Part shown: in pieces, positions 1 through 64,000 of the stretch | Numbering within the stretch: the first letter of the stretch is position 1 | Layout: every line of letters starts with the position of its first letter | NCBI RefSeq assembly: GCF_004123295.1 | Contig: NZ_SDMK01000001.1 | Span: forward strand, 1,240,001-1,304,000 | DNA: 64,000 nucleotides | Direction of reading: 5' to 3' | From: Silvibacterium dinghuense | Lineage (GTDB): Bacteria; Acidobacteriota; Terriglobia; Terriglobales; Acidobacteriaceae | Translations under genes and position numbers: made by a program | Notes under the pieces: model-generated | Seen by the model: the letters and a program-made list of their open reading frames with translations, nothing else | Databases searched by the model: none | What the model was told of the DNA's origin: nothing

Positions 1-253
1 GTGCAATTGAAGCCGGCTGAAGAGATTTGAGCATGGCTTCAGCCTTGTCTATCTCGTAGGAATTCTGTCCGGTAACAACCTTCCATGCCCCGGTAAACAC
101 ACCGTCTTTCGAGGTGGGTTCGGCAATTGCTCCAGCCGTCTGCTTCGTGGCAGACCAGACAGCACCAGGAAGGCTGGGCGCGTCCGGCGAAAGTACTGGC
201 TCTTTCTCGCCGCCGGATGAGCCTTCCGCGCCTGATTTCGTTTCTTCTCCCAT
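1..253 (-). CDS. Partial cargo-like hypothetical gene downstream of vgrG
   Basis: Reading leftwards from ATG at 253, the frame stays open for 84 codons to the window edge, so only the N-terminus is visible. A strong Shine-Dalgarno (AAGGAGG, 264-258) lies 4 nt upstream of this ATG; the ATG at 255-257 is in another frame and is worse placed. The product begins MGEETKSGAEGSSGG, a hydrophilic Gly/Ser/Glu-rich leader without a signal peptide, followed by a segment containing PGAVWSATKQTAG. It starts 19 nt after the preceding gene and is the third gene after vgrG, a position often held by an effector, adaptor or structural partner. I do not recognise the family. Support is the open frame, the RBS and operon spacing. 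Confidence 0.6.
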   Translation of the reverse strand, partial: MGEETKSGAEGSSGGEKEPVLSPDAPSLPGAVWSATKQTAGAIAEPTSKDGVFTGAWKVVTGQNSYEIDKAEAMLKSLQPASIA

Positions 254-272
254 ACATCCTCCTTCCGGACGA

Positions 273-842
273 CTACGGATTCGGCGCTGCAGTCATAAGA
301 TGCTGCCGAATCTGGTTGTAGGTTTGATTGTTGCCCCGCTGGATCTTTCCCTGGAGCTTGAGGTCTCCGGAATCGTCCGGATCGAAGATGATCCCGTCAG
401 GCGTGTACTGTCCTTTGATTTCATAGGGATCATCCGCCGAGTTCGACGGATTCAGGATGTGAAGCACCATCTTGACCCGTTGGCCGTTATAAACAGGTTT
501 TCCGTTCTGCATATCCTGAACCACCGGACTCACATCGAACGAACCAATTCGAATCGGATGCGCGTTCGCCTCCCCCTGCAGAAACAATTCACCGCTGCCA
601 CCATAACGATCCACAAATCGATCTTCCACAGACAGAGTGAAGGCGATCGCGGCCTTCTTATGGGGCCATGTATAACCTGGCATGTTTGCGTTATATCCAC
701 CTGTAATTTCGATCTCGCCGACCCACTGTCCTTTTGGACTGTTGGCATAGGAAATGCGGCCACCGAACAACAGTGCACGCAGGGGCGCCCAGCCCAGCCA
801 GCAGATAACCCCGAGAACAACGACTCCGATAACCCAACGCAT
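273..842 (-). CDS. Small membrane-anchored hypothetical protein in the vgrG operon
   Basis: The 189-residue product has one N-terminal hydrophobic segment (about residues 4-25) and then a soluble, probably periplasmic part rich in beta-prone stretches. No family is recognised. A GGAGAAGG ribosome site precedes the ATG, the gene starts 29 nt after the vgrG stop, and the next gene follows after 19 nt, so the three are probably one transcript. Position suggests a partner of the spike, a cargo, or an immunity-like protein, but nothing in the sequence decides this. Confidence 0.75.
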   Translation of the reverse strand: MRWVIGVVVLGVICWLGWAPLRALLFGGRISYANSPKGQWVGEIEITGGYNANMPGYTWPHKKAAIAFTLSVEDRFVDRYGGSGELFLQGEANAHPIRIGSFDVSPVVQDMQNGKPVYNGQRVKMVLHILNPSNSADDPYEIKGQYTPDGIIFDPDDSGDLKLQGKIQRGNNQTYNQIRQHLMTAAPNP

Positions 843-871
843 AGCCCTTCTCCAATCAGCACAGCTCGCTG

Positions 872-2431
872 CTAACCGATATCCTTCGAGTAAAACTTCG
901 ATTCAATGTGGACTCGACCTTCGGGAGCATGCAGGATGATGTCGCCGGTCTTCGATTCGATCGTTATATTGGTTCGACCGGTACTGTCGGATTTCTCGGT
1001 CATGCGGAGAATGTTGTTGTTGGGAGTAGCAAGGATCAGGGTTTCAACCCCGGCCTTATCCGACATCTGAATACGATTGCCGCTCTTCGTCATGATGCGC
1101 TTCACATCGTTATCCGCGATATCTCCGCCTCGTAACTCGGCGCGCGGCTGAGTCTGGACACCGTTCCAGAGGGCACCAAGAATCACAGGGCGCTCCGGAT
1201 CGCCATCCTCAAATGCGACTGCAACCTCGTCCCCGACTTCCGGCATAAACATGAAGCCTCGATCGGGACCGGCATGCGGAGAAACCGTCCGAGCCCAATG
1301 CGTGGAATCATCCTCCTGCCAGAAGAACTGCACCTTGACGCGACCCATCTTCTTCGGATCGTTATGGTCCACGACTCTCGCCGAAACGATGCCGCTCCAT
1401 GTCCGCGCGGGAGGCGGTTGCGGATTGCGGTAATTCTTCCAGGGAGTGCAGACGAAGGCATTGCTATAACCCCTCGGCGTCCAGCTATGAACCACACGGA
1501 TCACCCCGTATGTTCCCTTGGCATCGAGAGAACCTTCAATCTGGACGGTATCGCCGGCCTTTAACTGCTGATTGCGCGAGTGACCACTGCCGGTCACAGC
1601 ACCGCCAATCGAACGCACACTTTCTGACTGCAGCTGGGTCTGGAAGTCATCGAGCGTCATGGCGCGCGCACGCTGCGGCTCAAAGGCGGCCGGAAGCTTG
1701 CTTGAAGCCGACTGCACCGAGCTGGTCAGATGCTGCGCCCCGTCATAGAACGACGGCGGTGAGCTCACCTGCTGCAACGTGGTCGATTGCATCGCATGGT
1801 GGTCATAGTGCGATCCACTTACCGATGTCGGGGAAAGCACTCCGCTCAGGCGAAAGTCCAGCAGACCGTCCTCTCCACGCCATTGCAGGGTCGCACCACT
1901 CTGAAAAGCACTGAAGACCTCGATGCCGCCGTCCCTCGGCCGCAACCAGCAGTCGTAATCGTCCACAATTCGATTCAGAAAGGAGAAATCCGTCTCTCCG
2001 TATTGCACATAATTCAGCGCCTTGGAGCTGCCGCCATCCATGGTGAAGGAAAGCCCCGCACGGCCGGCCACGGTATTACCCACCGACGTCAATGTCTGCG
2101 CCGCGTAGTACTGCTTATTCCTGGCTACATCCATTAGATAGGTTGTCGTCACAGCAGCAATCTGCGCGGTATAACTACCCCAGATTTCGTAATCCAGATC
2201 TACCTTGAGAACAAACCCCGAGAAGGTGGTGTGCTGCACACCGTCCTGGTCGGTCGTGGTAATGGTCACCGCTTTACCGAGAAGATCTTCGACTGGAATA
2301 CGTTTGTCTTCTGTCTGCTTACAAACGATGGTGCACCACCAGTGCTGATTCAGCTCCTGAATCACTTCCACAGACGCAAGCGTCGCATCGCCGATAAGGT
2401 TGTCGCCAATTTGAATGACGGGCAAAGCCAT
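872..2431 (-). CDS. vgrG: VgrG family spike protein (type VI secretion or related injectisome)
   Basis: The 519-residue product has the VgrG/gp27-gp5 layout: an N-terminal gp27-like part to about residue 340, containing YGETDFSFLNRIVDDYDCWL, then an OB-fold gp5-like segment with GRVKVQFFWQEDD, PHAGPDRGFMFMPEVGDEV and GDPERPVILGALWNG. The protein ends in a short beta-needle stretch (IQMSDKAG... NITIESKTGDIILHAPEG). VgrG trimers form the puncturing tip of contractile injection systems and carry effectors. GGAGG lies 6 nt before the ATG. No fused effector domain is visible, so cargo may be the downstream genes. No tube, sheath or baseplate gene is in the window, so the exact system type cannot be fixed. 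Confidence 0.9.
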   Translation of the reverse strand: MALPVIQIGDNLIGDATLASVEVIQELNQHWWCTIVCKQTEDKRIPVEDLLGKAVTITTTDQDGVQHTTFSGFVLKVDLDYEIWGSYTAQIAAVTTTYLMDVARNKQYYAAQTLTSVGNTVAGRAGLSFTMDGGSSKALNYVQYGETDFSFLNRIVDDYDCWLRPRDGGIEVFSAFQSGATLQWRGEDGLLDFRLSGVLSPTSVSGSHYDHHAMQSTTLQQVSSPPSFYDGAQHLTSSVQSASSKLPAAFEPQRARAMTLDDFQTQLQSESVRSIGGAVTGSGHSRNQQLKAGDTVQIEGSLDAKGTYGVIRVVHSWTPRGYSNAFVCTPWKNYRNPQPPPARTWSGIVSARVVDHNDPKKMGRVKVQFFWQEDDSTHWARTVSPHAGPDRGFMFMPEVGDEVAVAFEDGDPERPVILGALWNGVQTQPRAELRGGDIADNDVKRIMTKSGNRIQMSDKAGVETLILATPNNNILRMTEKSDSTGRTNITIESKTGDIILHAPEGRVHIESKFYSKDIG

Positions 2432-2994
2432 AAATTCCTCCGGGGGTATGAGGCCTTTCGTTACCCAGCAGCAGATCGTGCTCGTTGTTCCGGTCGAGCG
2501 CCTGTTCGATGCCGATCAAAAGAACGTGGTTCGAGAGAACGTGGTTCGAGCCGCCTCACTCGAGATGTCCAGAATTTGATCCCATCCATACAGGAAAGCG
2601 TGCAGAGAGCATTCTGCCGATGCTCATCTTTCCAGAACTTCAATCTTTACATTTTTGCTTTTGTTCTTATCGCAAACATGTACCGGATCAAAACAGTTCT
2701 TGACCGTTACAAATGGCACATTCTTCTCATGATGCCTATTTGCAGAGAAATCAATCAAGCAGTTCCATGAACCATGAGCAACTTATCCTCACCACCGTAT
2801 CGCTTTGCTCTTTCAGTACATACCAACTTAGAGGCTCCGTCGATCCGATGCGAATGCGATAAGAAACTTTGCCTGCGCGGACAAAGAAAGAAGATATCAC
2901 CGCGCTGAGACCATGGCGTCCACCGCAGTTCGGGGCCGCCTGGGACTCATCCACGCCGGAATTTTCCTCCGGAAAGACAATTCTTTTTTCAGGG
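2432..2994. other. Intergenic stretch with a tandem 15-bp duplication
   Basis: About 560 bp between vgrG (minus) and the first PadR promoter (plus) hold no convincing gene; the short frames lack homology signals or a good RBS. One notable item is a perfect tandem duplication of AGAACGTGGTTCGAG at 2521-2535 and 2536-2550, upstream of vgrG. The stretch must also hold the vgrG promoter, which I could not pin down. Confidence 0.6.
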
Positions 2995-3030
2995 TTGACA
3001 TTTCCCCTAAGGCATAAGAAATTTATGCCT
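2995..3030 (+). promoter_or_regulatory. Promoter and operator of the first PadR-ADOP module
   Basis: A consensus -35 TTGACA (2995-3000) is followed by a perfect inverted repeat AGGCATAA-N5-TTATGCCT (3010-3017 and 3023-3030) over the expected -10/start region. A further related half-site, TTTACGCCTAAG (3037-3048), lies in opposite orientation downstream. Placement is typical of PadR autorepression. The -10 hexamer itself is not clear. Confidence 0.55.
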
Positions 3031-3033
3031 GTA

Positions 3034-3366
3034 ATGTTTACGCCTAAGAAGACAATGCCCGCCGGAGCCCTGCCCATGCTCATTCTTCGCGTGCTGCAGT
3101 CCGGTACCCTGCATGGCTATGCCATCGCCCAGCGCATTCACCTGCTCTCGAGCGAGGTGCTCGCGGTCGAGGAAGGCCTGCTCTATCCCACGCTGCAGAA
3201 GATGCTGCTCAAGGGCTGGGTGAGCTCGGAGTGGGGTATCTCCGAGACCAGCCGCAAGGTCCGCTTCTACCAACTCACCCCTGCCGGCCGTGCACAGCTC
3301 GAGGCCGCGCTCGACGAGTACCAGCGCCTGAACGAGGCCATCCAGGCGGTCCTGCGCACCGCGTAA
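3034..3366 (+). CDS. PadR family transcriptional regulator (module 1)
   Basis: Small winged-helix regulator of PadR type, with the family signature LHGYAIAQRI, then VEEGLLYPTLQKML in the wing/recognition region and RKVRFYQLTPAGRAQLE towards the end. In acidobacteria such genes usually sit next to ADOP permeases and repress the pair. The start is uncertain: in-frame ATGs exist at 3025, 3034 and 3055, none with a strong ribosome site; 3025 lies inside the operator-like palindrome, so 3034 is chosen. The ADOP permease starts 11 nt after the stop, which indicates one transcript. Confidence 0.85.
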   Translation: MFTPKKTMPAGALPMLILRVLQSGTLHGYAIAQRIHLLSSEVLAVEEGLLYPTLQKMLLKGWVSSEWGISETSRKVRFYQLTPAGRAQLEAALDEYQRLNEAIQAVLRTA

Positions 3367-3377
3367 GGAGATTCATC

Positions 3378-6008
3378 ATGGGCGAGTTGCTGCGTCGCAT
3401 CCACTACCTGCTCCACCGCCGCCGCATGGACGAGGAGCTGCAGAGCGAGATGGAGTTTCACCGCGAGATGGCCGGCCGCGCCGGGCAGCGGAGCTTTGGC
3501 AACACGTTGCGGCTGCGCGAGCAGTCCCGTGAGGCGTGGGGCTGGGTATGGCTGGACCGGCTAGGCCAGGATCTGCGTTACGCCATGCGCCAGCTCAGCC
3601 ACAATCGCGGCTTCGCAGCCACGGCCATCGGTGTGTTGGGGCTCGGTATCTGCGCCAGCGTCGCACTCTTCGCCTTTGTTGACGCCGCCCTCATCAAGCC
3701 CCTGCCCTACACCGAGCCCGCGCGCCTGGTGGCCGTCTACGAGGCCACAACAACCTGCCCGCATTGCAACCTCTCCTACGCCGATTTTCAGGATTGGAAG
3801 AAAGCCTCACCCGCAATTGTCTCGGATTTCGATGTCTGGACCTCGCGGGTCTTTCTCCGCAAGACGGCGGACGGCATCGCACCCGCGCCGGCCCTGCGCG
3901 CCACCACCGGCCTGCTCCATACGCTGGGCATTACGCCGCTGCTGGGCAGGGGATTCACCGCGGCGGACGGCGCACCCGGCAAGCCGCACACCGCACTGCT
4001 TACCTATCCGGCGTGGCAACGGATTTACAACAGCAAGGGCTCCGCGCTGGGCACGACGGTCACACTCGACGACACGGTCTACACCATCATCGGCGTGCTG
4101 CCGCGCAGCTTTTCGTTCGCACCGCGCGGGACCATGGATTTCGTCGTCCCCATCCAGGCTCTCAGCGTTTGCGAGCAGCGGCGCGGCTGCCACAATCTCT
4201 ACGGCGTGGCGCGGCTGCAGCCGGGCGTGAGCACAGAGTCGGCGCTGGCCGCCATGACATCCATCGCCGCCGGGCTTGAGAAGCAGTATCCCGCCTCGAA
4301 CCGCGGCCAAGGCGCAGCTGTCATCTCGCTCAATGAAGCCATCAGCGGCGACATTCGCCCCATCCTGCTCACCCTGCTGGGCGGAGCCGTGCTGCTGCTG
4401 CTGATTGCCACCGCCAATGTCTCCGGACTGCTGCTGGTGCGCGCCGAAAGCCGCCGCCGCGAGATGGCGGTACGCAGCGCACTGGGCGCTTCCCCTGCGC
4501 GGCTTCTCCGCCAGGTCACTACCGAGGCGTTGGTGCTGGCGTTTGCCGGCGGGGTTCTCGGCTCCGCAGCATCCTTTGCGCTGATGGCCATCATGATCCG
4601 GCTCATCCCGCAGAGCATGCTCGGGTCCATGCCCTATCTCGCAGGACTCGGGACCAACTGGCGGGTCGCGGTCTTCGCCGCCGCCGTCTCCCTGCTCTCG
4701 GCTGCGGTCTTCACCCTCACGCCGATGATCCGGCTGCCCTTCGGCCATCTGCGCGATGAATTAGCCGAGGGCGGCCGTACCTCGGCAGGACGGATGTGGC
4801 GGCGCTTCGGCGCGCCGTTCGTCGTGGTCGAGCTGGCCATCGCCATGACCCTGCTGGCAGGCGCCGGACTGCTGGGCAAGAGCTTCTACCGCCTGCTGCA
4901 TGTGCCGCTCGGCTACGACGCCACGCACCTGGCGACCGTCTCCATTGCCATTCCCGATAGCCTCTACAGCACCGGCGCGGCGCAGATCGCGCTTTACCAC
5001 CGCATCCTCGAAGGGCTGAACAGCCTGCCAGGCGTGCAATCCGCCGCCCTGACCTCCGACCTGCCCACACAATGCAACTGCGATACCACCTGGTTCCGGA
5101 TTCTCGGCAAGCCGTGGAACGGCACGCACAACGAAGCGCCGCAGCGCGATGTCAGCGTGGCTTACTTCTCCACCCTGCGCGCCCGCATTCTGCGCGGCCG
5201 CTTCTTCACCGAGGCCGACAAGGCGGATGCGCCGCCGGTGGCTATCATCAATCGCACGCTGGCCGAGAGATACTTTGCCCCGGGCGAAGACCCGGTCGGG
5301 CAGACCATCGGCAACAGCGATCTCGCACCCAAATCCTTCCGCCGCATCGTCGGCGTCATCGACGATGTCCGCGAAGGCGGGCTGAGCGATCCGGCCGCTC
5401 CAGTTGTGTACTATCCGCTGGACCAGGATGCGGAAGACTACGCCTACGCGGTGCTGCGTACCGGGCAGTCGCCGGAATCGATGCTGCCGGCGATGGTCGC
5501 TGAGCTACATCACATCGATCCGCGGCTGGGCACGCTCGATCCCCAGAGCATGCGGCAACTGATCGACGGCTCGCCCGTGGCCTATCTGCACCGCTCGGCC
5601 GCCTGGCTGGCTGCGGGCTTTGCCGTCCTGGCGCTGCTGCTGGGAGCCATCGGCCTCTATGGAGTGATTGCGTATTCGGTCGGCCAAAGGAGACGCGAGA
5701 TCGGGGTACGGCTGGCGCTGGGCGCGCAGCGCAGCGCAGTCTATCGCCTGGTACTGGCCGAGGCTGGCTGGCTCACCTCGCTCGGCATCGGGCTCGGCAT
5801 GCTTGGAGCCGTGGGCGCAGCCACGCTGCTCGCAAGCTCCGGCACAGCCTCGAACCGCGGCCAATTGCTCTTTGCCGTTCATGCCTGGGACCCGGCCGTG
5901 CTCCTTACCGTCGCCCTGCTGCTGGCTGCCGCTGCCGCGCTGGCCAGCTTTCTGCCTGCGCGCCGGGCTGCCGCGGTCAACCCGGTAGAAGCCCTGCGCG
6001 CGGAGTGA
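3378..6008 (+). CDS. ADOP family permease (MacB-like), module 1
   Basis: The 876-residue protein has the layout of acidobacterial duplicated orphan permeases: a short cytoplasmic N-terminus with RRRMDEELQSEMEFHREMA, a transmembrane helix after DLRYAMRQLSHNRGF, a MacB-like periplasmic domain, a cluster of three helices from about residue 330, then a repeated periplasmic domain and terminal helices ending in FLPARRAAAVNPVEALRAE. These are FtsX/MacB-type permease halves fused in tandem; no ATPase or MacA partner is nearby. AAGGAG lies 7 nt before ATG 3378; longer upstream reading overlaps PadR and is rejected. Substrate is unknown. Confidence 0.9.
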   Translation: MGELLRRIHYLLHRRRMDEELQSEMEFHREMAGRAGQRSFGNTLRLREQSREAWGWVWLDRLGQDLRYAMRQLSHNRGFAATAIGVLGLGICASVALFAFVDAALIKPLPYTEPARLVAVYEATTTCPHCNLSYADFQDWKKASPAIVSDFDVWTSRVFLRKTADGIAPAPALRATTGLLHTLGITPLLGRGFTAADGAPGKPHTALLTYPAWQRIYNSKGSALGTTVTLDDTVYTIIGVLPRSFSFAPRGTMDFVVPIQALSVCEQRRGCHNLYGVARLQPGVSTESALAAMTSIAAGLEKQYPASNRGQGAAVISLNEAISGDIRPILLTLLGGAVLLLLIATANVSGLLLVRAESRRREMAVRSALGASPARLLRQVTTEALVLAFAGGVLGSAASFALMAIMIRLIPQSMLGSMPYLAGLGTNWRVAVFAAAVSLLSAAVFTLTPMIRLPFGHLRDELAEGGRTSAGRMWRRFGAPFVVVELAIAMTLLAGAGLLGKSFYRLLHVPLGYDATHLATVSIAIPDSLYSTGAAQIALYHRILEGLNSLPGVQSAALTSDLPTQCNCDTTWFRILGKPWNGTHNEAPQRDVSVAYFSTLRARILRGRFFTEADKADAPPVAIINRTLAERYFAPGEDPVGQTIGNSDLAPKSFRRIVGVIDDVREGGLSDPAAPVVYYPLDQDAEDYAYAVLRTGQSPESMLPAMVAELHHIDPRLGTLDPQSMRQLIDGSPVAYLHRSAAWLAAGFAVLALLLGAIGLYGVIAYSVGQRRREIGVRLALGAQRSAVYRLVLAEAGWLTSLGIGLGMLGAVGAATLLASSGTASNRGQLLFAVHAWDPAVLLTVALLLAAAAALASFLPARRAAAVNPVEALRAE

Positions 6009-6049
6009 GGACCGCTGCAGTGCGTAGAAGTCTACGGACGGCCAACGCT

Positions 6050-6077
6050 TTGCGAAATGCAGCAATCTTGCTAAACT
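6050..6077 (+). promoter_or_regulatory. Candidate promoter of tRNA-Ala
   Basis: TTGCGA (6050-6055), a 16-bp spacer and TAAACT (6072-6077) lie 21 nt before the first base of the tRNA, a reasonable sigma70-type arrangement. Judged by eye only. Confidence 0.4.
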
Positions 6078-6098
6078 ACTCAAGTATCCCGCCGCTGT

Positions 6099-6174
6099 GG
6101 GGCTATAGCTCAGCTGGGAGAGCGCCTCGTTCGCAACGAGGAGGTCAACGGTTCGATCCCGTTTAGCTCCACCA
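6099..6174 (+). tRNA. tRNA-Ala (anticodon CGC)
   Basis: The 76-nt sequence folds as a cloverleaf: acceptor GGGGCTA with TAGCTCC, a D arm containing AGCTCAGCTGGGAGAGC, anticodon stem CCTCG/CGAGG (6125-6129 and 6137-6141) around loop TTCGCAA, a T arm with GGTTCGATCCC, and encoded CCA. The anticodon is CGC (6132-6134), reading GCG alanine codons. The G3-U70 wobble pair that specifies alanine is present, confirming identity. Confidence 0.97.
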
Positions 6175-6216
6175 ATCACACCACCTGCGGCAATCCCCTC
6201 ACCTCATACAGATCCT

Positions 6217-6235
6217 ATGCATAAGACTTAGGCAT
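6217..6235. repeat. Inverted repeat resembling the first PadR operator
   Basis: ATGCATAAG-A-CTTAGGCAT is an inverted repeat with one mismatch. Its half-sites match the GGCATAAG and GCCTAAG elements of the operator at 2995-3048. It lies between the tRNA and the end of the second ADOP gene, where no promoter is obvious. Confidence 0.4.
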
Positions 6236-6301
6236 GATCGCGTGCAACACCGCGCGCAGCTGCCCCTTGCACAAGGAGCAGCTGCGAACTTCCCACGCCA
6301 G

Positions 6302-8950
6302 CTACTCGTGGCGCAGCGCCTCGAGTGGATCGATTCTTTCCGCACGCCGTGCAGGCAGCCAGCAGGCCAGAAGCCCGATCATCACGAACAAAAGCCCCAC
6401 GATGAGAAGGGTTTCAGGATCGTTTGCCTGCACTCCATACAAGAATGTCCTGAGCACCTGGGACACAAGTATGGCGAGCACTGCTCCCATGAGCACACCG
6501 CCTGCGATCACCCGGAAGCCTTCGCCGAAGATCAGCCTGCGAAGATGCGATGGCGGAGCGCCGACTGCACTGCGAATGGCCAGCTCCCGGCGACGCGAAG
6601 CGACCGACAGCGACAGCACACCGTAGATTCCTACCAGCGTCAACAGACTTCCAGCCACGGAAAATCCGATCAGCAGGCGCATGGCGAAGGTCCGCGATGC
6701 CAGGGATTCATCACGAATCTGCTCGAGCGTCTTGACGTTTTCCACGGCAGCCGTGGGATCGACGGCGTGCAGAGCACGCTGCACAGCGACGATCAGCGCA
6801 CGCGGGTCTGCTGTCGTACGCACGACCAGGTGCTTCGAGAACGCCTGCGCCTGCCAGAGGGGCATATAAATCTCCGGCGATGCCTTCTGCGTCAGATCGT
6901 CGGTACGTCCGTTCGCAATTTCGCCGACAATTTCGACGCCAGCCTTCCCTCGCCCCTGGAACCAGAACTTTCTCCCGATCACATTTCCATGCGGGAAGAA
7001 GCGATCCGCAAACGCCTGGTTCACGATGCCGACGTTCGGCGCCTTGTCATCGTCGCTCGGCCGGAATGCACGGCCGTCGAGGAGCCCGATCCCCATCAGC
7101 TTGAAGTAATCGGGAGTGACCGCCCGCATCGGCAAGGTGATTTTGTCGCTCTCCTTGACCGCCAGAGGCTGACCTTCGATGTCGATAGGTGCGGGCCAGT
7201 TATTGCCGGTGAGAGGCACGCCCCAGGCAAACGCCGCATACTGCACACCGGGAATCGCGGCCACACGGTCGAGCGCCTGGCGATGGAAGCTGCCCCAGGT
7301 CGCATGACTCTGCACGTCCGTGACGCTCATCGTCAGAATTCGTCCCGTGCTGTAACCGGAAGGCACCTCTGCAATCTTCATCATGGTGCGAATGAGCAGG
7401 CCCGCGCCGACCAGCAACGCGAGGGTCAGGGAGGTCTGCAGCATGGCAACGCCACGCAGCATGCGCCTCTCTCCAGCGCCCGCGGTGCCTTTCGGGCCGG
7501 CGCTCTTGAGCACCTCAACCGGATCGACACGAAGCACGCGCAGCGCGGGAATAAGCCCCGCGAAGGTGGCTGCAGGAATCGCCGCTGCAAGTCCCCATCC
7601 CAGCACTCCCCATCCGGCCGTTACGGCATCCAGCCTGGGGATGGCGTGGCCGGCGATCACCGTGAACAGCTTGACCGCGCCAAAAGCGAGTCCCACGCCC
7701 AGACCGCCGCCGAGGAGCGCCAGCACCAGGCTCTCCATGAGAGTCTGCCGCAGCAGCGCGACGCGTCCCAGCCCCATGGCGATGCGCACGGCGTATTCCT
7801 GCTGCCGCTGCAGGCCTCGCACCAGCAACAGCGCTCCCACATTTCCGCAGGCAATCAAGAGCACCAGGGCAGACGCACCGAGGAGCGGGAAGAGGATACG
7901 CTTGCCATCCTGGTTCATCTCATCGGTCAGCCGCTCAATCCGGGGCGCAAAGCCCTCGAAAGACTTTTCCGACAAGGCCTGCTGCGCGGTCAGCACAGCC
8001 AGCTCCTGCTGGGCCTGCTGTGGAGTCGCTCCGTCCCGCAGCCGCGCAACGATGTTCCAGTCAGGCTCTTTCCACTCCTTCGGATCGGGCTCCCCCGGTG
8101 CCCAGAAGTCCACCGTCGCGTTGACATCGTAGTTCGGCTCTTTTGCGTCATCCGGCGATGGCAGAAAGCGGACTCCCGGCGCCATCACGCCAATCACAGT
8201 CGGCGGAGTATCCCAGCGGCTGATGCGCACCGTCTTGCCGATGATCTGCCTGTCTCCTCCAAATACGCGCTGCCAGAATTCATATCCCAGCACGATGGCC
8301 TTCGTCGGCCCCAGAGAGAAGTCCGTATCGGCAAAGCCTCGGCCTGCCACGGTTTTCAGACCCATGAGACGGAAGTAATCCTTGCTCACCCACATTCCCT
8401 GCATGGATTGGCTGCCGTCATTGCGAATCAGGAAATTGAAGGTCCAGTCATAGGCAGCGACGCCCTGCAAGGATGTCGCGTCCTTTTTCCACCCCATCCA
8501 CTGCTGCGCCGGCCAGCCTCGCGGGCTGTCCATCTTCTGTCCGTCGGTGCGTTCGGATGAGACCAGGAGCAGCTGGTTCGGCTTGCTGTAGGGCGGCGGT
8601 GTCAGCAGCACGCCCTGGATCAAACTAAAAATCGCAGACGTGGCGCCGATGCCTAGTGCCAATGTCAGAGCGGCCACGGCGGTGAAGACAGGCGACTTCC
8701 TCAGCGTGCGCACGGCATAACGCAGCTCCTGCCACGTATTCTCGATCAGTCCGATACCACCCACCTCGCGGCAATCTTCTTTGATCTGCTCCATGCCGCC
8801 GAACTCGAGCCGGGTAAGCCGGCGGGCCTCACTCTCGGAAACCCCGGATCGCACCTTGTCGGCAACCTGTGATTCGAAGTGGAATCGCAACTCTTTGTCG
8901 AGATCGATTTCCAGGCGCTTACGTGCGAATAATCTCCCCAGCCAACTCAT
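6302..8950 (-). CDS. ADOP family permease (MacB-like), module 2
   Basis: The 882-residue orphan permease has an N-terminal segment RLEIDLDKELRFHFESQVA followed by ELRYAVRTLRKSPVFTAV and the helix LTLALGIGATSAIFSLI, a MacB-like periplasmic domain, a central helix cluster around LIACGNVGALLLVRG, a second periplasmic domain and the C-terminal CWLPARRAERIDPLEALRHE. This is the duplicated FtsX-type architecture. The ATG overlaps the PadR stop in an ATGA arrangement, so translation of the two is coupled. No ATPase gene is adjacent. The transported substrate is not known. Confidence 0.92.
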   Translation of the reverse strand: MSWLGRLFARKRLEIDLDKELRFHFESQVADKVRSGVSESEARRLTRLEFGGMEQIKEDCREVGGIGLIENTWQELRYAVRTLRKSPVFTAVAALTLALGIGATSAIFSLIQGVLLTPPPYSKPNQLLLVSSERTDGQKMDSPRGWPAQQWMGWKKDATSLQGVAAYDWTFNFLIRNDGSQSMQGMWVSKDYFRLMGLKTVAGRGFADTDFSLGPTKAIVLGYEFWQRVFGGDRQIIGKTVRISRWDTPPTVIGVMAPGVRFLPSPDDAKEPNYDVNATVDFWAPGEPDPKEWKEPDWNIVARLRDGATPQQAQQELAVLTAQQALSEKSFEGFAPRIERLTDEMNQDGKRILFPLLGASALVLLIACGNVGALLLVRGLQRQQEYAVRIAMGLGRVALLRQTLMESLVLALLGGGLGVGLAFGAVKLFTVIAGHAIPRLDAVTAGWGVLGWGLAAAIPAATFAGLIPALRVLRVDPVEVLKSAGPKGTAGAGERRMLRGVAMLQTSLTLALLVGAGLLIRTMMKIAEVPSGYSTGRILTMSVTDVQSHATWGSFHRQALDRVAAIPGVQYAAFAWGVPLTGNNWPAPIDIEGQPLAVKESDKITLPMRAVTPDYFKLMGIGLLDGRAFRPSDDDKAPNVGIVNQAFADRFFPHGNVIGRKFWFQGRGKAGVEIVGEIANGRTDDLTQKASPEIYMPLWQAQAFSKHLVVRTTADPRALIVAVQRALHAVDPTAAVENVKTLEQIRDESLASRTFAMRLLIGFSVAGSLLTLVGIYGVLSLSVASRRRELAIRSAVGAPPSHLRRLIFGEGFRVIAGGVLMGAVLAILVSQVLRTFLYGVQANDPETLLIVGLLFVMIGLLACWLPARRAERIDPLEALRHE

Positions 8951-9297
8951 GAGGCTCCCTCCAATGTTTCCTTGAGAATGAGACCGACCACGCCGGTGAG
9001 GCGCTTCCAGTTCTCAGTCTCAGCCTTCAGGTGAGCTCGACCTCTGGCCGTGAGCTCGTAGAACTTGGCTTCACGTCCGGTTTCGGAAGGCTGCCAGTTG
9101 GAGCTGAGCAGCTTCTTGTATTCAAGACGATGGAGTGCCGGATAAAGCGATCCCTGCTGGACCTGCAGGGCCTCGCGAGACATCTGCTGAAGTCTCTGGG
9201 CAATGGCGTAGCCATGGATAGGGCCGAGCGCTACCACCCTCATGATGAGGAGATCGAGCGTGCCCTGAGGGAGATCGAACCGGTCTTCATTTTTCAT
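8947..9297 (-). CDS. PadR family transcriptional regulator (module 2)
   Basis: The 116-residue winged-helix protein starts MKNEDRFDLPQGTLDLLIMR and carries the PadR signatures IHGYAIAQRL, VQQGSLYPALHRLEYKKLL and FYELTARGRAHL. It is the first gene of an operon with the ADOP permease, which it overlaps by 4 nt. The upstream region carries an inverted repeat across the -35 and -10 elements, consistent with autorepression. The inducer is not evident. Confidence 0.92.
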   Translation of the reverse strand: MKNEDRFDLPQGTLDLLIMRVVALGPIHGYAIAQRLQQMSREALQVQQGSLYPALHRLEYKKLLSSNWQPSETGREAKFYELTARGRAHLKAETENWKRLTGVVGLILKETLEGAS

Positions 9298-9305
9298 ACT
9301 ATTAG

Positions 9306-9341
9306 CTTCTACCTATACGTCCAAAACCTGTAGAAGGTCAA
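9306..9341 (-). promoter_or_regulatory. Promoter and operator of the second PadR-ADOP module
   Basis: On the minus strand TTGACC (9341-9336), an 18-bp spacer and TATAGG (9317-9312) form a promoter. The arms GTAGAAG/CTTCTAC (9330-9336 and 9306-9312) form an inverted repeat, one arm beginning at the -35 and the other overlapping the -10. This fits a repressor site for the adjacent PadR. Confidence 0.55.
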
Positions 9342-9506
9342 GGTATGGATTTTGAATTCCGGCCGGGAGATGTGTTGATGGACTCTGCCAGAAGATCGCA
9401 GGTCTAAGAACATCTTTCTCAGCACCCATGGCGTTTTTGTTGAAGATTGGCTCCCATTCCACGAGACACTTTTCCGTGGAGCCAACCGGACGACGTTGAG
9501 GTAACG

Positions 9507-10694
9507 ATGACAGTTTCCCGAAGAGAATTTTGTGCTGGGATCGGAGCGCTGGCAATAACAGGAGCCGCTCGAAATACATGGGGCGCCGAGCACTCATCGG
9601 CGTATCAACTCGTGGCGCAGACCGACCGGAACCGAATTCTGCGTGCCGCCCGGCAATATCTTCCCCAGCGAATAGAAACGATTACTGCTGTTCCGGCACC
9701 CCCTGGCAGCCCGGGTGGACTGCATGACTTCTATTCACAAGCCGACTACTTCTGGCCCGATCCTAAAAATCCGGACGGCCCTTATATCAATCGCGATGGC
9801 CAGAGTAATCCGCTGAACTTCAACAACCATCGCGCCGTGATGATCCAGCTTTCTGTACGGATGCCGGCACTGACCGCAGCCTGGCTTCTCACCGGCGATT
9901 CCCAATATGCTCAGCAAGCGGGTAACTATCTGCGCGCGTGGTTCGTGACCACAGCCACGCGCATGAATCCCAACCTGCAATTCGCCCAGGCAGTAAAAGG
10001 AGTTTCCACCGGCCGCAGCTACGGCATCATCGATACGCTTCACCTGGTAGAAGTGGCACGCGCGGCCAGCTTCCTGGGGAGGGAGACATTCTCTCCAGCT
10101 GAGATAGAGAGCGTGAAGCAGTGGTTTCGGGAATATCTGGCGTGGCTCAAGACCAGCGCGCCGGGGCAAAAAGAACGGGACGCACTCAATAACCATGCTA
10201 CCTGCTGGGCGCTGCAGGCTTCAGAATTTGCTCGGCTCATCGGCGATGAAGAAACCCGCGATGAGATCCGGAGATGGTTTGCTGGAACTCTGCTCACGAG
10301 CCAGTTGGCCGAAGATGGATCTTTTCCCAAAGAGCTTACGCGGACCAAGCCATACAGCTACTCGATCTTCAACTTCGATGTCATGGCCGGTCTGGCGCAG
10401 TCGCTGAAAGGCTCAGGGATGGATCTCACCACATTTTCCCTGCCGGATGGCCGCGGACTGTGCAGGGCAGCGGCATTCCTCTATCCGTATCTCAAAGACA
10501 AGTCGAAGTGGCCGTACAGCAAAGATGTAGAGCATTTCGACACCTTGCCCGTGCGATCGCCCGGGTTACTTTTCGCCGGCCTGGCTTGCCGGCGCGCAGA
10601 GTATATTGCGCTCTGGAAGACACTGAATCCTGATCCGACAGATAACGAGATTATTCGCAACTACCCCATCCGCCAGCCGCTCTTGTGGGTCTAA
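9507..10694 (+). CDS. Secreted PL5-like alginate/polyuronate lyase (Tat exported)
   Basis: The 395-residue product starts with a twin-arginine signal (SRREFCAGIGALAITGAA), so it is probably exported folded. The body resembles the Alginate_lyase fold (alpha/alpha barrel, PL5): YFWPDPKNPDGPYINRDG, NFNNHRAVM, TGRSYGIIDT. The PL5 catalytic set appears conserved: Asn229-His230 in LNNHATCW, Arg279 in LTRTK and Tyr285 in PYSYSIFN, with spacing close to the characterised enzyme A1-III. GAGG precedes ATG 9507 by 5 nt; a TTG 60 nt upstream is rejected because it would bury the signal. It stands alone between two regulator-permease modules. The substrate could be another polyuronate. Confidence 0.8.
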   Translation: MTVSRREFCAGIGALAITGAARNTWGAEHSSAYQLVAQTDRNRILRAARQYLPQRIETITAVPAPPGSPGGLHDFYSQADYFWPDPKNPDGPYINRDGQSNPLNFNNHRAVMIQLSVRMPALTAAWLLTGDSQYAQQAGNYLRAWFVTTATRMNPNLQFAQAVKGVSTGRSYGIIDTLHLVEVARAASFLGRETFSPAEIESVKQWFREYLAWLKTSAPGQKERDALNNHATCWALQASEFARLIGDEETRDEIRRWFAGTLLTSQLAEDGSFPKELTRTKPYSYSIFNFDVMAGLAQSLKGSGMDLTTFSLPDGRGLCRAAAFLYPYLKDKSKWPYSKDVEHFDTLPVRSPGLLFAGLACRRAEYIALWKTLNPDPTDNEIIRNYPIRQPLLWV

Positions 10695-10895
10695 AGCAGA
10701 AACAGGACAACCATGCCCATGCTGTGTGGATGCAGGTGGCCTTTTCTTGAGGAGAAGGCTACGGAGAGCATGTGCCAGCCGGGTATATCTGTCCTGATTC
10801 TGCTCTCATCGCAACGAAGATGGAGACGCACCAGAACGCTCTACACACTGTTCCGCATTCCTTTTCTTGCCATGGCCATGGCCTACGCGAAGCAG

Positions 10896-13667
10896 CTATT
10901 CATGCCTTAACGCGGTCATCGGATCTACCCTGGACGCCCGCCGCGCCGGCGTAAATCCGGCCACGAGCGCGACGAGACCCAGCAAAGCCGCAGAGCCTGC
11001 CAGCGTCACCGGGTCGTATGATTTCACCCCGTACAGCATCTCCTTCACCAGCCGCGTAAGACCGAAGGCCGCACCCAGCCCGGCGAGCACGCCCAGCGCT
11101 GTCATCCGCCATGTCTCGCCCAGGATCATCGACAGAATCTGCTCCGAGCGCGCGCCCAGCGCCACGCGGATGCCGATCTCCTGCGTGCGCCGCGCGACGG
11201 TGTAGGCCATCACGCCATAGATGCCGATCGAGGCCAGCACCAGCGCCAGCAGCCCGAAGCCCGCCGTCAGCATGGCAAACATGCGCTCATCGCCGAGTGT
11301 CGCATCGATCTGCTGCTGCTGCGTGCGCACGGCATTCAGCGGCAGGTTCGGGTCGATGCCCGCGACCGCCTTCTGTAGTTGCGGCGCGAGACTCGCCGCG
11401 TTCCCATGCGTGCGCACCTCGTAGGTCATGCCTTCCAGATCCGGAAACTGCCGGTAAGAGAAGAAGAACTGCGCCTCCGGCTCCTTGCGCAGACTGTCGT
11501 AGGCCGCATCCTTCACCACGCCCACAATCGTGTACACCTTGTTGTCCACCTTGAGATGCCGCCCCAGCACGTTGGCCTTGCCCCATACTTCGCGTGCCAT
11601 CCGCTGGTTCACCACCGTCACCTTCTCCGAGGTCTGCGTATCCTGCGGCCCGATCTCCCGCCCCGCAATCATCGGCATGCCCATGGTCGAGAAGAAGTGC
11701 TCACCCACGACATTCAGCAGCCCCGCATCCTTCGGTTGTGTCACCGGCTGGTCCAATGCCTCCCAGGAATACATCGTCCGCCCATCAGCGATCAGGGTCA
11801 TGGAAGATGCGCTCACCGACTCCACGCCCGGCACCGCCGCCAACCGCCGTGCAATCTCCCCGTGCAGCAAAACCGCTTTCTCCTCCGGATATTGCGCCAC
11901 CGGAGGATCGATATCGAACAGCAGCAGATGATCCACGCGGAAGCCCGGGTCCACATGGTTCAGGTTGCCGATGGTGCGCAGGAACAGCCCCGCGCCCACC
12001 ACCAGCAGCGTCGAAAGCGCCACCTGGAAAACCACGATCCCCTTGCCCGCGTAACCCGTGCGCCGCCGCGTCACCGTCGCCGCATTGTCTTTCAGGCCCG
12101 AGCTGGCCTGCGCCCGCGTCGCCTTCCACGCCGGAGCCACGCCGAACAGCAGCCCCGTCACCAGCGACAAGCCTGCGGTGAAGGCCAGCACGCCCCAGTC
12201 CAGCCGCCCGGAGAGCTGCGCCGGGTCCCACGGATCGCTCATCAGCTTCGGAATCACATCCCGGCACGCCCAGCCCAGCGCAAAGCCTGCCGCGCCCCCT
12301 GCGAATGCCAGCATCAGGCTCTCGGTAAGCACCTGCCGAACGACACGCAGACGGCCAGCGCCGAGCGCCAGACGCACCGCCATCTCCCGCTCACGCGCGG
12401 AAGCCCGCGCCAGCAGCAGGTTTGCGAGATTCGCGCAGGCCAGCAGCAACACCAGGCCCGAGACCGCCATCAGCACCATCACCGGCTGCTTATACTGCTG
12501 CGCGGCTTCGTTCTCACCCCGGCTGCCATCCCGCAACAGAACCTGCGGCATCTTCTCGCCCGGCTTCGCGGTGTGCGCGCCCGCAACGCTCGCCACCAGA
12601 GCCGCAGACATCACGGACTCTGCCCGCGCCTGCGTCACACCCGCCTTCGGCCGCGCCATGACCTGCATCCACCAGCGAATCGGATCTTCGAGCAGCGAGC
12701 CTTTGTCGTGAGGAATGAGCACCGGCTGGATGCTGAACGGTACAAAGACCTGCGGCGACTGATGCGCGCTCTTCGCCCCGGTGAATTCCGGCGGATTCAC
12801 TCCGATCACCGTGAACGGCTTGCTGTTGATCGCGATGACCTTGCCCACCACCGCAGGCGAGGCCGCAAAGGCATGCCGCCAGAAGCCGTCGCTGATCACC
12901 ACCACCGCGCCCGAGCCTTCGACCGCGTCATCGGCCGGTGCGATCCCGCGCCCCAGCTCCGGCTTCACGCCCAGTCCGCTGTAGTAGCTGCCGGATACCA
13001 TCTCGGCCTGCACCACCTGCGCCTGCCCGTCCACCGTCGTCGTTACCTCGCCGATGCCCTTGAATGCGAAGAGCTGATCGAAGACGCCCTGCTTCCGGTT
13101 CTGCTCCTCGAGCTCGCGATACACCGGGTAGGTGAACGAGGTGCTGGCCGTGCGGTCGCCCTCCTTGTTCAAGTTGCCCCAAATGCTGTGCACCACATTG
13201 TCATGGGGAGCCGTCCACCACAGCAGCCGCAGTTCCTGCGGGTGCGGCACATGCAGCTGGTCTAAGAGCATCTCCTTGGCCAGCGTGAAGATCGCCGTGT
13301 TCGCGCCGATCCCCAGCGCCAACGATGCAATTGCGATTGCCGTGAACACCGGGCTCTTCGCCAGCATGCGCCATGCATAGCGGATATCGGCGCGCAGATC
13401 GTCCCACAGCCGCAGCCCCAGCGAGGCTCGCATCTCTTCCTTGTGCATTGTCACGCCTCCGAACTCGATCCGCGCCTGCCGCGCCGCGGCCTCCGGCACC
13501 ATGCCCCGCGCGATAAGGTCTTCCATCCGGCACTCGAGATGAAACGCCAGCTCCTCGTCCATCTCCTGCTCCAGCCGCCCGCGCCCGACCACCGCGCACA
13601 ACCACGACGTGGCCTGAGAGCACAATCGCCTTGCCCATCCCCTCACGCTCAGATCCGCACCCGGCAT
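10896..13667 (-). CDS. ADOP family permease (MacB-like), module 3
   Basis: The 923-residue duplicated permease has a longer N-terminus than the other two, with GRLEQEMDEELAFHLECRME, then DDLRADIRYAWRMLAKSPVF, the helix LALGIGANTAIFTLAKEML, two periplasmic MacB-like domains and two helix clusters, ending FTPARRASRVDPMTALRHE. It starts 49 nt after its PadR gene. GGAG lies 8 nt upstream of the ATG. As with the other two copies there is no ATPase or adaptor gene nearby. Confidence 0.92.
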   Translation of the reverse strand: MPGADLSVRGWARRLCSQATSWLCAVVGRGRLEQEMDEELAFHLECRMEDLIARGMVPEAAARQARIEFGGVTMHKEEMRASLGLRLWDDLRADIRYAWRMLAKSPVFTAIAIASLALGIGANTAIFTLAKEMLLDQLHVPHPQELRLLWWTAPHDNVVHSIWGNLNKEGDRTASTSFTYPVYRELEEQNRKQGVFDQLFAFKGIGEVTTTVDGQAQVVQAEMVSGSYYSGLGVKPELGRGIAPADDAVEGSGAVVVISDGFWRHAFAASPAVVGKVIAINSKPFTVIGVNPPEFTGAKSAHQSPQVFVPFSIQPVLIPHDKGSLLEDPIRWWMQVMARPKAGVTQARAESVMSAALVASVAGAHTAKPGEKMPQVLLRDGSRGENEAAQQYKQPVMVLMAVSGLVLLLACANLANLLLARASAREREMAVRLALGAGRLRVVRQVLTESLMLAFAGGAAGFALGWACRDVIPKLMSDPWDPAQLSGRLDWGVLAFTAGLSLVTGLLFGVAPAWKATRAQASSGLKDNAATVTRRRTGYAGKGIVVFQVALSTLLVVGAGLFLRTIGNLNHVDPGFRVDHLLLFDIDPPVAQYPEEKAVLLHGEIARRLAAVPGVESVSASSMTLIADGRTMYSWEALDQPVTQPKDAGLLNVVGEHFFSTMGMPMIAGREIGPQDTQTSEKVTVVNQRMAREVWGKANVLGRHLKVDNKVYTIVGVVKDAAYDSLRKEPEAQFFFSYRQFPDLEGMTYEVRTHGNAASLAPQLQKAVAGIDPNLPLNAVRTQQQQIDATLGDERMFAMLTAGFGLLALVLASIGIYGVMAYTVARRTQEIGIRVALGARSEQILSMILGETWRMTALGVLAGLGAAFGLTRLVKEMLYGVKSYDPVTLAGSAALLGLVALVAGFTPARRASRVDPMTALRHE

Positions 13668-13716
13668 AGCCGCTTCTCCATCAAGTCTTTTTTGCTCATG
13701 TGCGCACCCTCAGTGG

Positions 13717-14061
13717 TTACAGGTCGCCGGGTACGGTCTTCAGCACGCCCGCGATCACACCGGCCATCCGATTCCACTTCTCGGTTTCATCGCGCAACAG
13801 CGCCTTGCCGGCCGTCGTCAGGCGGTAATACTTCGCCTTGCGCTTGTTCTCCGACTCGCCCCACTCGCTCGCAATGGCACCCTGATGCTCCAGCCGATAG
13901 AGCGCCGGATAAAGCGATCCCTGCTGAATCTCAAGCTTTTCGCCTGAAATCTGCTGGATACGGAGCAGCACCCCATAGCCATGCAATGGACCCAGGGAAA
14001 CTGCTTTGAGGATCAGCATGTCAAGCGTGCCCTGCAGAAGGTCTAGTTGTTTCTTGCCCAA
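13717..14061 (-). CDS. PadR family transcriptional regulator (module 3), probable TTG start
   Basis: PadR-type winged helix: LGKKQLDLLQGTLDMLILKA, LHGYGVLLRI, IQQGSLYPALYRLEHQG and YYRLTTAGKALLRDETEKW. An ATG at 14115 would add 18 residues, but that stretch overlaps the promoter and one arm of a perfect 14-bp inverted repeat. TTG at 14061-14059 has GGAGGG 6 nt upstream and gives the N-terminus usual for the family, so TTG is chosen. The ADOP gene follows after 49 nt. Confidence 0.85.
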   Translation of the reverse strand: MGKKQLDLLQGTLDMLILKAVSLGPLHGYGVLLRIQQISGEKLEIQQGSLYPALYRLEHQGAIASEWGESENKRKAKYYRLTTAGKALLRDETEKWNRMAGVIAGVLKTVPGDL

Positions 14062-14088
14062 TACCTGCCCTCCAGCACTCTCCCTAGC

Positions 14089-14142
14089 CCGTCTAGGAGA
14101 AGCTGCTGCACTCACCCTACGCGCCTTCTCCTAGACGGTCAA
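14089..14142 (-). promoter_or_regulatory. Promoter with perfect 14-bp inverted repeat (third PadR operator)
   Basis: CCGTCTAGGAGAAG (14089-14102) and CTTCTCCTAGACGG (14125-14138) are perfect complements separated by 22 bp. On the minus strand TTGACC (14142-14137), a 17-bp spacer and TAGGGT (14119-14114) form the promoter, so one arm fills the spacer and the other lies just downstream of the transcription start. This is a textbook repressor layout for the adjacent PadR. Confidence 0.65.
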
Positions 14143-14410
14143 GGAGGGAATTACATGATCCATGAGCAGGCCGTCGGGGTACGCACAGAGCCGACCCAGC
14201 TTTTTCCAGCACCGCGATGACTGAGCAATCAAGCTTAATCCAGGCTATGCGCTCGTTCTTTTCGACTCGATACGAGAGGCATTCGAGCGTTTGGCCCGCC
14301 ACAATCAACCACTTGCGGCTTATATTCCCAACCGGCTTCATGGGCATGCGCCGGTAACAGAATCAACAAAATCTGCATCTTAGCTGCTGAAGCAGCATGA
14401 ACGAGGTACG
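14143..14410. other. Intergenic region upstream of the sensor-GT20 fusion gene
   Basis: This stretch separates two divergent transcription units. A 76-codon minus-strand frame (14117-14347) has no recognisable family and no good ribosome site, so it is not called. It must hold the promoter of the gene at 14411, whose hexamers I could not assign. Confidence 0.5.
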
Positions 14411-16699
14411 ATGCGGATTCTTAGCTTACGCTTGATTGTCGCCCTGGTATTCGGCGTCACACTGGTATCGGTGGTGTCATCCTGGTACCAGGTGAGGACC
14501 ACGAAAGACGCTCTTCGTCTCGATCTTGAGAGGAAGGCCGAAACTTTCAGCGACAGTCTGGCAGTCATCCCGGAACCTTATCTACAGCGTGGCGACATTG
14601 CTGGACTGCTCGCAACGCTGCACCGGTTCGACGGCCGCGACCACCTGATCGGGACAACGGTCTACGACAGAAACGGCTTCATTCTGGCGAACACCGGAAA
14701 CATTCGTTCGCTCACGCGCACCACACCGCAGATCATCCGCGATGCGATCGCACGCAACAGCACCGAAACCAATTACATGCGATCCGGCTTCCGTCGGCTG
14801 TATATCGTAGCTGCACCCATCCCTGCAGCCACAGAAGATATGGCCGGGGGCATCCTTGTGGTCTACGACACCGACTATATCCGCGCGCAGGTCTTCCATA
14901 TCTGGATTCAGGCCTTTGCGCACATCGCGTTACAGGTGCTGGTGATCGTTGCCATCACTCTGCTGATCGTGCGCTGGAGCCTGGTGGGCCCCATCGCACG
15001 TGCAGCCGAGTGGATGAAAAGGCTTCGGACCGACCGCCATGCGCAGCCACCGTCTCCGAAAGACCTGGACTTCCTGAGTTCGCTTGCAAAAGAGGTTGCC
15101 CCCCTGGCTGAAAGCATGCGCCAGGCGCGCGCGGCTGCGGAGATCGAAGCGTCTCTTCGCAACAGGAACGAATCCGTATGGACAGCGCAGCGACTGGCCG
15201 ACCATGTGCGCAACAAGCTTGGAGGCAGCAATCTGTTCGTTGTCTCCAATCGCGAGCCTTACATTCACAGCCGGCAGGATGGCGCAATCAAGGTCACGAT
15301 CCCCGCGAGCGGTCTTGTCACTGCGATCGAGCCGATTCTCTGTGCCTGCAACGGCACCTGGATCGCGCAGGGGAGCGGCAACGCAGACAGAGAGGTGGTA
15401 GACAGCCACGACTGCCTGCAGGTGCCTCCCGAAGACCCGAAGTACACGCTGCGCCGCGTGTGGCTCACCAAGGAAGAAGAAGAAGGCTACTACTACGGAT
15501 TCGCCAACGAAGGACTGTGGCCGCTCTGCCACATGGCGCACACAAGGCCGGTCTTCCGCACCTCGGACTGGTCCTACTACAACGAGGTGAACGCGCGATT
15601 TGCCGATGCTCTTGTCGAGCAGATTGCGGATGAGCAGGCTCCTGTTGTGCTGATACAGGATTATCACTTCGCCCTGCTGCCGCGCATGATCAAGGAACGC
15701 CTGCCGCATGCGCGCGTTGCCATCTTCTGGCACATCCCGTGGCCGAACCCGGAATCGTTCAGCATCTGCCCCTGGCAGCAGGAGCTGCTCGATGGCCTGC
15801 TCGGAGCGGACCTCATCGGATTCCATGTGCAGGCGCACTGCAACAACTTCCTCAACACGGTGGATCGTGTGCTCGAAGCGCAGGTGGACTGGGAGCGGTT
15901 CTCGGTCCGGCACAAGAACCACTGGTCCTCGGTGCTGCCATTCCCGATCAGCGTCGACTTTCTCGAACAGGGAACAGTCAAGACCGACAGCAATACCGCC
16001 GAGGAGCGAAGCCAGCTCATTGCCGAGCTCGGGATCGAGACGACCTACCTTGGTGTTGGGGTCGATCGACTCGACTACACCAAGGGCATTGTCGAGCGAT
16101 TTCTCGCCGTCGAGTCCTTCCTCGAGCGGCATCCGCGTTATCAGGGGCGATTCACCTTCATTCAGATTGGCGCGCCGACACGGAGCAATATTCCTCAGTA
16201 CGCCAACTTCCAGCGCGATGTGGAAAATGAGGCCGCCCGCATCAACGAGCGCTTTGGACGCGGCCGCTGGAAGCCCATTGTTCTGCTCAGCCGCCAGCAC
16301 AGCCATAAGGAAGTGGAGCGCTACTATCGCCTCGCCCACCTGTGCATGGTCACGTCGCTGCACGACGGCATGAACCTGGTGTCCAAGGAGTTCATCGCGA
16401 CTCGCGACGATCTGCGGGGAGTACTGATCCTGAGCCTCTTCACCGGCGCCTCGCGGGAACTGCGCGACGCCATCATTGTGAACCCTTACGATACGGAAGC
16501 CACCGGAGAGGCCATTGCGCAGGCGCTGGAGATGGATGTGAGCGAAATTGCAGACCGCATGCAGAGAATGCGGAACGCTGTCAGCGACCACAACATCTAC
16601 TGGTGGGCGGGCAATCTGATCGGAGATCTGTGCGACCTGCGGCTAAGCCGCAACACGGTACTCAAGACCACCATCGATGTCACGCGGCGTGCCTCTTAG
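14411..16699 (+). CDS. Membrane sensor module fused to trehalose-6-phosphate synthase-like GT20 domain
   Basis: The 762-residue protein combines two modules. Residues 1-260 look like a receptor: helix at about 5-24, an extracytoplasmic domain to about 165, a second helix (HIALQVLVIVAITLLIV), then a HAMP-like linker and coiled coil. Residues 270-760 are a GT20 glycosyltransferase with the OtsA motifs VVSNREP (about 276-282), QDYHFALLPRMIK, HIPWPNPE, GVDRLDYTKGI (about 549), LHDGMNLVSKEF (about 650) and GVLILSLFTGASREL. OtsA makes trehalose 6-phosphate from UDP-glucose and glucose 6-phosphate; the family also includes glucosylglycerol-phosphate synthases, so the acceptor is uncertain. No OtsB-type phosphatase gene is nearby. 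The domain order suggests envelope stress could gate osmolyte synthesis directly. Confidence 0.88.
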   Translation: MRILSLRLIVALVFGVTLVSVVSSWYQVRTTKDALRLDLERKAETFSDSLAVIPEPYLQRGDIAGLLATLHRFDGRDHLIGTTVYDRNGFILANTGNIRSLTRTTPQIIRDAIARNSTETNYMRSGFRRLYIVAAPIPAATEDMAGGILVVYDTDYIRAQVFHIWIQAFAHIALQVLVIVAITLLIVRWSLVGPIARAAEWMKRLRTDRHAQPPSPKDLDFLSSLAKEVAPLAESMRQARAAAEIEASLRNRNESVWTAQRLADHVRNKLGGSNLFVVSNREPYIHSRQDGAIKVTIPASGLVTAIEPILCACNGTWIAQGSGNADREVVDSHDCLQVPPEDPKYTLRRVWLTKEEEEGYYYGFANEGLWPLCHMAHTRPVFRTSDWSYYNEVNARFADALVEQIADEQAPVVLIQDYHFALLPRMIKERLPHARVAIFWHIPWPNPESFSICPWQQELLDGLLGADLIGFHVQAHCNNFLNTVDRVLEAQVDWERFSVRHKNHWSSVLPFPISVDFLEQGTVKTDSNTAEERSQLIAELGIETTYLGVGVDRLDYTKGIVERFLAVESFLERHPRYQGRFTFIQIGAPTRSNIPQYANFQRDVENEAARINERFGRGRWKPIVLLSRQHSHKEVERYYRLAHLCMVTSLHDGMNLVSKEFIATRDDLRGVLILSLFTGASRELRDAIIVNPYDTEATGEAIAQALEMDVSEIADRMQRMRNAVSDHNIYWWAGNLIGDLCDLRLSRNTVLKTTIDVTRRAS

Positions 16700-16746
16700 G
16701 GGGTCAGGCCGCGCTTTGTTCGACATCGCAATTGCCTTTTAAGCCA

Positions 16747-17124
16747 TCAGACAAGCCGCTGCTTTTCCCTTGTATGGGCAGCGGCCTCCTGAAGATTGCG
16801 GCCGATGCGGCGGGCCTTTTCGATGATAAGTTCCGCGCTTTCCGCGGAAAAGGTCTCACGGGCAGTCTCAACGAAGAGAGCAAGCCAGCGCTCGAAATGT
16901 TGTGCGTCGAGTCCGAGCTGCATGTGACGCATCGCGGGATCGCCCTTGTAACGCCCGGTCGTGAGCAGCACGGTAGACCAAAAATCCTTCAGAAGAGCGA
17001 GATGGTGGGGCCAATCGTCGACAACCGCATGGAAGATAGGCCCGATCTCAGGATCAAGCCGGACTTTTGTGTAGAAAGCATCTACAAGGGTGCCAATCCG
17101 GGCTTCAGAAATATCTGTGCTCAT
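16747..17124 (-). CDS. Group III truncated haemoglobin
   Basis: The 125-residue protein begins MSTDISEARIGTLVDAFY and shows group III features: DPEIGPIF, FWSTVLLTTGRYKGDP in the B/E region, and QHFERWLALF with the proximal haem histidine at about residue 76. Such globins bind oxygen, NO or other ligands under low oxygen; the exact ligand is unknown. ATG 17124 gives the normal family length; a TTG at 17187 would add 21 atypical residues. It lies 69 nt after the histidine kinase on the same strand, so it may be the last gene of that operon. Confidence 0.85.
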   Translation of the reverse strand: MSTDISEARIGTLVDAFYTKVRLDPEIGPIFHAVVDDWPHHLALLKDFWSTVLLTTGRYKGDPAMRHMQLGLDAQHFERWLALFVETARETFSAESAELIIEKARRIGRNLQEAAAHTREKQRLV

Positions 17125-17193
17125 GCCAGTGCGTCGCGATCTCACACAGAATAGCGCATCGTTGCGGAGAGTCATGCCTCTCGGCAACGAGAG

Positions 17194-18576
17194 TCATGCA
17201 AGAGTGAAGACCACGGTAAACCGGGATCCCTGGCCTTCATGGCTGGAGACCTGAATCTCCGCGTGGTGCGTATCCGCGATCCACTTGGCAATCGAAAGCC
17301 CCAGGCCGCTTCCCTCTACCTGAGCGCGTGAGGGATCGGCACGATAGAAGCGGTCGAAGATACGCGGTACATCTCCAGGCGCGATACCGATGCCACTGTC
17401 CTCTACGCGCAGCAGCGCATGGCCTGCAGAGTTCTCAAGCGAGACGCGCACATGGCCGAATGACGGTGTGTATTTGAGCGCGTTGTCGAGCAGAATCCAA
17501 AGCAGCCGGCGCAGGCTCGAAGCATGACCAAGCACCATGAGCGCGGGGGACGTACCCAGCGCAAGGCTGACCTCTATGTTCTTTCGTGCGCCAAGAGTCG
17601 TGGCCATGGCGCAGCCATCCGCAACAATCTCGGCGAGATCCACTGGCTCGAGAATAAGACTCGTAGGCTCGCTGTCGGCACGGGCCAGCTCGAGCATCTG
17701 TTCGAGCAACACGGCAGCATTCGCCGACTCCTCGATGATGGCGTTAAGAGCCTCGCGGCTCGAAGCATCCACATCCGGCTGGCGGAGGGCAACCTCGGCG
17801 ATGGTGCGCGTCAGCGAAAGCGGACCACGCAGCTCATGCGAAGCATCGGCAGTAAACTGCTTGAGCTTGAGGACCGCAACCTCCAGCCGCGCAAGCATGT
17901 CATTGCAGGTCTCAGCGAGGCGCTCGAGCTCGTCACCACTGCGCGACACGGGCAGGCGCTCGGAGAGATTGCGAATGCCGATGGAACGCACGGCAACCGT
18001 GATGCGATCGACCGGGCCGAGCGCGCGGCGGCTCATCCAGTAGCCGCCGGCCATCGAGATCAGCAACAGCACCGGAGCCAGCGTAAACATGCCATGGCGG
18101 AACTCGGCGAGCAGTTCAAGATTCGCGGCCTGCGGCGCCGCGGCGACCAGCACCAATGGCCCCCATGCCTCATCGCGAAAAGAGCGCTCGATCACCAGAT
18201 AGGGTTGTCCCTCCGCGTGGATCGAGAAAAAGCTCTCGGAGCTCACATTGCCGACCGGAGGCCAGGAGAAATCGGTGGAAGAGGGCGATGGCCAGAGCAC
18301 AGAACCATCTGCGCGAAACACTTCGGCGCGGCCGCCACCCGTGGCGGTGGCAAAGTCGCGGAAGTCGCCGGCGCGGCTTGCGGCCGGGGCACGCTCATTG
18401 CGTCGCATCATCTCCTGCAGGCGATCGATGCGACGGCTGAGCGTGAGGTGCCGTTCCGCGGAGAGGTTGCGCTGCAGGTTCAGCCACATGGCCGCGCCGA
18501 AGAGAACCCAGCCGGCGAGAAAGATCACACCGAACCACACGGTGAGGCGCGTAGAGATGGAGATAACGCGCCTCAA
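17194..18576 (-). CDS. Sensor histidine kinase (HAMP, HisKA, HATPase)
   Basis: The 460-residue kinase has helix 1 at about 10-32, a periplasmic sensor to about 155, helix 2 (MFTLAPVLLLISMAGGYWM), a HAMP segment with RALGPVDRITVAVRSIG, a HisKA domain with phospho-acceptor His247 in ADASHELRGPLSL, and an ATPase domain with LDNALKYTPSFG, VEDSGIGIAPGD and GSGLGLSIAKWI. Its ATG overlaps the stop of the response regulator by 4 nt. General resemblance is to CusS/heavy-metal-type kinases, but the sensor domain is not informative. Because the divergent neighbours are a TonB receptor and a phytase, phosphate or phytate status is a plausible signal; that is inference. Confidence 0.93.
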   Translation of the reverse strand: MRRVISISTRLTVWFGVIFLAGWVLFGAAMWLNLQRNLSAERHLTLSRRIDRLQEMMRRNERAPAASRAGDFRDFATATGGGRAEVFRADGSVLWPSPSSTDFSWPPVGNVSSESFFSIHAEGQPYLVIERSFRDEAWGPLVLVAAAPQAANLELLAEFRHGMFTLAPVLLLISMAGGYWMSRRALGPVDRITVAVRSIGIRNLSERLPVSRSGDELERLAETCNDMLARLEVAVLKLKQFTADASHELRGPLSLTRTIAEVALRQPDVDASSREALNAIIEESANAAVLLEQMLELARADSEPTSLILEPVDLAEIVADGCAMATTLGARKNIEVSLALGTSPALMVLGHASSLRRLLWILLDNALKYTPSFGHVRVSLENSAGHALLRVEDSGIGIAPGDVPRIFDRFYRADPSRAQVEGSGLGLSIAKWIADTHHAEIQVSSHEGQGSRFTVVFTLA

Positions 18577-19250
18577 CCGGCCTCAGCGCGCAGGCAGTAG
18601 CCAACACCGCGAACGGTGTGCAGCAGCTCGGGCTCACCGGGCTGGGTGATCTTGCCGCGCAGAGCGCGAATGAAGACATACAGACTGTCGAAGCTGACAT
18701 CGCAACCCGGCCCCCATGCCTCTTCAATGAGCGCGCCATGCGGCACCACTGCCGGAGCGCGGCGCAGCAGGATTTCCAGCAGCGCGCACTCGGTGCGCGT
18801 AAGCACCGCGACACGCTCACCGCGCTGCAGCTCGAACATCCAGGGACGCAGCACAAGATCCTCACAACGCAGCTCGCGCGGCGCACGCGCAGGAATGCGA
18901 CGCTCGGTGGCACGCACTTTGGCCAGCAGCACATCGAGCGCAAAGGGCTTGGTGAGGTAGTCATCCGCACCGGCATCGAGGCCGGTGACGATGTCCTGCA
19001 TGGAGTCGCGCGCAGAGAGGATGATGGCCTGCGTCTCCAGGCGCAGATCGCGGATACGGCGCACCACTTCAAAGCCATCCATGCGCGGCATCATCACATC
19101 GATCAACAACAGATCGAACTCTGCCGAACGACCCAGGCGCAGCGCCTCGCTGCCATCGGCGGCCAACGTAACCGAATGTCCTTCCCCCTCGAGCGCCCGG
19201 CCGATCTGCACGGCGAAATTGCGTTTGTCTTCTGCGATCAGAATCTTCAT
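18573..19250 (-). CDS. OmpR family response regulator
   Basis: Receiver domain with MKILIAEDKRNFA, phospho-acceptor Asp51 in LLLIDVMMPRMDG, Ser/Thr-type switch in AIILSARDS and KPFALDVLL, followed by a winged-helix output domain ending TVRGVGYCLRAEAG. ATG at 19256 is also possible (adds MV); 19250 matches the usual receiver start. It is the first gene of a minus-strand operon with the kinase and probably the globin. The region between it and the TonB receptor contains an 11-bp-period direct repeat of the type bound by this family. Confidence 0.93.
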   Translation of the reverse strand: MKILIAEDKRNFAVQIGRALEGEGHSVTLAADGSEALRLGRSAEFDLLLIDVMMPRMDGFEVVRRIRDLRLETQAIILSARDSMQDIVTGLDAGADDYLTKPFALDVLLAKVRATERRIPARAPRELRCEDLVLRPWMFELQRGERVAVLTRTECALLEILLRRAPAVVPHGALIEEAWGPGCDVSFDSLYVFIRALRGKITQPGEPELLHTVRGVGYCLRAEAG

Positions 19251-19345
19251 GACCATGATTTCTGCCTTGCGGCATTTTGCTGTTTCTTTTCAACCTAGCG
19301 GCGGCTTATGAATGTGCCGTGAATTTCCCCGCTTCCGCTGCCGAT

Positions 19346-19398
19346 CCTTAGGTTGGCCTTAGGTTCGTTTGCCACACTGCACTCACTTCCCGGATAAA
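19346..19398 (+). promoter_or_regulatory. Direct-repeat box abutting the TonB receptor/phytase promoter
   Basis: CCTTAGGTT occurs at 19346-19354 and 19357-19365, an 11-bp period typical of OmpR/PhoB-family operators. Three bases further on lies TTGCCA (19369-19374), an 18-bp spacer and GATAAA (19393-19398), a candidate promoter for the plus-strand genes. The repeat thus sits where a response regulator would contact RNA polymerase as an activator. The divergent neighbour is such a regulator. Confidence 0.55.
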
Positions 19399-19452
19399 GT
19401 CATGCGTAATCCCCCACACACGCATGGCTCCGGGCTGAAAGAGGATATGTTC

Positions 19453-22400
19453 ATGAAGACGAATCCGCTGCGCCGCGGAGCCCGGAGTCTTACGCTCAGC
19501 CTGGCTCTCTCGACAGCAACTCTTCTTTGCGCGACCGCCGCTCCGGCCGTCGCACAGGTCAGCCGCGGCATCGTGCAGGGTACGGTAGTGGATGCAGCGG
19601 GCGCCGCGGTGCCCGGCGCGCAATTGGAACTGTTACCGGCACATATTAAAGGCGTCACGGATGCGCAGGGCACCTTTCGCCTGTCCGATATTCCTGCGGG
19701 CAGCTACACCCTCACCGTGTCTTACGTCGGCTTCTCGCCGCTCACCTCGCCCGTTTCCGTCACCGCGAGCCAGACCAGCACACTCTCGCTGCAGCTCACC
19801 GTAGCCAATCATGCCGAGCAGATTCTGGTCAGCGCTTCCCGCCCGCACGGCGAGGCCGAGGCCATCAACGAGACGCGCACCGCCGACAACATCAAGGAAG
19901 TGATGCCGTCGGAAGTTATCCGCAGCCTTCCCAATGCCAACGTCGCCGACGCCATTGGCCGCCTGCCCGGTGTCACGCTCTATCGCATCGAAGGCGAGGG
20001 TGTGTACATCCAGGTGCGCGGCACCGAGCCGCGTCTCACCAACGTGACTGTGGACGGCATCACCATTCCTGCTCCCGAACCGACCGTTCGCCAGGTCCGC
20101 CTCGATGTCATCCCCTCGGACATGGTGGATTCCATCGAGATGAACAAGACGCTGCAGGCCAACATGGACGGCAACGGCATTGGCGGCTCCGTGAACCTGC
20201 GCACGAAGGAAGCCGGCGAGAGGCCCACCTTCGATGCTTACAGCGATGGCGGCTACACTCCTATCCTCAACGGTGTCGGGTCTTATGACTTTGGCGGCAC
20301 TGCCGGAAAGCGCTTCGGCGCGAGCAAACGATTCGGCCTGCTGGGCAACGCCGTGATGGATTACAACGGCCGCGGCATCGATAACATCCAGCCCTCGCTC
20401 GATCCACTCTCAACCTTCTCCACGCCGTTCTACGACAACAACACCATCCGTGAATACCGCTACAACCGCACCCGTTACGGCTTCGACGGCAGCGCCGATT
20501 TCCGGGTAACCGACAGCACCACGCTCTACGCTCACGGCTTCTTCTCCGACCTCGCGGACTATGGAGACAAGTGGTACTACGAGCCGGTTTCGGTCGCCAT
20601 CTCCGGCACCGCGGCCGATCCGGTCTATCCCTCCGCCTCCACCAAGAGCTCGAGCCCCAAGTTCTACACCTCGAACAAGCGTCCGAATGCAGCGGTAAGC
20701 ACGCTGATCCTGGGCGGACGCACGGTGCACAGCGATTCGCTGTGGCTCTACCAGATCTCCGCCTCGCGCTCCTACGAGCAGGACTCAGCCGGCAACCCCA
20801 AGGCTGACTTCAGCTGGATAGGCAGCACGCTCTACTGCAACTATGTTCCTTCGGCACAGAACGACGCGAATCATCCGCACTTCGGCAATTGCGATAACTC
20901 TGCGAACTCGCCGCTGCTGAACGGCGCGAACTGGCGGTTCAAGGACATCACCACCTCGACCGGCATCAACGCCCAGCTCAATCTCACCGCGCAGACTTCC
21001 TGGGCACACGGTTATCGCTGGTGGGATCACAACGGCACCTTCGAGGCGGGCTTCAAATTCACCAATGCACACCAGACGCAGGATGCGACCGAGACCGTCT
21101 ATGACAGCTTTCCCTCGACCGCGCCGCTGATGTCCGACCTCGCCGATAAGTTCACCAACACGGACTACTACGGCGGCCACTACTTCGGCGGTCATTACGG
21201 ACAGGTCTCGGACTTCACCAAGACGCAGGCGTATACGCTCGCCAACTACCAGGGCTATATCGACAAGCAGAAGACCGCGGCCGATACCTATCCCAATCTC
21301 TTCCACACCGTCGAGCAGATCACTGCAGGCTACCTGATGAACTCGATCGACTTCGGCCGCCTGCATGTGAACACCGGCCTGCGCATCGAAGCCACACGCG
21401 ATCTCACCTTCGGCTACAACGTCAACTTCTACGGAACCTACAGCGACGGCAGCTACAGCGGCGGAAGCTCGTCAGAGCTCTGCTCCGGCAATACGGCCCC
21501 TGTCGCACCCGCGCCCGGCAACTGCTACACCTTCACCGGCGTGAACAACAACCCGAGCTACGTGGATCTTCTGCCCAGCGCGCAGTTCCGTTACGCGCTC
21601 ACGCAGGATGCCAATATCCGCGCCGTATATTCGCGCGGCATCGCGCGTCCCGATCCCTACCAGCTTGTTCCCTACGTCACGGAAGATTCGACGGCGAGCC
21701 CCATCAGCGTGCTCATCGGCAATCCGAATCTGCGCACCGAGCACGCGAACAACTACGATGTGCTCTTCGAGGACTATCTCCACCCACTCGGCCTGGTACA
21801 AGCCGGCTTCTTCTTCAAGCAGCTCACCGCGCCACAGGTGGAAGTCACCATCCCCAGCAACATCAGCCTCTCCTCGTTTCCCGCGGGCTATTTCCCCACC
21901 TCGATCCAGCAGGTCATCGAGCAATATCCCGGTGACGCCATCACGCAGTACACCAATGGGAAGAATGCCTATCTCTACGGCATCGAGCTGAACTTCCAAC
22001 AGCATTTCAGCTATCTGCCCGGCTTCCTGAGCGGGCTCGGCCTGACTGCCAACTACACCTACACCGGCTCGCAGGAAAAGGGTCTGCCACTGCGCAGCGA
22101 CAGCCCTTCCACCATCGACCAGTCGCCGAATTCCTGGCGCATCAGCCCCACGTACGACACGAAGCGCTTCTCCGCGCGCGCCGGCCTGGCTTATGACGGC
22201 GCCAGCCTCTTCCAGTACCAGTACATCTCGCCGACTTATGTCTCCGGTTCCGATCCCAGCGGCCTCGGCCCCAAGGGACCGTCCGGCGACATCTGGACGC
22301 TAACGCACTTCCAGGTCGACGCACAGGCCAGCTATCGCGTGTGGAAGGGTCTGCGCGCCGTCGTGAACGGACTCAACCTGAACAACGAGGTCTTCGGCTA

Positions 22401-22494
22401 CTACACCGGCAGCAAGGCGTTCATCAACCAGCGCGAGTTCTATAAACCGACGTACAGCGGCGGCCTGCGCTACACCTTCTCGCCCGCCCGCTAA
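19453..22494 (+). CDS. TonB-dependent receptor with carboxypeptidase-regulatory-like domain
   Basis: The 1013-residue outer-membrane receptor has a signal peptide (LTLSLALSTATLLCATAAPAV), a CarboxypepD_reg-like beta sandwich (QGTVVDAAGAAVPGAQLEL, about residues 40-120), a plug with ADAIGRLPGVTLYRIEGEG and NGIGGSVNLRTKEA, and a 22-strand barrel ending GGLRYTFSPAR. It resembles the TonB-Xanthomonas/Caulobacter subgroup. AGAGG lies about 8 nt before ATG 19453; ATG 19447 is too close to that site. The phytase-type phosphatase follows on the same strand after 97 nt, suggesting uptake of inositol phosphate or a phosphate-containing ligand. The substrate cannot be read from sequence. Confidence 0.93.
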   Translation: MKTNPLRRGARSLTLSLALSTATLLCATAAPAVAQVSRGIVQGTVVDAAGAAVPGAQLELLPAHIKGVTDAQGTFRLSDIPAGSYTLTVSYVGFSPLTSPVSVTASQTSTLSLQLTVANHAEQILVSASRPHGEAEAINETRTADNIKEVMPSEVIRSLPNANVADAIGRLPGVTLYRIEGEGVYIQVRGTEPRLTNVTVDGITIPAPEPTVRQVRLDVIPSDMVDSIEMNKTLQANMDGNGIGGSVNLRTKEAGERPTFDAYSDGGYTPILNGVGSYDFGGTAGKRFGASKRFGLLGNAVMDYNGRGIDNIQPSLDPLSTFSTPFYDNNTIREYRYNRTRYGFDGSADFRVTDSTTLYAHGFFSDLADYGDKWYYEPVSVAISGTAADPVYPSASTKSSSPKFYTSNKRPNAAVSTLILGGRTVHSDSLWLYQISASRSYEQDSAGNPKADFSWIGSTLYCNYVPSAQNDANHPHFGNCDNSANSPLLNGANWRFKDITTSTGINAQLNLTAQTSWAHGYRWWDHNGTFEAGFKFTNAHQTQDATETVYDSFPSTAPLMSDLADKFTNTDYYGGHYFGGHYGQVSDFTKTQAYTLANYQGYIDKQKTAADTYPNLFHTVEQITAGYLMNSIDFGRLHVNTGLRIEATRDLTFGYNVNFYGTYSDGSYSGGSSSELCSGNTAPVAPAPGNCYTFTGVNNNPSYVDLLPSAQFRYALTQDANIRAVYSRGIARPDPYQLVPYVTEDSTASPISVLIGNPNLRTEHANNYDVLFEDYLHPLGLVQAGFFFKQLTAPQVEVTIPSNISLSSFPAGYFPTSIQQVIEQYPGDAITQYTNGKNAYLYGIELNFQQHFSYLPGFLSGLGLTANYTYTGSQEKGLPLRSDSPSTIDQSPNSWRISPTYDTKRFSARAGLAYDGASLFQYQYISPTYVSGSDPSGLGPKGPSGDIWTLTHFQVDAQASYRVWKGLRAVVNGLNLNNEVFGYYTGSKAFINQREFYKPTYSGGLRYTFSPAR

Positions 22495-22591
22495 CGTCCA
22501 CTCATCCTGACTGCGCGGTGGAGATGGAAACCACTTCGTCTCTACCGCGTGGCCAGTGCCTCGGTACTTTATAAGGAAACAAAACGCTTCC

Positions 22592-23881
22592 ATGCCCATC
22601 CGAACCCAACTACTGGCCGCGCTCTTCCCGCTTCTCGTTCTCTCCCCGGCCTCGCCACAGGCACACGCTCCCGCAGACAATTCAAAACTGATCTACACCC
22701 TCATCGTGAGCCGGCATGGCGTGCGCAGCCCCACCGGAAAGAGCACGCAATACGATCGCTACTCGAAGGCCGCATGGCCTGCATGGACCACGGCACCGGG
22801 TGAGCTGACGCCACACGGCTTCGCGCTGATGAAGATCTTCGGCAGCTACGATCGCGAGCTATTCAGCAGTGAAGGGCTTTTCTCCGCGCAGGATTGCGCC
22901 GATGCAACCCGCATCACCATCCACGCCGACTCCGACCAGCGCACCCGCGAGACCGGACGAGCGCTCGCCGAAGGACTCTTTCCCGGATGCAGCGTGCCTG
23001 TGCAGGCGAAAGCCGAAGGCACGCACGATCCGCTCTTTCATCCTGCGAACATTCCGCCTGCGCAGGCAGAGCTTGCAGCAGCAGCAATTCTGGGCCGCAT
23101 TGGCGGCGATCCGGCTGCCATCGTTGCCGCCTACCATGCACCGCTGGCCGAATTCGATTCCCTGCTCGCCTCCTGCGGCGATGCGGAGCCCGGCCACAGC
23201 CGCACTTCGCTCTTCGACATTCCATCGACTATCTCAACCGGGACTGACGATCATCTTGCCGAAGTGAAAGGGCCGCTCAGTGTGGCCGCGACACTCACCG
23301 AAAATCTGCTGCTCGCATACACCGAAGGCATGGACATGAAACAGGTCGGCTGGGGATGCATCGATGGCACACGTCTGCGCTCACTCATGGACCTGCATAC
23401 CGCCTCGTCCGAGTTCGCCCTGCGCACCCCGGCAGTCGCCGGGCCACTCTCTTCGTCGCTGTTGCGCGTAATCGCAGCCTCGCTGGCTCAGGCCGCCACA
23501 GGAAAGCCCGTGAACGATGCAGAGGGCCGCGTTGGAGACAAGATGCTCCTGCTGGTGGGGCATGATACGAATCTCTCTGCCATCGCCGGCGCGCTTCACC
23601 TTGACTGGATCCTCGATGACCGGCGGGACGATACGCCGCCCGGCTCGGCGCTGGAGCTCGAGCTAAGGCAGGATGCCTCGGGACGGCGTACCGTGCAGCT
23701 CTTCTTCACCGCGCAGACCCTCGAGCAGATGCGCAATGCAGCGCCGCTCAGCCTTACGAATCCGGCACCGCGCGTGCCGGTCTTCATCCCAGGCTGCAGC
23801 GCTGCGGATGGAGCTTGCGAGCTAGGCAGCTTCGAAGTGCTGCTCAAAGAGCGCATGCAACAGGCGCAAAGCACCCGATAA
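22592..23881 (+). CDS. Secreted histidine-acid phosphatase (phytase/AppA type)
   Basis: The 429-residue protein has a signal peptide (LLAALFPLLVLSPASPQAHA), the histidine phosphatase signature SRHGVRSPTG with nucleophile His42, and the proton-donor dipeptide His324-Asp325 in LLVGHDTNLSAIAG. This is the AppA/glucose-1-phosphatase branch, which acts in the periplasm on phytate or sugar phosphates. ATG 22592 is preferred over an upstream GTG because it gives a clean signal peptide. It probably shares a transcript with the TonB receptor. A strong hairpin follows the stop directly. Confidence 0.92.
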   Translation: MPIRTQLLAALFPLLVLSPASPQAHAPADNSKLIYTLIVSRHGVRSPTGKSTQYDRYSKAAWPAWTTAPGELTPHGFALMKIFGSYDRELFSSEGLFSAQDCADATRITIHADSDQRTRETGRALAEGLFPGCSVPVQAKAEGTHDPLFHPANIPPAQAELAAAAILGRIGGDPAAIVAAYHAPLAEFDSLLASCGDAEPGHSRTSLFDIPSTISTGTDDHLAEVKGPLSVAATLTENLLLAYTEGMDMKQVGWGCIDGTRLRSLMDLHTASSEFALRTPAVAGPLSSSLLRVIAASLAQAATGKPVNDAEGRVGDKMLLLVGHDTNLSAIAGALHLDWILDDRRDDTPPGSALELELRQDASGRRTVQLFFTAQTLEQMRNAAPLSLTNPAPRVPVFIPGCSAADGACELGSFEVLLKERMQQAQSTR

Positions 23882-23886
23882 ATGAA

Positions 23887-23917
23887 AACACCCGGACGCG
23901 GGGAGCGTCCGGGTGTT
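23887..23917. terminator. Hairpin after the phytase gene
   Basis: A perfect 13-bp stem (AACACCCGGACGC / GCGTCCGGGTGTT) with loop GGGGA starts 5 nt after the stop. There is no U-run on the plus strand, while on the minus strand a short T-rich stretch follows, so it may act bidirectionally or as an mRNA-stabilising hairpin. Confidence 0.6.
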
Positions 23918-24015
23918 CGGCCAGGGCGAAGTTGGGGAAACCCGCCCGGTCGCGGCTCATGAGCTCACACCATAAGATATTTTTCCTGATACTGCGTTCC
24001 GGTAAGCGGTCGTGC

Positions 24016-24046
24016 CATGCCGTTTTCATTGATAGAAAACGGCATG
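24016..24046. repeat. Perfect 12-bp inverted repeat
   Basis: CATGCCGTTTTC (24016-24027) and GAAAACGGCATG (24035-24046) are perfect complements with a 7-nt loop. It lies downstream of the minus-strand gene at 24086 and could end its transcript, though no T-run follows. Confidence 0.5.
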
Positions 24047-24085
24047 AGCAGTCTCGTCATCCCTGACAACTTCAGGAAAAATGAT

Positions 24086-24397
24086 CTAGCGGCGCCCATG
24101 GTCCCAGCCGCGATAATCCACGTGGTAGCCGCGGTCATAACGCGGGCCATAGCCGTAATCGCGCACAACATAGTGCTCGTGATGCATCCACTGTCCCGGC
24201 ACCCATACCGCGCCCGCGTAGTAGCCCGGCGTCCACACATAATCCACACCCGGGCACGGCGGCACGTAATTGCTGTAGACGACAGGAGGAGCCGGAGGTC
24301 CTACGCGCACCGCAAAGGCGACCTGCGCCTGCGCTGCTGCCGCGCCCGCCGCGGCGATGATTCCAGTCAATGCAAGAGTACGAAGGATGCCTTTCAT
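24086..24397 (-). CDS. Small secreted YXWGXW-repeat-like protein
   Basis: The 103-residue product has a signal peptide (ILRTLALTGIIAAAGAAAAQA) and a mature part with the aromatic pattern DYVWTPGYYAGAVWVPGQW, similar to YXWGXW-repeat envelope proteins, then a Tyr/Arg/His-rich tail. AAGGAG lies 6 nt before ATG 24397; upstream in-frame ATGs would destroy the signal peptide. It is monocistronic. Function is unknown for this family. Confidence 0.8.
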   Translation of the reverse strand: MKGILRTLALTGIIAAAGAAAAQAQVAFAVRVGPPAPPVVYSNYVPPCPGVDYVWTPGYYAGAVWVPGQWMHHEHYVVRDYGYGPRYDRGYHVDYRGWDHGRR

Positions 24398-24579
24398 TGG
24401 AGCTCCTTTCGAGCCGGTCTCCGAACTGCTCTCGAAGTTGCCGCGCTCTTTTCCGGAGAGCCTCTTTCTGCCTGATCCCCGTTGCTCTGAACAGGTAAAC
24501 AGCAGGTCGCGCAGATTGTTGCGGAGATTTATTTTTCTCGATCCACGCAACCTTCACAGGGCCACGTGCATTGCTGTTG

Positions 24580-24667
24580 CGCACAGGGACTGGCCGTCCA
24601 GGCGATCCGCCTTCGGCTGCTGCGCACAGGGCGACCCGCCTTCGGCCTCAGCTCCCGATGGTCGCGA
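24580..24667. repeat. Dispersed intergenic repeat, family A (copy 1)
   Basis: Contains GGGACTGGCCGTCCAGGC, two CCGCCTTCGGC blocks and GCTCCCGATGGTCGCG, the same ordered motifs as at 26304, 41465 and 41512 and, in part, 31669. It ends about 10 bp before the stop of the esterase pseudogene. Confidence 0.6.
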
Positions 24668-24677
24668 TCCAGGATGC

Positions 24678-26286
24678 TCAGCGACCAGCGCAGGCAGCAG
24701 GTTTGCCGCTCGCAGGCCACAGCTTCTCGAAAACACGGAAGGTGGTATCGGGAAGATCGCGCACCGTGTCCGTATCCGAGAATTCCATGTAGGGCGTCTC
24801 GCCGTTTGAGCCGATGCGCTGCCACAGCGAGCTCTCCATCAGACGCGGATCGCCGGTACGCGCAAAGTGCAGCCACGCCGTCATCATCCGGTCGGAGAGC
24901 CGGTGATCCGCAGCTTCGTACTCCTCCGGATGCGTATGCGTCAGCCCAAACACATAGTCGAGCTCGGCCGAATGCCGCGCGCCCGTTTTCGTCTTCGCGT
25001 TTTCCGGACTCACACGCGCAAAACGATAGAGATAGGCGTGCTCGGCACGCGCCGTTTCGAAGGCGCCATAGAGAAACAGTGCGTCGGTGACCAGATGATT
25101 GGCGGACTCGGGTATCTGCTCCGCCGTCGTTGCCGGATAGAGCGCCAAAAGCTCGCGTCCACACGGCGTGTAGGTGCGCTCTACATATTGCGACCACTCC
25201 ACCGGGGTGTGCGCGGGCAGCGCACGGATAAACACCGAAGCCTCATCCGTATTTGTTCCCACCATCACCGGCACACGCAACCCATGGCCCTCGGCATAGA
25301 GCCGCGCATGCTGCTCCGGCACCACCCAGCCATCCACAAACGGCCACCACGGATGATCGATCCCCTGCGGCGACTGCGCATGGCCCTCAGGCCTCAGCCG
25401 CGCCTGTCCACTGCCGCCCGTGCCGAAGAGCTTTGCCGTTGCCTCTGCGGCGCGTGCAAGCACTGCCTCAGTCGAGAGCCTGCGCAGTTCGGCAATGGTC
25501 GGCGCGATGGCAACGCCAACACTCTCCATGCCGGTAAGACCTCGATACGGCGCATGCAGTTCCGGGTCCGGCGTGAACAGCGACGATGGGCTCTCGAGGA
25601 TGGCCTTGTCGAAGGCCCGCGGTGTATGCGCATCACCGGCAGCCAGCGGCGAAACAAGCAGATAACCGATGCTGGTTGCGCCTGCGCTTTCGCCGAACAC
25701 CGTGATATTGCGCGCATCGCCGCCAAACGTGGCGATATTCTCGCGCACCCAGCGCAGCGCTGCGACCTGGTCCATTAAGCCGTAATTGCCCGAGGCGTGC
25801 TGCGGCGACTCCCGCGTGAGGTCCGGATGCGCGAGGAATCCGAAGACGCCCAGCCGGTAGTTCAGCGTAACCACGACGGCTCCGCGACGCGCCAGCGCCA
25901 TGCCGCTCAGCGGCGATCCACTTGCCGTGCCATGCACAAAGCCCCCGCCGTGGAGATAGACCATCACCGGCGCCGGAATTGCGGGCTTGAGCGATGGCGT
26001 CCATACATTGAGCGTCAGGCAGTCCTCGCTCATCTGGCTGCGCGCCGTGCGGCTGGAAAAGCCTTCCTGCGCACACGCCGGCCCGTACTGCGTAAGGAAT
26101 CCCCTTGAAGACCAGGACCGGGGCATACGCCTCGGCGAGCTCGCCGGCCAGCTCTCCCTGCGTGACATGAACGATGGTCTTCGGAAAGCCCAGCTGCTCC
26201 TGTTGCGCGAGCAGGGCGCTCGTCCGCGCAACTAGCTGCATGCCGCACACCAGCAACATCAGCCATGAGCACCAGAGCTTTTTCAT
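24678..26286 (-). pseudogene. Type B carboxylesterase interrupted by a frameshifting internal deletion
   Basis: Reading starts at ATG 26286 with a signal peptide (WLMLLVCGMQLVARTSALLA) and a normal esterase N-terminus, VTQGELAGELAEAYAPVLVF then KGIPYA. Homology then jumps to another frame near 26085-26095 and continues as QYGPACAQEGF, SEDCLTLNVWTP, the oxyanion loop YLHGGGFVHG, the nucleophile in FGESAGATS, and a histidine region GARHSAELDYVFG. Roughly 25 residues that normally lie between KGIPYA and the FGPAC-like segment (the APPVG..RW..P region) are missing, and the lost length is not a multiple of three. The triad is otherwise intact. Either a recent deletion or a sequence error. Confidence 0.8.
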
Positions 26287-26303
26287 CGCCAGCCACTCTA
26301 CCA

Positions 26304-26372
26304 CTGCTGCGCGCAGGGCGGGACTGGCCGTCCAGGCCTTGCGCCTTCGGCACCCGCTCCCGCTGGTCGCGG
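26304..26372. repeat. Dispersed intergenic repeat, family A (copy 2)
   Basis: Carries GGGACTGGCCGTCCAGGCC, GCGCCTTCGGC and CGCTCCCGCTGGTCGCG in the same order as copy 1. It sits just upstream of the esterase start. Confidence 0.6.
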
Positions 26373-26477
26373 CACTGGGCCCGGGTAGCCGTATCCATCC
26401 TGATGGTGGAGACGCCCCGACAAAAATCCCACGTCTCCACTTCGAAACGTGGAATACCCGGCTGCAACACCTCGGAT

Positions 26478-26562
26478 CGCGACCCGCGGGAGCGTTGAGA
26501 CTCCTCGCAGCAGAACAAGCGCGAGCGAAGCGAGCAGTCGCCGGGACGGCCAGTCCCGCTGA
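26478..26562. repeat. Dispersed intergenic repeat, family A (copy 3, inverted)
   Basis: Contains ATCGCGACCCGCGGGAGCG and GGGACGGCCAGTCCCGC, the complement of motifs in copy 2. Copies 2 and 3 therefore flank about 105 bp as an inverted pair directly upstream of murC. Confidence 0.5.
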
Positions 26563-26580
26563 TAACCTAAAAAGCGAATC

Positions 26581-27951
26581 ATGTTTGCAAAAGCACAGCG
26601 CGTACACTTCATTGGCATTGGCGGGATCGGCATGAGCGGCATCGCCGAAATTCTGCTGAACCTCGGCTATCCCGTCTCCGGCTCCGACCTTCGCCGCACG
26701 CCCATCACCGAGCGGCTGGCCGCGCTTGGCGCCACCATCTTCGAGGGGCATGCCGCGGCCAACGTCGTCGGCTCGACGGTCATCGTCACCAGCTCTGCCG
26801 TGAACGAGCGCAATCCCGAGGTCATCGAGGCCCGCGCGCGCAAAATTCCCGTCATCGCCCGCGCCGAAATGCTCGCCGAGCTCATGCGCCTCAAGTACGG
26901 CATCGCCGTGGCCGGCATGCATGGCAAGACGACCACCACCTCGATGATCGCCACCGTGCTCGCCGCCGGAGAGCTCGATCCGACCGTCGTCGTCGGGGGC
27001 CGCGTCGATGCGCTCGGCTCGAATGCCCGCCTGGGCAAGTCGCAATACCTCGTTGCCGAAGCCGACGAGAGCGACCGCTCCTTCCTCAAGCTCTCGCCCA
27101 TCCTCGCCGTGGTCACCAATCTCGACCGCGAGCACATGGACTGCTACCGCGATATGGCCGACGTCGAGAGCGCCTTTGTCGAGTTCATGGACAAGGTGCC
27201 CTTTTACGGCGCCTGCGTGGCCTGCCTCGACAACCCACTGCTCGCGTCGGTGCTGCCCCGCGTCCGCCGCCGCGTCTTCACCTATGGCACCTCGGCGCGC
27301 GCGGACTTTGTGGTGCGCATGCTCGCCGCCACCGAAGGCGTGTGTTCGCGCTTTGAGGTCGCCACCACCGGTGGAGTCCTCGGGCCATTCGAGCTGCATG
27401 TCCCCGGCCAGCACAACGTGCTCAATGCCACCGCAGCCATTGCTATCGCCACGCAGCTCGAGGTTGCGCCCGAAGCCATTGCCCAGGGCCTGGCCAACTT
27501 CCGCGGCGTCGACCGCCGCTTCCAGGTCAAAGGCTGCGTGCACGATATCGCCGTCGTCGACGACTACGGCCATCATCCCACTGAAATCCGCGCCACCCTG
27601 CGCGCCGCACGCGACTGCGGCTATCGCCACGTGCACGTCATCTTCCAGCCGCATCGCTACACGCGCACCCGCGACCTGCTCGACGAGTTCGTCGCCTCCT
27701 TCGATGACGCCACGACCGTCGAGATGCTCGACATCTACGCCGCAAGTGAAGAGCCCATCCCCGGCGTGACCGCTGCGTCTCTGGTCAAGGCCATCGGACG
27801 CGAAGGCGTGGAATACGCCGGCTCCGCGCAAGAGGCCGTCGAGCGTGTCGTCGCACGCGCTCAGGCCGGCGACGTGATCCTCACCCTCGGCGCAGGCAAT
27901 GTCTCGGCTATCGCGCCGCAGGTGCTCGAAAGGCTCAAAGAAAAGGCTTAG
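26581..27951 (+). CDS. murC: UDP-N-acetylmuramate--L-alanine ligase
   Basis: MurC joins L-alanine to UDP-MurNAc with ATP, the first amino acid of the peptidoglycan stem. The 456-residue protein has the family length and motifs: N-terminal [18 protein letters not shown], the Mur ligase ATP-binding loop [12 protein letters not shown] (about 112-123), [21 protein letters not shown] and [14 protein letters not shown]. It begins with ATG directly after the repeat region and stands alone rather than in a division/cell-wall cluster, at least within this window. Confidence 0.97.
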
Positions 27952-28169
27952 GCTCAGGGCTTAGGAGAGAGCGTAAGCCGGGTGCCCCACCCATGACGAA
28001 CTTGGTCCTGGGTGGGTCTCCGAAACATCTCGAAGTAATCCACATTCGACAAAACTCACCATAGAGGACACAGAGAGCACAGAGGGTTCCGTGCCTCTGC
28101 AGGCATCCCTGGTTCGCACCAGGATTCGCGCCATAAGTGCCAAGTTACGCGAATGACCGCTGGAAACAT

Positions 28170-28227
28170 GCAACATTCTGGTTGCGTATTTCAGCAGGCC
28201 GAGGCTAATATGCAACCCAGAGGTTGC
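28170..28227 (+). promoter_or_regulatory. Twin ArsR-type operators around the SRPBCC-ArsR promoter
   Basis: Two identical-arm palindromes GCAAC-N6-GTTGC lie at 28170-28185 and 28212-28227, exactly 42 bp apart (four helical turns). TTGCGT (28182-28187), an 18-bp spacer and TAATAT (28206-28211) form the promoter, so site 1 overlaps the -35 and site 2 covers the transcription start and the ribosome site of the first gene. Confidence 0.7.
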
Positions 28228-28229
28228 CC

Positions 28230-28697
28230 ATGACGAATAGCGTCACTTCCGACCGCATTGAAAAAACCATCGAGCTTCGCGCTCCGCAGTCCCGCGTCTG
28301 GCAGGCGCTCACCGATCACGAGCAGTTCGGCACCTGGTTCCGCGTCAAGCTTGACGCGCCCTTCGTGCCCGGCGAGACATCCACCGGCCTTATGACCTGG
28401 CCCGGCTATGAACACCTGCGCTGGACAGCCGTCGTTCAGGAGATCCTGCCCGAGAGCTACTTCTCCTTCACCTGGCATCCTTATGCCCTCGATCCCAGCG
28501 TGGACTACTCCGAAGAAATACCTACGCTGGTTGAGTTCCGCCTCGAGCCGAGCACTACCGGCACGCGGCTCACCGTCACCGAATCCGGCTTCGAGAACGT
28601 CCCCGCACACCGCAGAGCCGAGGCTTTCCTGCGCAACAACAACGGCTGGAGCCAGCAAATCAAGAACATCGAGGCATATGTCGCCGCGCACCCCTGA
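28230..28697 (+). CDS. SRPBCC (AHSA1-like) domain protein
   Basis: The 155-residue START/Bet v1-like protein has IEKTIELRAPQSRVWQALTD at the N-terminus, FTWHPYALDP in the middle, and TRLTVTESGFENVPAHRR plus the C-terminal helix GWSQQIKNIEAYVA. AHSA1-like proteins bind small hydrophobic ligands; the ligand is unknown. ATG 28230 follows GAGG and the second operator. The ArsR gene starts inside its last 20 nt in another frame, giving translational coupling. The SRPBCC-ArsR pair is a common acidobacterial and actinobacterial arrangement, usually with the regulator first. Confidence 0.88.
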   Translation: MTNSVTSDRIEKTIELRAPQSRVWQALTDHEQFGTWFRVKLDAPFVPGETSTGLMTWPGYEHLRWTAVVQEILPESYFSFTWHPYALDPSVDYSEEIPTLVEFRLEPSTTGTRLTVTESGFENVPAHRRAEAFLRNNNGWSQQIKNIEAYVAAHP

Positions 28698-29106
28698 TCG
28701 ATCTGCCTCCGGAGCCGGCACGGCTCGCCGCCTCATCGCGCCCGCCACGCTCTTTGCCGCCCTCGGGGACGAGACGCGTCTCGCGCTCCTCGACCGCCTC
28801 GTCTGCGGCGAGCCGCGCTCCATTACCGATCTTGCCGATGGCCTGCCCCAGACCCGTCAGGCCATCAGCAAGCATCTCCGGGTGCTCCAGCGTGCGAAGA
28901 TGGTGCGCTGCACCCGCCGCGGCCGGGAAAGCCTCTTCTCGCTCGAACCTGCGCCGCTGATGACCCTGCAGGCCTACCTCCAGCGTGTCTCCACGCAGTG
29001 GGATGCCGCCCTCGTCCGTCTCCAGGAACTCGTCGAGTCCGACGTGCCTCCTCTTCAGACTCCCCACACAAAAAAAGACCCGGGCCGAAGCCCGGGACGT
29101 CAGTAG
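28678..29106 (+). CDS. ArsR family winged-helix regulator
   Basis: The 142-residue protein contains the ArsR fold: LFAALGDETRLALLDRLVCG, SITDLADGLPQTRQAISKHL (recognition helix) and LRVLQRAKMVRCTRRGRESL (wing). No metal-binding CxC motif is seen, so it is probably of the metal-independent group paired with SRPBCC proteins. It overlaps the preceding gene by 20 nt. Its last codons (DPGRSPGR) are encoded by the hairpin that terminates the convergent gene, so the C-terminal tail is likely an accessory extension. The twin palindromes upstream are its probable operators. Confidence 0.88.
   Translation: MSPRTPDRSASGAGTARRLIAPATLFAALGDETRLALLDRLVCGEPRSITDLADGLPQTRQAISKHLRVLQRAKMVRCTRRGRESLFSLEPAPLMTLQAYLQRVSTQWDAALVRLQELVESDVPPLQTPHTKKDPGRSPGRQ
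29070..29096 (-). terminator. Intrinsic terminator of the small minus-strand gene, inside the ArsR 3' end
   Basis: On the minus strand CCCGGGC-TTCG-GCCCGGG is followed by TC and seven Ts. It lies 27 nt after the stop of the gene at 29123 and inside the ArsR reading frame. Confidence 0.8.
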
Positions 29107-29122
29107 GAAACTTGGAGGTCGC

Positions 29123-29353
29123 TTAGCGGCCGGAAAGGCCGAGGGTGCGATGCAGCGGAAGCGTGCCTGCCGCAGAAGACAGATCGGCGTTGCGGGCATC
29201 CGTTCGCTGCGCGACACGAGCAGTCACAGTGGGGAGATCCTCAGCGGGAGCCTCGACTTCGGCATCCATTTCTTTCTTTCCGCTGCGAGCGGCCACGAGG
29301 GCCGGGGTAAGGATCATGCCGACGAAGATGAGAGCCAAAATGATCTGAAACAT
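29123..29353 (-). CDS. Small single-helix membrane protein, unknown
   Basis: The 76-residue product starts MFQIILALIFVGMILTPAL, one membrane helix, followed by a charged soluble tail with EMDAEVEAPAEDLPTV. GGAG lies 8 nt before the ATG and a strong terminator follows, supporting a real gene. No family is recognised. Confidence 0.7.
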   Translation of the reverse strand: MFQIILALIFVGMILTPALVAARSGKKEMDAEVEAPAEDLPTVTARVAQRTDARNADLSSAAGTLPLHRTLGLSGR

Positions 29354-29506
29354 GTTTTTGTCTCCAATCTGGATTCAGCCCGTTCGCTGTCCTATCCAGA
29401 ATCCTGCATTCTTTGCGAGCAGCATATACCACTTCCGTGGAATTTGGTTACCCGTAAGCGTTACTACATTCGCGAGAACGCAGTAACGCTCCTTTTTGAA
29501 GTTCTT

Positions 29507-30739
29507 TTAACTCAATACCCTCGTGGCCAGATTGATGGTGATGGTGTCATCCGGCGTCTTGGTCACGGCTCCGTCCGCCTCAGGATGAAACTCGATCGTC
29601 ATCTCTTCGCTGGTTACCACAACACGTAGGTAACCATAGTCGGTATCGTCGTAGCTCTCGAGCGTCAGCGTGTCGTCGATCTTGTACGGCGTGCGGTAGG
29701 TCCCGCGCATGGTGGAGAGCGGCGCATGGCCGCCGCATCCGGCGACCACGTAGGGCGTGCTGCCGCCGTTGACCGTCCGCGTGTAACGCTGATAGTTGTG
29801 CGCGTGCCCGGAGAAAACCGCATGCGGCCAGAAGCCCGCCGCCGTGCAGGCGCTGTCGATATCGGCCAGCATGTTCGGGCTGCCGCCGTGGATCGATCCC
29901 CCGGTATATGGCGGATGGTGCACGGCAATGATGACCGCTCCGGCGTACTTCTCCGACACAATCCGCTTGAGCGCCGTGGTCAGGAACTCCACCTGCCGCT
30001 GATCGAGCGTCGTATAAGTGCCGCCCTGGTCCGAGATCACGCCCGGATCTTCCAGAACATTGCTGTAAAGCCCCAGGATGCGCACGAAAGGCGCGTCGAA
30101 GGTGAAGTACACGCCGGGCTGGATCTGCGCCGTTCGCACCAGGCCGCCCGCATCCGGCGAGACCACCGGCGTTGCCGAGCAGAAGTTCCGCAGGAAAGCC
30201 TCCAGCGAGGTCTCGCCGTCACCCGTATAAACCACTCCGTCGTGATTGCCCGGGATGGCGACGATCGGGGCCGGATAGGAGCGATACGGCTCATAAAACT
30301 GGTCGTAGTAGTAGGCGGCTTCGCCGAAGTAATAGACCACATCGCCCAGGTGAAAGAAGAAGCTCGGCACATCGGCCGCAATCGCCTCGTCGAAATCCGA
30401 GACCATCTTGTCGGCCACCAGCGACTGCGTTTCCGGACCCTTGACGCTGCCCGTGTCCCCCACCGAATGGAAGACGATCTGTCCGGCCTGCGTGATGGCC
30501 GCCACCTTGGCCGCCCCTGCGTCTCCATAGACCTGCGCCAGGGTCAGGATCGGCTCGACGGCATTGCCCACCGTCTGCGGCACTGCCTGGATCTGGGCGA
30601 GTTCCTTGTCACTCTGATCGGTCACCGGCGTCTTAAAGCCGGTGGGATCGGGAGAGGGCTGCGGCTGGGCAAAGACCGGCTGCGGCGAGGTTGCAGCGGT
30701 AGGTGTCGGCGTCTTGGGCTTCTGCGGCTTCTCACTCAT
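29507..30739 (-). CDS. Purple-acid-type metallophosphoesterase
   Basis: The 410-residue calcineurin-like phosphoesterase carries the metal-binding blocks in order: VGDTGS, FHLGDVVYYFGEAAYYYDQF, IPGNHDGVVY, AVHHPPYTGG and FSGHAHNYQRY. The tyrosine in GDVVYY fits purple acid phosphatases. The first 45 residues are Pro/Thr/Gln-rich with no clear signal peptide, so localisation is open. ATG 30739 follows AGAGGA. It may release phosphate from organic esters, which would match the phytase further left, although the genes are not linked in an operon. Confidence 0.85.
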   Translation of the reverse strand: MSEKPQKPKTPTPTAATSPQPVFAQPQPSPDPTGFKTPVTDQSDKELAQIQAVPQTVGNAVEPILTLAQVYGDAGAAKVAAITQAGQIVFHSVGDTGSVKGPETQSLVADKMVSDFDEAIAADVPSFFFHLGDVVYYFGEAAYYYDQFYEPYRSYPAPIVAIPGNHDGVVYTGDGETSLEAFLRNFCSATPVVSPDAGGLVRTAQIQPGVYFTFDAPFVRILGLYSNVLEDPGVISDQGGTYTTLDQRQVEFLTTALKRIVSEKYAGAVIIAVHHPPYTGGSIHGGSPNMLADIDSACTAAGFWPHAVFSGHAHNYQRYTRTVNGGSTPYVVAGCGGHAPLSTMRGTYRTPYKIDDTLTLESYDDTDYGYLRVVVTSEEMTIEFHPEADGAVTKTPDDTITINLATRVLS

Positions 30740-31061
30740 GGGGGTCCTCTTATCGAATGGTGCGTGCGCTGACCGGCTGAACCGGGCCATGCACGCGGAG
30801 CATAGTCCTATTCGATGCACGCTGTGTGAACCGCTTTGCGCTCGAAGCAGCAGGGCTTTCGCAATAGCCGGGCGTGAGTGCTAAGAAAGTTATCCCCTGA
30901 ATCCGATTCGGTACTTGCCTTGCTACGGATTTTCCGTAGATTTGTGACAACACGATGAAAGAACCTTCGCGGTCTGCCGATATCTGCACCAGAAAGGCAG
31001 CGCCGCGACAGCAAGGCAAGCCTGAAAGGCCGGCTTCACGCCGGCAGGAGGGGAGGGCGCC
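30740..31061. other. Intergenic region with two small hairpins
   Basis: This 322-bp divergent spacer has no gene. It contains CTACGGA-TTT-TCCGTAG (30923-30939), an operator-sized inverted repeat, and GCCGGC-TTCAC-GCCGGC (31029-31045) immediately before the ribosome site of the next gene, where an RNA hairpin could affect translation. Confidence 0.5.
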
Positions 31062-31589
31062 ATGATTCCCGAGCAGCACGCGCTTCGCCAGCTCTTTCAC
31101 CAGGTCGTCTCCGGATGCTACTCCGAACATCTCGGCATCCACGACCTCGAGGTCACATCCTACGTTGCCGATCTGCTTACCGAATTCTGCGCTGCGGACA
31201 AGCTCTATCCCATCCATGACGCCGAAGGCCATCCGATCCGCGATGTAAACGGCATGCTCGCCGCCTCCGACCCCGTGCACGGCACGGCGGACTCCTTCGA
31301 CGCCGAGCGCCGCGTCCGCAAGCACATCGGCGACTTCGCGCTCTTCTCGACCGGTATGTTTCCCGAGGCCGCACAGCGGGCCCGCTTCACCGGCGACGCA
31401 GGTCTGCTCGACATGGTGCGCATCGGCAAGGAGAGCTATTCCATCGTCTCCCAGTTCAATCTCTTCGAATACCAGAATGAAGCTGCCTTCTTCGGCCGTC
31501 TTGCCGAGGACTTCGAAACCTATATGTACGGGCTGACAAAGGTCCGCGGCGAGCTCGATCGCCTGGGGGCTCCGGTCCATTTGATGTAG
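31062..31589 (+). CDS. Conserved-looking hypothetical cytoplasmic protein
   Basis: The 175-residue soluble protein starts MIPEQHALRQLFHQVVSGCY. It has no signal peptide or membrane segment, and phrases such as DLEVTSYVADLLTEFCAAD and QFNLFEYQNEAAFFGRLAED suggest a helical, folded protein. A very purine-rich ribosome site (AGGAGGGGAGGG) precedes it. I do not recognise the family. It stands alone between a divergent phosphoesterase and a glycosidase. Confidence 0.8.
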   Translation: MIPEQHALRQLFHQVVSGCYSEHLGIHDLEVTSYVADLLTEFCAADKLYPIHDAEGHPIRDVNGMLAASDPVHGTADSFDAERRVRKHIGDFALFSTGMFPEAAQRARFTGDAGLLDMVRIGKESYSIVSQFNLFEYQNEAAFFGRLAEDFETYMYGLTKVRGELDRLGAPVHLM

Positions 31590-31668
31590 CTGCGAGCAGC
31601 ACAAATACAGATGCTCCGCATCTCCCATCGGACGAGACGCAGGGCACAAGCTTCCCCTCTCTGCCTGC

Positions 31669-31715
31669 GCGCGACCAACGGGAGCGGAGGCCGAAGGCGA
31701 ATCGCCCTGCGCCAA
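31669..31715. repeat. Dispersed intergenic repeat, family A (copy 4, partial)
   Basis: Contains GCGCGACCAACGGGAGCGG and AGGCCGAAGGCGA, the complement of copies 1-2, ending just upstream of the glycosidase start. Confidence 0.6.
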
Positions 31716-31731
31716 GCAGTATCCTGAGCGC

Positions 31732-33933
31732 ATGCCTCTCTCTTTCCCCCACTGGTCTGTCTACGCTTGCGGTCTGCTCTTCACCTGTTGCGGTTCTCTC
31801 TTGGGACAAACACCGATCTACCATTCGAACAAATTCGACATCTATGCGGACCGCGTCGTGGAAGGCGCCTATACGGCACAGGTAACCGCAAACGGTGGCA
31901 TCCAGTCGAATTATCCGATCTCCGAGAATGCAGCCGGAGAGCGCACCTGGTCGCCCGAGACTACTTCCGATCGCTTTCCCAGACTCGAGTCTGACCTGCC
32001 GCTCGCCAATGCCCTCTACACACTTTCCTTAAACGAGCTGGAGAAGGATAAACGGGAGGACGGCGCATTCAGTGCCGGCGCGGACTGGCCTGGGGTCTGG
32101 ACGCGAGACATCAGCTACAGCATTTTTCTTTCGCTGGCGATGATCGATCCCGAGGCAGCAAAGAAAAGCCTGATGGCCAAGGTTCGCCGGGATCGTATCG
32201 TGCAGGACACAGGCACAGGCGGAAGCTGGCCGGTCTCGAGCGACAGAGAATGCTGGGCACTGGCCGCGTGGCAGATCTATCTTGCAACTGGCGACCGCAA
32301 CTGGCTCACCGAGAGCTACAGCATTATCCGCAACTCCATCACCGATGACGAAGCGGTCGCGGTCGATCCCCACGATGGGCTGGTGCGCGGTGAGACATCG
32401 TTTCTCGACTGGCGCGACCAGACGCATCCCCGCTGGATGCAGCCGGTCGATATCTACGAGTCGAAGAGTCTGAGCACAAATGCTGTCTTCTACGGCGTCT
32501 ACCGCGTGCTTGCCGCGATGGCGAAGGAGCAGAACCTTCCAGGCACCTTGTGGGAACAGAAGGCCGACCACCTGCAGCAGGCTATCAACGCAAAATTCTG
32601 GATACCGGAGAGGGGTTTCTACGGAGAGTATCTCTATGGTCCCGTCTGGCAGAATCTGTCGCCACGTTCGGACGCGCTTGGTCAGGCCCTTGCCATTCTG
32701 ACCGGACTCGCGCCCGCAGAACGACAGAAAGCGCTGCTCGCTTCCGTTCCGGTCATGGATTACGGCATTCCGACCGTGTACCCGCAAATTCCTGACATGC
32801 GACCCTACCACAACCGCTCGGTGTGGCCGTTCGTGCAGGCGCTGTGGAGCATGGCCGCCGCCGATCACAAAGACGAAGCAGCCGTTGCGCAGGGGCTCGC
32901 CGTCATCTATCGTGCCGGTGCACTCTTCCTCACCAACAAGGAAAACTTCGTCCTCGAGACCGGCACGCCGTACGGCACCGCAATCAGTTCCGATCGCCAG
33001 CTATGGAGCGTGGCTGGCAACCTGGCCATGACCTATCGCGTGCTCTTCGGCATGCGCATGGAGACGGACGGCTTGCGCTTCAGCCCAGTGCTTCCCGAGG
33101 GTTGGGGACAGCATCGCTCGCTGACCGGCTTTCACTATCGCGAAGCTGTCCTTTCCATCGAGATCAAGGGCAATGGTGCACATGTGAAACATGCGACGCT
33201 CGATGGCAAGCCGTCGCTCCCCTTCATCCCTGCAGGACTGAAAGGCGCACACACGCTCGTCCTTGAGCTCGACGACAAGGGCGCGACTTCGCAACGCATG
33301 AACCTGGTCGAAGACGCGATAACTCCGGAGACGCCGAAGCTCGAACTCTCCGGCTCCGAACTGCACTGGACATCCGCCGACGGCGTCGATCATTACCAGG
33401 TCTATCGCAACGGCCAACCATGGCAGAAGCTTTCCGGCACAACGCTCAAGCTCGATCCGTCCGACACGCGCGCCGATTATCAGATTGAGGCTATCGGCAG
33501 CACCAGCATTCCGTCGTTCCTGAGCGCGCCGGTGAATCCGGCACCCTCCCAGACGGTAAGGATCGGCGGCGAGGCGGGCTACGTAGAAACGAGGCAGGAC
33601 ATCATGCCCGACACAGAGGTGGGCTTCGACGTGGACCACTCTGGCAAGTTCTACCTTACGGTCGAATATGCCAACGGCAACGACTCCATCGAGAACAACA
33701 GCAAGTGCGCCATCCGCACGCTCTATATCGATGGAAAGCGCATCGGCCCGATCGTGATGCCGCAGCGCGGCAAGGACGAGTGGGACAACTACGGACGCTC
33801 GAGCGGGCAGGCGCTTACACTTGCCCCGGGGCATCACACCGCCGCGCTGAAATTCGAGCCGGAGGACACCAACATGGATGGAAAGATCAACACGGCACGG
33901 CTGCGCGCAGTGATGCTCGATCGGTTGCCGTAG
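31732..33933 (+). CDS. Secreted six-hairpin (MGH1/GH63-like) glycoside hydrolase with C-terminal beta domains
   Basis: The 733-residue product has a signal peptide (YACGLLFTCCGSLLG) and an alpha/alpha-barrel glycosidase domain with ADWPGVWTRDISYSIFLSLA, SSDRECWALAAWQIYLATGD, SFLDWRDQTHPRWM, NRSVWPFVQALWS and GTPYGTAISSDRQLWSVAG. The pattern fits trehalase/glycogen-debranching-like MGH1 or GH63 clans; the acidic pair is likely in WTRDIS and DWRDQ. From about residue 535 there is a fibronectin-like stretch and then a carbohydrate-binding-like beta domain to the C-terminus. The substrate cannot be named; a plant or fungal oligosaccharide is plausible. Confidence 0.8.
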   Translation: MPLSFPHWSVYACGLLFTCCGSLLGQTPIYHSNKFDIYADRVVEGAYTAQVTANGGIQSNYPISENAAGERTWSPETTSDRFPRLESDLPLANALYTLSLNELEKDKREDGAFSAGADWPGVWTRDISYSIFLSLAMIDPEAAKKSLMAKVRRDRIVQDTGTGGSWPVSSDRECWALAAWQIYLATGDRNWLTESYSIIRNSITDDEAVAVDPHDGLVRGETSFLDWRDQTHPRWMQPVDIYESKSLSTNAVFYGVYRVLAAMAKEQNLPGTLWEQKADHLQQAINAKFWIPERGFYGEYLYGPVWQNLSPRSDALGQALAILTGLAPAERQKALLASVPVMDYGIPTVYPQIPDMRPYHNRSVWPFVQALWSMAAADHKDEAAVAQGLAVIYRAGALFLTNKENFVLETGTPYGTAISSDRQLWSVAGNLAMTYRVLFGMRMETDGLRFSPVLPEGWGQHRSLTGFHYREAVLSIEIKGNGAHVKHATLDGKPSLPFIPAGLKGAHTLVLELDDKGATSQRMNLVEDAITPETPKLELSGSELHWTSADGVDHYQVYRNGQPWQKLSGTTLKLDPSDTRADYQIEAIGSTSIPSFLSAPVNPAPSQTVRIGGEAGYVETRQDIMPDTEVGFDVDHSGKFYLTVEYANGNDSIENNSKCAIRTLYIDGKRIGPIVMPQRGKDEWDNYGRSSGQALTLAPGHHTAALKFEPEDTNMDGKINTARLRAVMLDRLP

Positions 33934-33957
33934 CACTTACAGCGCGTCGTCCTCGCA

Positions 33958-34113
33958 GTGTCATCCCGACCGAAGTGGAGGGACCTGCGATTTGCGCGCA
34001 GCCGCACAAAATTGGGTGCCCCATCCAAGCTTCGCTTGGGTGGGAAGGTTCTGAGCTTCTCGACCGATTCCAGCTACCTGCAAACCCACATCTCGAACAG
34101 CACGAGATGTGGG
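33958..34113. repeat. Dispersed intergenic repeats, families C and B
   Basis: A C-type copy (GTCATCCCGACCGAAGTGG with AGGGACCTGCG) is followed by a B-type hairpin (CCATCCAAGC-TTC-GCTTGGGTGG, 34021-34043) and a second hairpin CCCACATCTCG-N7-CGAGATGTGGG (34085-34113). These fill the space between convergent genes. Confidence 0.6.
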
Positions 34114-34148
34114 GGCACCCGCTTCGTACGCTTATTGAGGCTCATAAA

Positions 34149-34190
34149 AGCGACACCCCGCGTTTCGGAATCGAAACGCGGGGTGTCGCT
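34149..34190 (-). terminator. Intrinsic terminator of the hslVU operon
   Basis: A perfect 19-bp stem (34149-34167 with 34172-34190, loop of 4) is followed on the minus strand by TTTT. It lies 40 nt after the hslU stop. Confidence 0.85.
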
Positions 34191-34229
34191 TCTGGAGTTA
34201 GTTAAAAGCTAGTAGCTAGCGGCTAAAAG

Positions 34230-35813
<1,584 letters not shown>

Positions 35814-35854
35814 GGTTTCCTGCCTCCGGCAGTTTCGACGAGCGAGGTTTCTAC

Positions 35855-36478
35855 TTAACCCTTCAGCTCTTCGATCGTGATCTTGTCATTGGTGTAGATA
35901 CAGATTTGCCCGGCGATTTTCATCGCCTTCTCGGCAATCTCCCGCGCGGAGAGCTCGGTGTTCTCCATCAGCGCGCGCGCAGCGGCGATCGCGTACGAGC
36001 CGCCGCTGCCGATGGCCGCGATGCCTTCGTCCGGCTCGATGACGTCGCCTGTCCCGCTCAGCAGGAAGGTCTGATGCGGATCGCTCACCACCAGCAGAGC
36101 CTCGAGCGAACGCAGGCTCTTGTCCGTGCGCCAGTCCTTGGCCAGCTCGACGGCAGCACGGCCCAGGTTGCCCGCATACTGCTCGAGCTTCGACTCAAAG
36201 CGGCTGAAGAGCGAGAAGGCGTCGGCGGTCGAACCGGCAAAGCCGGCGAGAATCTTGTCCTGGTAGAGGCGGCGAATCTTCTTGGCTGAGTGCTTGATGA
36301 CCGAATCGCCCATGGTCACCTGGCCATCGGCGGCCATCACCACGCTGCCGTTGCGGCGGACGCAGATAACGGTGGTCGAGCGGATGCGAGGGCGGCTTGA
36401 GGCCTCGGCGGCAGGAGGGAGCGCGGAGACAGAATTGCCGCCAGACGCGGCGGCGGACGGGAGCTTCGGTTTCAGCAT
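35855..36478 (-). CDS. hslV: Peptidase subunit HslV with N-terminal extension
   Basis: HslV is the threonine protease chamber of HslVU. The conserved core starts with the Thr-Thr pair of [11 protein letters not shown] and continues [36 protein letters not shown] and AIGSGGSYA. Usually the nucleophilic threonine follows the initiator Met directly, but here 34 residues rich in Ala, Ser and Pro precede Thr35. No ATG, GTG or TTG lies close to the threonine in frame, so the extension is probably translated and must be removed to activate the enzyme. AAGGAG is only one base from the ATG and TATACT lies 8-13 nt upstream, so a very short or leaderless transcript is possible. Confidence 0.94.
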
Positions 36479-36660
36479 TCTCCTTACAAGTATAGCTCCT
36501 GGTCGAGTTGTCAGGGTTCAGAGCTCAGGGCTCAGAAAAACACTCGGGTGCCCTCATCCCATGTATTTCGAGATGGGGGATAAGAACGATCTTGCATTTT
36601 AGATATTAAAATGATATCACTTCAATAGCATCGCGTGCTGCGATGCCCGAGGCTACAGCT

Positions 36661-37650
36661 ATGAACGCTGCATCGAATGCCATCTCCCCCACAACACTTC
36701 ACAAAGAGCGCATGGTCACTCCGAAAAAGGGCGCGCCCATGCTCCTGCTCTTCTTCGTGCTGCTGATCGCCGTGATTGCGCTGATCGTCTACGCCGCCGC
36801 AAACGAGCAGCCGATCTTCGTGCTTCCGGCCGTACTACTCTTCCTCTTCGATTTCATCGGAATCCTGCCGGGCTTCTATACGCTCCAGCCCAACGAGGCG
36901 CGCGTGCTCGTGCTCTTCGGCTCCTACAAGGGCACGGTCCGCGCCGACGGCTTCTTCTGGGGCCATCCCTTCTATTCCAACGGCGCGCGGCAGACCATCA
37001 CTCCGCTCACGCTGGCGGATAAGGCAGCGGTCGCACAGACGGTGAGGCGCTCCTCAGGCCGCAACAAGATCTCACTGCGCGCCCGTACGCTCAATGGCGA
37101 CATTCTGAAGGTGAATGACCTGCGCGGCAACCCCATTGAGATCGCCGCAGTCGTCGTATGGCGCGTCGAAGACACCGCGCAAGCCCTCTTCGACGTCGAC
37201 AATTTTGAGAACTATGTCGCCACGCAGAGCGAGTCGGCGCTGCGTCACCTCGCCAACCTCTATGCCTATGACGACAACAATCCTAACGACACCACGCTGC
37301 GCCGCAATGTCGATGAGGTCTCTGCCGCGCTATGCAGTGAGTTGACAGCCCGGCTCTCGAAAGCCGGTGTCGCCGTCGACGAAGCGCGCCTCACGCATCT
37401 GGCCTATGCGAGCGAAATCGCGCAGGTCATGCTGCGCAGCCAGCAGGCCGATGCCGTGATCGCCGCGCGCCAGAAGATCGTGCAGGGCGCGGTCGGCATG
37501 GTCGATATGGCTCTCAGCGAACTGGCCGCGAAACATGTCGTCTCGCTCGACGACGAGCGCCGCGCCGCCATGGTCAGCAACCTCATGGTGGTGCTCTGCG
37601 CCGAGAGCGAGGTGCACCCGGTCGTGAACGCGGGAACTCTGTACAACTAG
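36661..37650 (+). CDS. SPFH/Band 7 domain membrane protein
   Basis: After a short N-terminus come two hydrophobic segments ([40 protein letters not shown]), then a SPFH domain with [40 protein letters not shown] and [15 protein letters not shown], and a coiled C-terminal part with [23 protein letters not shown] proteins form membrane scaffolds. ATG 36661 has GAGG 10 nt upstream; ATG 36643 has no ribosome site. A small Arc-like gene starts 6 nt after the stop. Confidence 0.88.
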
Positions 37651-37656
37651 CAAAGC

Positions 37657-37845
37657 ATGGCTGAACGCAAATCATTTCTGCTGCGCATCGATCCCACGCT
37701 CTGGGCCGAGCTCGAAGGCTGGGCCCAGGCCGAACTGCGCTCGGTCAACGGGCAGATCGAGTACATCCTGCGGCAGGCGGTGAACAAGCGCAAAGGTGAG
37801 GCGAAGGCAGCGGATGAGAGCGCGCCGCAGCCTGAAAGCGAATGA
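37657..37845 (+). CDS. Arc-like ribbon-helix-helix protein
   Basis: The 62-residue protein starts [19 protein letters not shown] and continues [16 protein letters not shown], the strand-helix-helix pattern of Arc/MetJ-type DNA-binding proteins, with an acidic tail. It follows the SPFH gene by 6 nt. It may autoregulate the pair, or be an accessory of the scaffold protein. A strong terminator follows. Confidence 0.8.
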
Positions 37846-37884
37846 GCCCACAGCCGGCAACTGCATGAATAGAAAACGTAAAGC

Positions 37885-37914
37885 AAAAGAGCCTCCCATC
37901 CGGGAGGCTCTTTT
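37885..37914. terminator. Bidirectional intrinsic terminator between the Arc-like gene and gltX
   Basis: AAAAGAGCCTCCC-ATCC-GGGAGGCTCTTTT is a perfect hairpin with A and T runs on both sides, ideal for terminating both convergent transcripts. Confidence 0.9.
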
Positions 37915-37931
37915 CCATGTGCAGCCTTCGT

Positions 37932-39395
37932 TTACTTCTTCTGTAAAGCCAGCTTCTTCTGCGCGTCGAGGAAGCGGCGCATGCGGTCGAGCGTTCTCGC
38001 CTTGCCGAAGACGATCATGCTCTCGAGCAGTGGCGGGCTCATGGTGCTGCCAGTCACGATGGCGCGCAGCAGCATGAAGTTCTCTTTCACGGACCAGCTA
38101 TGCGCCTCGCCCAGCGCTTTCAATGCGCCTTCGAGCGCCTCTTTTGTCCAGTCCGCAGCTTCGAGCACCGTCAGCTGCTCGGCAGCAAAGGCCAGCGTCT
38201 CTTCGAGCGTCTTTTTCTTGGGTAGGAAGACCTCCTGCGCGGGCAGAATGTTATCCGCGAAGAAGAAGTTCGTCAGGTCGCCGAACTGTCCCAGTGTTTC
38301 GATGCGCGTCTGCACCAGCTCCGCCACGCCCTTCAGATACTCGTCCGAGAGCACGGTCGCACGCAGCGCGGTGTAGAAGTCGTCGAGCGACATGGCGCGC
38401 AGATACTCGCTGTTCAGCCACTTCAGCTTGGTCAGGTCGAAGACCGGTCCGCCCAGGCTGATGTTCGGCACGCTGAACTTCTCGAGCATCTCGGCGAGCG
38501 AGAACTTCTCGCTCACCCCGACCACCTCCTGCGGCATGCCGCCGCCCAGCAGGCCGAGGAAGTTGATGACCGCCTCGGGCACAAAGCCCGCCTGCCGGTA
38601 GTAGACCAGCGAGACCGGGTTTTTGCGCTTCGAGATCTTGCTCTTGTCCTGGTTGCGCAGCAGCGGCATGTGCCAGAACTTGGGCCGCTCCCAACCGAAG
38701 GAGGCATACAACAGCACGTGCTTCGGTGTGGACGAGATCCACTCCTCGGCGCGGATCACGTCGGTGATCTTCATCAGGTGGTCGTCCACCACGTTGGCCA
38801 GGTGATAAGTGGGGAAGCCGTCGGACTTCATCAGCACCTGGTCATCCACGTTGGCGTGGTCGATCACGATGTCGCCGCGCAGCTCGTCGCGGAAGGTGGT
38901 CGAGCCCTCGGGCACCAGCATGCGGATGGTGAACGGCTTGCTCTCGGCGATATTCGCGGCAATCTGCTCCGGCGTGAGATGGCGGCAGGTGCCGGCATAC
39001 TTCGGCGGCTGCTTGGCTGCCATCTGCGCCTTGCGCGAGGCTTCGAGCTCTTCTGCCGTGCAGAAGCAGCGATAGGCGGTGCCGTTGTTCAGCAGGATCT
39101 CGGCGTGCTCGCGATAGATCTCGGTGCGCTCGGACTGGCGATAGGGGCCGTACGGGCCACCCACATCCGGGCCTTCGTCCCAGGTAAGGCCGAGCCAGTG
39201 CAGCGCGTCGAAGATCATCTGCTCGGAGGTGGGGACGAAGCGGGTGCGGTCGGTGTCCTCGATGCGCAGGACAAACTGCCCGCCGCCCTGGCGCGCATAG
39301 AGAAAGTTGATGAGGCCGATGTAAGCCGTGCCGACATGAGGATCGCCCGTAGGAGACGGAGCGATGCGTACGCGAGGTGTGCTCTGGGATGACAT
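37932..39395 (-). CDS. gltX: Glutamate--tRNA ligase
   Basis: GluRS charges tRNA-Glu. The 487-residue class I synthetase has RIAPSPTGDPHVGTAYIGL (HIGH-type motif), RIEDTDRTR, the zinc-region-like CFCTAEELEASRK, DVIRAEEWISSTPKH and the KMSKS-type loop KISKRKNP, then the anticodon-binding helical domain. ATG 39395 has AGGA 6 nt upstream; the 18 nt before it add no conserved sequence. No tRNA-Gln synthetase is nearby, so whether it is discriminating cannot be said. Confidence 0.96.
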   Translation of the reverse strand: MSSQSTPRVRIAPSPTGDPHVGTAYIGLINFLYARQGGGQFVLRIEDTDRTRFVPTSEQMIFDALHWLGLTWDEGPDVGGPYGPYRQSERTEIYREHAEILLNNGTAYRCFCTAEELEASRKAQMAAKQPPKYAGTCRHLTPEQIAANIAESKPFTIRMLVPEGSTTFRDELRGDIVIDHANVDDQVLMKSDGFPTYHLANVVDDHLMKITDVIRAEEWISSTPKHVLLYASFGWERPKFWHMPLLRNQDKSKISKRKNPVSLVYYRQAGFVPEAVINFLGLLGGGMPQEVVGVSEKFSLAEMLEKFSVPNISLGGPVFDLTKLKWLNSEYLRAMSLDDFYTALRATVLSDEYLKGVAELVQTRIETLGQFGDLTNFFFADNILPAQEVFLPKKKTLEETLAFAAEQLTVLEAADWTKEALEGALKALGEAHSWSVKENFMLLRAIVTGSTMSPPLLESMIVFGKARTLDRMRRFLDAQKKLALQKK

Positions 39396-39468
39396 TTCTT
39401 TCCTGGGAACCAACTTCCGATGCTAGGGAGAGCGCCGAGGGGAGTCAAGCTGCGCCCTGGCACACCCT

Positions 39469-41313
39469 CTATTTCAGCGGCACTCCATCCACCTTCAGCA
39501 GCCGCCCTACCGGATACTGGCCCACACGATTTGCTGCGTAATACGGTGAGCGCTCGTAGAAAAACTCAAGCCGCGCCATAGGATCGGCTGCAAAGATCGG
39601 ATCGGCCTGCACCTTGCGCTCGAATTCCTCCTTGATCTTCGGGTCTTCCGCCATCATCTTCCGCGCCAGCTTTTCAAGCACGTAGGCTTCGCCGTATTCC
39701 TTCTGCTCGAAGATCGGATCGAAGAATCCCCACGCCATGGCTGAATCCGGCGCTGCGGGCTCCAGCCACTCGATCGCCACTTTCGAGAGCCGCTGATTCA
39801 GCTCTACCACCGCCGAACCGGCCGGATAGGTGATCGTTTCAGTGACAAGATCGCACTGTCCGAATTTGCCCGGCTCCGTTGACCCTTCCCCCGCAAAGAT
39901 CGGGTGATGCCCCTCGAAGGGCGCGCGGTTCCACTGCATGCCGCTGCAGCGATAGGTATCCACCTTGCCGGTCCATGCCGCGGTCGTGCGTTTGATTTCC
40001 ACCTGGTGCGCGGCGAGCACATCGATCACATGCGTCCACTGCCGGGGAATGATGTATGCCGCCGGAGGCGTGGTCGACGCCGTGATCTTGAAGCCGGTCG
40101 CCATCGGGAGCGAAACATCCCACGGCTCGTGCGAGTACTTCACCCACATCGTCCCCGAAACCTCGCTCAGCTGGCGCGTGTACTTGTAACCATGGAAGAG
40201 GAAGGGTGTCGTCTGTCCACCCCAACCCACAGCCAGCGGAAACTGCTGGTCTCCGAGCGGGTGCGCTCCCAGCTGCTCGGCTTCGGCATCGGCCGCCTTG
40301 TTCAAGGCAACCAGCTTCTCCGCGTCACGATTGACCAGCGCCAGCAGGCTGCGCAGGATGGCATAATTCCCCGTCACACGCGTCCGATAATCCTTTAACA
40401 TGTGCAGTTCCACCAGCATGCCTGGCCGGTTCTCGAGAATGGTGTATCCGGTCGAGAAGCGTGGCGGATCGTCGTTGAAGCCCAGCCCCTTCGCAGGATC
40501 GGTATCGTCGTTCAATGTGATGTAGGTCGGGGATGCCAGGTGCCCAGGCGTTGCGTCCACATCCTTCTCCAGCGTCGGCGTCACCGTCTCGTCCACCCAT
40601 CGGGCAATAGGCCGCGGCACATTCGGCCCATCGTCGATGGTGAAGGTCACGTCATACTGATAATCCGAGCCGTCGGTCACGTGGTCATCGACGAAGAAGT
40701 CCGGCAGCCACGTGTGGAACATCTTCATAAACGCGCGCGTTTCCGGCGCGTCAGCCTTCAGGTAATCGCGATTCAGGTTGATGTTCGTACCGTTGCCGCG
40801 CCAGCCCATCTCCTCGGGACCATTCTGGTTGATGCGGTTGTAGGCCGAGCGCCGCTCGTGGCCATCGGCGTTGTACATCGGGATAAAGACGAAGACAGCC
40901 TTGTCCAACAGCGCGGCCTGCGTCTTCGTCATCACCATGTCGCGGAGCAGCGCCAGGCAGGCATCCTTGCCGTCCATCTCGCCGGCGTGGATCGAGTTCT
41001 GCACCAGCACAATCGGCCGTCCGGCGGCGTGCAGCTTCGCCGGATCAAAGACGCCGTCCTTCGATGCGATCACGAGATCCAGCTCACGCCCCTCGCCTGT
41101 TTCGCCAAAGGGCTCGATCTTCACCTGGCCCGGAGCCGCTGCCTCTACGTGCCGCAGATAAGCCATCGTCGCCGCATAGTCGGGCGTTGTTTTATAAGCC
41201 GAAGCCTCGGCCGGCGTCTGCCACTCCGCGCCTGATGCCTGCGCGAAGCACGCACCCGCGCCCGTCATAAACACTCCAGCCAAAACCGCAGCCGCAATTA
41301 CGCGCAAAACCAT
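39469..41313 (-). CDS. Secreted M14 family zinc carboxypeptidase
   Basis: The 614-residue protein has a signal peptide (LRVIAAAVLAGVFMTGAGAC) and an M14 domain: zinc ligands in NSIHAGEMDGKDA (HxxE), substrate residues in NGTNINLNRDYLK, and the third zinc ligand probably in FFVDDHVTDGSDY. The long C-terminal half contains beta-rich segments of unknown role. GGAGG lies 5 nt before ATG 41313; the upstream in-frame extension is made of dispersed repeats B and A and is rejected. Likely a periplasmic or extracellular peptidase that removes C-terminal residues from imported peptides. Confidence 0.9.
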   Translation of the reverse strand: MVLRVIAAAVLAGVFMTGAGACFAQASGAEWQTPAEASAYKTTPDYAATMAYLRHVEAAAPGQVKIEPFGETGEGRELDLVIASKDGVFDPAKLHAAGRPIVLVQNSIHAGEMDGKDACLALLRDMVMTKTQAALLDKAVFVFIPMYNADGHERRSAYNRINQNGPEEMGWRGNGTNINLNRDYLKADAPETRAFMKMFHTWLPDFFVDDHVTDGSDYQYDVTFTIDDGPNVPRPIARWVDETVTPTLEKDVDATPGHLASPTYITLNDDTDPAKGLGFNDDPPRFSTGYTILENRPGMLVELHMLKDYRTRVTGNYAILRSLLALVNRDAEKLVALNKAADAEAEQLGAHPLGDQQFPLAVGWGGQTTPFLFHGYKYTRQLSEVSGTMWVKYSHEPWDVSLPMATGFKITASTTPPAAYIIPRQWTHVIDVLAAHQVEIKRTTAAWTGKVDTYRCSGMQWNRAPFEGHHPIFAGEGSTEPGKFGQCDLVTETITYPAGSAVVELNQRLSKVAIEWLEPAAPDSAMAWGFFDPIFEQKEYGEAYVLEKLARKMMAEDPKIKEEFERKVQADPIFAADPMARLEFFYERSPYYAANRVGQYPVGRLLKVDGVPLK

Positions 41314-41414
41314 CTTGCCTCCAAAAGCGAACAGGCTTTCCGCCCGCATCGCTGCGCGCAGAAAGCCTGATGATACGTGAAACAGCGGGTGTCGCATGCG
41401 ACTCGGAGGTTCGT

Positions 41415-41566
41415 ACCCTCCCACCCAAGCAAAGCTTGGATGGGGCACCCGAAGCTCTTGACTCGTGACCAACGGGAGCGCCACGCGAAGCCCAGTGCCG
41501 TACGGCCAGTGTCGCGACCAACGGGAGAGGAGGCCCGAAGGCAAAGGGCCTGGACGGCCAGTCCTA
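41415..41566. repeat. Composite of dispersed repeats B and A
   Basis: A B-type hairpin (CCACCCAAGC-AAA-GCTTGGATGG, 41421-41443) is followed by two A-type copies: TCGTGACCAACGGGAGCG (41464-41481) to ACGGCCAGT, and TCGCGACCAACGGGAGAGG to CTGGACGGCCAGTCC. The array ends exactly on the ispF stop codon. Confidence 0.65.
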
Positions 41567-42181
41567 GGTGATGTCTTCGGTATTGAAGACCGGCTTGATC
41601 ACCCGCCGCGGCTCGACACCGTGCACCTGGCTGACCAAATCCTTCACCACGTCCTCGAGCTGCTTCTGATTCTCGATCACCTCGCTCATACTCTTGAGCT
41701 CGAGCGGATTCTCAACCTTTTCGAGCAGCACCACGGCATGCGCCTGGGCTACGTGATCCACGTTGAGACCCTCGGGGGTCTTGGCCTTGATGCCGACATC
41801 CGCCGGCTTCACACCCAGCAGCTCGGCCACATGCTCGCGCATTTCTCCAGCGATGGGGCCGATCTTCGGCTGCGCCAGCACCAGCGTGGTGTCCACGTTC
41901 ACGATGCGATAGCCCGCATTCTGAATCTCTTCGAGCGCGAGGTTGAGGAAGATCGCCGAATCGGCATTCTTCCAGCGCGGATCGCCCGGAGGGAAGAAGC
42001 TGCCGATATCACCGGCCGAGACCGCGCCGAGCAGCGCGTCGGTGAGCGCGTGCAGCAGCACGTCGCCGTCGGAGTGACCGGCCAGGCCCTCCGGATGATC
42101 AATCGCCAGGCCGCCGATCTTGAGCGGCACACCCGGCTTGAAGGCATGCGAATCCCAGCCATATCCAATTCTGATGTTCAT
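41564..42181 (-). CDS. ispF: 2-C-methyl-D-erythritol 2,4-cyclodiphosphate synthase, C-terminally extended
   Basis: IspF makes MEcPP in the non-mevalonate isoprenoid pathway. Motifs: RIGYGWDSHAF, GHSDGDVLLHALTDALLG (metal site), DSAIFLNLALEEIQNAGY and GIKAKTPEGL. The usual enzyme is near 160 residues; this one has 205, with an extra tail of about 45 residues after AQAHAVVLLEKV that is predicted helical and charged (KSMSEVIENQKQLEDVVKDL). It lies downstream of ispD on the same strand but 234 nt away. Confidence 0.95.
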   Translation of the reverse strand: MNIRIGYGWDSHAFKPGVPLKIGGLAIDHPEGLAGHSDGDVLLHALTDALLGAVSAGDIGSFFPPGDPRWKNADSAIFLNLALEEIQNAGYRIVNVDTTLVLAQPKIGPIAGEMREHVAELLGVKPADVGIKAKTPEGLNVDHVAQAHAVVLLEKVENPLELKSMSEVIENQKQLEDVVKDLVSQVHGVEPRRVIKPVFNTEDIT

Positions 42182-42284
42182 CTATTTCCTGTCCGTTGGG
42201 GCCTTCGGATGACAGCCCTGTCCCTAACAGGATAGAGCACTCCTCAGAATCAAAAATCGGTTCCCACGCGCGGCATCTCGAAAA

Positions 42285-42405
42285 CCTTTCACGCAAAGAC
42301 GCAAAGAACGCCAAGTCCGCGAAAACAGCGCAAAAACGCTCTTAGCATCCCTTTGCGGCTTTTCTTTGCGATCCTGGCGTCTTGGCGCGAACGTGATGTC
42401 CGCAC
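42285..42405. repeat. Palindromic intergenic element between ispD and ispF
   Basis: CACGCAAAGACGCAAAGAAC and CGCCAAG on the left are mirrored by CTTTGCG, TTTCTTTGCGATCC and TGGCGTCTTGGCGCG on the right. The element resembles the widely scattered bacterial 'acgcaaagacgccaag' intergenic repeats. Only one copy is in this window. Confidence 0.5.
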
Positions 42406-42415
42406 CCATAAGAAC

Positions 42416-43132
42416 CTAAGCCTTCGCGCGCCGCGCCAGGTAAAACTCTGCCAGCTCCAAATCGCCCGGCTGGGTGATTTTGAAGTTTGCCGCCGAGCCC
42501 GGAACCACGGCTACCGCCGCTCCGGCGCGCTCGACTACGCTGGCCTCGTCGGTACCCACAAAGCCGTCGGCTGCAGCCTCGGCAAAAGCCCGGCGAAGCA
42601 GCCCGCAGCGAAAGCCCTGCGGCGTCTGCGCCTGCACAATGTACTCGCGCGGAATCGTCGAGGTAATCAACGCGCCGTCGGCGGTGCGCTCCACCTGCTT
42701 GATGGTATCGACCGCGGGCAGGCCCACAATGGCCGCGTGATGCTTCTCGACAGCCTGGATCGTTCGCTGGATGGTCGCCGCATCGATCAGCGGCCGCACC
42801 GCATCGTGCACCAGCACGATGTCGTCCGCCTCGCAGGGCAGCACCGCCAGCGCATTTGCCACGCTGGCCTGGCGGCTGTCGCCGCCTTCGACGACCGTCA
42901 CGCGACCGGCAAAGCCGTGCTCGGCGACGTGTGCCTTGACCCGCTCCACCTCGTTCGGACGCACGGCCACATAAATGCCCGCGATCGCCGGAACATCGGC
43001 AAAGGCGCGCAACGTGTGGATCAGGATCGGCGTGCCGGCCAGCTCAAGAAACTGCTTCGGAGCCGCCGAGGCCTGCCCCGCTGCCATCCGCGTGCCCAAA
43101 CCGGCCGCGGGAAGAATGACGAAGACGCGCAT
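42416..43132 (-). CDS. ispD: 2-C-methyl-D-erythritol 4-phosphate cytidylyltransferase
   Basis: IspD adds CMP to MEP. The 238-residue protein shows the nucleotidyltransferase start FVILPAAGLGTRMA, a lysine in APKQFLELAG, GGDSRQASVANAL, VLVHDAVRPLID and the C-terminal GTDEASVVERAG. Length and motifs match the family. With ispF it provides two successive-branch steps of the MEP pathway; ispE is not in the window. Confidence 0.96.
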   Translation of the reverse strand: MRVFVILPAAGLGTRMAAGQASAAPKQFLELAGTPILIHTLRAFADVPAIAGIYVAVRPNEVERVKAHVAEHGFAGRVTVVEGGDSRQASVANALAVLPCEADDIVLVHDAVRPLIDAATIQRTIQAVEKHHAAIVGLPAVDTIKQVERTADGALITSTIPREYIVQAQTPQGFRCGLLRRAFAEAAADGFVGTDEASVVERAGAAVAVVPGSAANFKITQPGDLELAEFYLARRAKA

Positions 43133-43333
43133 AAGGACTGGAGTATATCAACAAATGCAGGGAAAACAGGGTAGAGAGGGTAGAGGGTAGGGCATAGAAG
43201 AAGTTCGCTCTTTGCCTCATATCTGGTGCAGCTCAAGAGGAAACCAGTCAAATCGTGACTCAGCCCCCTGACCCCTGAGCTCTGTGCCCTGCGCTCTGTA
43301 TACTGAAATGTTCCGCGCAGGCGGATTCTCCCT

Positions 43334-46003
<2,670 letters not shown>

Positions 46004-46017
46004 CCAAACACTAGAAC

Positions 46018-46055
46018 CAGACACGAAGAGCGCCGCAAGGCGCTCTTCGTGTCTG
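46018..46055 (+). terminator. Hairpin terminator after aceE
   Basis: A perfect 17-bp stem (46018-46034 with 46039-46055) with loop GCAA begins 15 nt after the stop. The following sequence has only a delayed T-run (GTTTT). Confidence 0.75.
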
Positions 46056-46075
46056 CGAAGGTTTTAATATTCGAT

Positions 46076-46187
46076 TGTCATTCCGACCGGAGCGAGCCAA
46101 AGGCGAAGCGCAGTGGAGGAACCTGCGGTTCTTCTAATAAGCGAGGAAACGGATGCCCCATCCAAGCTCCGCTTGGGTGAGAGGATA
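46076..46187. repeat. Dispersed intergenic repeats, families C and B
   Basis: A C-type copy (TGTCATTCCGACCGGAGCG through AGTGGAGGAACCTGCGG) is followed by a B-type hairpin CCATCCAAGC-TCC-GCTTGGGTGA (46158-46180), the same order as at 33958-34043. Confidence 0.6.
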
Positions 46188-46204
46188 CGGACCTGAGATT
46201 GACG

Positions 46205-46711
46205 ATGAGATTCTTACCGCAAAAAACTCTCAAGACCATCGACACGGCGGACGAGATCCAGTTCCTTCTCGTCCAGCGTCCGAGCTGGCTCCGATACGCA
46301 ATCCCACTCCCTTTCATAGCCCTGCTCGTCTGGCAGGCCTCCGGATCCTTCGATCTCGCCGCCCTCTTCGGCGCCGGGATCCTCGCCCTCATCGCCTTCG
46401 CCAGCTGGATCGGCAGCGACCGTACGCTGCTCCAGGTCACCCGCGAACTCATCACCGCGCACGGCGACCTCGGCCAACCTCCGAACGAGCAGGTTGCCTT
46501 CGAGCCGGCCTCGCTCGACGCCATCGGCTACTCGGACGGCCTTGCCGGACGCCCCTCCGGTCTCTACGCCACGCAGGGATGGACCTTCCACTGCCTCATG
46601 CCCGGCCTCACCGAAGCCGAATGCCGGCAGGTTGTCGATGCCATCTACCGCAAGTTTCCAGGAATCGAAATCGGCGGCCCTCGCTACCATGGCCTCAGCC
46701 TCGTGAACTGA
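46205..46711 (+). CDS. Two-helix membrane protein, first of a tandem pair
   Basis: The 168-residue protein starts MRFLPQKTLKTIDTADEIQF, has two adjacent hydrophobic segments (YAIPLPFIALLVWQA; LAALFGAGILALIAFASWI) and a soluble domain with RPSGLYATQGWTFHCLMPGL and ECRQVVDAIYRKFPGIEIGG. Its stop overlaps the ATG of the next gene by one base (TGATG). It is a clear paralogue of that gene. No known family is recognised. Confidence 0.8.
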   Translation: MRFLPQKTLKTIDTADEIQFLLVQRPSWLRYAIPLPFIALLVWQASGSFDLAALFGAGILALIAFASWIGSDRTLLQVTRELITAHGDLGQPPNEQVAFEPASLDAIGYSDGLAGRPSGLYATQGWTFHCLMPGLTEAECRQVVDAIYRKFPGIEIGGPRYHGLSLVN

Positions 46712-47268
46712 TGCACGCCTTCGACAAGCGAACGATCGAAACAGTAGAAACAGCTGACGAGATCCAGTTCATCGTCAGGCGAAGCAATGGGTGGGCTATT
46801 CCTGGCGTGCTGTGCCTGCTCTTCCTCATTACGCTTTCTCAATTCTTTAGAGCTACGAATATAACGGCCTTCTTCATAGCCTTTGTTCTAGCCATTGTTC
46901 TTGCCGCGGCGCTAGTCAAACAGATCCTTCGCGGAAAAAAGACCATTCTTACTGCGTGGCGAGACAGGATTAGCGCGGAAGGCGATCTCGGCAATCTGTC
47001 ATCGCAACATGTCGTATTGAAATCATCTTCGTTTCAATCTCTCGGATACATGGCCGGAGACGCAGAAGATAATGCCCCATCAGGCCTCTACGCATGGCGA
47101 GGAACGCCACAACAATGCCTCATACCGGAGCTCAATCGCAAAGAATGCGAACAGATTGTCAACGCAATCTATTTCAAATTCCCAAGTATCGGTTGCGGCG
47201 ACAGCGACAGCGCCTCGCTCCTCTTCGATGAGAACGGCGGCCTCATCCGCCTTGGGCTCGACAAATAA
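46711..47268 (+). CDS. Two-helix membrane protein, second of a tandem pair
   Basis: The 185-residue paralogue shares the layout of its neighbour: TVETADEIQFIVRR, two hydrophobic segments (AIPGVLCLLFLITLSQFF; ITAFFIAFVLAIVLAAALV), then APSGLYAWRGTPQQCLIPEL and ECEQIVNAIYFKFPSIG. Its start overlaps the upstream stop, so translation is coupled. Base composition is more AT-rich than the first copy, suggesting different ages or constraint. It ends only 3 nt from the convergent gene at 47272. Confidence 0.8.
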   Translation: MHAFDKRTIETVETADEIQFIVRRSNGWAIPGVLCLLFLITLSQFFRATNITAFFIAFVLAIVLAAALVKQILRGKKTILTAWRDRISAEGDLGNLSSQHVVLKSSSFQSLGYMAGDAEDNAPSGLYAWRGTPQQCLIPELNRKECEQIVNAIYFKFPSIGCGDSDSASLLFDENGGLIRLGLDK

Positions 47269-47271
47269 GCA

Positions 47272-48993
47272 CTACCGCTCTTCCGCAGTGAATGCCCGCT
47301 TCCACTCGTGTCCTTTGATCTGGAAGCCCTTCACAGCAGACGCATCGGCAGAGCCCACCTCCGTCACAGAAATACGCATGGCAAGTTTTCCGCCCTGGAG
47401 AACATCGACCTGTCTTGCGATCTGCACTCCGCTGAACGGCTGGACCGCAGATGGCTGTATGGCGAGGCCATGGATATAAGCCTTGTCCAATACGCCGCCC
47501 TCACCAAACCAATAGCCCTGTGACTGCACGGGGTCGAGCTCTCCGTGCTGCCCTTCAGGCCCGCGGAACACCCGGATATCGTTGCCGCTGCCCACCACGT
47601 CGCGACTGATCCTCCAATCCGACTCGGTCATCGTGTCATCCGCGGGGATAGGCTCCAGGGCAAGAAACACCGTGCGCAAGATCCCGGCATCCGACCCTTC
47701 CGAGAGCAGATACCAGTGATCGCCGCTGCGGGATCGCGCGAAATGGCTGGCGCCGATCCATGCCTCCCGCTTCCACTCCGTATCGCTCACCCATGTATCT
47801 TCATAGCGACCGGTCTGCACACCGCTCGACGTCCCTACCTGAAACTCGGCCTTCAACACATACGGAGAAGTAGCCCCCCAGGCAAGAAAGCTGGCCTTAC
47901 GCCCGCGATCAAAGTAGGAGCGTGCGCTCTCGAAGCTCTCAACGCCAGCCGGCCTCACCGTCTTGAATCGCACCGAGATATTTCCTACAGCTTGCACAGG
48001 TTCGCCGTCTCGTAAAAACGGTTTGAAGTGCCACGTCTTGAACCCTTCGGCAGCCGCGTCGCGAACACCGGGATTGTCCGAGATAGGATCGCTCATCTCC
48101 CGGATCGTCCCTTCCCTGTCCACCACGATCTCCGTTCCAACGCCACCTTCCAGAGGCCCATCCTTCAGAGCAGGCCAATGGAAAGGCTGAGCATCCGGCA
48201 GCAGGTTGGCTTGCAATTGCGCATTGCTCAGCACAATGGTCTCAATAGGATGGCTATCTCCACCGGGAGCATTCGTATCGAAGAAACCCGCCGGGACCTC
48301 TCCCAGGTCTTCCAGCACCGTGACCTTCGCCGTCACCTCGATGCGGCCGGAAGCAACCGTACGAGCGACATTCCTGTCATGGAACTTCTGGAAGTCGTGA
48401 TACAGCCCTGACCATCCCGGACCATCGCTATCCAGCAGCTCGCCGTTCAAAAGCGCGACTCCACCTTTGCCGTTGGCAATCTCGTCGCCAGTTGCTTCTG
48501 TCGCTTCCCAATTCACGTTCGTTTGCTGCATAAAGCCACCAGTGCGCATCGGAAAACGCATGTTGCGCACTTCGCCGCCCTTTACGTGCTGGAGCAACAC
48601 ATCCATCGGCAAAGGTACCGGCCGAACGATAGCCTGAACGAGCTCTCGAATCCACTCAGGGAAATAATCCCCCTCGTTCTTCTGCCACTGGTGAGCCCCA
48701 TCCATCACCGCAACCTGGTGAAAGTCAGCCGTTCGAATCTCGCGACGCCACTGGCTCGGAGACTCCCACCATAGTTCGATTTCGCCCTCGCGGTGTGTGC
48801 CTTTATCCCGTTCGAAGCTGGGCGCGAACTGCGCCTTCAGATGAAAGGGCTTCGTCCCCGGCTGATCGAGCGTGTCTCTTTCGACCGCATGCCGGATGTC
48901 ATTGGAGATGTCCTCGGCAACTGCAAGCAAAGAACCACAGCAGGCCAGCACCAAAACAACAATTACAGACCGAACCACGAGACGCACAGGCAT
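47272..48993 (-). CDS. Secreted protein with TonB C-terminal-like domain between two similar halves
   Basis: The 573-residue protein has a signal peptide (VVRSVIVVLVLACCGSLLA). Residues about 275-347 look like a TonB C-terminal domain: LEGGVGTEIVVDREGTIREM and AAEGFKTWHFKPFLRDGEPV. On either side are related beta-rich segments: FHLKAQFAPSFERDKGTHRE, ELWWESPSQWRREIRT at about 50-90, and YVLKAEFQVGTSSGVQTGRY, DTWVSDTEWKREAWIG at about 378-415, both followed by an H-W-Y-type stretch. This reads as an internal duplication resembling lipoprotein-carrier folds. Lacking an N-terminal anchor after cleavage, it is unlikely to be a classical energy transducer. Confidence 0.75.
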   Translation of the reverse strand: MPVRLVVRSVIVVLVLACCGSLLAVAEDISNDIRHAVERDTLDQPGTKPFHLKAQFAPSFERDKGTHREGEIELWWESPSQWRREIRTADFHQVAVMDGAHQWQKNEGDYFPEWIRELVQAIVRPVPLPMDVLLQHVKGGEVRNMRFPMRTGGFMQQTNVNWEATEATGDEIANGKGGVALLNGELLDSDGPGWSGLYHDFQKFHDRNVARTVASGRIEVTAKVTVLEDLGEVPAGFFDTNAPGGDSHPIETIVLSNAQLQANLLPDAQPFHWPALKDGPLEGGVGTEIVVDREGTIREMSDPISDNPGVRDAAAEGFKTWHFKPFLRDGEPVQAVGNISVRFKTVRPAGVESFESARSYFDRGRKASFLAWGATSPYVLKAEFQVGTSSGVQTGRYEDTWVSDTEWKREAWIGASHFARSRSGDHWYLLSEGSDAGILRTVFLALEPIPADDTMTESDWRISRDVVGSGNDIRVFRGPEGQHGELDPVQSQGYWFGEGGVLDKAYIHGLAIQPSAVQPFSGVQIARQVDVLQGGKLAMRISVTEVGSADASAVKGFQIKGHEWKRAFTAEER

Positions 48994-49248
48994 AAATCGA
49001 GCTCGCCTTTCACTCTTTACTCTGAATAAAATTCAGCTCCCAGCTTAATCGCATGCTTCGGAATTACGATCCACTATTCAACAAACCCACATAGAAATAC
49101 TATGTCGGCACGGCGAAGCGGCCGGTATTGGGATACGCGAGTCCGACGGACTCATCGTCACCAACACCAGCCGCTTCGTACCGCACTTATTTCGTTAGCC
49201 ATTGTTGAGTGCAAAAAAACACCTGCGCCCAACAATGGCACTATATCT
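48994..49248. other. Intergenic region with a 63-bp imperfect palindrome and a possible coding remnant
   Basis: An imperfect palindrome spans 49115-49177 (outer arms GAAGCGGC/GCCGCTTC, inner GAGTCCG/CGGACTC, common centre 49146). A second inverted repeat GCCATTGTTG/CAACAATGGC lies at 49198-49207 and 49230-49239. On the plus strand a frame open from about 49079 to a TAG at 49196 reads HGEAAGIGIRESDGLIVT, which looks protein-like but has no start; it may be the tail of a lost gene. Confidence 0.45.
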
Positions 49249-51177
49249 TTACGCAAAGTTCTTCACATACGTTGAGTAACGCTCATCGTAGATATCCTTG
49301 AGCGGAACCAGCGTATGCTGCACGCCGTTGCCGCCCTTGCTCTTGAAGCGGATCGAGTAGCGTTCGTTCGCCTCGGCCGGCTCGAACCAGATGCCTTCGC
49401 TGCGGATGTGCGGCATCGGGATGCCGTCCGGTCCGGCAGGACCGTTGCTCGCGTAGATCATGCCTGTTGTCAGGCCATCAGTCCCGAGCGTGACCGCCAG
49501 CACCAGCGGTCCGTACATCGCCGCCTGCACCGTCTTGTCATCATTCGCATAGTTGATGTGCAGTGTCAGAGGCAGCGTGACCTCGATCGCATCGCCCACC
49601 TTCCAGTCGTGATCGACAGTCACATAGCTTGAAGGCGTCATCGTCGCGGTGACGGGCGCTCCGTTCACGCGGATCGCCACATCCTTCGTCGCCCAGTACG
49701 GGATGCGGAACTTCAGCGCCGTGGCTTTCGAAGGCGCACCCGTGATCTTGAAGGTGATCTTCTCATCCTCAGGAAACTTCGAAGTCTGCTCGAGCTTGAA
49801 TCCGCGTTCCTTCCAATCGAGCTTCGAAGGCACGTAGAGATTCACGTACACCGAGCCGTCATCGTGGAAGTAGATCGAATCGTTCAGCTTTGCGTACTCC
49901 TCGCTGCCCGTGCCGGTGCAGCACCAGAAGGCGTCATACTGAGTGCCGAAAGTCTTGTACATGCCCGGCTGCAGCGGCACGTAGTACATCAGCATGCCGT
50001 TGCGGTCCTGCGTCCCTGCGCGGACGTTGAAGAGCAGCCGCTCGTAGTAGTCGAAGTGCGCCGCGTCCGGCTCCTGCCCGAAGAGATGCCGCGTCAGCTT
50101 CATCATGTTGTAGCTGCAGCAGCACTCCTGCGCAGCGGGGCCAAGCTGTGTCGAGATCTCATCCGGCTTCTGCCAGAACTCGCCGTTGCTGGTGCCGCCG
50201 GTACAGTACGCGTGATGCTCGGTGACGTCGCGATAGAAGTTCCGCACGATCTTGTTGTAACGCTCATCGCCGGTCAGCTCATAGCCGCGTGCCGCACCGA
50301 TGATCTTCGGAATATTCGTGTTCGAATGATTGCCGCCCAGCTCGTCCTTACCCTCGGCCAGCGGATCGAAAATCTTGTGGTGCTCGAAGCGGTAGCCCAG
50401 GTCGCGATACTTGGTCTTGCCTGTGATCGCATACAGGTTGAACGAGACCTCGTTCATGCCGCCGTGCTCCACCAGCAGCACCTTCTGCCACTCATCGTCC
50501 TTGAAGGTCGCAGAATAAGCAGCGGCCCAGTCGGCCATGCTCTCGGCCATCTGCAACGCCTGCTGGTTGCCGGTGTGCTCATACATATCCACCAGGCCGG
50601 CCATGATCTTGTGGTACGTGTAGAACGGCGCCCACACATGCTCGTGCGTGCGCAGCCGGTCATAGAACTTCTCCGGATACGCGCCAAGGTAGCCATTCTT
50701 CTCCTGCGTCTCAGCCAGGGTCGCTACCAGCGCGTTGGCCTTGCCGCGAATCTCTTCATCGCCCGTGCTTGCGTAGAGCAACGCACAGCCGGAGAGATAG
50801 TGGCCTACGTAGTGGCCGCGCAGTTCGCAGTCCGGAGCCTCCCATCCGCCCAGCGGTGTCGCGTCCGTCTCCAGGCCCGCCGTCACGCGGAAGTTATATG
50901 CGAGGCGATCATTCGGAATCGAGTAGAGGAAGCCGCGATTCAGCTCCATCATGTCCTTCCACTCGCTCGGCAGCAGGCGCACATCGGTCATCGGAAACGG
51001 CTGGGCCTTCCACTGCACCTTCTCGACCGACGACGCGATCAGGTCCTTCGTCGCCACATCCTGACCTGCAATCTTTGCAGCCTGTTGTGCGGTAGCAGAG
51101 CGCGCGAGCAATGCGGCGCCGCTTGCAGCGGCAGCACTGGTAAGGAATCCCCTGCGGGTGAAGCCCATCTTCGTCAT
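49249..51177 (-). CDS. Tat-exported GH127/GH146 (DUF1680) beta-L-arabinofuranosidase
   Basis: The 642-residue enzyme has a Tat-type signal (FTRRGFLTSAAAASGAALLA) and the DUF1680 alpha/alpha barrel. Expected catalytic residues are present: the acid/base Glu333 in TGGTSNGEFW, the zinc ligands Glu351 and a cysteine in QECCCSYNMMKLTRHLF, and the Cys419-Cys420 pair in FWCCTGTGSEEYAKL, one of which is the thiolate nucleophile of the family. The motif set is closer to GH146 than to GH127. These enzymes remove beta-L-arabinofuranose, including arabinose attached to hydroxyproline in extensins. ATG 51177 overlaps the stop of the S9 peptidase gene in an ATGA arrangement. Confidence 0.9.
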   Translation of the reverse strand: MTKMGFTRRGFLTSAAAASGAALLARSATAQQAAKIAGQDVATKDLIASSVEKVQWKAQPFPMTDVRLLPSEWKDMMELNRGFLYSIPNDRLAYNFRVTAGLETDATPLGGWEAPDCELRGHYVGHYLSGCALLYASTGDEEIRGKANALVATLAETQEKNGYLGAYPEKFYDRLRTHEHVWAPFYTYHKIMAGLVDMYEHTGNQQALQMAESMADWAAAYSATFKDDEWQKVLLVEHGGMNEVSFNLYAITGKTKYRDLGYRFEHHKIFDPLAEGKDELGGNHSNTNIPKIIGAARGYELTGDERYNKIVRNFYRDVTEHHAYCTGGTSNGEFWQKPDEISTQLGPAAQECCCSYNMMKLTRHLFGQEPDAAHFDYYERLLFNVRAGTQDRNGMLMYYVPLQPGMYKTFGTQYDAFWCCTGTGSEEYAKLNDSIYFHDDGSVYVNLYVPSKLDWKERGFKLEQTSKFPEDEKITFKITGAPSKATALKFRIPYWATKDVAIRVNGAPVTATMTPSSYVTVDHDWKVGDAIEVTLPLTLHINYANDDKTVQAAMYGPLVLAVTLGTDGLTTGMIYASNGPAGPDGIPMPHIRSEGIWFEPAEANERYSIRFKSKGGNGVQHTLVPLKDIYDERYSTYVKNFA

Positions 51178-53594
51178 CGTGTGTGATCCTTTGCTGGAGT
51201 CGCGTCTGTCGGAGCCGAAGACGCGGAAGTGTCGTTCCAATTCACAGTCTTTTCGTCGGTCAGCGAGCGGAGAAAGAAGTCCATCAGGCGATGCTGGCCG
51301 TACTCGCCGCCTGCGCCGTGGCCGCCGCCCGGCACATCGAGAAACTCGAAATCCTTGTTGGCCTTGATGAGCGCATTCGCTACCTGCATGGTAGTCGAGG
51401 GGTCCACGTTCGTGTCCATCTCGCCCATCACCAGCAACAGACGTCCCTGCAGGCGCCACGCATTGTCCACATTTGAGGACGCCGCATACTGCGGACCGAG
51501 CGGCCAGCCCATCCATTGCTCGTTCCACCAGATCTTGTCCATGCGGTTGTCGTGCGAACCGCTATTCGCGACCGCGGCCTTGTAGAACTCCGGATGAAAG
51601 AGCAGCGCCGCCAGCGCATTCTGCCCTCCGGCCGAAGTGCCGAAGATGCCCACGCGCGTGTCGTCGTACCAGGGAAACTGCTTCGCCGCGGCCTGGTGCC
51701 ACAGGATGCGATCCGGGAAGCCGCCGTCCTTCAGATTCTGGAAGATCACATCGTGGAAGGCCTTCGAGCGATTGTTCGTGCCCATGCCGTCAATCTGCGC
51801 GACGACAAAGCCCAGCTGCGTAAGCGGCTGCGAACGCGGCGAGAAGTTCTTCGGCACAAATGAGCCCTGCGGCCCGGCATAGATATCTTCCACCACCGGA
51901 TACTTCTTCTTCGCATCGAAGTTCGCCGGCTTCCAGATCAAGCCCCAGATATCCGTCTTGCCATCGCGCCCTTTTGCGACAAAAACCTCGGGAGCAACCC
52001 AGCCCGCAGCCTTGAGCGCGGTCAGATCGCCCTTGGCCAACGTCGTCACCAGGCTGCCGTCGCTGGTCTTGCGCAGGTCAAGCTCGGGCGCAAGATCCAC
52101 GCGCGACCACAGGTCGGTGTAGTACTGGCCATCTTCGGAATAGGCAAGCTGATGATTTGCAGGCTCCATCGTAGACGCGCCCGCAGTTACCGGCTCCATG
52201 CCTGTGCCATCAAACTTGATGCGATAACCTTGCGTGAAGTACGGGTCAATTTTAGGATCGACACCGCTGGCCTCGAAGTAAATCTCGCGATTCTTCTCAT
52301 CCACATAATTCACGCCGCGCACCACCCAGTCGCCATGCGTGACCTGGTTCTCCAATTGTCCGGTGCGGCCGTTATAGAGATACAGGTGCGCCCATCCATC
52401 ACGCTCCGAGAGCCACAGAATTTCGTGGCCGTCGTTCATGTCGTGCCGGTAGAACTTACCCGTGCCTTCAGCCTCAGGATTCAGCTCCGTGTACTCGATG
52501 AAGGTTTTGCTCGTCTCATCGATCACGCGCCGTACGCCGCCCGTCTTCGCATCCACGGCAAGCACGTCCAACCGCTGATGCCCGCGCTGGTTGTAAACGA
52601 AGGTGAACTCCGAGCTGTCCTTGCGCCACTCGAAGCTGTTCAACTCGAAAGGGTTCGGAAAAAGATCATCGGCGATGACAATTTCGCCCTTCGTCGCAGG
52701 ATCGAAGAGCACCGGCTGATCGCGATCGAGCACATCGCCCGGCTTCGCATAGAAGTGTTCCGACGCAATCGGCTGCAGCTGGCTCTCGGGTGACGACTCC
52801 ACGTAATGCACCATGCGCCGGTATCCCGGCCGCGTGCGGATGGCCAGCAGATGCTTCGAATCCGGCGACCACTCAAGCGAGCTGCGCTGGTAGTAGTCGC
52901 CCTCGCTGCCATCCCAGCTCAATGGCACTGCCGGCTTCTTGTCACCCACGGCGCGAATAAAGACGTTGAAGTTCTGGATCGTCGCTTCCCACTTGCTGTC
53001 CGGGGAAATTTCCCCCTTATTCGCATCATTTCCGTCGAACGAAGGCGCACGCGACCAGTCGAACGGCTCACGCGGATGTCCATCCTGCTTGCAATCGTAA
53101 TCAGCGAGCGTGCAGCTCCAGCGTCCCCGTTTGGTGAAGAAGCTGAACTTCGCGCCACCATCCTCGAAGCGCAGGTCTGGCAGCGTCAACTCTTCCGCCT
53201 TCACCGGTTCAGGTAAACCTTTGCTGATCGAGGCCGCAATCTTTGCATTCTCGAGCGCCGTCTGTTGTCCGGTCGCAGCATCGACCAGGATGTACTTGTG
53301 CTGCGTCCCATCCGACTCCTGAAACCAGAGCTTCTCTGCATTCGTACCTGCGGGGCCGTCGATCCACTCGGCCTGCGCGGGCAACAGCCCCGCCGCCTTG
53401 CGATACACCACATTGATGCCCAGCGCATGCTCAAAGTCCGCACGCGTCACCGCAGGCGCGGACAGGGACGGGCCTGCAGCCACTTTCTCCGCAGCAGTCT
53501 TTTCTTTTGCGGGCTGCGCGGCAAGGGATGAAGCCAGCGCCGAGGACAGGACAAGTCCGGCAAGCAAACGGGAGTCAAAGCAGCAACGGAACAC
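51174..53594 (-). CDS. Secreted S9 family dipeptidyl-peptidase-like serine peptidase
   Basis: The 806-residue protein has a signal peptide ([17 protein letters not shown]), a DPP4-like beta propeller ([56 protein letters not shown]) and an alpha/beta-hydrolase domain with nucleophile Ser in [13 protein letters not shown] (about residue 650), Asp in [11 protein letters not shown] and His in [11 protein letters not shown]4-type enzymes cut X-Pro dipeptides. GTG 53594 with GGAG 7 nt upstream is preferred over TTG 53609, which lacks a ribosome site. It is translationally coupled to the arabinofuranosidase, which suggests a joint attack on a proline- or hydroxyproline-rich glycoprotein. Confidence 0.88.
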
Positions 53595-53672
53595 CGGCAA
53601 TCTCCGCAAGGAATCAAAAATACAATTTCGTGTACGTCGAGTGGACTACACTTTCACACGGTTGTCAAAGCG

Positions 53673-53704
53673 AAAAAAATGCCGGCGCGTTCGCTGCGCC
53701 GGCA
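53673..53704 (-). terminator. Intrinsic terminator after the DUF5695-like gene
   Basis: On the minus strand TGCCGGCGC-N7-GCGCCGGCA is followed by seven Ts. It separates the GH27/DUF5695-like unit from the S9/arabinofuranosidase unit, which therefore needs its own promoter in 53595-53672. Confidence 0.85.
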
Positions 53705-53786
53705 AATCAAAGGAGAGCAAGGAGGAAATTGTTCAGAATGCTGGAAACTTCGTGTCTTGATTTCAAGACATGAGGCAGCACCCTGT

Positions 53787-56561
53787 TTACTGCTGCCGCA
53801 GCTCGACGGTCGTCTCACCTCTGCCCAGAGCAATCACCGATGCGCCGCCATCCTTACCGGAACTGCCTGCAAGCGTCCAGGTATGACCACCCACCGTCGC
53901 CTCGTACCGCAGACGCGCCGACTTCACCGCATCTGTCGCCGCAGCCAGGTGCACACGCACGGTCTCGCGCTTCGTGTCATAGTCCACAGATGCAATCTGT
54001 CCCGCATCGAGCGTGATCCATAAGCCCGCAGGCGCAAGAAAGACGCGCTTGCGCGAGGAGTCGAGCACGGTCACATGCAGCGTGTCGCCATGCTCGATAA
54101 GATTGCCGCCGAAACACAGCCATCCCATCGCATCATTGTGCGCCACATAAACGCCCGTATTCAGCGCATGGCCCAGCAGGTTCGGACCATAGTCGCCCGA
54201 GTAAGGATCGAAGGCCATGCGATCCGGGAACGAGTGGAACGCCGCCGAGGCAAAGCCTTCCTGGTTGATGTTGCTCAGCGGTCCCATCACGCCGCCGTAG
54301 CCCACGCGCAGCAGATAGAGATCATCCGGATGTGTGCGATATTCCGCCAGCAGCGGAATTGCATTCAGCCCCGATCCGTAGTGATGCAGCTGCCGCTCCA
54401 CGCGTGGATACTTACCGCCATAGAGAAAATCCCAATAGCGTCGCGCGCTGCCGTTGTAGCCCCAGCTCGGAATCGTCGGATCGTACGCGAGGATGGCGTT
54501 CAGCGTAACCTCGGCCTTGTCCTTGTCGCCGAAGTAGTTCGTCCAGTCATAGACCTCTTCCTGACCGGTCGAATCCCACGCCATCTCGCTGCCGAAGGGA
54601 TACGCTTCATCCTTCCAGATACCAGCGCGTTCACGCATCATCGCTTCAAGCTTCGTTGCCTTGACCGTCCACTGTGCGTCCTGCAGGCCTTCGTGCTTCA
54701 AATCCTCGAGCAGCCGCAAAAAAACAGTGCCCTCCATCAGCCCGAAGCGCAGATAGTACGGAGCCTGCGTCTGCATCGCGATCGTCGTCTCATACGCCTG
54801 GTCGAGATACCACGACCACGGCTTCTCCGCCGCAAGACCGTTCGTGTTGCGCGCAATGCGATACAGCGACCAGTACGCCGCTACCACATGCGGATAGTTG
54901 AAGGTGCGGCCTACATCCTCCGCGCCTTCTTTATTCCAGCTTGTCCAGCTTTTCCAGTTGATGTCCTTGTCGTACTGAAAATTCGGCATCGCGTCGGGCT
55001 GATAGAAGAACAGACTCTTGTGCACGCCATACTTGTGCTCGCCTTCTGCGACCTGCAAGTGCCCCCACACCGTCTGATTCACGAACGCTTCGAGCTTTGC
55101 AACTTCGTCTTTATTCGGCTCCAGATATTCCTTCATCGCCGAAGCCAGCCATGCGCCCGATCCGCCTTCATCGCTCAGGCCCGCAATCCACACGCGCGGC
55201 TCCTGCGTCACCTGCTTGTGCGCTTCGTCGTCATAGCTGATGACCGAAGGCCCGCGATGGAAGGGATCTTTCTTGTCGTCGAACCACTGCTCGTTGAACA
55301 GGAAGTGCCCGAGATCCGCCAGCGTCTCGCGCTCCGGCTTGATGGTGCGATAGCCAATCGTCTGCACCGTGCCGTCGGCGTAGGTAATGGTAAGCCGCGA
55401 GCGGCCCCACGTCTTACCCTCGAGCGTGTATGCATGCAGCCCGCTCTTGAGCCTGCCGTCATCATGAATCGCAATCGCGCCCTCCGGCTCGACCGTCATC
55501 ACCTTCACCGGCTTGTCGTAGCGCAGGAAGAGCTTCGCGTCGATATCCTCGGGCAGGATGTAGCCCGGCACGCCCACGGCCACCGGTCGCCGATGTGCGG
55601 CCAGCGTCGATTCGATCTGCCGCAGCCCCGGCGCGACGATAAAACGTACACCCACGGTTACAGATTTCCCCGGAGCCAGCATCTGCTCCGTCGGAGTGTT
55701 CCACTCCTGCGCGCCATGCCACTCCGTATCGGCATAGGCCTTGGAGTTCACCATCCAATCGTAGGAGCCTTCAAACGTCGTCCAGTGGCCCTCAGGATCA
55801 TTGCCCAACTCACCCAGCCCGGTCTTGCGATCGCGCTTGTCCATGATCGGCTTCCACGCCTCGAGCGGCGTGTGGCCATCGGGCACCACCAGCAGTACCG
55901 GCCCTGTACCCTTCAGCGGAGACACCTGCACGTAGCCCGCATCCTCACCGATGTACGGGTCATAGAACGAACACGCACCATACGCTTGCTCCAGCGTGCG
56001 CGTGTTGATCATGTTGTTGAAGACCATGGCCATGCCGATGCCGCCCAGCTCGAGCGGCTGCGAGCCCTTGTTGGTCAGCGTAAAGTGCAGCGCCACATCG
56101 CCGTTCTCGACAGCCCACGTCCGCACCACGCCGAGCGGTGTGCCTTCAGGGAATGACGAGCTCACGTCCGCTGAAAACGTCTTCTCATTCGAGCTGAGAA
56201 CCTTCACCTGTTCACGATGGAACGCGGTCGAGACCGTCGTCCAGTCGCTCGCACCCTGCACGCGGAAGCGCAGGTCGAGATCACCGAGATGATAGAAGGT
56301 ATCGGCAGAGCGTTCCTTCAGCAGATCGCCGGGCGTGTAATCCCACGCAGGCGCGGACTGCGGAGACAACTGTGCCACCGTGCCCGAGTACGACAACAGC
56401 TTCACTGTCAGCGAAGACGACGTCAACGTGACACGGTCGCTCGCGAACATCGGCCCCGGCGGCGGAGGCGCAGGTTTATGTTGTGCATGAGCGAGGACAG
56501 ACGTGGCAGCCAGCACGAGTACGGCGCTGGCGTGAGTAACAGATCGGCGGGAAGGAATCAT
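53787..56561 (-). CDS. Large secreted DUF5695-like putative glycosidase
   Basis: The 924-residue protein has a signal peptide (THASAVLVLAATSVLAHAQ), then an N-terminal beta-sandwich part (VTLTSSSLTVKLLSYSG, DYTPGDLLKERSADTFYHLG), and from about residue 470 an alpha/alpha-toroid-like part (AAYWSLYRIARNTNGLA, YYLRFGLMEGTVFLRLLEDL, GSEMAWDSTGQEEVYDWTNY), ending in a beta domain. It resembles DUF5695-type proteins; the layout is that of a six-hairpin glycoside hydrolase with probable acidic residues in EMAWDSTGQEEVYDW. Start ATG 56561 lies 33 nt after the GH27 stop in one operon. Substrate unknown; context suggests arabino- or galacto-oligosaccharides of plant glycoprotein. Confidence 0.75.
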   Translation of the reverse strand: MIPSRRSVTHASAVLVLAATSVLAHAQHKPAPPPPGPMFASDRVTLTSSSLTVKLLSYSGTVAQLSPQSAPAWDYTPGDLLKERSADTFYHLGDLDLRFRVQGASDWTTVSTAFHREQVKVLSSNEKTFSADVSSSFPEGTPLGVVRTWAVENGDVALHFTLTNKGSQPLELGGIGMAMVFNNMINTRTLEQAYGACSFYDPYIGEDAGYVQVSPLKGTGPVLLVVPDGHTPLEAWKPIMDKRDRKTGLGELGNDPEGHWTTFEGSYDWMVNSKAYADTEWHGAQEWNTPTEQMLAPGKSVTVGVRFIVAPGLRQIESTLAAHRRPVAVGVPGYILPEDIDAKLFLRYDKPVKVMTVEPEGAIAIHDDGRLKSGLHAYTLEGKTWGRSRLTITYADGTVQTIGYRTIKPERETLADLGHFLFNEQWFDDKKDPFHRGPSVISYDDEAHKQVTQEPRVWIAGLSDEGGSGAWLASAMKEYLEPNKDEVAKLEAFVNQTVWGHLQVAEGEHKYGVHKSLFFYQPDAMPNFQYDKDINWKSWTSWNKEGAEDVGRTFNYPHVVAAYWSLYRIARNTNGLAAEKPWSWYLDQAYETTIAMQTQAPYYLRFGLMEGTVFLRLLEDLKHEGLQDAQWTVKATKLEAMMRERAGIWKDEAYPFGSEMAWDSTGQEEVYDWTNYFGDKDKAEVTLNAILAYDPTIPSWGYNGSARRYWDFLYGGKYPRVERQLHHYGSGLNAIPLLAEYRTHPDDLYLLRVGYGGVMGPLSNINQEGFASAAFHSFPDRMAFDPYSGDYGPNLLGHALNTGVYVAHNDAMGWLCFGGNLIEHGDTLHVTVLDSSRKRVFLAPAGLWITLDAGQIASVDYDTKRETVRVHLAAATDAVKSARLRYEATVGGHTWTLAGSSGKDGGASVIALGRGETTVELRQQ

Positions 56562-56594
56562 CACGTGCGTAACCCCGTAGTTCAGAACCAAAAT

Positions 56595-57785
56595 TCACTG
56601 ACGAACGCGCAGCATGACCACGCCATGCGGTGGCACTGCGGCATGCCAGGTGCCAGTCATCGCAGGCAGATCGCTGTGCGCCCACAGATCGCGTGCCTGC
56701 ACGGTACCGATGAAGCCCAGCCGCTCCAGCGGCACGTCGAGCTTCAGCGGCATTGTCCAGCGATTGAAGACCGCAACCGCCTTGCTGCCATCAGCCAGCG
56801 GCTTCGTCCATACTTCTAGCGGACCCTCGGTATACACGCGGTCACCCTGGTGTCCTGCCGCATCCTGATCGACCGCAATTACTTCGCGATTCAACAAAAT
56901 CGCCTTCGTCTCCGGCGTCATCTTCGTCAGGTCATTGCCCGCGAGCAGCGGCGCGGCCAGCAGCGACCACAGGCTCATATGCGTGCGATACTCCGCATCC
57001 TTCATGCCGCCGTTGCCGATCTCCAGCATGTCCGGATCGTTCCAGTGCCCAGGCCCCGCGAAGGGGCTCAAGCCCGCCTGGCCGAAGCCGATCTTCGCCA
57101 TCGAATCGTAGTTATCCTCGATATCGCCGGTAGTGCGCCACAGGTTGCCGCCCGCATCTCCACCCCAGCGCCACACCGCCTCCCAGCCATACTGGCAGAG
57201 GCTCAGCACGATGGGGCGGCCGGTTTTCTGGAGCGCGTCATGCATCTTCGTGTAGACCGCGAGCATCACTTCGCGCGACTTGTCATGATCGTGCCCGGCC
57301 TGCTGGGAGAGCTGTTCTGTATAGGAGCACAGGTCATATTTGAGATAGTCGATGCCCCACGCTGCGTAGGTGTTCGCATCGTCCTGCTCATGCCCATACG
57401 AGCCCGGATAGCCCGCGCAGGTCTTCATGCCCGGCGAAGAATAAATGCCGAGCTTCAGCCCCTTCGAATGCACGTAATCCGCCAGCGCCTTCATGTCGGG
57501 GAACTTCTTGTTGGGATGGATGTGCCCCTCGGCGTCGCGCTCGCCCTCCCACGTGTCGTCGATGTTCACGTACACGTAGCCTGCATCGCGCATACCGGTT
57601 GAGACCATCAGATCCGCCGTTTCGCGAATGGTCTTGTCGTCGACCTTATCGGCGAAGTGGTTCCAGCTGTTCCAACCCATCGGCGGCGTGGCCGCCAACG
57701 TGGTGTCGGCCGCGGCCGTGGCAGGCAGTGTCGTCATCACAGCCGAAGACAGAACAAAGGCAGAGAGCAGAGCTACAGCGCGCAT
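56595..57785 (-). CDS. Secreted GH27 alpha-galactosidase
   Basis: The 396-residue enzyme has a signal peptide (AVALLSAFVLSSAVMTTLPA) and the GH27 TIM barrel: PPMGWNSWNHF, YVNIDDTWEGERDAEGHIHP, the nucleophile Asp151 in DYLKYDLCSY, the acid/base Asp221 in WRTTGDIEDNY and GHWNDPDMLEIGNGG, followed by a short beta domain. GH27 removes terminal alpha-galactose; some members act on beta-L-arabinopyranose. In extensins serine carries alpha-galactose, so the neighbourhood fits. AAGGA precedes the ATG. It heads an operon with the DUF5695-like gene. Confidence 0.93.
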   Translation of the reverse strand: MRAVALLSAFVLSSAVMTTLPATAAADTTLAATPPMGWNSWNHFADKVDDKTIRETADLMVSTGMRDAGYVYVNIDDTWEGERDAEGHIHPNKKFPDMKALADYVHSKGLKLGIYSSPGMKTCAGYPGSYGHEQDDANTYAAWGIDYLKYDLCSYTEQLSQQAGHDHDKSREVMLAVYTKMHDALQKTGRPIVLSLCQYGWEAVWRWGGDAGGNLWRTTGDIEDNYDSMAKIGFGQAGLSPFAGPGHWNDPDMLEIGNGGMKDAEYRTHMSLWSLLAAPLLAGNDLTKMTPETKAILLNREVIAVDQDAAGHQGDRVYTEGPLEVWTKPLADGSKAVAVFNRWTMPLKLDVPLERLGFIGTVQARDLWAHSDLPAMTGTWHAAVPPHGVVMLRVRQ

Positions 57786-57814
57786 GCAGATCCTTACTCA
57801 AACAAAGAAATGGA

Positions 57815-57844
57815 AACCCGGAGGCAGCGAGATACCTCCGGGTT
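57815..57844 (-). terminator. Probable terminator of the hydroxyproline operon
   Basis: On the minus strand AACCCGGAGG-N10-CCTCCGGGTT is followed by TTCCATTTCTTT, a stem with a T-rich tail, 11 nt after the deaminase stop. Confidence 0.65.
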
Positions 57845-57855
57845 ATCGTTACAAA

Positions 57856-58770
57856 TTAAAAGCTCGAAAGCGGCTTCTCTTCGACCTTGGGGCGAGCGGC
57901 CACGGCAGTCTTGTAGGTCGCGGTCGCCTCTTCCAGCTCTGCGCCTGTGATGACCAGACGCGGCGCACGCACTACCTGCGAACCCACGCCAGCCTGCTCC
58001 TGCACCCACTTGATCAGCTGCACGAACTTGGGCACGGTATCCATGCGCAACAGCGGTAGGAACCACTTGTACAGCTCGAAGGCTTCCTTCGTCTTGCCCG
58101 CAATGGCGAGGTTGAACAGCTCGACCGACTCGGCCGGATACGCATTCACCAGGCCCGCAACCCAACCGGTCGCACCCGCTGCCACACCCTCGACCAGCGC
58201 GTCATCCACGCCGACAAAGATCTTGAGGCGATCGCCCAGCAGCGCCTTGATCCAGGAGACGCGCCGCACATCCGCGCTCGACTCCTTCACTGCGGCCAGG
58301 TTCGGATACTCCGCAGCCAGCTCGGCGATCTGATCGGGCAGGAAATCCGTCTTGTAGGCAATGGGATTGTTGTAGAGCATGCACGAGAGCTTGGTTGCTT
58401 TCAGGATCGCAACCACGTGCGCCTTCATCTCGCGCCAGTCGGAGGTGTACACATACGGCGGCAGCACCATCAGGCCCGAGCAGCCGGCAGCTTCGGCGTC
58501 CTTCGCCAGAGCAACAGCAGCCTCAGTCGAAAGCGCAGAGATCGCCGCAACCACAGGCTTGTCACCGGCGACGGAAACAGCCGTCTTCAGGATCGCAACC
58601 TTCTCCTCATGCGTCAGCGTCGCACCTTCGCCCAGCGAGCCGAGCATCACCAGGCCGGTGCAGCCGGTGCCCAGCAGCCATGCAGCGTGGCGCGCCAGAA
58701 ATTTATGGTCGACCTTCAGGTCTTCCGTGAAAGCAGTCGTCATTGCAGGCATTACGCCATACCAGTTCAT
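57856..58770 (-). CDS. DapA/NanA family lyase, probable 1-pyrroline-4-hydroxy-2-carboxylate deaminase
   Basis: The 304-residue protein is a dihydrodipicolinate-synthase-type TIM barrel with LGSLGEGATLTHEEK, CMLYNNPIAYKTDF (catalytic Tyr) and the Schiff-base Lys162 in LAAVKESSADVRR. In the oxidative hydroxyproline pathway a member of this family (LhpC/HypD type) deaminates the dehydrogenase product to alpha-ketoglutarate semialdehyde. The flanking genes supply the preceding steps, which is why this role is favoured over aldolase functions. Its ATG overlaps the stop of the flavoprotein gene by 4 nt. Confidence 0.85.
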   Translation of the reverse strand: MNWYGVMPAMTTAFTEDLKVDHKFLARHAAWLLGTGCTGLVMLGSLGEGATLTHEEKVAILKTAVSVAGDKPVVAAISALSTEAAVALAKDAEAAGCSGLMVLPPYVYTSDWREMKAHVVAILKATKLSCMLYNNPIAYKTDFLPDQIAELAAEYPNLAAVKESSADVRRVSWIKALLGDRLKIFVGVDDALVEGVAAGATGWVAGLVNAYPAESVELFNLAIAGKTKEAFELYKWFLPLLRMDTVPKFVQLIKWVQEQAGVGSQVVRAPRLVITGAELEEATATYKTAVAARPKVEEKPLSSF

Positions 58771-60095
58771 GCGTTCTCCTCAATCGAATCGTTCGAACAA
58801 AGTGCTCCCACGGGTGTGGGAAAAATCGGTTGCCGCACCGAGGCGTTCTTCCATCCGAAGACGACCTCCGCGGCCGGACCGCAGATGCGGCCCTGGCAGG
58901 GCCCCATGCCGCAGCGCGTTTGCAGCTTGGCCTCTGTCCAGCTATGGTGCCCGGCCAGGCTCGCTGTCTGCACATCCTCGCAACGGCAGAAGACCGTATC
59001 CGGCGCGGCCAGGGTGCGCAGTTCGGGCCGCAGCGCAAACGTGCGCTCCAGTCCCGCCGCAAACTTCCGTCCCGCCTCGGCACGCTTCTGCAGATGCGTC
59101 GTCGGCTGGCCAGCCGCCGCAAGACCAGCAATCTCACCCTCGGCCAGAGCGGCGTCAAGACCGCCGATACCCGTCGGCTCGCCCGCGCAGTAAATTCCCT
59201 GCTGCGATGTCTGCTGGTTCGCATCGACCTTCACAAAGTCACCGCGCAGCTCGCAGCCCAGCAGCGCAGCCAGTTCGGTGTTCGGCACCAGATGGAAGCC
59301 GCACGCGAGCATATCGCACGCGACTTCCCATGTCTTTTTGCCGTTGCTCAGCTTCACCGCGCGCAGCAGGCCACCTTCGCCGGCAATAGCCGCCATCGGC
59401 CACGTGCCTGCCTGATACGGCGTGCCGATCACACGCCCGCGATAGCCCGCGCCCTGCATCAGCTTCGATGGATTCGTCAGCATCGTCGCGCTGAAAGCCG
59501 CCAGCTTCCACGCCGGAGCCTGCTCGGCCATCGCGACCACCTTTGCGCCGTAGTCATGCAGATGCGCCGCAACCGCCAGCAACAGAGGGCCGGTACCGGC
59601 AACAACGACGCGCTTACCCGCGACCTCATAGCCGCCCTTCACCAGCGCCTGCAATCCGCCTGCGCCAAAGACACCCGGCAGCGTCCATCCCGGAAACGGC
59701 AGAAACCGCTCGCGCGCGCCCGTGGCAAGAATCAACTTGCCGTAGAGCACATGCAGCACAGCGCCATCTTCTTCCCGATAGGCCCGCAGCGTCGCACGAT
59801 CCGGTGCATCGATCACGCGGCAGCCGCTGGCCACGCGCACGCCAGCCGCAAGCATCTGCTCCACGGCGCGATCCCGCGTCACGCCATCAGCGTCGAACTT
59901 TCGCTGCGACGGCAGCCCCTGCCGCCAGATCTGTCCACCCGGTGCCGGGTTATCGTCGATGACCAGCACGCTGCGCCCACAACGTGAAGCAGCGGTAGCA
60001 GCAGCGATGCCTGCCGGCCCCGCGCCCACCACCACAACGTCCGCAATCTGCGTCAGAGGCTGAGGCTTGATGAACATGTTCAGCTCATCGCTCAT
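58767..60095 (-). CDS. FAD-dependent alpha subunit of D-hydroxyproline dehydrogenase (HcnB/LhpF type)
   Basis: The 442-residue flavoprotein has the dinucleotide motif VVVVGAGPAGIAAATAASRC, LILATGARERFLPFPGW, a second fold VVVAGTGPLLLAVAAHL and a C-terminal BFD-like iron-sulphur region with VFCRCEDVQT and CGMGPCQGRICGP. This is the large subunit of tripartite opine/amino-acid dehydrogenases (HcnABC, OoxA, LhpBEF). ATG 60095 overlaps the ferredoxin-like stop (ATGA) and has GGAG at good distance; ATG 60101 is an alternative. It forms a complex with the two preceding genes. Confidence 0.87.
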   Translation of the reverse strand: MSDELNMFIKPQPLTQIADVVVVGAGPAGIAAATAASRCGRSVLVIDDNPAPGGQIWRQGLPSQRKFDADGVTRDRAVEQMLAAGVRVASGCRVIDAPDRATLRAYREEDGAVLHVLYGKLILATGARERFLPFPGWTLPGVFGAGGLQALVKGGYEVAGKRVVVAGTGPLLLAVAAHLHDYGAKVVAMAEQAPAWKLAAFSATMLTNPSKLMQGAGYRGRVIGTPYQAGTWPMAAIAGEGGLLRAVKLSNGKKTWEVACDMLACGFHLVPNTELAALLGCELRGDFVKVDANQQTSQQGIYCAGEPTGIGGLDAALAEGEIAGLAAAGQPTTHLQKRAEAGRKFAAGLERTFALRPELRTLAAPDTVFCRCEDVQTASLAGHHSWTEAKLQTRCGMGPCQGRICGPAAEVVFGWKNASVRQPIFPTPVGALCSNDSIEENA

Positions 60096-60352
60096 CGCCA
60101 TGTCTCCCCCTGCTGCGTTTCGACAGACATGCCAGGCTGGCAGGCAAGCTGGCAGGTCTTCGTCTGTGGAACGCCGTTCACTACTGCGCGGCACTCCATG
60201 CAGATACCCATGCCGCAGAGCGCCGTCCGCGGTTCCCCACTCACCGAAGTGCGGCACACCGCACCGGCCAGCAACATCGCCGCGGCCACACGCGTGCCCG
60301 AAGGTACTTCAACGGCTTCGCCGTTGATCGTCAGCCTCACCGTCTCAGGCAT
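60092..60352 (-). CDS. Small 2Fe-2S subunit of D-hydroxyproline dehydrogenase (HcnA/LhpE type)
   Basis: The 86-residue protein has the Fer2_4 pattern: VRLTINGEAVEVPSGT, then TALCGMGICMECRAVVNGV with the cluster cysteines and KTCQLACQPGM. It starts 8 nt inside the end of the preceding oxidoreductase gene and overlaps the next gene by 4 nt, so all three subunits are translationally coupled. Confidence 0.88.
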   Translation of the reverse strand: MPETVRLTINGEAVEVPSGTRVAAAMLLAGAVCRTSVSGEPRTALCGMGICMECRAVVNGVPQTKTCQLACQPGMSVETQQGETWR

Positions 60353-61478
60353 GCTCCGTCTCCTTCTTCACAGCAAGACGCGCCGGAAGAAACGGCGTCA
60401 CATCCAGCGCCGAATGATTCCCCAGCAGCTGATCTACCAGCAGCCGCGCCGCGCCTGGAGCATTCGTGATGCCCAGCCCCTCGAAGCCCATTGCCAGCCA
60501 CAGTGAAGGATCATCCGTAATCGCCTCGGCAGGACCGATCAGCGGCAACTTATCGTCAGTAGAAGCGCGAAAGCCCGTCCACGCGCGGATTGCCGACAAT
60601 GCTGCGAGCTTCGGCATATATTTAATCGCCCGCTCCAGCATCAGGCGCAACATGCGTGGCTCCGCTGCAGGATCGACCTTTCCGAACTGCCGCGAGGAGC
60701 CGATCAGCATCTGCCCTGTCTGCCGCGGCTGTAGATTGAACGCCACCGACTCATCCGTGAGCTTATGTGCGCTCTTCAGATATCCAAGCTCCACGAGCTG
60801 ATGATGCGCAAACCCCGGATAGCGGTCGGTAATGAGCAGATGCCCCTTGCGCTTTTGTATCGGTAACTGTGGCAGTAGCGAAATATCCGCACCCGCTGCC
60901 AGCACAATGCGCTCGGCCTGCAGCTTTGCGCTGTTGGCCAGCACAACTTCACCCTTGCCTGCGGCCGCTGCGCGGCCCTGCACCAGCTTCGCTCCGTGAT
61001 GCTGCGCATCCGAGAGAAAATGCGCGGCTGCCGCAGGCGGATAGACCACCGCATCCTCCGGCACGCGCAGCCCACCGGCAAGACCGGGGCGCAGATTTGG
61101 CTCAACCGCAGCTACTGTCTTCGCGTCCAGCACCTCGCTCGCCACACCCGCTTTCTCATAGGTGGCGCGTTTGGCATGGACCTCCTTCATCTCTTCCTCG
61201 TCGGATGCGACCCACAATGTCCCGCGCGACTCGAACTCGATCGAAGCAGGCAGCGTCTCCCGCTCCTGCTGCCACAGCTCGCGCGAGAATGTCGTCAACG
61301 CAAGCTGCGCCGGGGAATCGTCCATCACGACAAGGTGCCCCATGCCCGCGGCTGTAATACCCGAGCCCGGCACCTTTTCTTCGATTACCGCCGTGCGCAG
61401 GCCGGCTCGCGCAGACTCCCGCGCAATCGCCGACCCCACAATTCCGGCCCCAACTATCACTACATCAAAAATTGCCAT
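60345..61478 (-). CDS. DAO-type FAD oxidoreductase, catalytic subunit of D-hydroxyproline dehydrogenase (LhpB type)
   Basis: The 377-residue protein starts FDVVIVGAGIVGSAIARESA (FAD-binding Rossmann motif), with GLAGGLRVPEDAVVYPP, RIVLAAGADISLLPQLP and the C-terminal LWLAMGFEGLGITNAPGAA of the D-amino-acid oxidase/glycine oxidase family. It is probably the substrate-oxidising subunit that converts cis-4-hydroxy-D-proline to the pyrroline. It follows the epimerase by 50 nt. Confidence 0.87.
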   Translation of the reverse strand: MAIFDVVIVGAGIVGSAIARESARAGLRTAVIEEKVPGSGITAAGMGHLVVMDDSPAQLALTTFSRELWQQERETLPASIEFESRGTLWVASDEEEMKEVHAKRATYEKAGVASEVLDAKTVAAVEPNLRPGLAGGLRVPEDAVVYPPAAAAHFLSDAQHHGAKLVQGRAAAAGKGEVVLANSAKLQAERIVLAAGADISLLPQLPIQKRKGHLLITDRYPGFAHHQLVELGYLKSAHKLTDESVAFNLQPRQTGQMLIGSSRQFGKVDPAAEPRMLRLMLERAIKYMPKLAALSAIRAWTGFRASTDDKLPLIGPAEAITDDPSLWLAMGFEGLGITNAPGAARLLVDQLLGNHSALDVTPFLPARLAVKKETEHA

Positions 61479-61528
61479 TTCTCTTTTATGTCAAAGATTG
61501 CAGCTTGAATTCCGTCGTATACCGCGAT

Positions 61529-62479
61529 CTAAAACAAAATCCCCTGTGCAAATGGATCGTCATCGGCAAAGATCAGCCTCGACTCAGCCGTAATCCACGC
61601 CCGCCCGCGAATGCTCGGGATCACCTGTTCGTCTTCCCCCTCGATCACCGCGCCCTGGAAGACTGTGCCCAGCACGCTCTCCTGCCGCCAGATGGCACCC
61701 GGCTTGAGCTTGCCGTCGGCATAAAGACAGGCCATCTTCGCGCTCGTCCCCGTACCGCATGGTGAGCGGTCGAAGGCCGCGCCCGGACACAGCACAAAGT
61801 TCCGTGATGAGTTCGCCGCATCGCCCGGTTCGGCAAACAACTCGATGTGGTCGATCTCACCACCGTCCTCGCCCGTAATACCCTGCTCGCGCAGCGCCGT
61901 GCGGATCGCCGTCGTCACCGCCATCAGCTGCTCGCGGTTCGAAGCCTTGATCTCGTAGGAATGATCACCGATGAGGAAAAACCAGTTTCCACCCCACGCG
62001 ATATCGCCCACGAAGCGTCCATATCCCGGCACGTCCACCGGCACCGCCGCGCGATAGCGCCGGCTCGGCACATTCTGCACCGTCACCGATCCATCCTCGT
62101 GCAGACAGGCCAGGACCGTACCCACCGGGGTCTCAATTCTGTGCGCGCCAGGCTTGATGCGCCCCAGGTGCGCCAGCGTCGTCACCAGTCCGATCGTGCC
62201 GTGTCCACACATACCCAGGTAACCCACGTCATTGAAATAGATCACCGCTGCGGTCGAGTCTGCGTGCTCAGGATCAAGCAAGAGCGCGCCCACCACCACC
62301 TCAGAACCGCGCGGCTCGCAGATCACACCGGAACGAAAGCCGTCATACTCCTCGCGAAAGCGCCGCAGCCGTTCTGCGAGCGGCCCACCGCCCAAATCAG
62401 GCCCCCCGTCCAGCACCACACGGGTGGGTTCGCCCTCTGTATGAGAGTCAACAACATGAACCATCTTTGGCAAAGCCAT
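61529..62479 (-). CDS. 4-hydroxyproline 2-epimerase (proline racemase family)
   Basis: The 316-residue enzyme has both catalytic cysteines of racemase/epimerase members: Cys91 in GMCGHGTIGLV and Cys241 in DRSPCGTGTSAKMA, which argues against the dehydratase branch, where the first cysteine is replaced. Other motifs are DSHTEGEPTRVV and WGGNWFFLIGD. It converts trans-4-hydroxy-L-proline to cis-4-hydroxy-D-proline, the entry step of oxidative hydroxyproline catabolism. It is the first gene of a five-gene minus-strand operon; TTAGGA lies about 9 nt before the ATG. Confidence 0.92.
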   Translation of the reverse strand: MALPKMVHVVDSHTEGEPTRVVLDGGPDLGGGPLAERLRRFREEYDGFRSGVICEPRGSEVVVGALLLDPEHADSTAAVIYFNDVGYLGMCGHGTIGLVTTLAHLGRIKPGAHRIETPVGTVLACLHEDGSVTVQNVPSRRYRAAVPVDVPGYGRFVGDIAWGGNWFFLIGDHSYEIKASNREQLMAVTTAIRTALREQGITGEDGGEIDHIELFAEPGDAANSSRNFVLCPGAAFDRSPCGTGTSAKMACLYADGKLKPGAIWRQESVLGTVFQGAVIEGEDEQVIPSIRGRAWITAESRLIFADDDPFAQGILF

Positions 62480-62575
62480 ATCGAGAATCCTAACTGAAAT
62501 TGTCTACGATTTTGAATACATTGTTGTGATAATTCTTCGTACCGAATATCGATGCGCGAGATCCCACACGAAATC
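62480..62575. promoter_or_regulatory. Divergent promoter region between the hydroxyproline operon and GH43
   Basis: This roughly 95-bp spacer must drive both directions. An AT-rich imperfect dyad AATTGTCTA...TGTGATAATT (62498-62534) lies in the middle and could bind a shared regulator; GATAAT (62528-62533) is a candidate plus-strand -10. No regulator gene is adjacent in the window. Confidence 0.4.
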
Positions 62576-64000
62576 ATGACCAGACGACCCATCCCGCTTC
62601 GCCCCGCGCTGCTTCCACTGGCCCTGGCTGCAACGCTTGCCAGCCCTCTTTCCGCTACGGCTCTCGGGCAGCAGGTGCCCGCACCGCAGCCAATCGAAAG
62701 CCGCGGAAACCCTATCCTTTCCGATGGCTCCTACTACTCCGCAGATCCGGCCCCGCTGGTCGCCGGCGACACGCTGTACATCCTGGCCGGCCGCGATGAG
62801 GCCCCTCCAAATGTGAATGATTTCATCATGAACGAGTGGCAGATCTTCTCTACCAAAGATGTGGCATCGGGCCATTGGCTTCATTACCCCGGCATCCTCA
62901 GGCCGCACGAGGTCTTCGCCTGGGCCGCGCCTGATCGCGCCTACGCCGGCCAGATCATCGAAGGGCCCGATCACCGCTTCTATCTTTATGCTCCGGTGCA
63001 AGAGGCCAACAGTACGAATGAAGACACCTTCGCCATCGGCGTCGCAGTATCGGACTCGCCGCTCGGCCCATGGAAGGATGCACATCCCTCGGGCCCCATC
63101 GTCAGCCAGTCCGTGCCCGAGCCCGATCACATCCAGAACATCGACCCGACCATCATGATCGACGACGATGGCCGCGTCTGGCTCTACTGGGGGACCTTCG
63201 GCCGCCTGCTCGGCATGGAGCTCAAGCCGGACATGATCACGCCCGCAGGCAAGGAATTCCCTGTTCATGGACTCACCGGCTTCTTCGAAGCGCCATGGAT
63301 CATGAAACGTAACCGTACCTATTACATGATCTACGCCGGCAACCAGGCAGGCCCGGATTCGCCCTGCACGCCGGCCGTCTATCACGCATGCATTGAATAC
63401 GGCACCGCGCCCGCGCCCACCGGCCCGTGGACCTGGCAGGGCGTCATCCTCGATCCCGTCTCCTCCACCACCTCGCACCCCGGCGCCATCGCCTTCAAAG
63501 GCCAGTGGTACCTCATCTATCACACGGCAGACGCCAAAGGAGGCGGCCATTTCCGCCGCAGCGTCGCCATCGACAAGATGCAGTGGGATGACACTGTCAC
63601 GCCACCACGCATCCTCAAGGTCATGCCCACGCATGCACCCTCGGCGCCGCCCGCGCCCAGCCGCAACCTCGCGCCCGCCGCGCATCCCAGCGCCTCGAAC
63701 GAACCGGTGCCGCTGCAATACTGGATCGCCGCCGTCAACGACGGCATCGTGCGCGAGAACCCGCTCCCGCCCGACATGTGGGCCACCTGGACGCCGCACA
63801 ATCCGCCGCAGCAATGGCTCCAGTACACCTGGGCCGCGCCCGTCACCCTCAACGGCAGCCGCATCGTCTTTTGGACCGATCACCCCGCCGGCGCGAACGA
63901 GGGCGTCGCTCCGCCGAAGGCCTGGCATCTCGAATACTGGCGCGATGGTGCATGGCATCCTGTTCCGCATCCCTCCGCCTACACGGCCGATCCCGGCCAC
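62576..64000 (+). CDS. Secreted GH43 family glycosidase, truncated by the right edge
   Basis: The frame is open from ATG 62576 to the window end (475 codons). A signal peptide (PALLPLALAATLASPLSATA) is followed by a five-bladed GH43 propeller: base Asp57 in SYYSADPAPLV, modulator Asp190 in NIDPTIMIDDDGRVWLYWG and acid Glu238 in GFFEAPWIMKRN. From about residue 380 a further beta domain begins (LQYTWAAPVTLNGSRIVFW, WHLEYWRDGAWHPVP), like the carbohydrate-binding or accessory domains of GH43 proteins. Activities in GH43 include alpha-L-arabinofuranosidase and beta-xylosidase; context favours arabinose. ATG 62552 in frame is an alternative start. It diverges from the hydroxyproline operon. Confidence 0.88.
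   Translation, partial: MTRRPIPLRPALLPLALAATLASPLSATALGQQVPAPQPIESRGNPILSDGSYYSADPAPLVAGDTLYILAGRDEAPPNVNDFIMNEWQIFSTKDVASGHWLHYPGILRPHEVFAWAAPDRAYAGQIIEGPDHRFYLYAPVQEANSTNEDTFAIGVAVSDSPLGPWKDAHPSGPIVSQSVPEPDHIQNIDPTIMIDDDGRVWLYWGTFGRLLGMELKPDMITPAGKEFPVHGLTGFFEAPWIMKRNRTYYMIYAGNQAGPDSPCTPAVYHACIEYGTAPAPTGPWTWQGVILDPVSSTTSHPGAIAFKGQWYLIYHTADAKGGGHFRRSVAIDKMQWDDTVTPPRILKVMPTHAPSAPPAPSRNLAPAAHPSASNEPVPLQYWIAAVNDGIVRENPLPPDMWATWTPHNPPQQWLQYTWAAPVTLNGSRIVFWTDHPAGANEGVAPPKAWHLEYWRDGAWHPVPHPSAYTADPGH

What the first reader, a model, noticed from the sequence alone, without database searches (positions are those of the whole stretch)
49249..64000. Candidate extensin / hydroxyproline-rich glycoprotein utilisation locus
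Within 15 kb lie a GH146/GH127 beta-L-arabinofuranosidase (the class that removes arabinose linked to hydroxyproline), a GH43 enzyme, a GH27 alpha-galactosidase (extensin serine carries alpha-galactose), a DPP4-like peptidase translationally coupled to the arabinofuranosidase, a large DUF5695-like putative glycosidase, and a full hydroxyproline oxidation operon. Each activity matches one bond or monomer of plant extensin. In Bifidobacterium and Xanthomonas, HypBA1/HypAA/HypBA2 gene sets attack the same glycans, but linkage to peptide cleavage and hydroxyproline catabolism in an acidobacterium is, to my knowledge, not described.
Basis: partly seen in the sequence, partly recalled or inferred. 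Interest (0 to 1): 0.85.

Follow-up and report, generated by a model that had tools for sequence, protein, structure and literature searches.

The report
Plant hydroxyproline-glycoprotein utilisation gene cluster
A soil bacterium carries, side by side, genes that look made to strip arabinose-type sugars from hydroxyproline-rich plant wall proteins, cut the bare protein and burn the hydroxyproline; varied versions of this set, often with an uncharacterised enzyme called DUF5695, recur in several bacterial phyla.

Summary
GH146-type arabinofuranosidase, DPP4-like peptidase, DUF5695, GH27 and a hydroxyproline (Hyp) operon lie on the minus strand; GH43 is divergent and runs past the window. The operon has a small 2Fe-2S gene but no semialdehyde dehydrogenase; the only match in this genome is on contig 2, beside a second DPP4-like peptidase.

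In 200 family genomes, 26 of 27 with DUF5695, 32 of 33 with the peptidase and 8 of 8 with the GH43 also hold the epimerase; within 25 kb, own genome excluded: 14 of 25, 21 of 31, 7 of 7. Order varies; nine flanking genes recur in 0 of 60 epimerase and 0 of 80 DUF5695 neighbourhoods. In named genomes 28 of 80 DUF5695 loci hold Hyp genes, in at least four phyla; two Mucilaginibacter loci add arabinose-catabolism genes.

DUF5695's predicted fold matches PL27, which acts on arabinogalactan proteins. Hydroxyproline-rich glycoproteins are well supported as substrate; extensin specifically is likely, not shown.

The parts
49249..51177 (-). GH146-type beta-L-arabinofuranosidase, 642 aa, twin-arginine-type signal (RRGFL at residue 8)
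   Evidence: PF07944 387 bits; best solved relative GH146 BT0349 chain 5opj 329 bits, 8k7x/8k7y 201-204 bits, GH127 chains 62-69 bits; E333, E351, C353, C419, C420 at the Zn/catalytic positions
51174..53609 (-). DPP4-like S9 peptidase, signal-peptide-like N-terminus, ATGA overlap with the arabinofuranosidase
   Evidence: Peptidase_S9 153 bits, DPPIV_N 127 bits; closest solved: dipeptidyl aminopeptidase IV 2d5l 139 bits; [19 protein letters not shown] motifs present
53680..53704 (-). terminator-like hairpin with T run between DUF5695 and the peptidase
   Evidence: 9 pairs, 8 GC, T run
53787..56591 (-). DUF5695 protein, 934 aa as called, signal-peptide-like N-terminus; predicted beta-sandwich plus alpha/alpha-barrel fold, PL27-like
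   Evidence: PF18951 1255 bits; model pLDDT 88, pTM 0.89; Foldseek best 5no8 E 1.8e-28; profile hit to the same chain E 1.2e-4
56595..57785 (-). GH27 alpha-galactosidase-like enzyme, signal-peptide-like N-terminus
   Evidence: PF16499 236 bits; closest solved alpha-galactosidase 1uas 352 bits, beta-L-arabinopyranosidase Abp 113 bits
57815..57844 (-). terminator-like hairpin between deaminase and GH27
   Evidence: 12 pairs
57856..58770 (-). [quoted passage not shown]
   Evidence: PF00701 183 bits; operon position as in SCO6289-6293 (PMC6608401, passages read)
58767..60095 (-). predicted D-hydroxyproline dehydrogenase alpha subunit
   Evidence: Pyr_redox_2 98 bits, soxA-like; start chosen at the overlap with the 2Fe-2S gene
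60092..60352 (-). predicted D-hydroxyproline dehydrogenase gamma subunit, 2Fe-2S, 86 aa
   Evidence: Fer2_4 72 bits; found in 45 of 60 neighbourhoods
60345..61478 (-). predicted D-hydroxyproline dehydrogenase beta subunit (DAO)
   Evidence: PF01266 214 bits
61529..62479 (-). predicted 4-hydroxyproline epimerase
   Evidence: NF010577 428 bits (cut-off 442), NF052296 427 (cut-off 450); the only Pro_racemase match in the genome
62552..64000 (+). GH43 enzyme (547 aa in all; ends at window-equivalent 64195), divergent from the epimerase
   Evidence: PF04616 114 bits; closest solved gly43N xylosidase/arabinofuranosidase 3qee 178 bits

Best explanation
This is a locus for feeding on hydroxyproline-rich plant glycoproteins, most likely extensin-type Hyp-arabinosides. 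Inferred sequence of events: exported glycosidases (GH43, DUF5695, GH27, GH146) strip side-chain sugars from Hyp (and perhaps Ser); the exported DPP4-like peptidase shortens the freed Pro/Hyp-rich peptides; Hyp or small Hyp peptides enter the cell; epimerase, three-subunit D-Hyp dehydrogenase and deaminase turn Hyp into 2-oxoglutarate semialdehyde, finished to 2-oxoglutarate by an aldehyde dehydrogenase encoded at a second locus. Shown here: presence of the genes, intact motifs, conserved co-occurrence with changed gene order. Inferred: every enzyme activity, the substrate, export and regulation.
For: Genome-wide co-occurrence in 200 family genomes: DUF5695 27, of which 26 with epimerase; peptidase 33, 32 with epimerase; GH43 8, all with epimerase; GH146 55, 41 with epimerase. 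Within 25 kb of the epimerase, own genome excluded: DUF5695 14 of 25, peptidase 21 of 31, GH43 7 of 7, GH146 16 of 40, against 0.33, 0.38, 0.08 and 0.49 expected for random placement. Order and strand vary, while nine window genes flanking the cluster are in 0 of 60 epimerase neighbourhoods, 0 of 11 longer stretches (30-54 kb) and 0 of 80 named DUF5695 loci. Cross-phylum: Hyp genes in 28 of 80 DUF5695 loci; in Mucilaginibacter sp. MD40 the Hyp enzymes are of other subfamilies (epimerase NF010578, 605 bits, cut-off 376; D-amino-acid-dehydrogenase-like oxidase) next to ribulokinase, AraD and AraA. Family neighbourhoods also hold GntR regulators, amino-acid permeases, DUF885 proteins, GH51, a second GH146-like enzyme and the aldehyde dehydrogenase. 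The genome's second locus has the aldehyde dehydrogenase, a second DPP4-like peptidase, DUF885, an M24 peptidase and a permease.
Against: No activity or expression data. Of 55 genomes with the GH146, 14 lack the epimerase, and GH146 enzymes also act on arabinan and AGP (PMC10850190, passages). GH27 is common (127 of 200). DUF5695 resembles a lyase for uronic-acid-containing AGP caps; extensin arabinosides hold no uronic acid (general knowledge). 52 of 80 DUF5695 loci do not meet the Hyp criterion within the flanks held (up to 10 kb a side; many contigs are short). Only 10 of 60 epimerase neighbourhoods hold DUF5695 within the up to 20 kb fetched: many relatives use Hyp without this set close by. 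42 of 68 epimerase genomes have no DUF5695 at all. AraA (PF02610) is absent from this genome, though a ribulokinase, an aldolase-II protein, a fucose-isomerase-type protein and an SSF symporter lie together on contig 1. Genomes are related, so the probabilities are too small.
Confidence: 0.7

Rival explanations
1. The substrate is mainly arabinogalactan protein. DUF5695 is a PL27-like lyase or relative that removes end caps, GH146/GH43/GH27 trim arabinose and alpha-galactose, and Hyp comes from the AGP backbone.
For: DUF5695 fold best match PL27 BACCELL_00875 (E 1.8e-28, TM 0.81 by target; first hit to another protein 2.4e-7) and profile hit E 1.2e-4; PL27 releases Rha from gum arabic by desaturating GlcA (PMC8377490, passages read). 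Bll3HypBA1 GH146 acts on AGP (PMC10850190, passages).
Against: No galactan-backbone, rhamnose or uronate gene was named among the neighbour representatives that were annotated (rarer neighbours were not annotated). Identity to PL27 is 15%; catalytic residues were not checked against the original paper, which is not held.
Confidence: 0.2
2. A general arabinan/pectin side-chain locus that happens to sit beside a Hyp operon used for free or collagen-derived hydroxyproline.
For: GH146 BT0349 belongs to an RG-I locus (PMC10850190, passages); 41 of 55 GH146 genomes have the epimerase but only 16 of 40 lie within 25 kb; in Streptomyces the Hyp regulator's regulon includes a collagenase (PMC6608401, passages).
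Against: Same gene families recur next to Hyp genes in changed orders and in other phyla; flanking genes do not; no collagenase family among the neighbours that were annotated.
Confidence: 0.08
3. Chance neighbourhood or inherited synteny without functional meaning.
For: Genomes compared are relatives, and the counts are not corrected for that.
Against: Random-placement expectation 0.08 to 0.49 against 7 to 21 observed; 0 of 60, 0 of 11 and 0 of 80 for nine flank genes; linkage state changes at least 14 times on the DUF5695 tree of 67 labelled rows; other Hyp enzyme subfamilies in Mucilaginibacter and Asticcacaulis.
Confidence: 0.02

Closest known systems
HypAA-HypBA2-HypBA1 sets of Bifidobacterium longum and Xanthomonas euvesicatoria (PMC6085000, PMC7263609, PMC10850190; passages read)
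   Same: GH43 plus GH127/GH146 arabinofuranosidases aimed at Hyp-arabinosides; a prolyl-oligopeptidase pseudogene beside the Xanthomonas genes; XeHypBA1, classed as GH146 in PMC10850190, prefers Ara-Hyp
   Different: No Hyp catabolism genes are mentioned in the passages read; those sets use GH121 (reported as found mostly in bifidobacteria and Xanthomonas, PMC7263609), whereas here DUF5695 is a frequent partner (GH121 was not searched for)
lhp/hyp L-hydroxyproline operons (Pseudomonas aeruginosa Lhp, Streptomyces SCO6289-6293; PMC6608401, passages read)
   Same: Epimerase, three-subunit D-Hyp dehydrogenase with small 2Fe-2S subunit, DHDPS-family deaminase
   Different: Aldehyde dehydrogenase is elsewhere; flanked by glycosidases, not a collagenase
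PL27 L-rhamnose-alpha-1,4-D-glucuronate lyase BACCELL_00875
   Same: Predicted fold of DUF5695; weak but sole significant profile match in the PDB
   Different: 15% identity, 934 residues against 694 in the chain, other gene company in these genomes; activity of DUF5695 unknown
Latescibacteria extensin prediction (PMC4454575, passages read)
   Same: GH127 proposed for arabinose release from extensin
   Different: Prediction from gene content; no gene cluster and no Hyp catabolism in the passages read

Membership tests
GH146 beta-L-arabinofuranosidase | Closer to GH146 than GH127 structures | tested here: met
   329 bits to 5opj, 201-204 to 8k7x/8k7y, 62-69 to GH127 chains
GH146 beta-L-arabinofuranosidase | Zn site Glu-Cys-Cys-Cys and acid/base Glu | tested here: met
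   E351, C353, C419, C420, E333; Zn ligand pattern from PMC10850190; acid/base assignment by alignment and recall
GH146 beta-L-arabinofuranosidase | Activity on Ara-Hyp | not testable with these tools
   needs enzyme assay
L-hydroxyproline catabolic operon (lhp type) | Epimerase, alpha-beta-gamma D-Hyp dehydrogenase, deaminase adjacent | tested here: met
   by domain and order; the epimerase is 14 and 23 bits under the two curated cut-offs
L-hydroxyproline catabolic operon (lhp type) | 2-oxoglutarate semialdehyde dehydrogenase in the same cluster | tested here: not met
   none found in the stretch; candidate on contig 2; an aldehyde dehydrogenase cluster is in 33 of 60 relatives' neighbourhoods (one representative named by Pfam)
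HypAA-HypBA2-HypBA1 system | GH43 orthologous to HypAA | not tested
   GH43 family met but no HypAA sequence at hand; subfamily unknown
HypAA-HypBA2-HypBA1 system | GH121 arabinobiosidase present | not tested
   no GH121 model or sequence was used
PL27 (for DUF5695) | Fold: beta-sandwich plus alpha/alpha barrel as in 5no8 | tested here: met
PL27 (for DUF5695) | Sequence homology to PL27 | tested here: inconclusive
   profile E 1.2e-4 for the whole chain, best single stretch i-Evalue 1.1; phmmer of the window protein did not list it up to E 10
PL27 (for DUF5695) | Catalytic residues and lyase activity | not testable with these tools
   primary paper not held; some shared residues in the alignment

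The most novel reading that the evidence does not exclude
DUF5695 is a new carbohydrate-active enzyme family, distantly related to PL27, whose job is removal of glycans from hydroxyproline, and it marks a cross-phylum 'eat the glycoprotein whole' strategy in which sugars, peptide and hydroxyproline are all used from one gene neighbourhood. It may fill the place that GH121 HypBA2 holds in bifidobacteria and Xanthomonas.
Probability: 0.45. Interest if true: 0.85.

Novelty: new variant of a known kind. Interest (0 to 1): 0.7.

Why it matters
Extensins and related glycoproteins are abundant, tough plant wall proteins, and how soil bacteria recycle their hydroxyproline carbon and nitrogen is poorly known (general knowledge). 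The gene company gives a testable function to DUF5695 (426 relatives found in one scan; in the library searched one paper, on fungal velvet regulators, holds the name) and a genomic marker for HRGP use in Acidobacteriota, Bacteroidota, Verrucomicrobiota and Alphaproteobacteria.

Tried and rejected
Chance neighbourhood: rejected by random-placement counts and the flank-gene control. That control was weak as first run: the 60 neighbourhoods reach about 14 kb downstream and 5 kb upstream of the epimerase, and most of the nine flank genes lie just beyond that in the window. It was therefore repeated on 11 longer stretches (30-54 kb, picked because they hold cluster genes) and on the 80 named DUF5695 loci, where three of the nine fall wholly or mostly inside the flank: 0 again. 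Whether the flank genes exist elsewhere in those genomes was not checked, and no unrelated glycosidase family was run as a control.

GH27 as evidence for Ser-linked galactose of extensin: weak. It is in 127 of 200 genomes and the match list was cut off, so no full distance count was possible; of 45 rows I picked by hand from the list, 9 lie within 25 kb of an epimerase (epimerase positions given for 15 genomes only). GH27 as beta-L-arabinopyranosidase: disfavoured by scores. Lack of L-arabinose use: AraA is absent and only one IlvD/Edd-type gene was found, but a ribulokinase with aldolase-II, fucose-isomerase-type and SSF genes was found, so the objection is no longer decisive. A first neighbour count of the 80 loci by my own ORF calling missed genes and was replaced by tblastn; the row D5695b also counts the main DUF5695 and is not used. 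The 794-aa neighbour gave only generic alpha/alpha-barrel matches.

Literature: all 10 searches used; in the listings I saw no paper joining hydroxyproline catabolism with HRGP glycosidases. Open-licence library only, so this absence is weak.
Full report
What is there. The window is bases 1240001-1304000 of contig 1 of a 5.1 Mb genome. From 49249 to 62479 the minus strand holds GH146-type arabinofuranosidase, DPP4-like peptidase, DUF5695, GH27 and a hydroxyproline set; a GH43 gene starts at 62552 on the plus strand and ends at window-equivalent 64195; beyond it lies a predicted outer-membrane protein with CarboxypepD_reg and OMP_b-brl_4 domains. The GH146 gene most likely begins at ATG 51177, overlapping the peptidase stop by ATGA. 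A small 2Fe-2S gene, not in the finding, sits between the two flavoprotein subunits, giving the beta-gamma-alpha-deaminase order described for Streptomyces SCO6289-6292 (PMC6608401, passages read). Terminator-like hairpins separate deaminase from GH27 and DUF5695 from the peptidase, so three transcription units plus GH43 are likely. The scan found 13 terminator-like sites against 9.1 expected in shuffles, so only these two strong ones are used; promoter-like sites did not exceed chance (3 against 3.9).

Enzyme identity. The arabinofuranosidase is nearer GH146 than GH127 (329 bits to 5opj; 62-69 bits to GH127 chains) and keeps the Zn-cysteine site (ligand pattern from PMC10850190, passages). 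It falls far below the aceric-acid-hydrolase model (96 of 950 bits). The peptidase is closest to bacterial DPP IV chains; dipeptidyl specificity was not tested. The GH27 is closest to alpha-galactosidases. GH43 is closest to xylosidase/arabinofuranosidases such as gly43N; HypAA itself could not be compared. The epimerase scores just under the curated cut-offs. N-termini of the peptidase, DUF5695, GH27 and GH43 look like signal peptides and that of GH146 like a twin-arginine signal by inspection; no predictor was run.

Missing step. In relatives an aldehyde dehydrogenase cluster recurs in 33 of 60 epimerase neighbourhoods. Its only match in this genome (61% identity) is on contig 2 at 298325-299887, near a second DPP4-like peptidase (55% identity), a DUF885 protein, an M24 peptidase and, about 10 kb on, an amino-acid permease. 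The pathway is therefore probably complete but split in two.

Conservation in the family. One protein search each over the same 200 genomes (drawn evenly from a larger group) gave epimerase 68 (E up to 1e-40), DUF5695 27 (1e-30), GH146 55 (1e-100), GH27 127 (1e-60), GH43 8 (1e-60), peptidase 33 (1e-120). Joint presence with the epimerase: 26, 41, 8 and 32 for DUF5695, GH146, GH43 and peptidase, against 9.2, 18.7, 2.7 and 11.2 expected. Within 25 kb, own genome excluded: 14 of 25, 16 of 40, 7 of 7 and 21 of 31. For DUF5695, 16 of those 25 pairs share a contig, so nine misses are on different contigs of often fragmented assemblies. A clear exception is G047, where DUF5695 and GH146 are adjacent to each other 2.3 Mb from the epimerase. 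Another is G030, which has DUF5695 and the peptidase without the epimerase, with an arabinose isomerase about 4 kb from DUF5695. Conversely 42 of 68 epimerase genomes lack DUF5695. The probabilities printed ignore relatedness and assume a 4.6 Mb genome.

Arrangement. Of the 70 listed epimerase places I fetched 60, leaving out the own genome's and the nine lowest-scoring others, seven of them partial matches; further stretches were fetched for 11 genomes, plus places in G047 and G177. Order and strand differ from genome to genome. In the 60 neighbourhoods epimerase was in 60, DAO 55, deaminase 54, alpha 48, 2Fe-2S 45, receptor 23, peptidase 15, DUF5695 10, GH27 9, GH146 8, GH43 3. Nine genes flanking the cluster in the window (five below, four above) were in 0 of the 60. 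Because those stretches are short, the control was repeated: 0 of 11 longer stretches (30-54 kb, chosen for holding cluster genes; there peptidase is in 10, GH146 in 10, DUF5695 in 8, GH43 in 7, GH27 in 4) and 0 of 80 named DUF5695 loci; all nine queries find themselves in the window. Other recurrent neighbours: GntR/FCD regulators, amino-acid permease, DUF885, GH31, sortilin-like proteins; single examples of GH51, GH127, a second GH146-like enzyme with DUF6805 and an M1 peptidase were named by Pfam.

Across phyla. A scan of named genomes with a DUF5695 alignment found 426 relatives; the best 80 were kept. In these, an epimerase or at least two Hyp genes lie within the flanks held in 28 of 80: Acidobacteriota 15 of 45, Bacteroidota 5 of 20, Verrucomicrobiota 3 of 6, Alphaproteobacteria 4 of 4, others 1 of 5 (phyla assigned by me from record titles). 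GH127/146 were in 31, the DPP4-like peptidase in 26, DUF885 in 17. Arabinose-catabolism genes were in 5 (L093, L132, L133, L162, L163). In Mucilaginibacter sp. MD40 (L133) the row reads deaminase, aldehyde dehydrogenase, epimerase, D-amino-acid-dehydrogenase-like oxidase, DUF885, DUF5695, a 203-aa gene, ribulokinase, AraD-type epimerase, a 466-aa gene with weak GH27 similarity, AraA. Its epimerase is of another subfamily (35% identity to the window's) over the curated cut-off (605 against 376 bits); the Asticcacaulis one (L157) is too (522 bits). On a DUF5695 tree the linked/unlinked state changes at least 14 times over 67 labelled rows, 29 of them linked (FastTree; unlinked counted only for loci of 16 kb or more). 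Repeated assembly from different parts, with arabinose genes joining in, points to a substrate that gives hydroxyproline and, at least there, arabinose.

DUF5695. The model is confident (pLDDT 88, pTM 0.89). The best Foldseek matches, some twenty orders of magnitude ahead of the next protein, are two entries of PL27 BACCELL_00875, and the family profile's only hit under E 0.001 in the PDB is the same chain (E 1.2e-4), with shared YNY, R-x-W-D, G-K and H-Y positions in that alignment. PL27 enzymes release rhamnose from gum arabic by beta-elimination (PMC8377490, passages read; the primary paper is not held). AGPs are also hydroxyproline-rich, so this fits an HRGP substrate but argues against a simple extensin-only reading. 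Hyp-arabinosides hold no uronic acid, so if they are the substrate DUF5695 must work by other chemistry than PL27.

Arabinose in this genome. AraA is absent (PF02610 rings in 26 of 200 family genomes and 5 of 14 controls). A ribulokinase over its cut-off (554 against 428 bits) lies on contig 1 near 37 kb with an aldolase-II protein, an SSF symporter and a protein with the fucose-isomerase C-terminal domain, which could serve L-arabinose with a non-AraA isomerase (inference).

Verdict. Hydroxyproline-rich glycoprotein use is well supported by comparison; extensin is the most economical substrate; AGP is the main rival. Known pieces in a new combination, plus an unassigned enzyme family with a testable role.

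Noticed in passing
L110:12743-15181 (17 of 80 DUF5695 loci in all, e.g. L104:4924-7332): About 794-aa protein with twin-arginine-like start, no Pfam family and no significant PDB sequence relative; predicted alpha/alpha-barrel, glycosidase-like fold. Possibly another unclassified glycosidase of this system.
   Followed up: partly
G000 contig 2, 293999-310771 (L086, L087): Second hydroxyproline-related locus in the same genome: DPP4-like peptidase, DUF885, aldehyde dehydrogenase, M24 peptidase, amino-acid permease.
   Followed up: partly
L066:3409-6603 and others: Second, divergent DUF5695 type (PF18951 190 bits) with weak F5/8 type C similarity next to the main DUF5695 in some Granulicella-like genomes.
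   Followed up: no
L153:4514-6157; cluster u2 of nine loci: About 545-aa protein, directly after DUF5695 in several Verrucomicrobiota loci, with weak, below-cut-off similarity to a zinc-metallopeptidase domain family (PF07737, 21 against 27 bits); possibly the peptidase of those loci.
   Followed up: no
G000 contig 1, about 31000-38500 (L171): Likely L-arabinose or related sugar locus with a fucose-isomerase-type protein in place of AraA.
   Followed up: partly
window 31732-33933: Protein with six-hairpin glycosidase-type domains (rhamnosidase, MGH1-like and GH65 C-terminal matches), not linked to the cluster in this work.
   Followed up: no
window 39469-41544: M14 zinc carboxypeptidase family protein, 8 kb from the cluster; found in 0 of 60 epimerase neighbourhoods and 0 of 80 DUF5695 loci.
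   Followed up: partly
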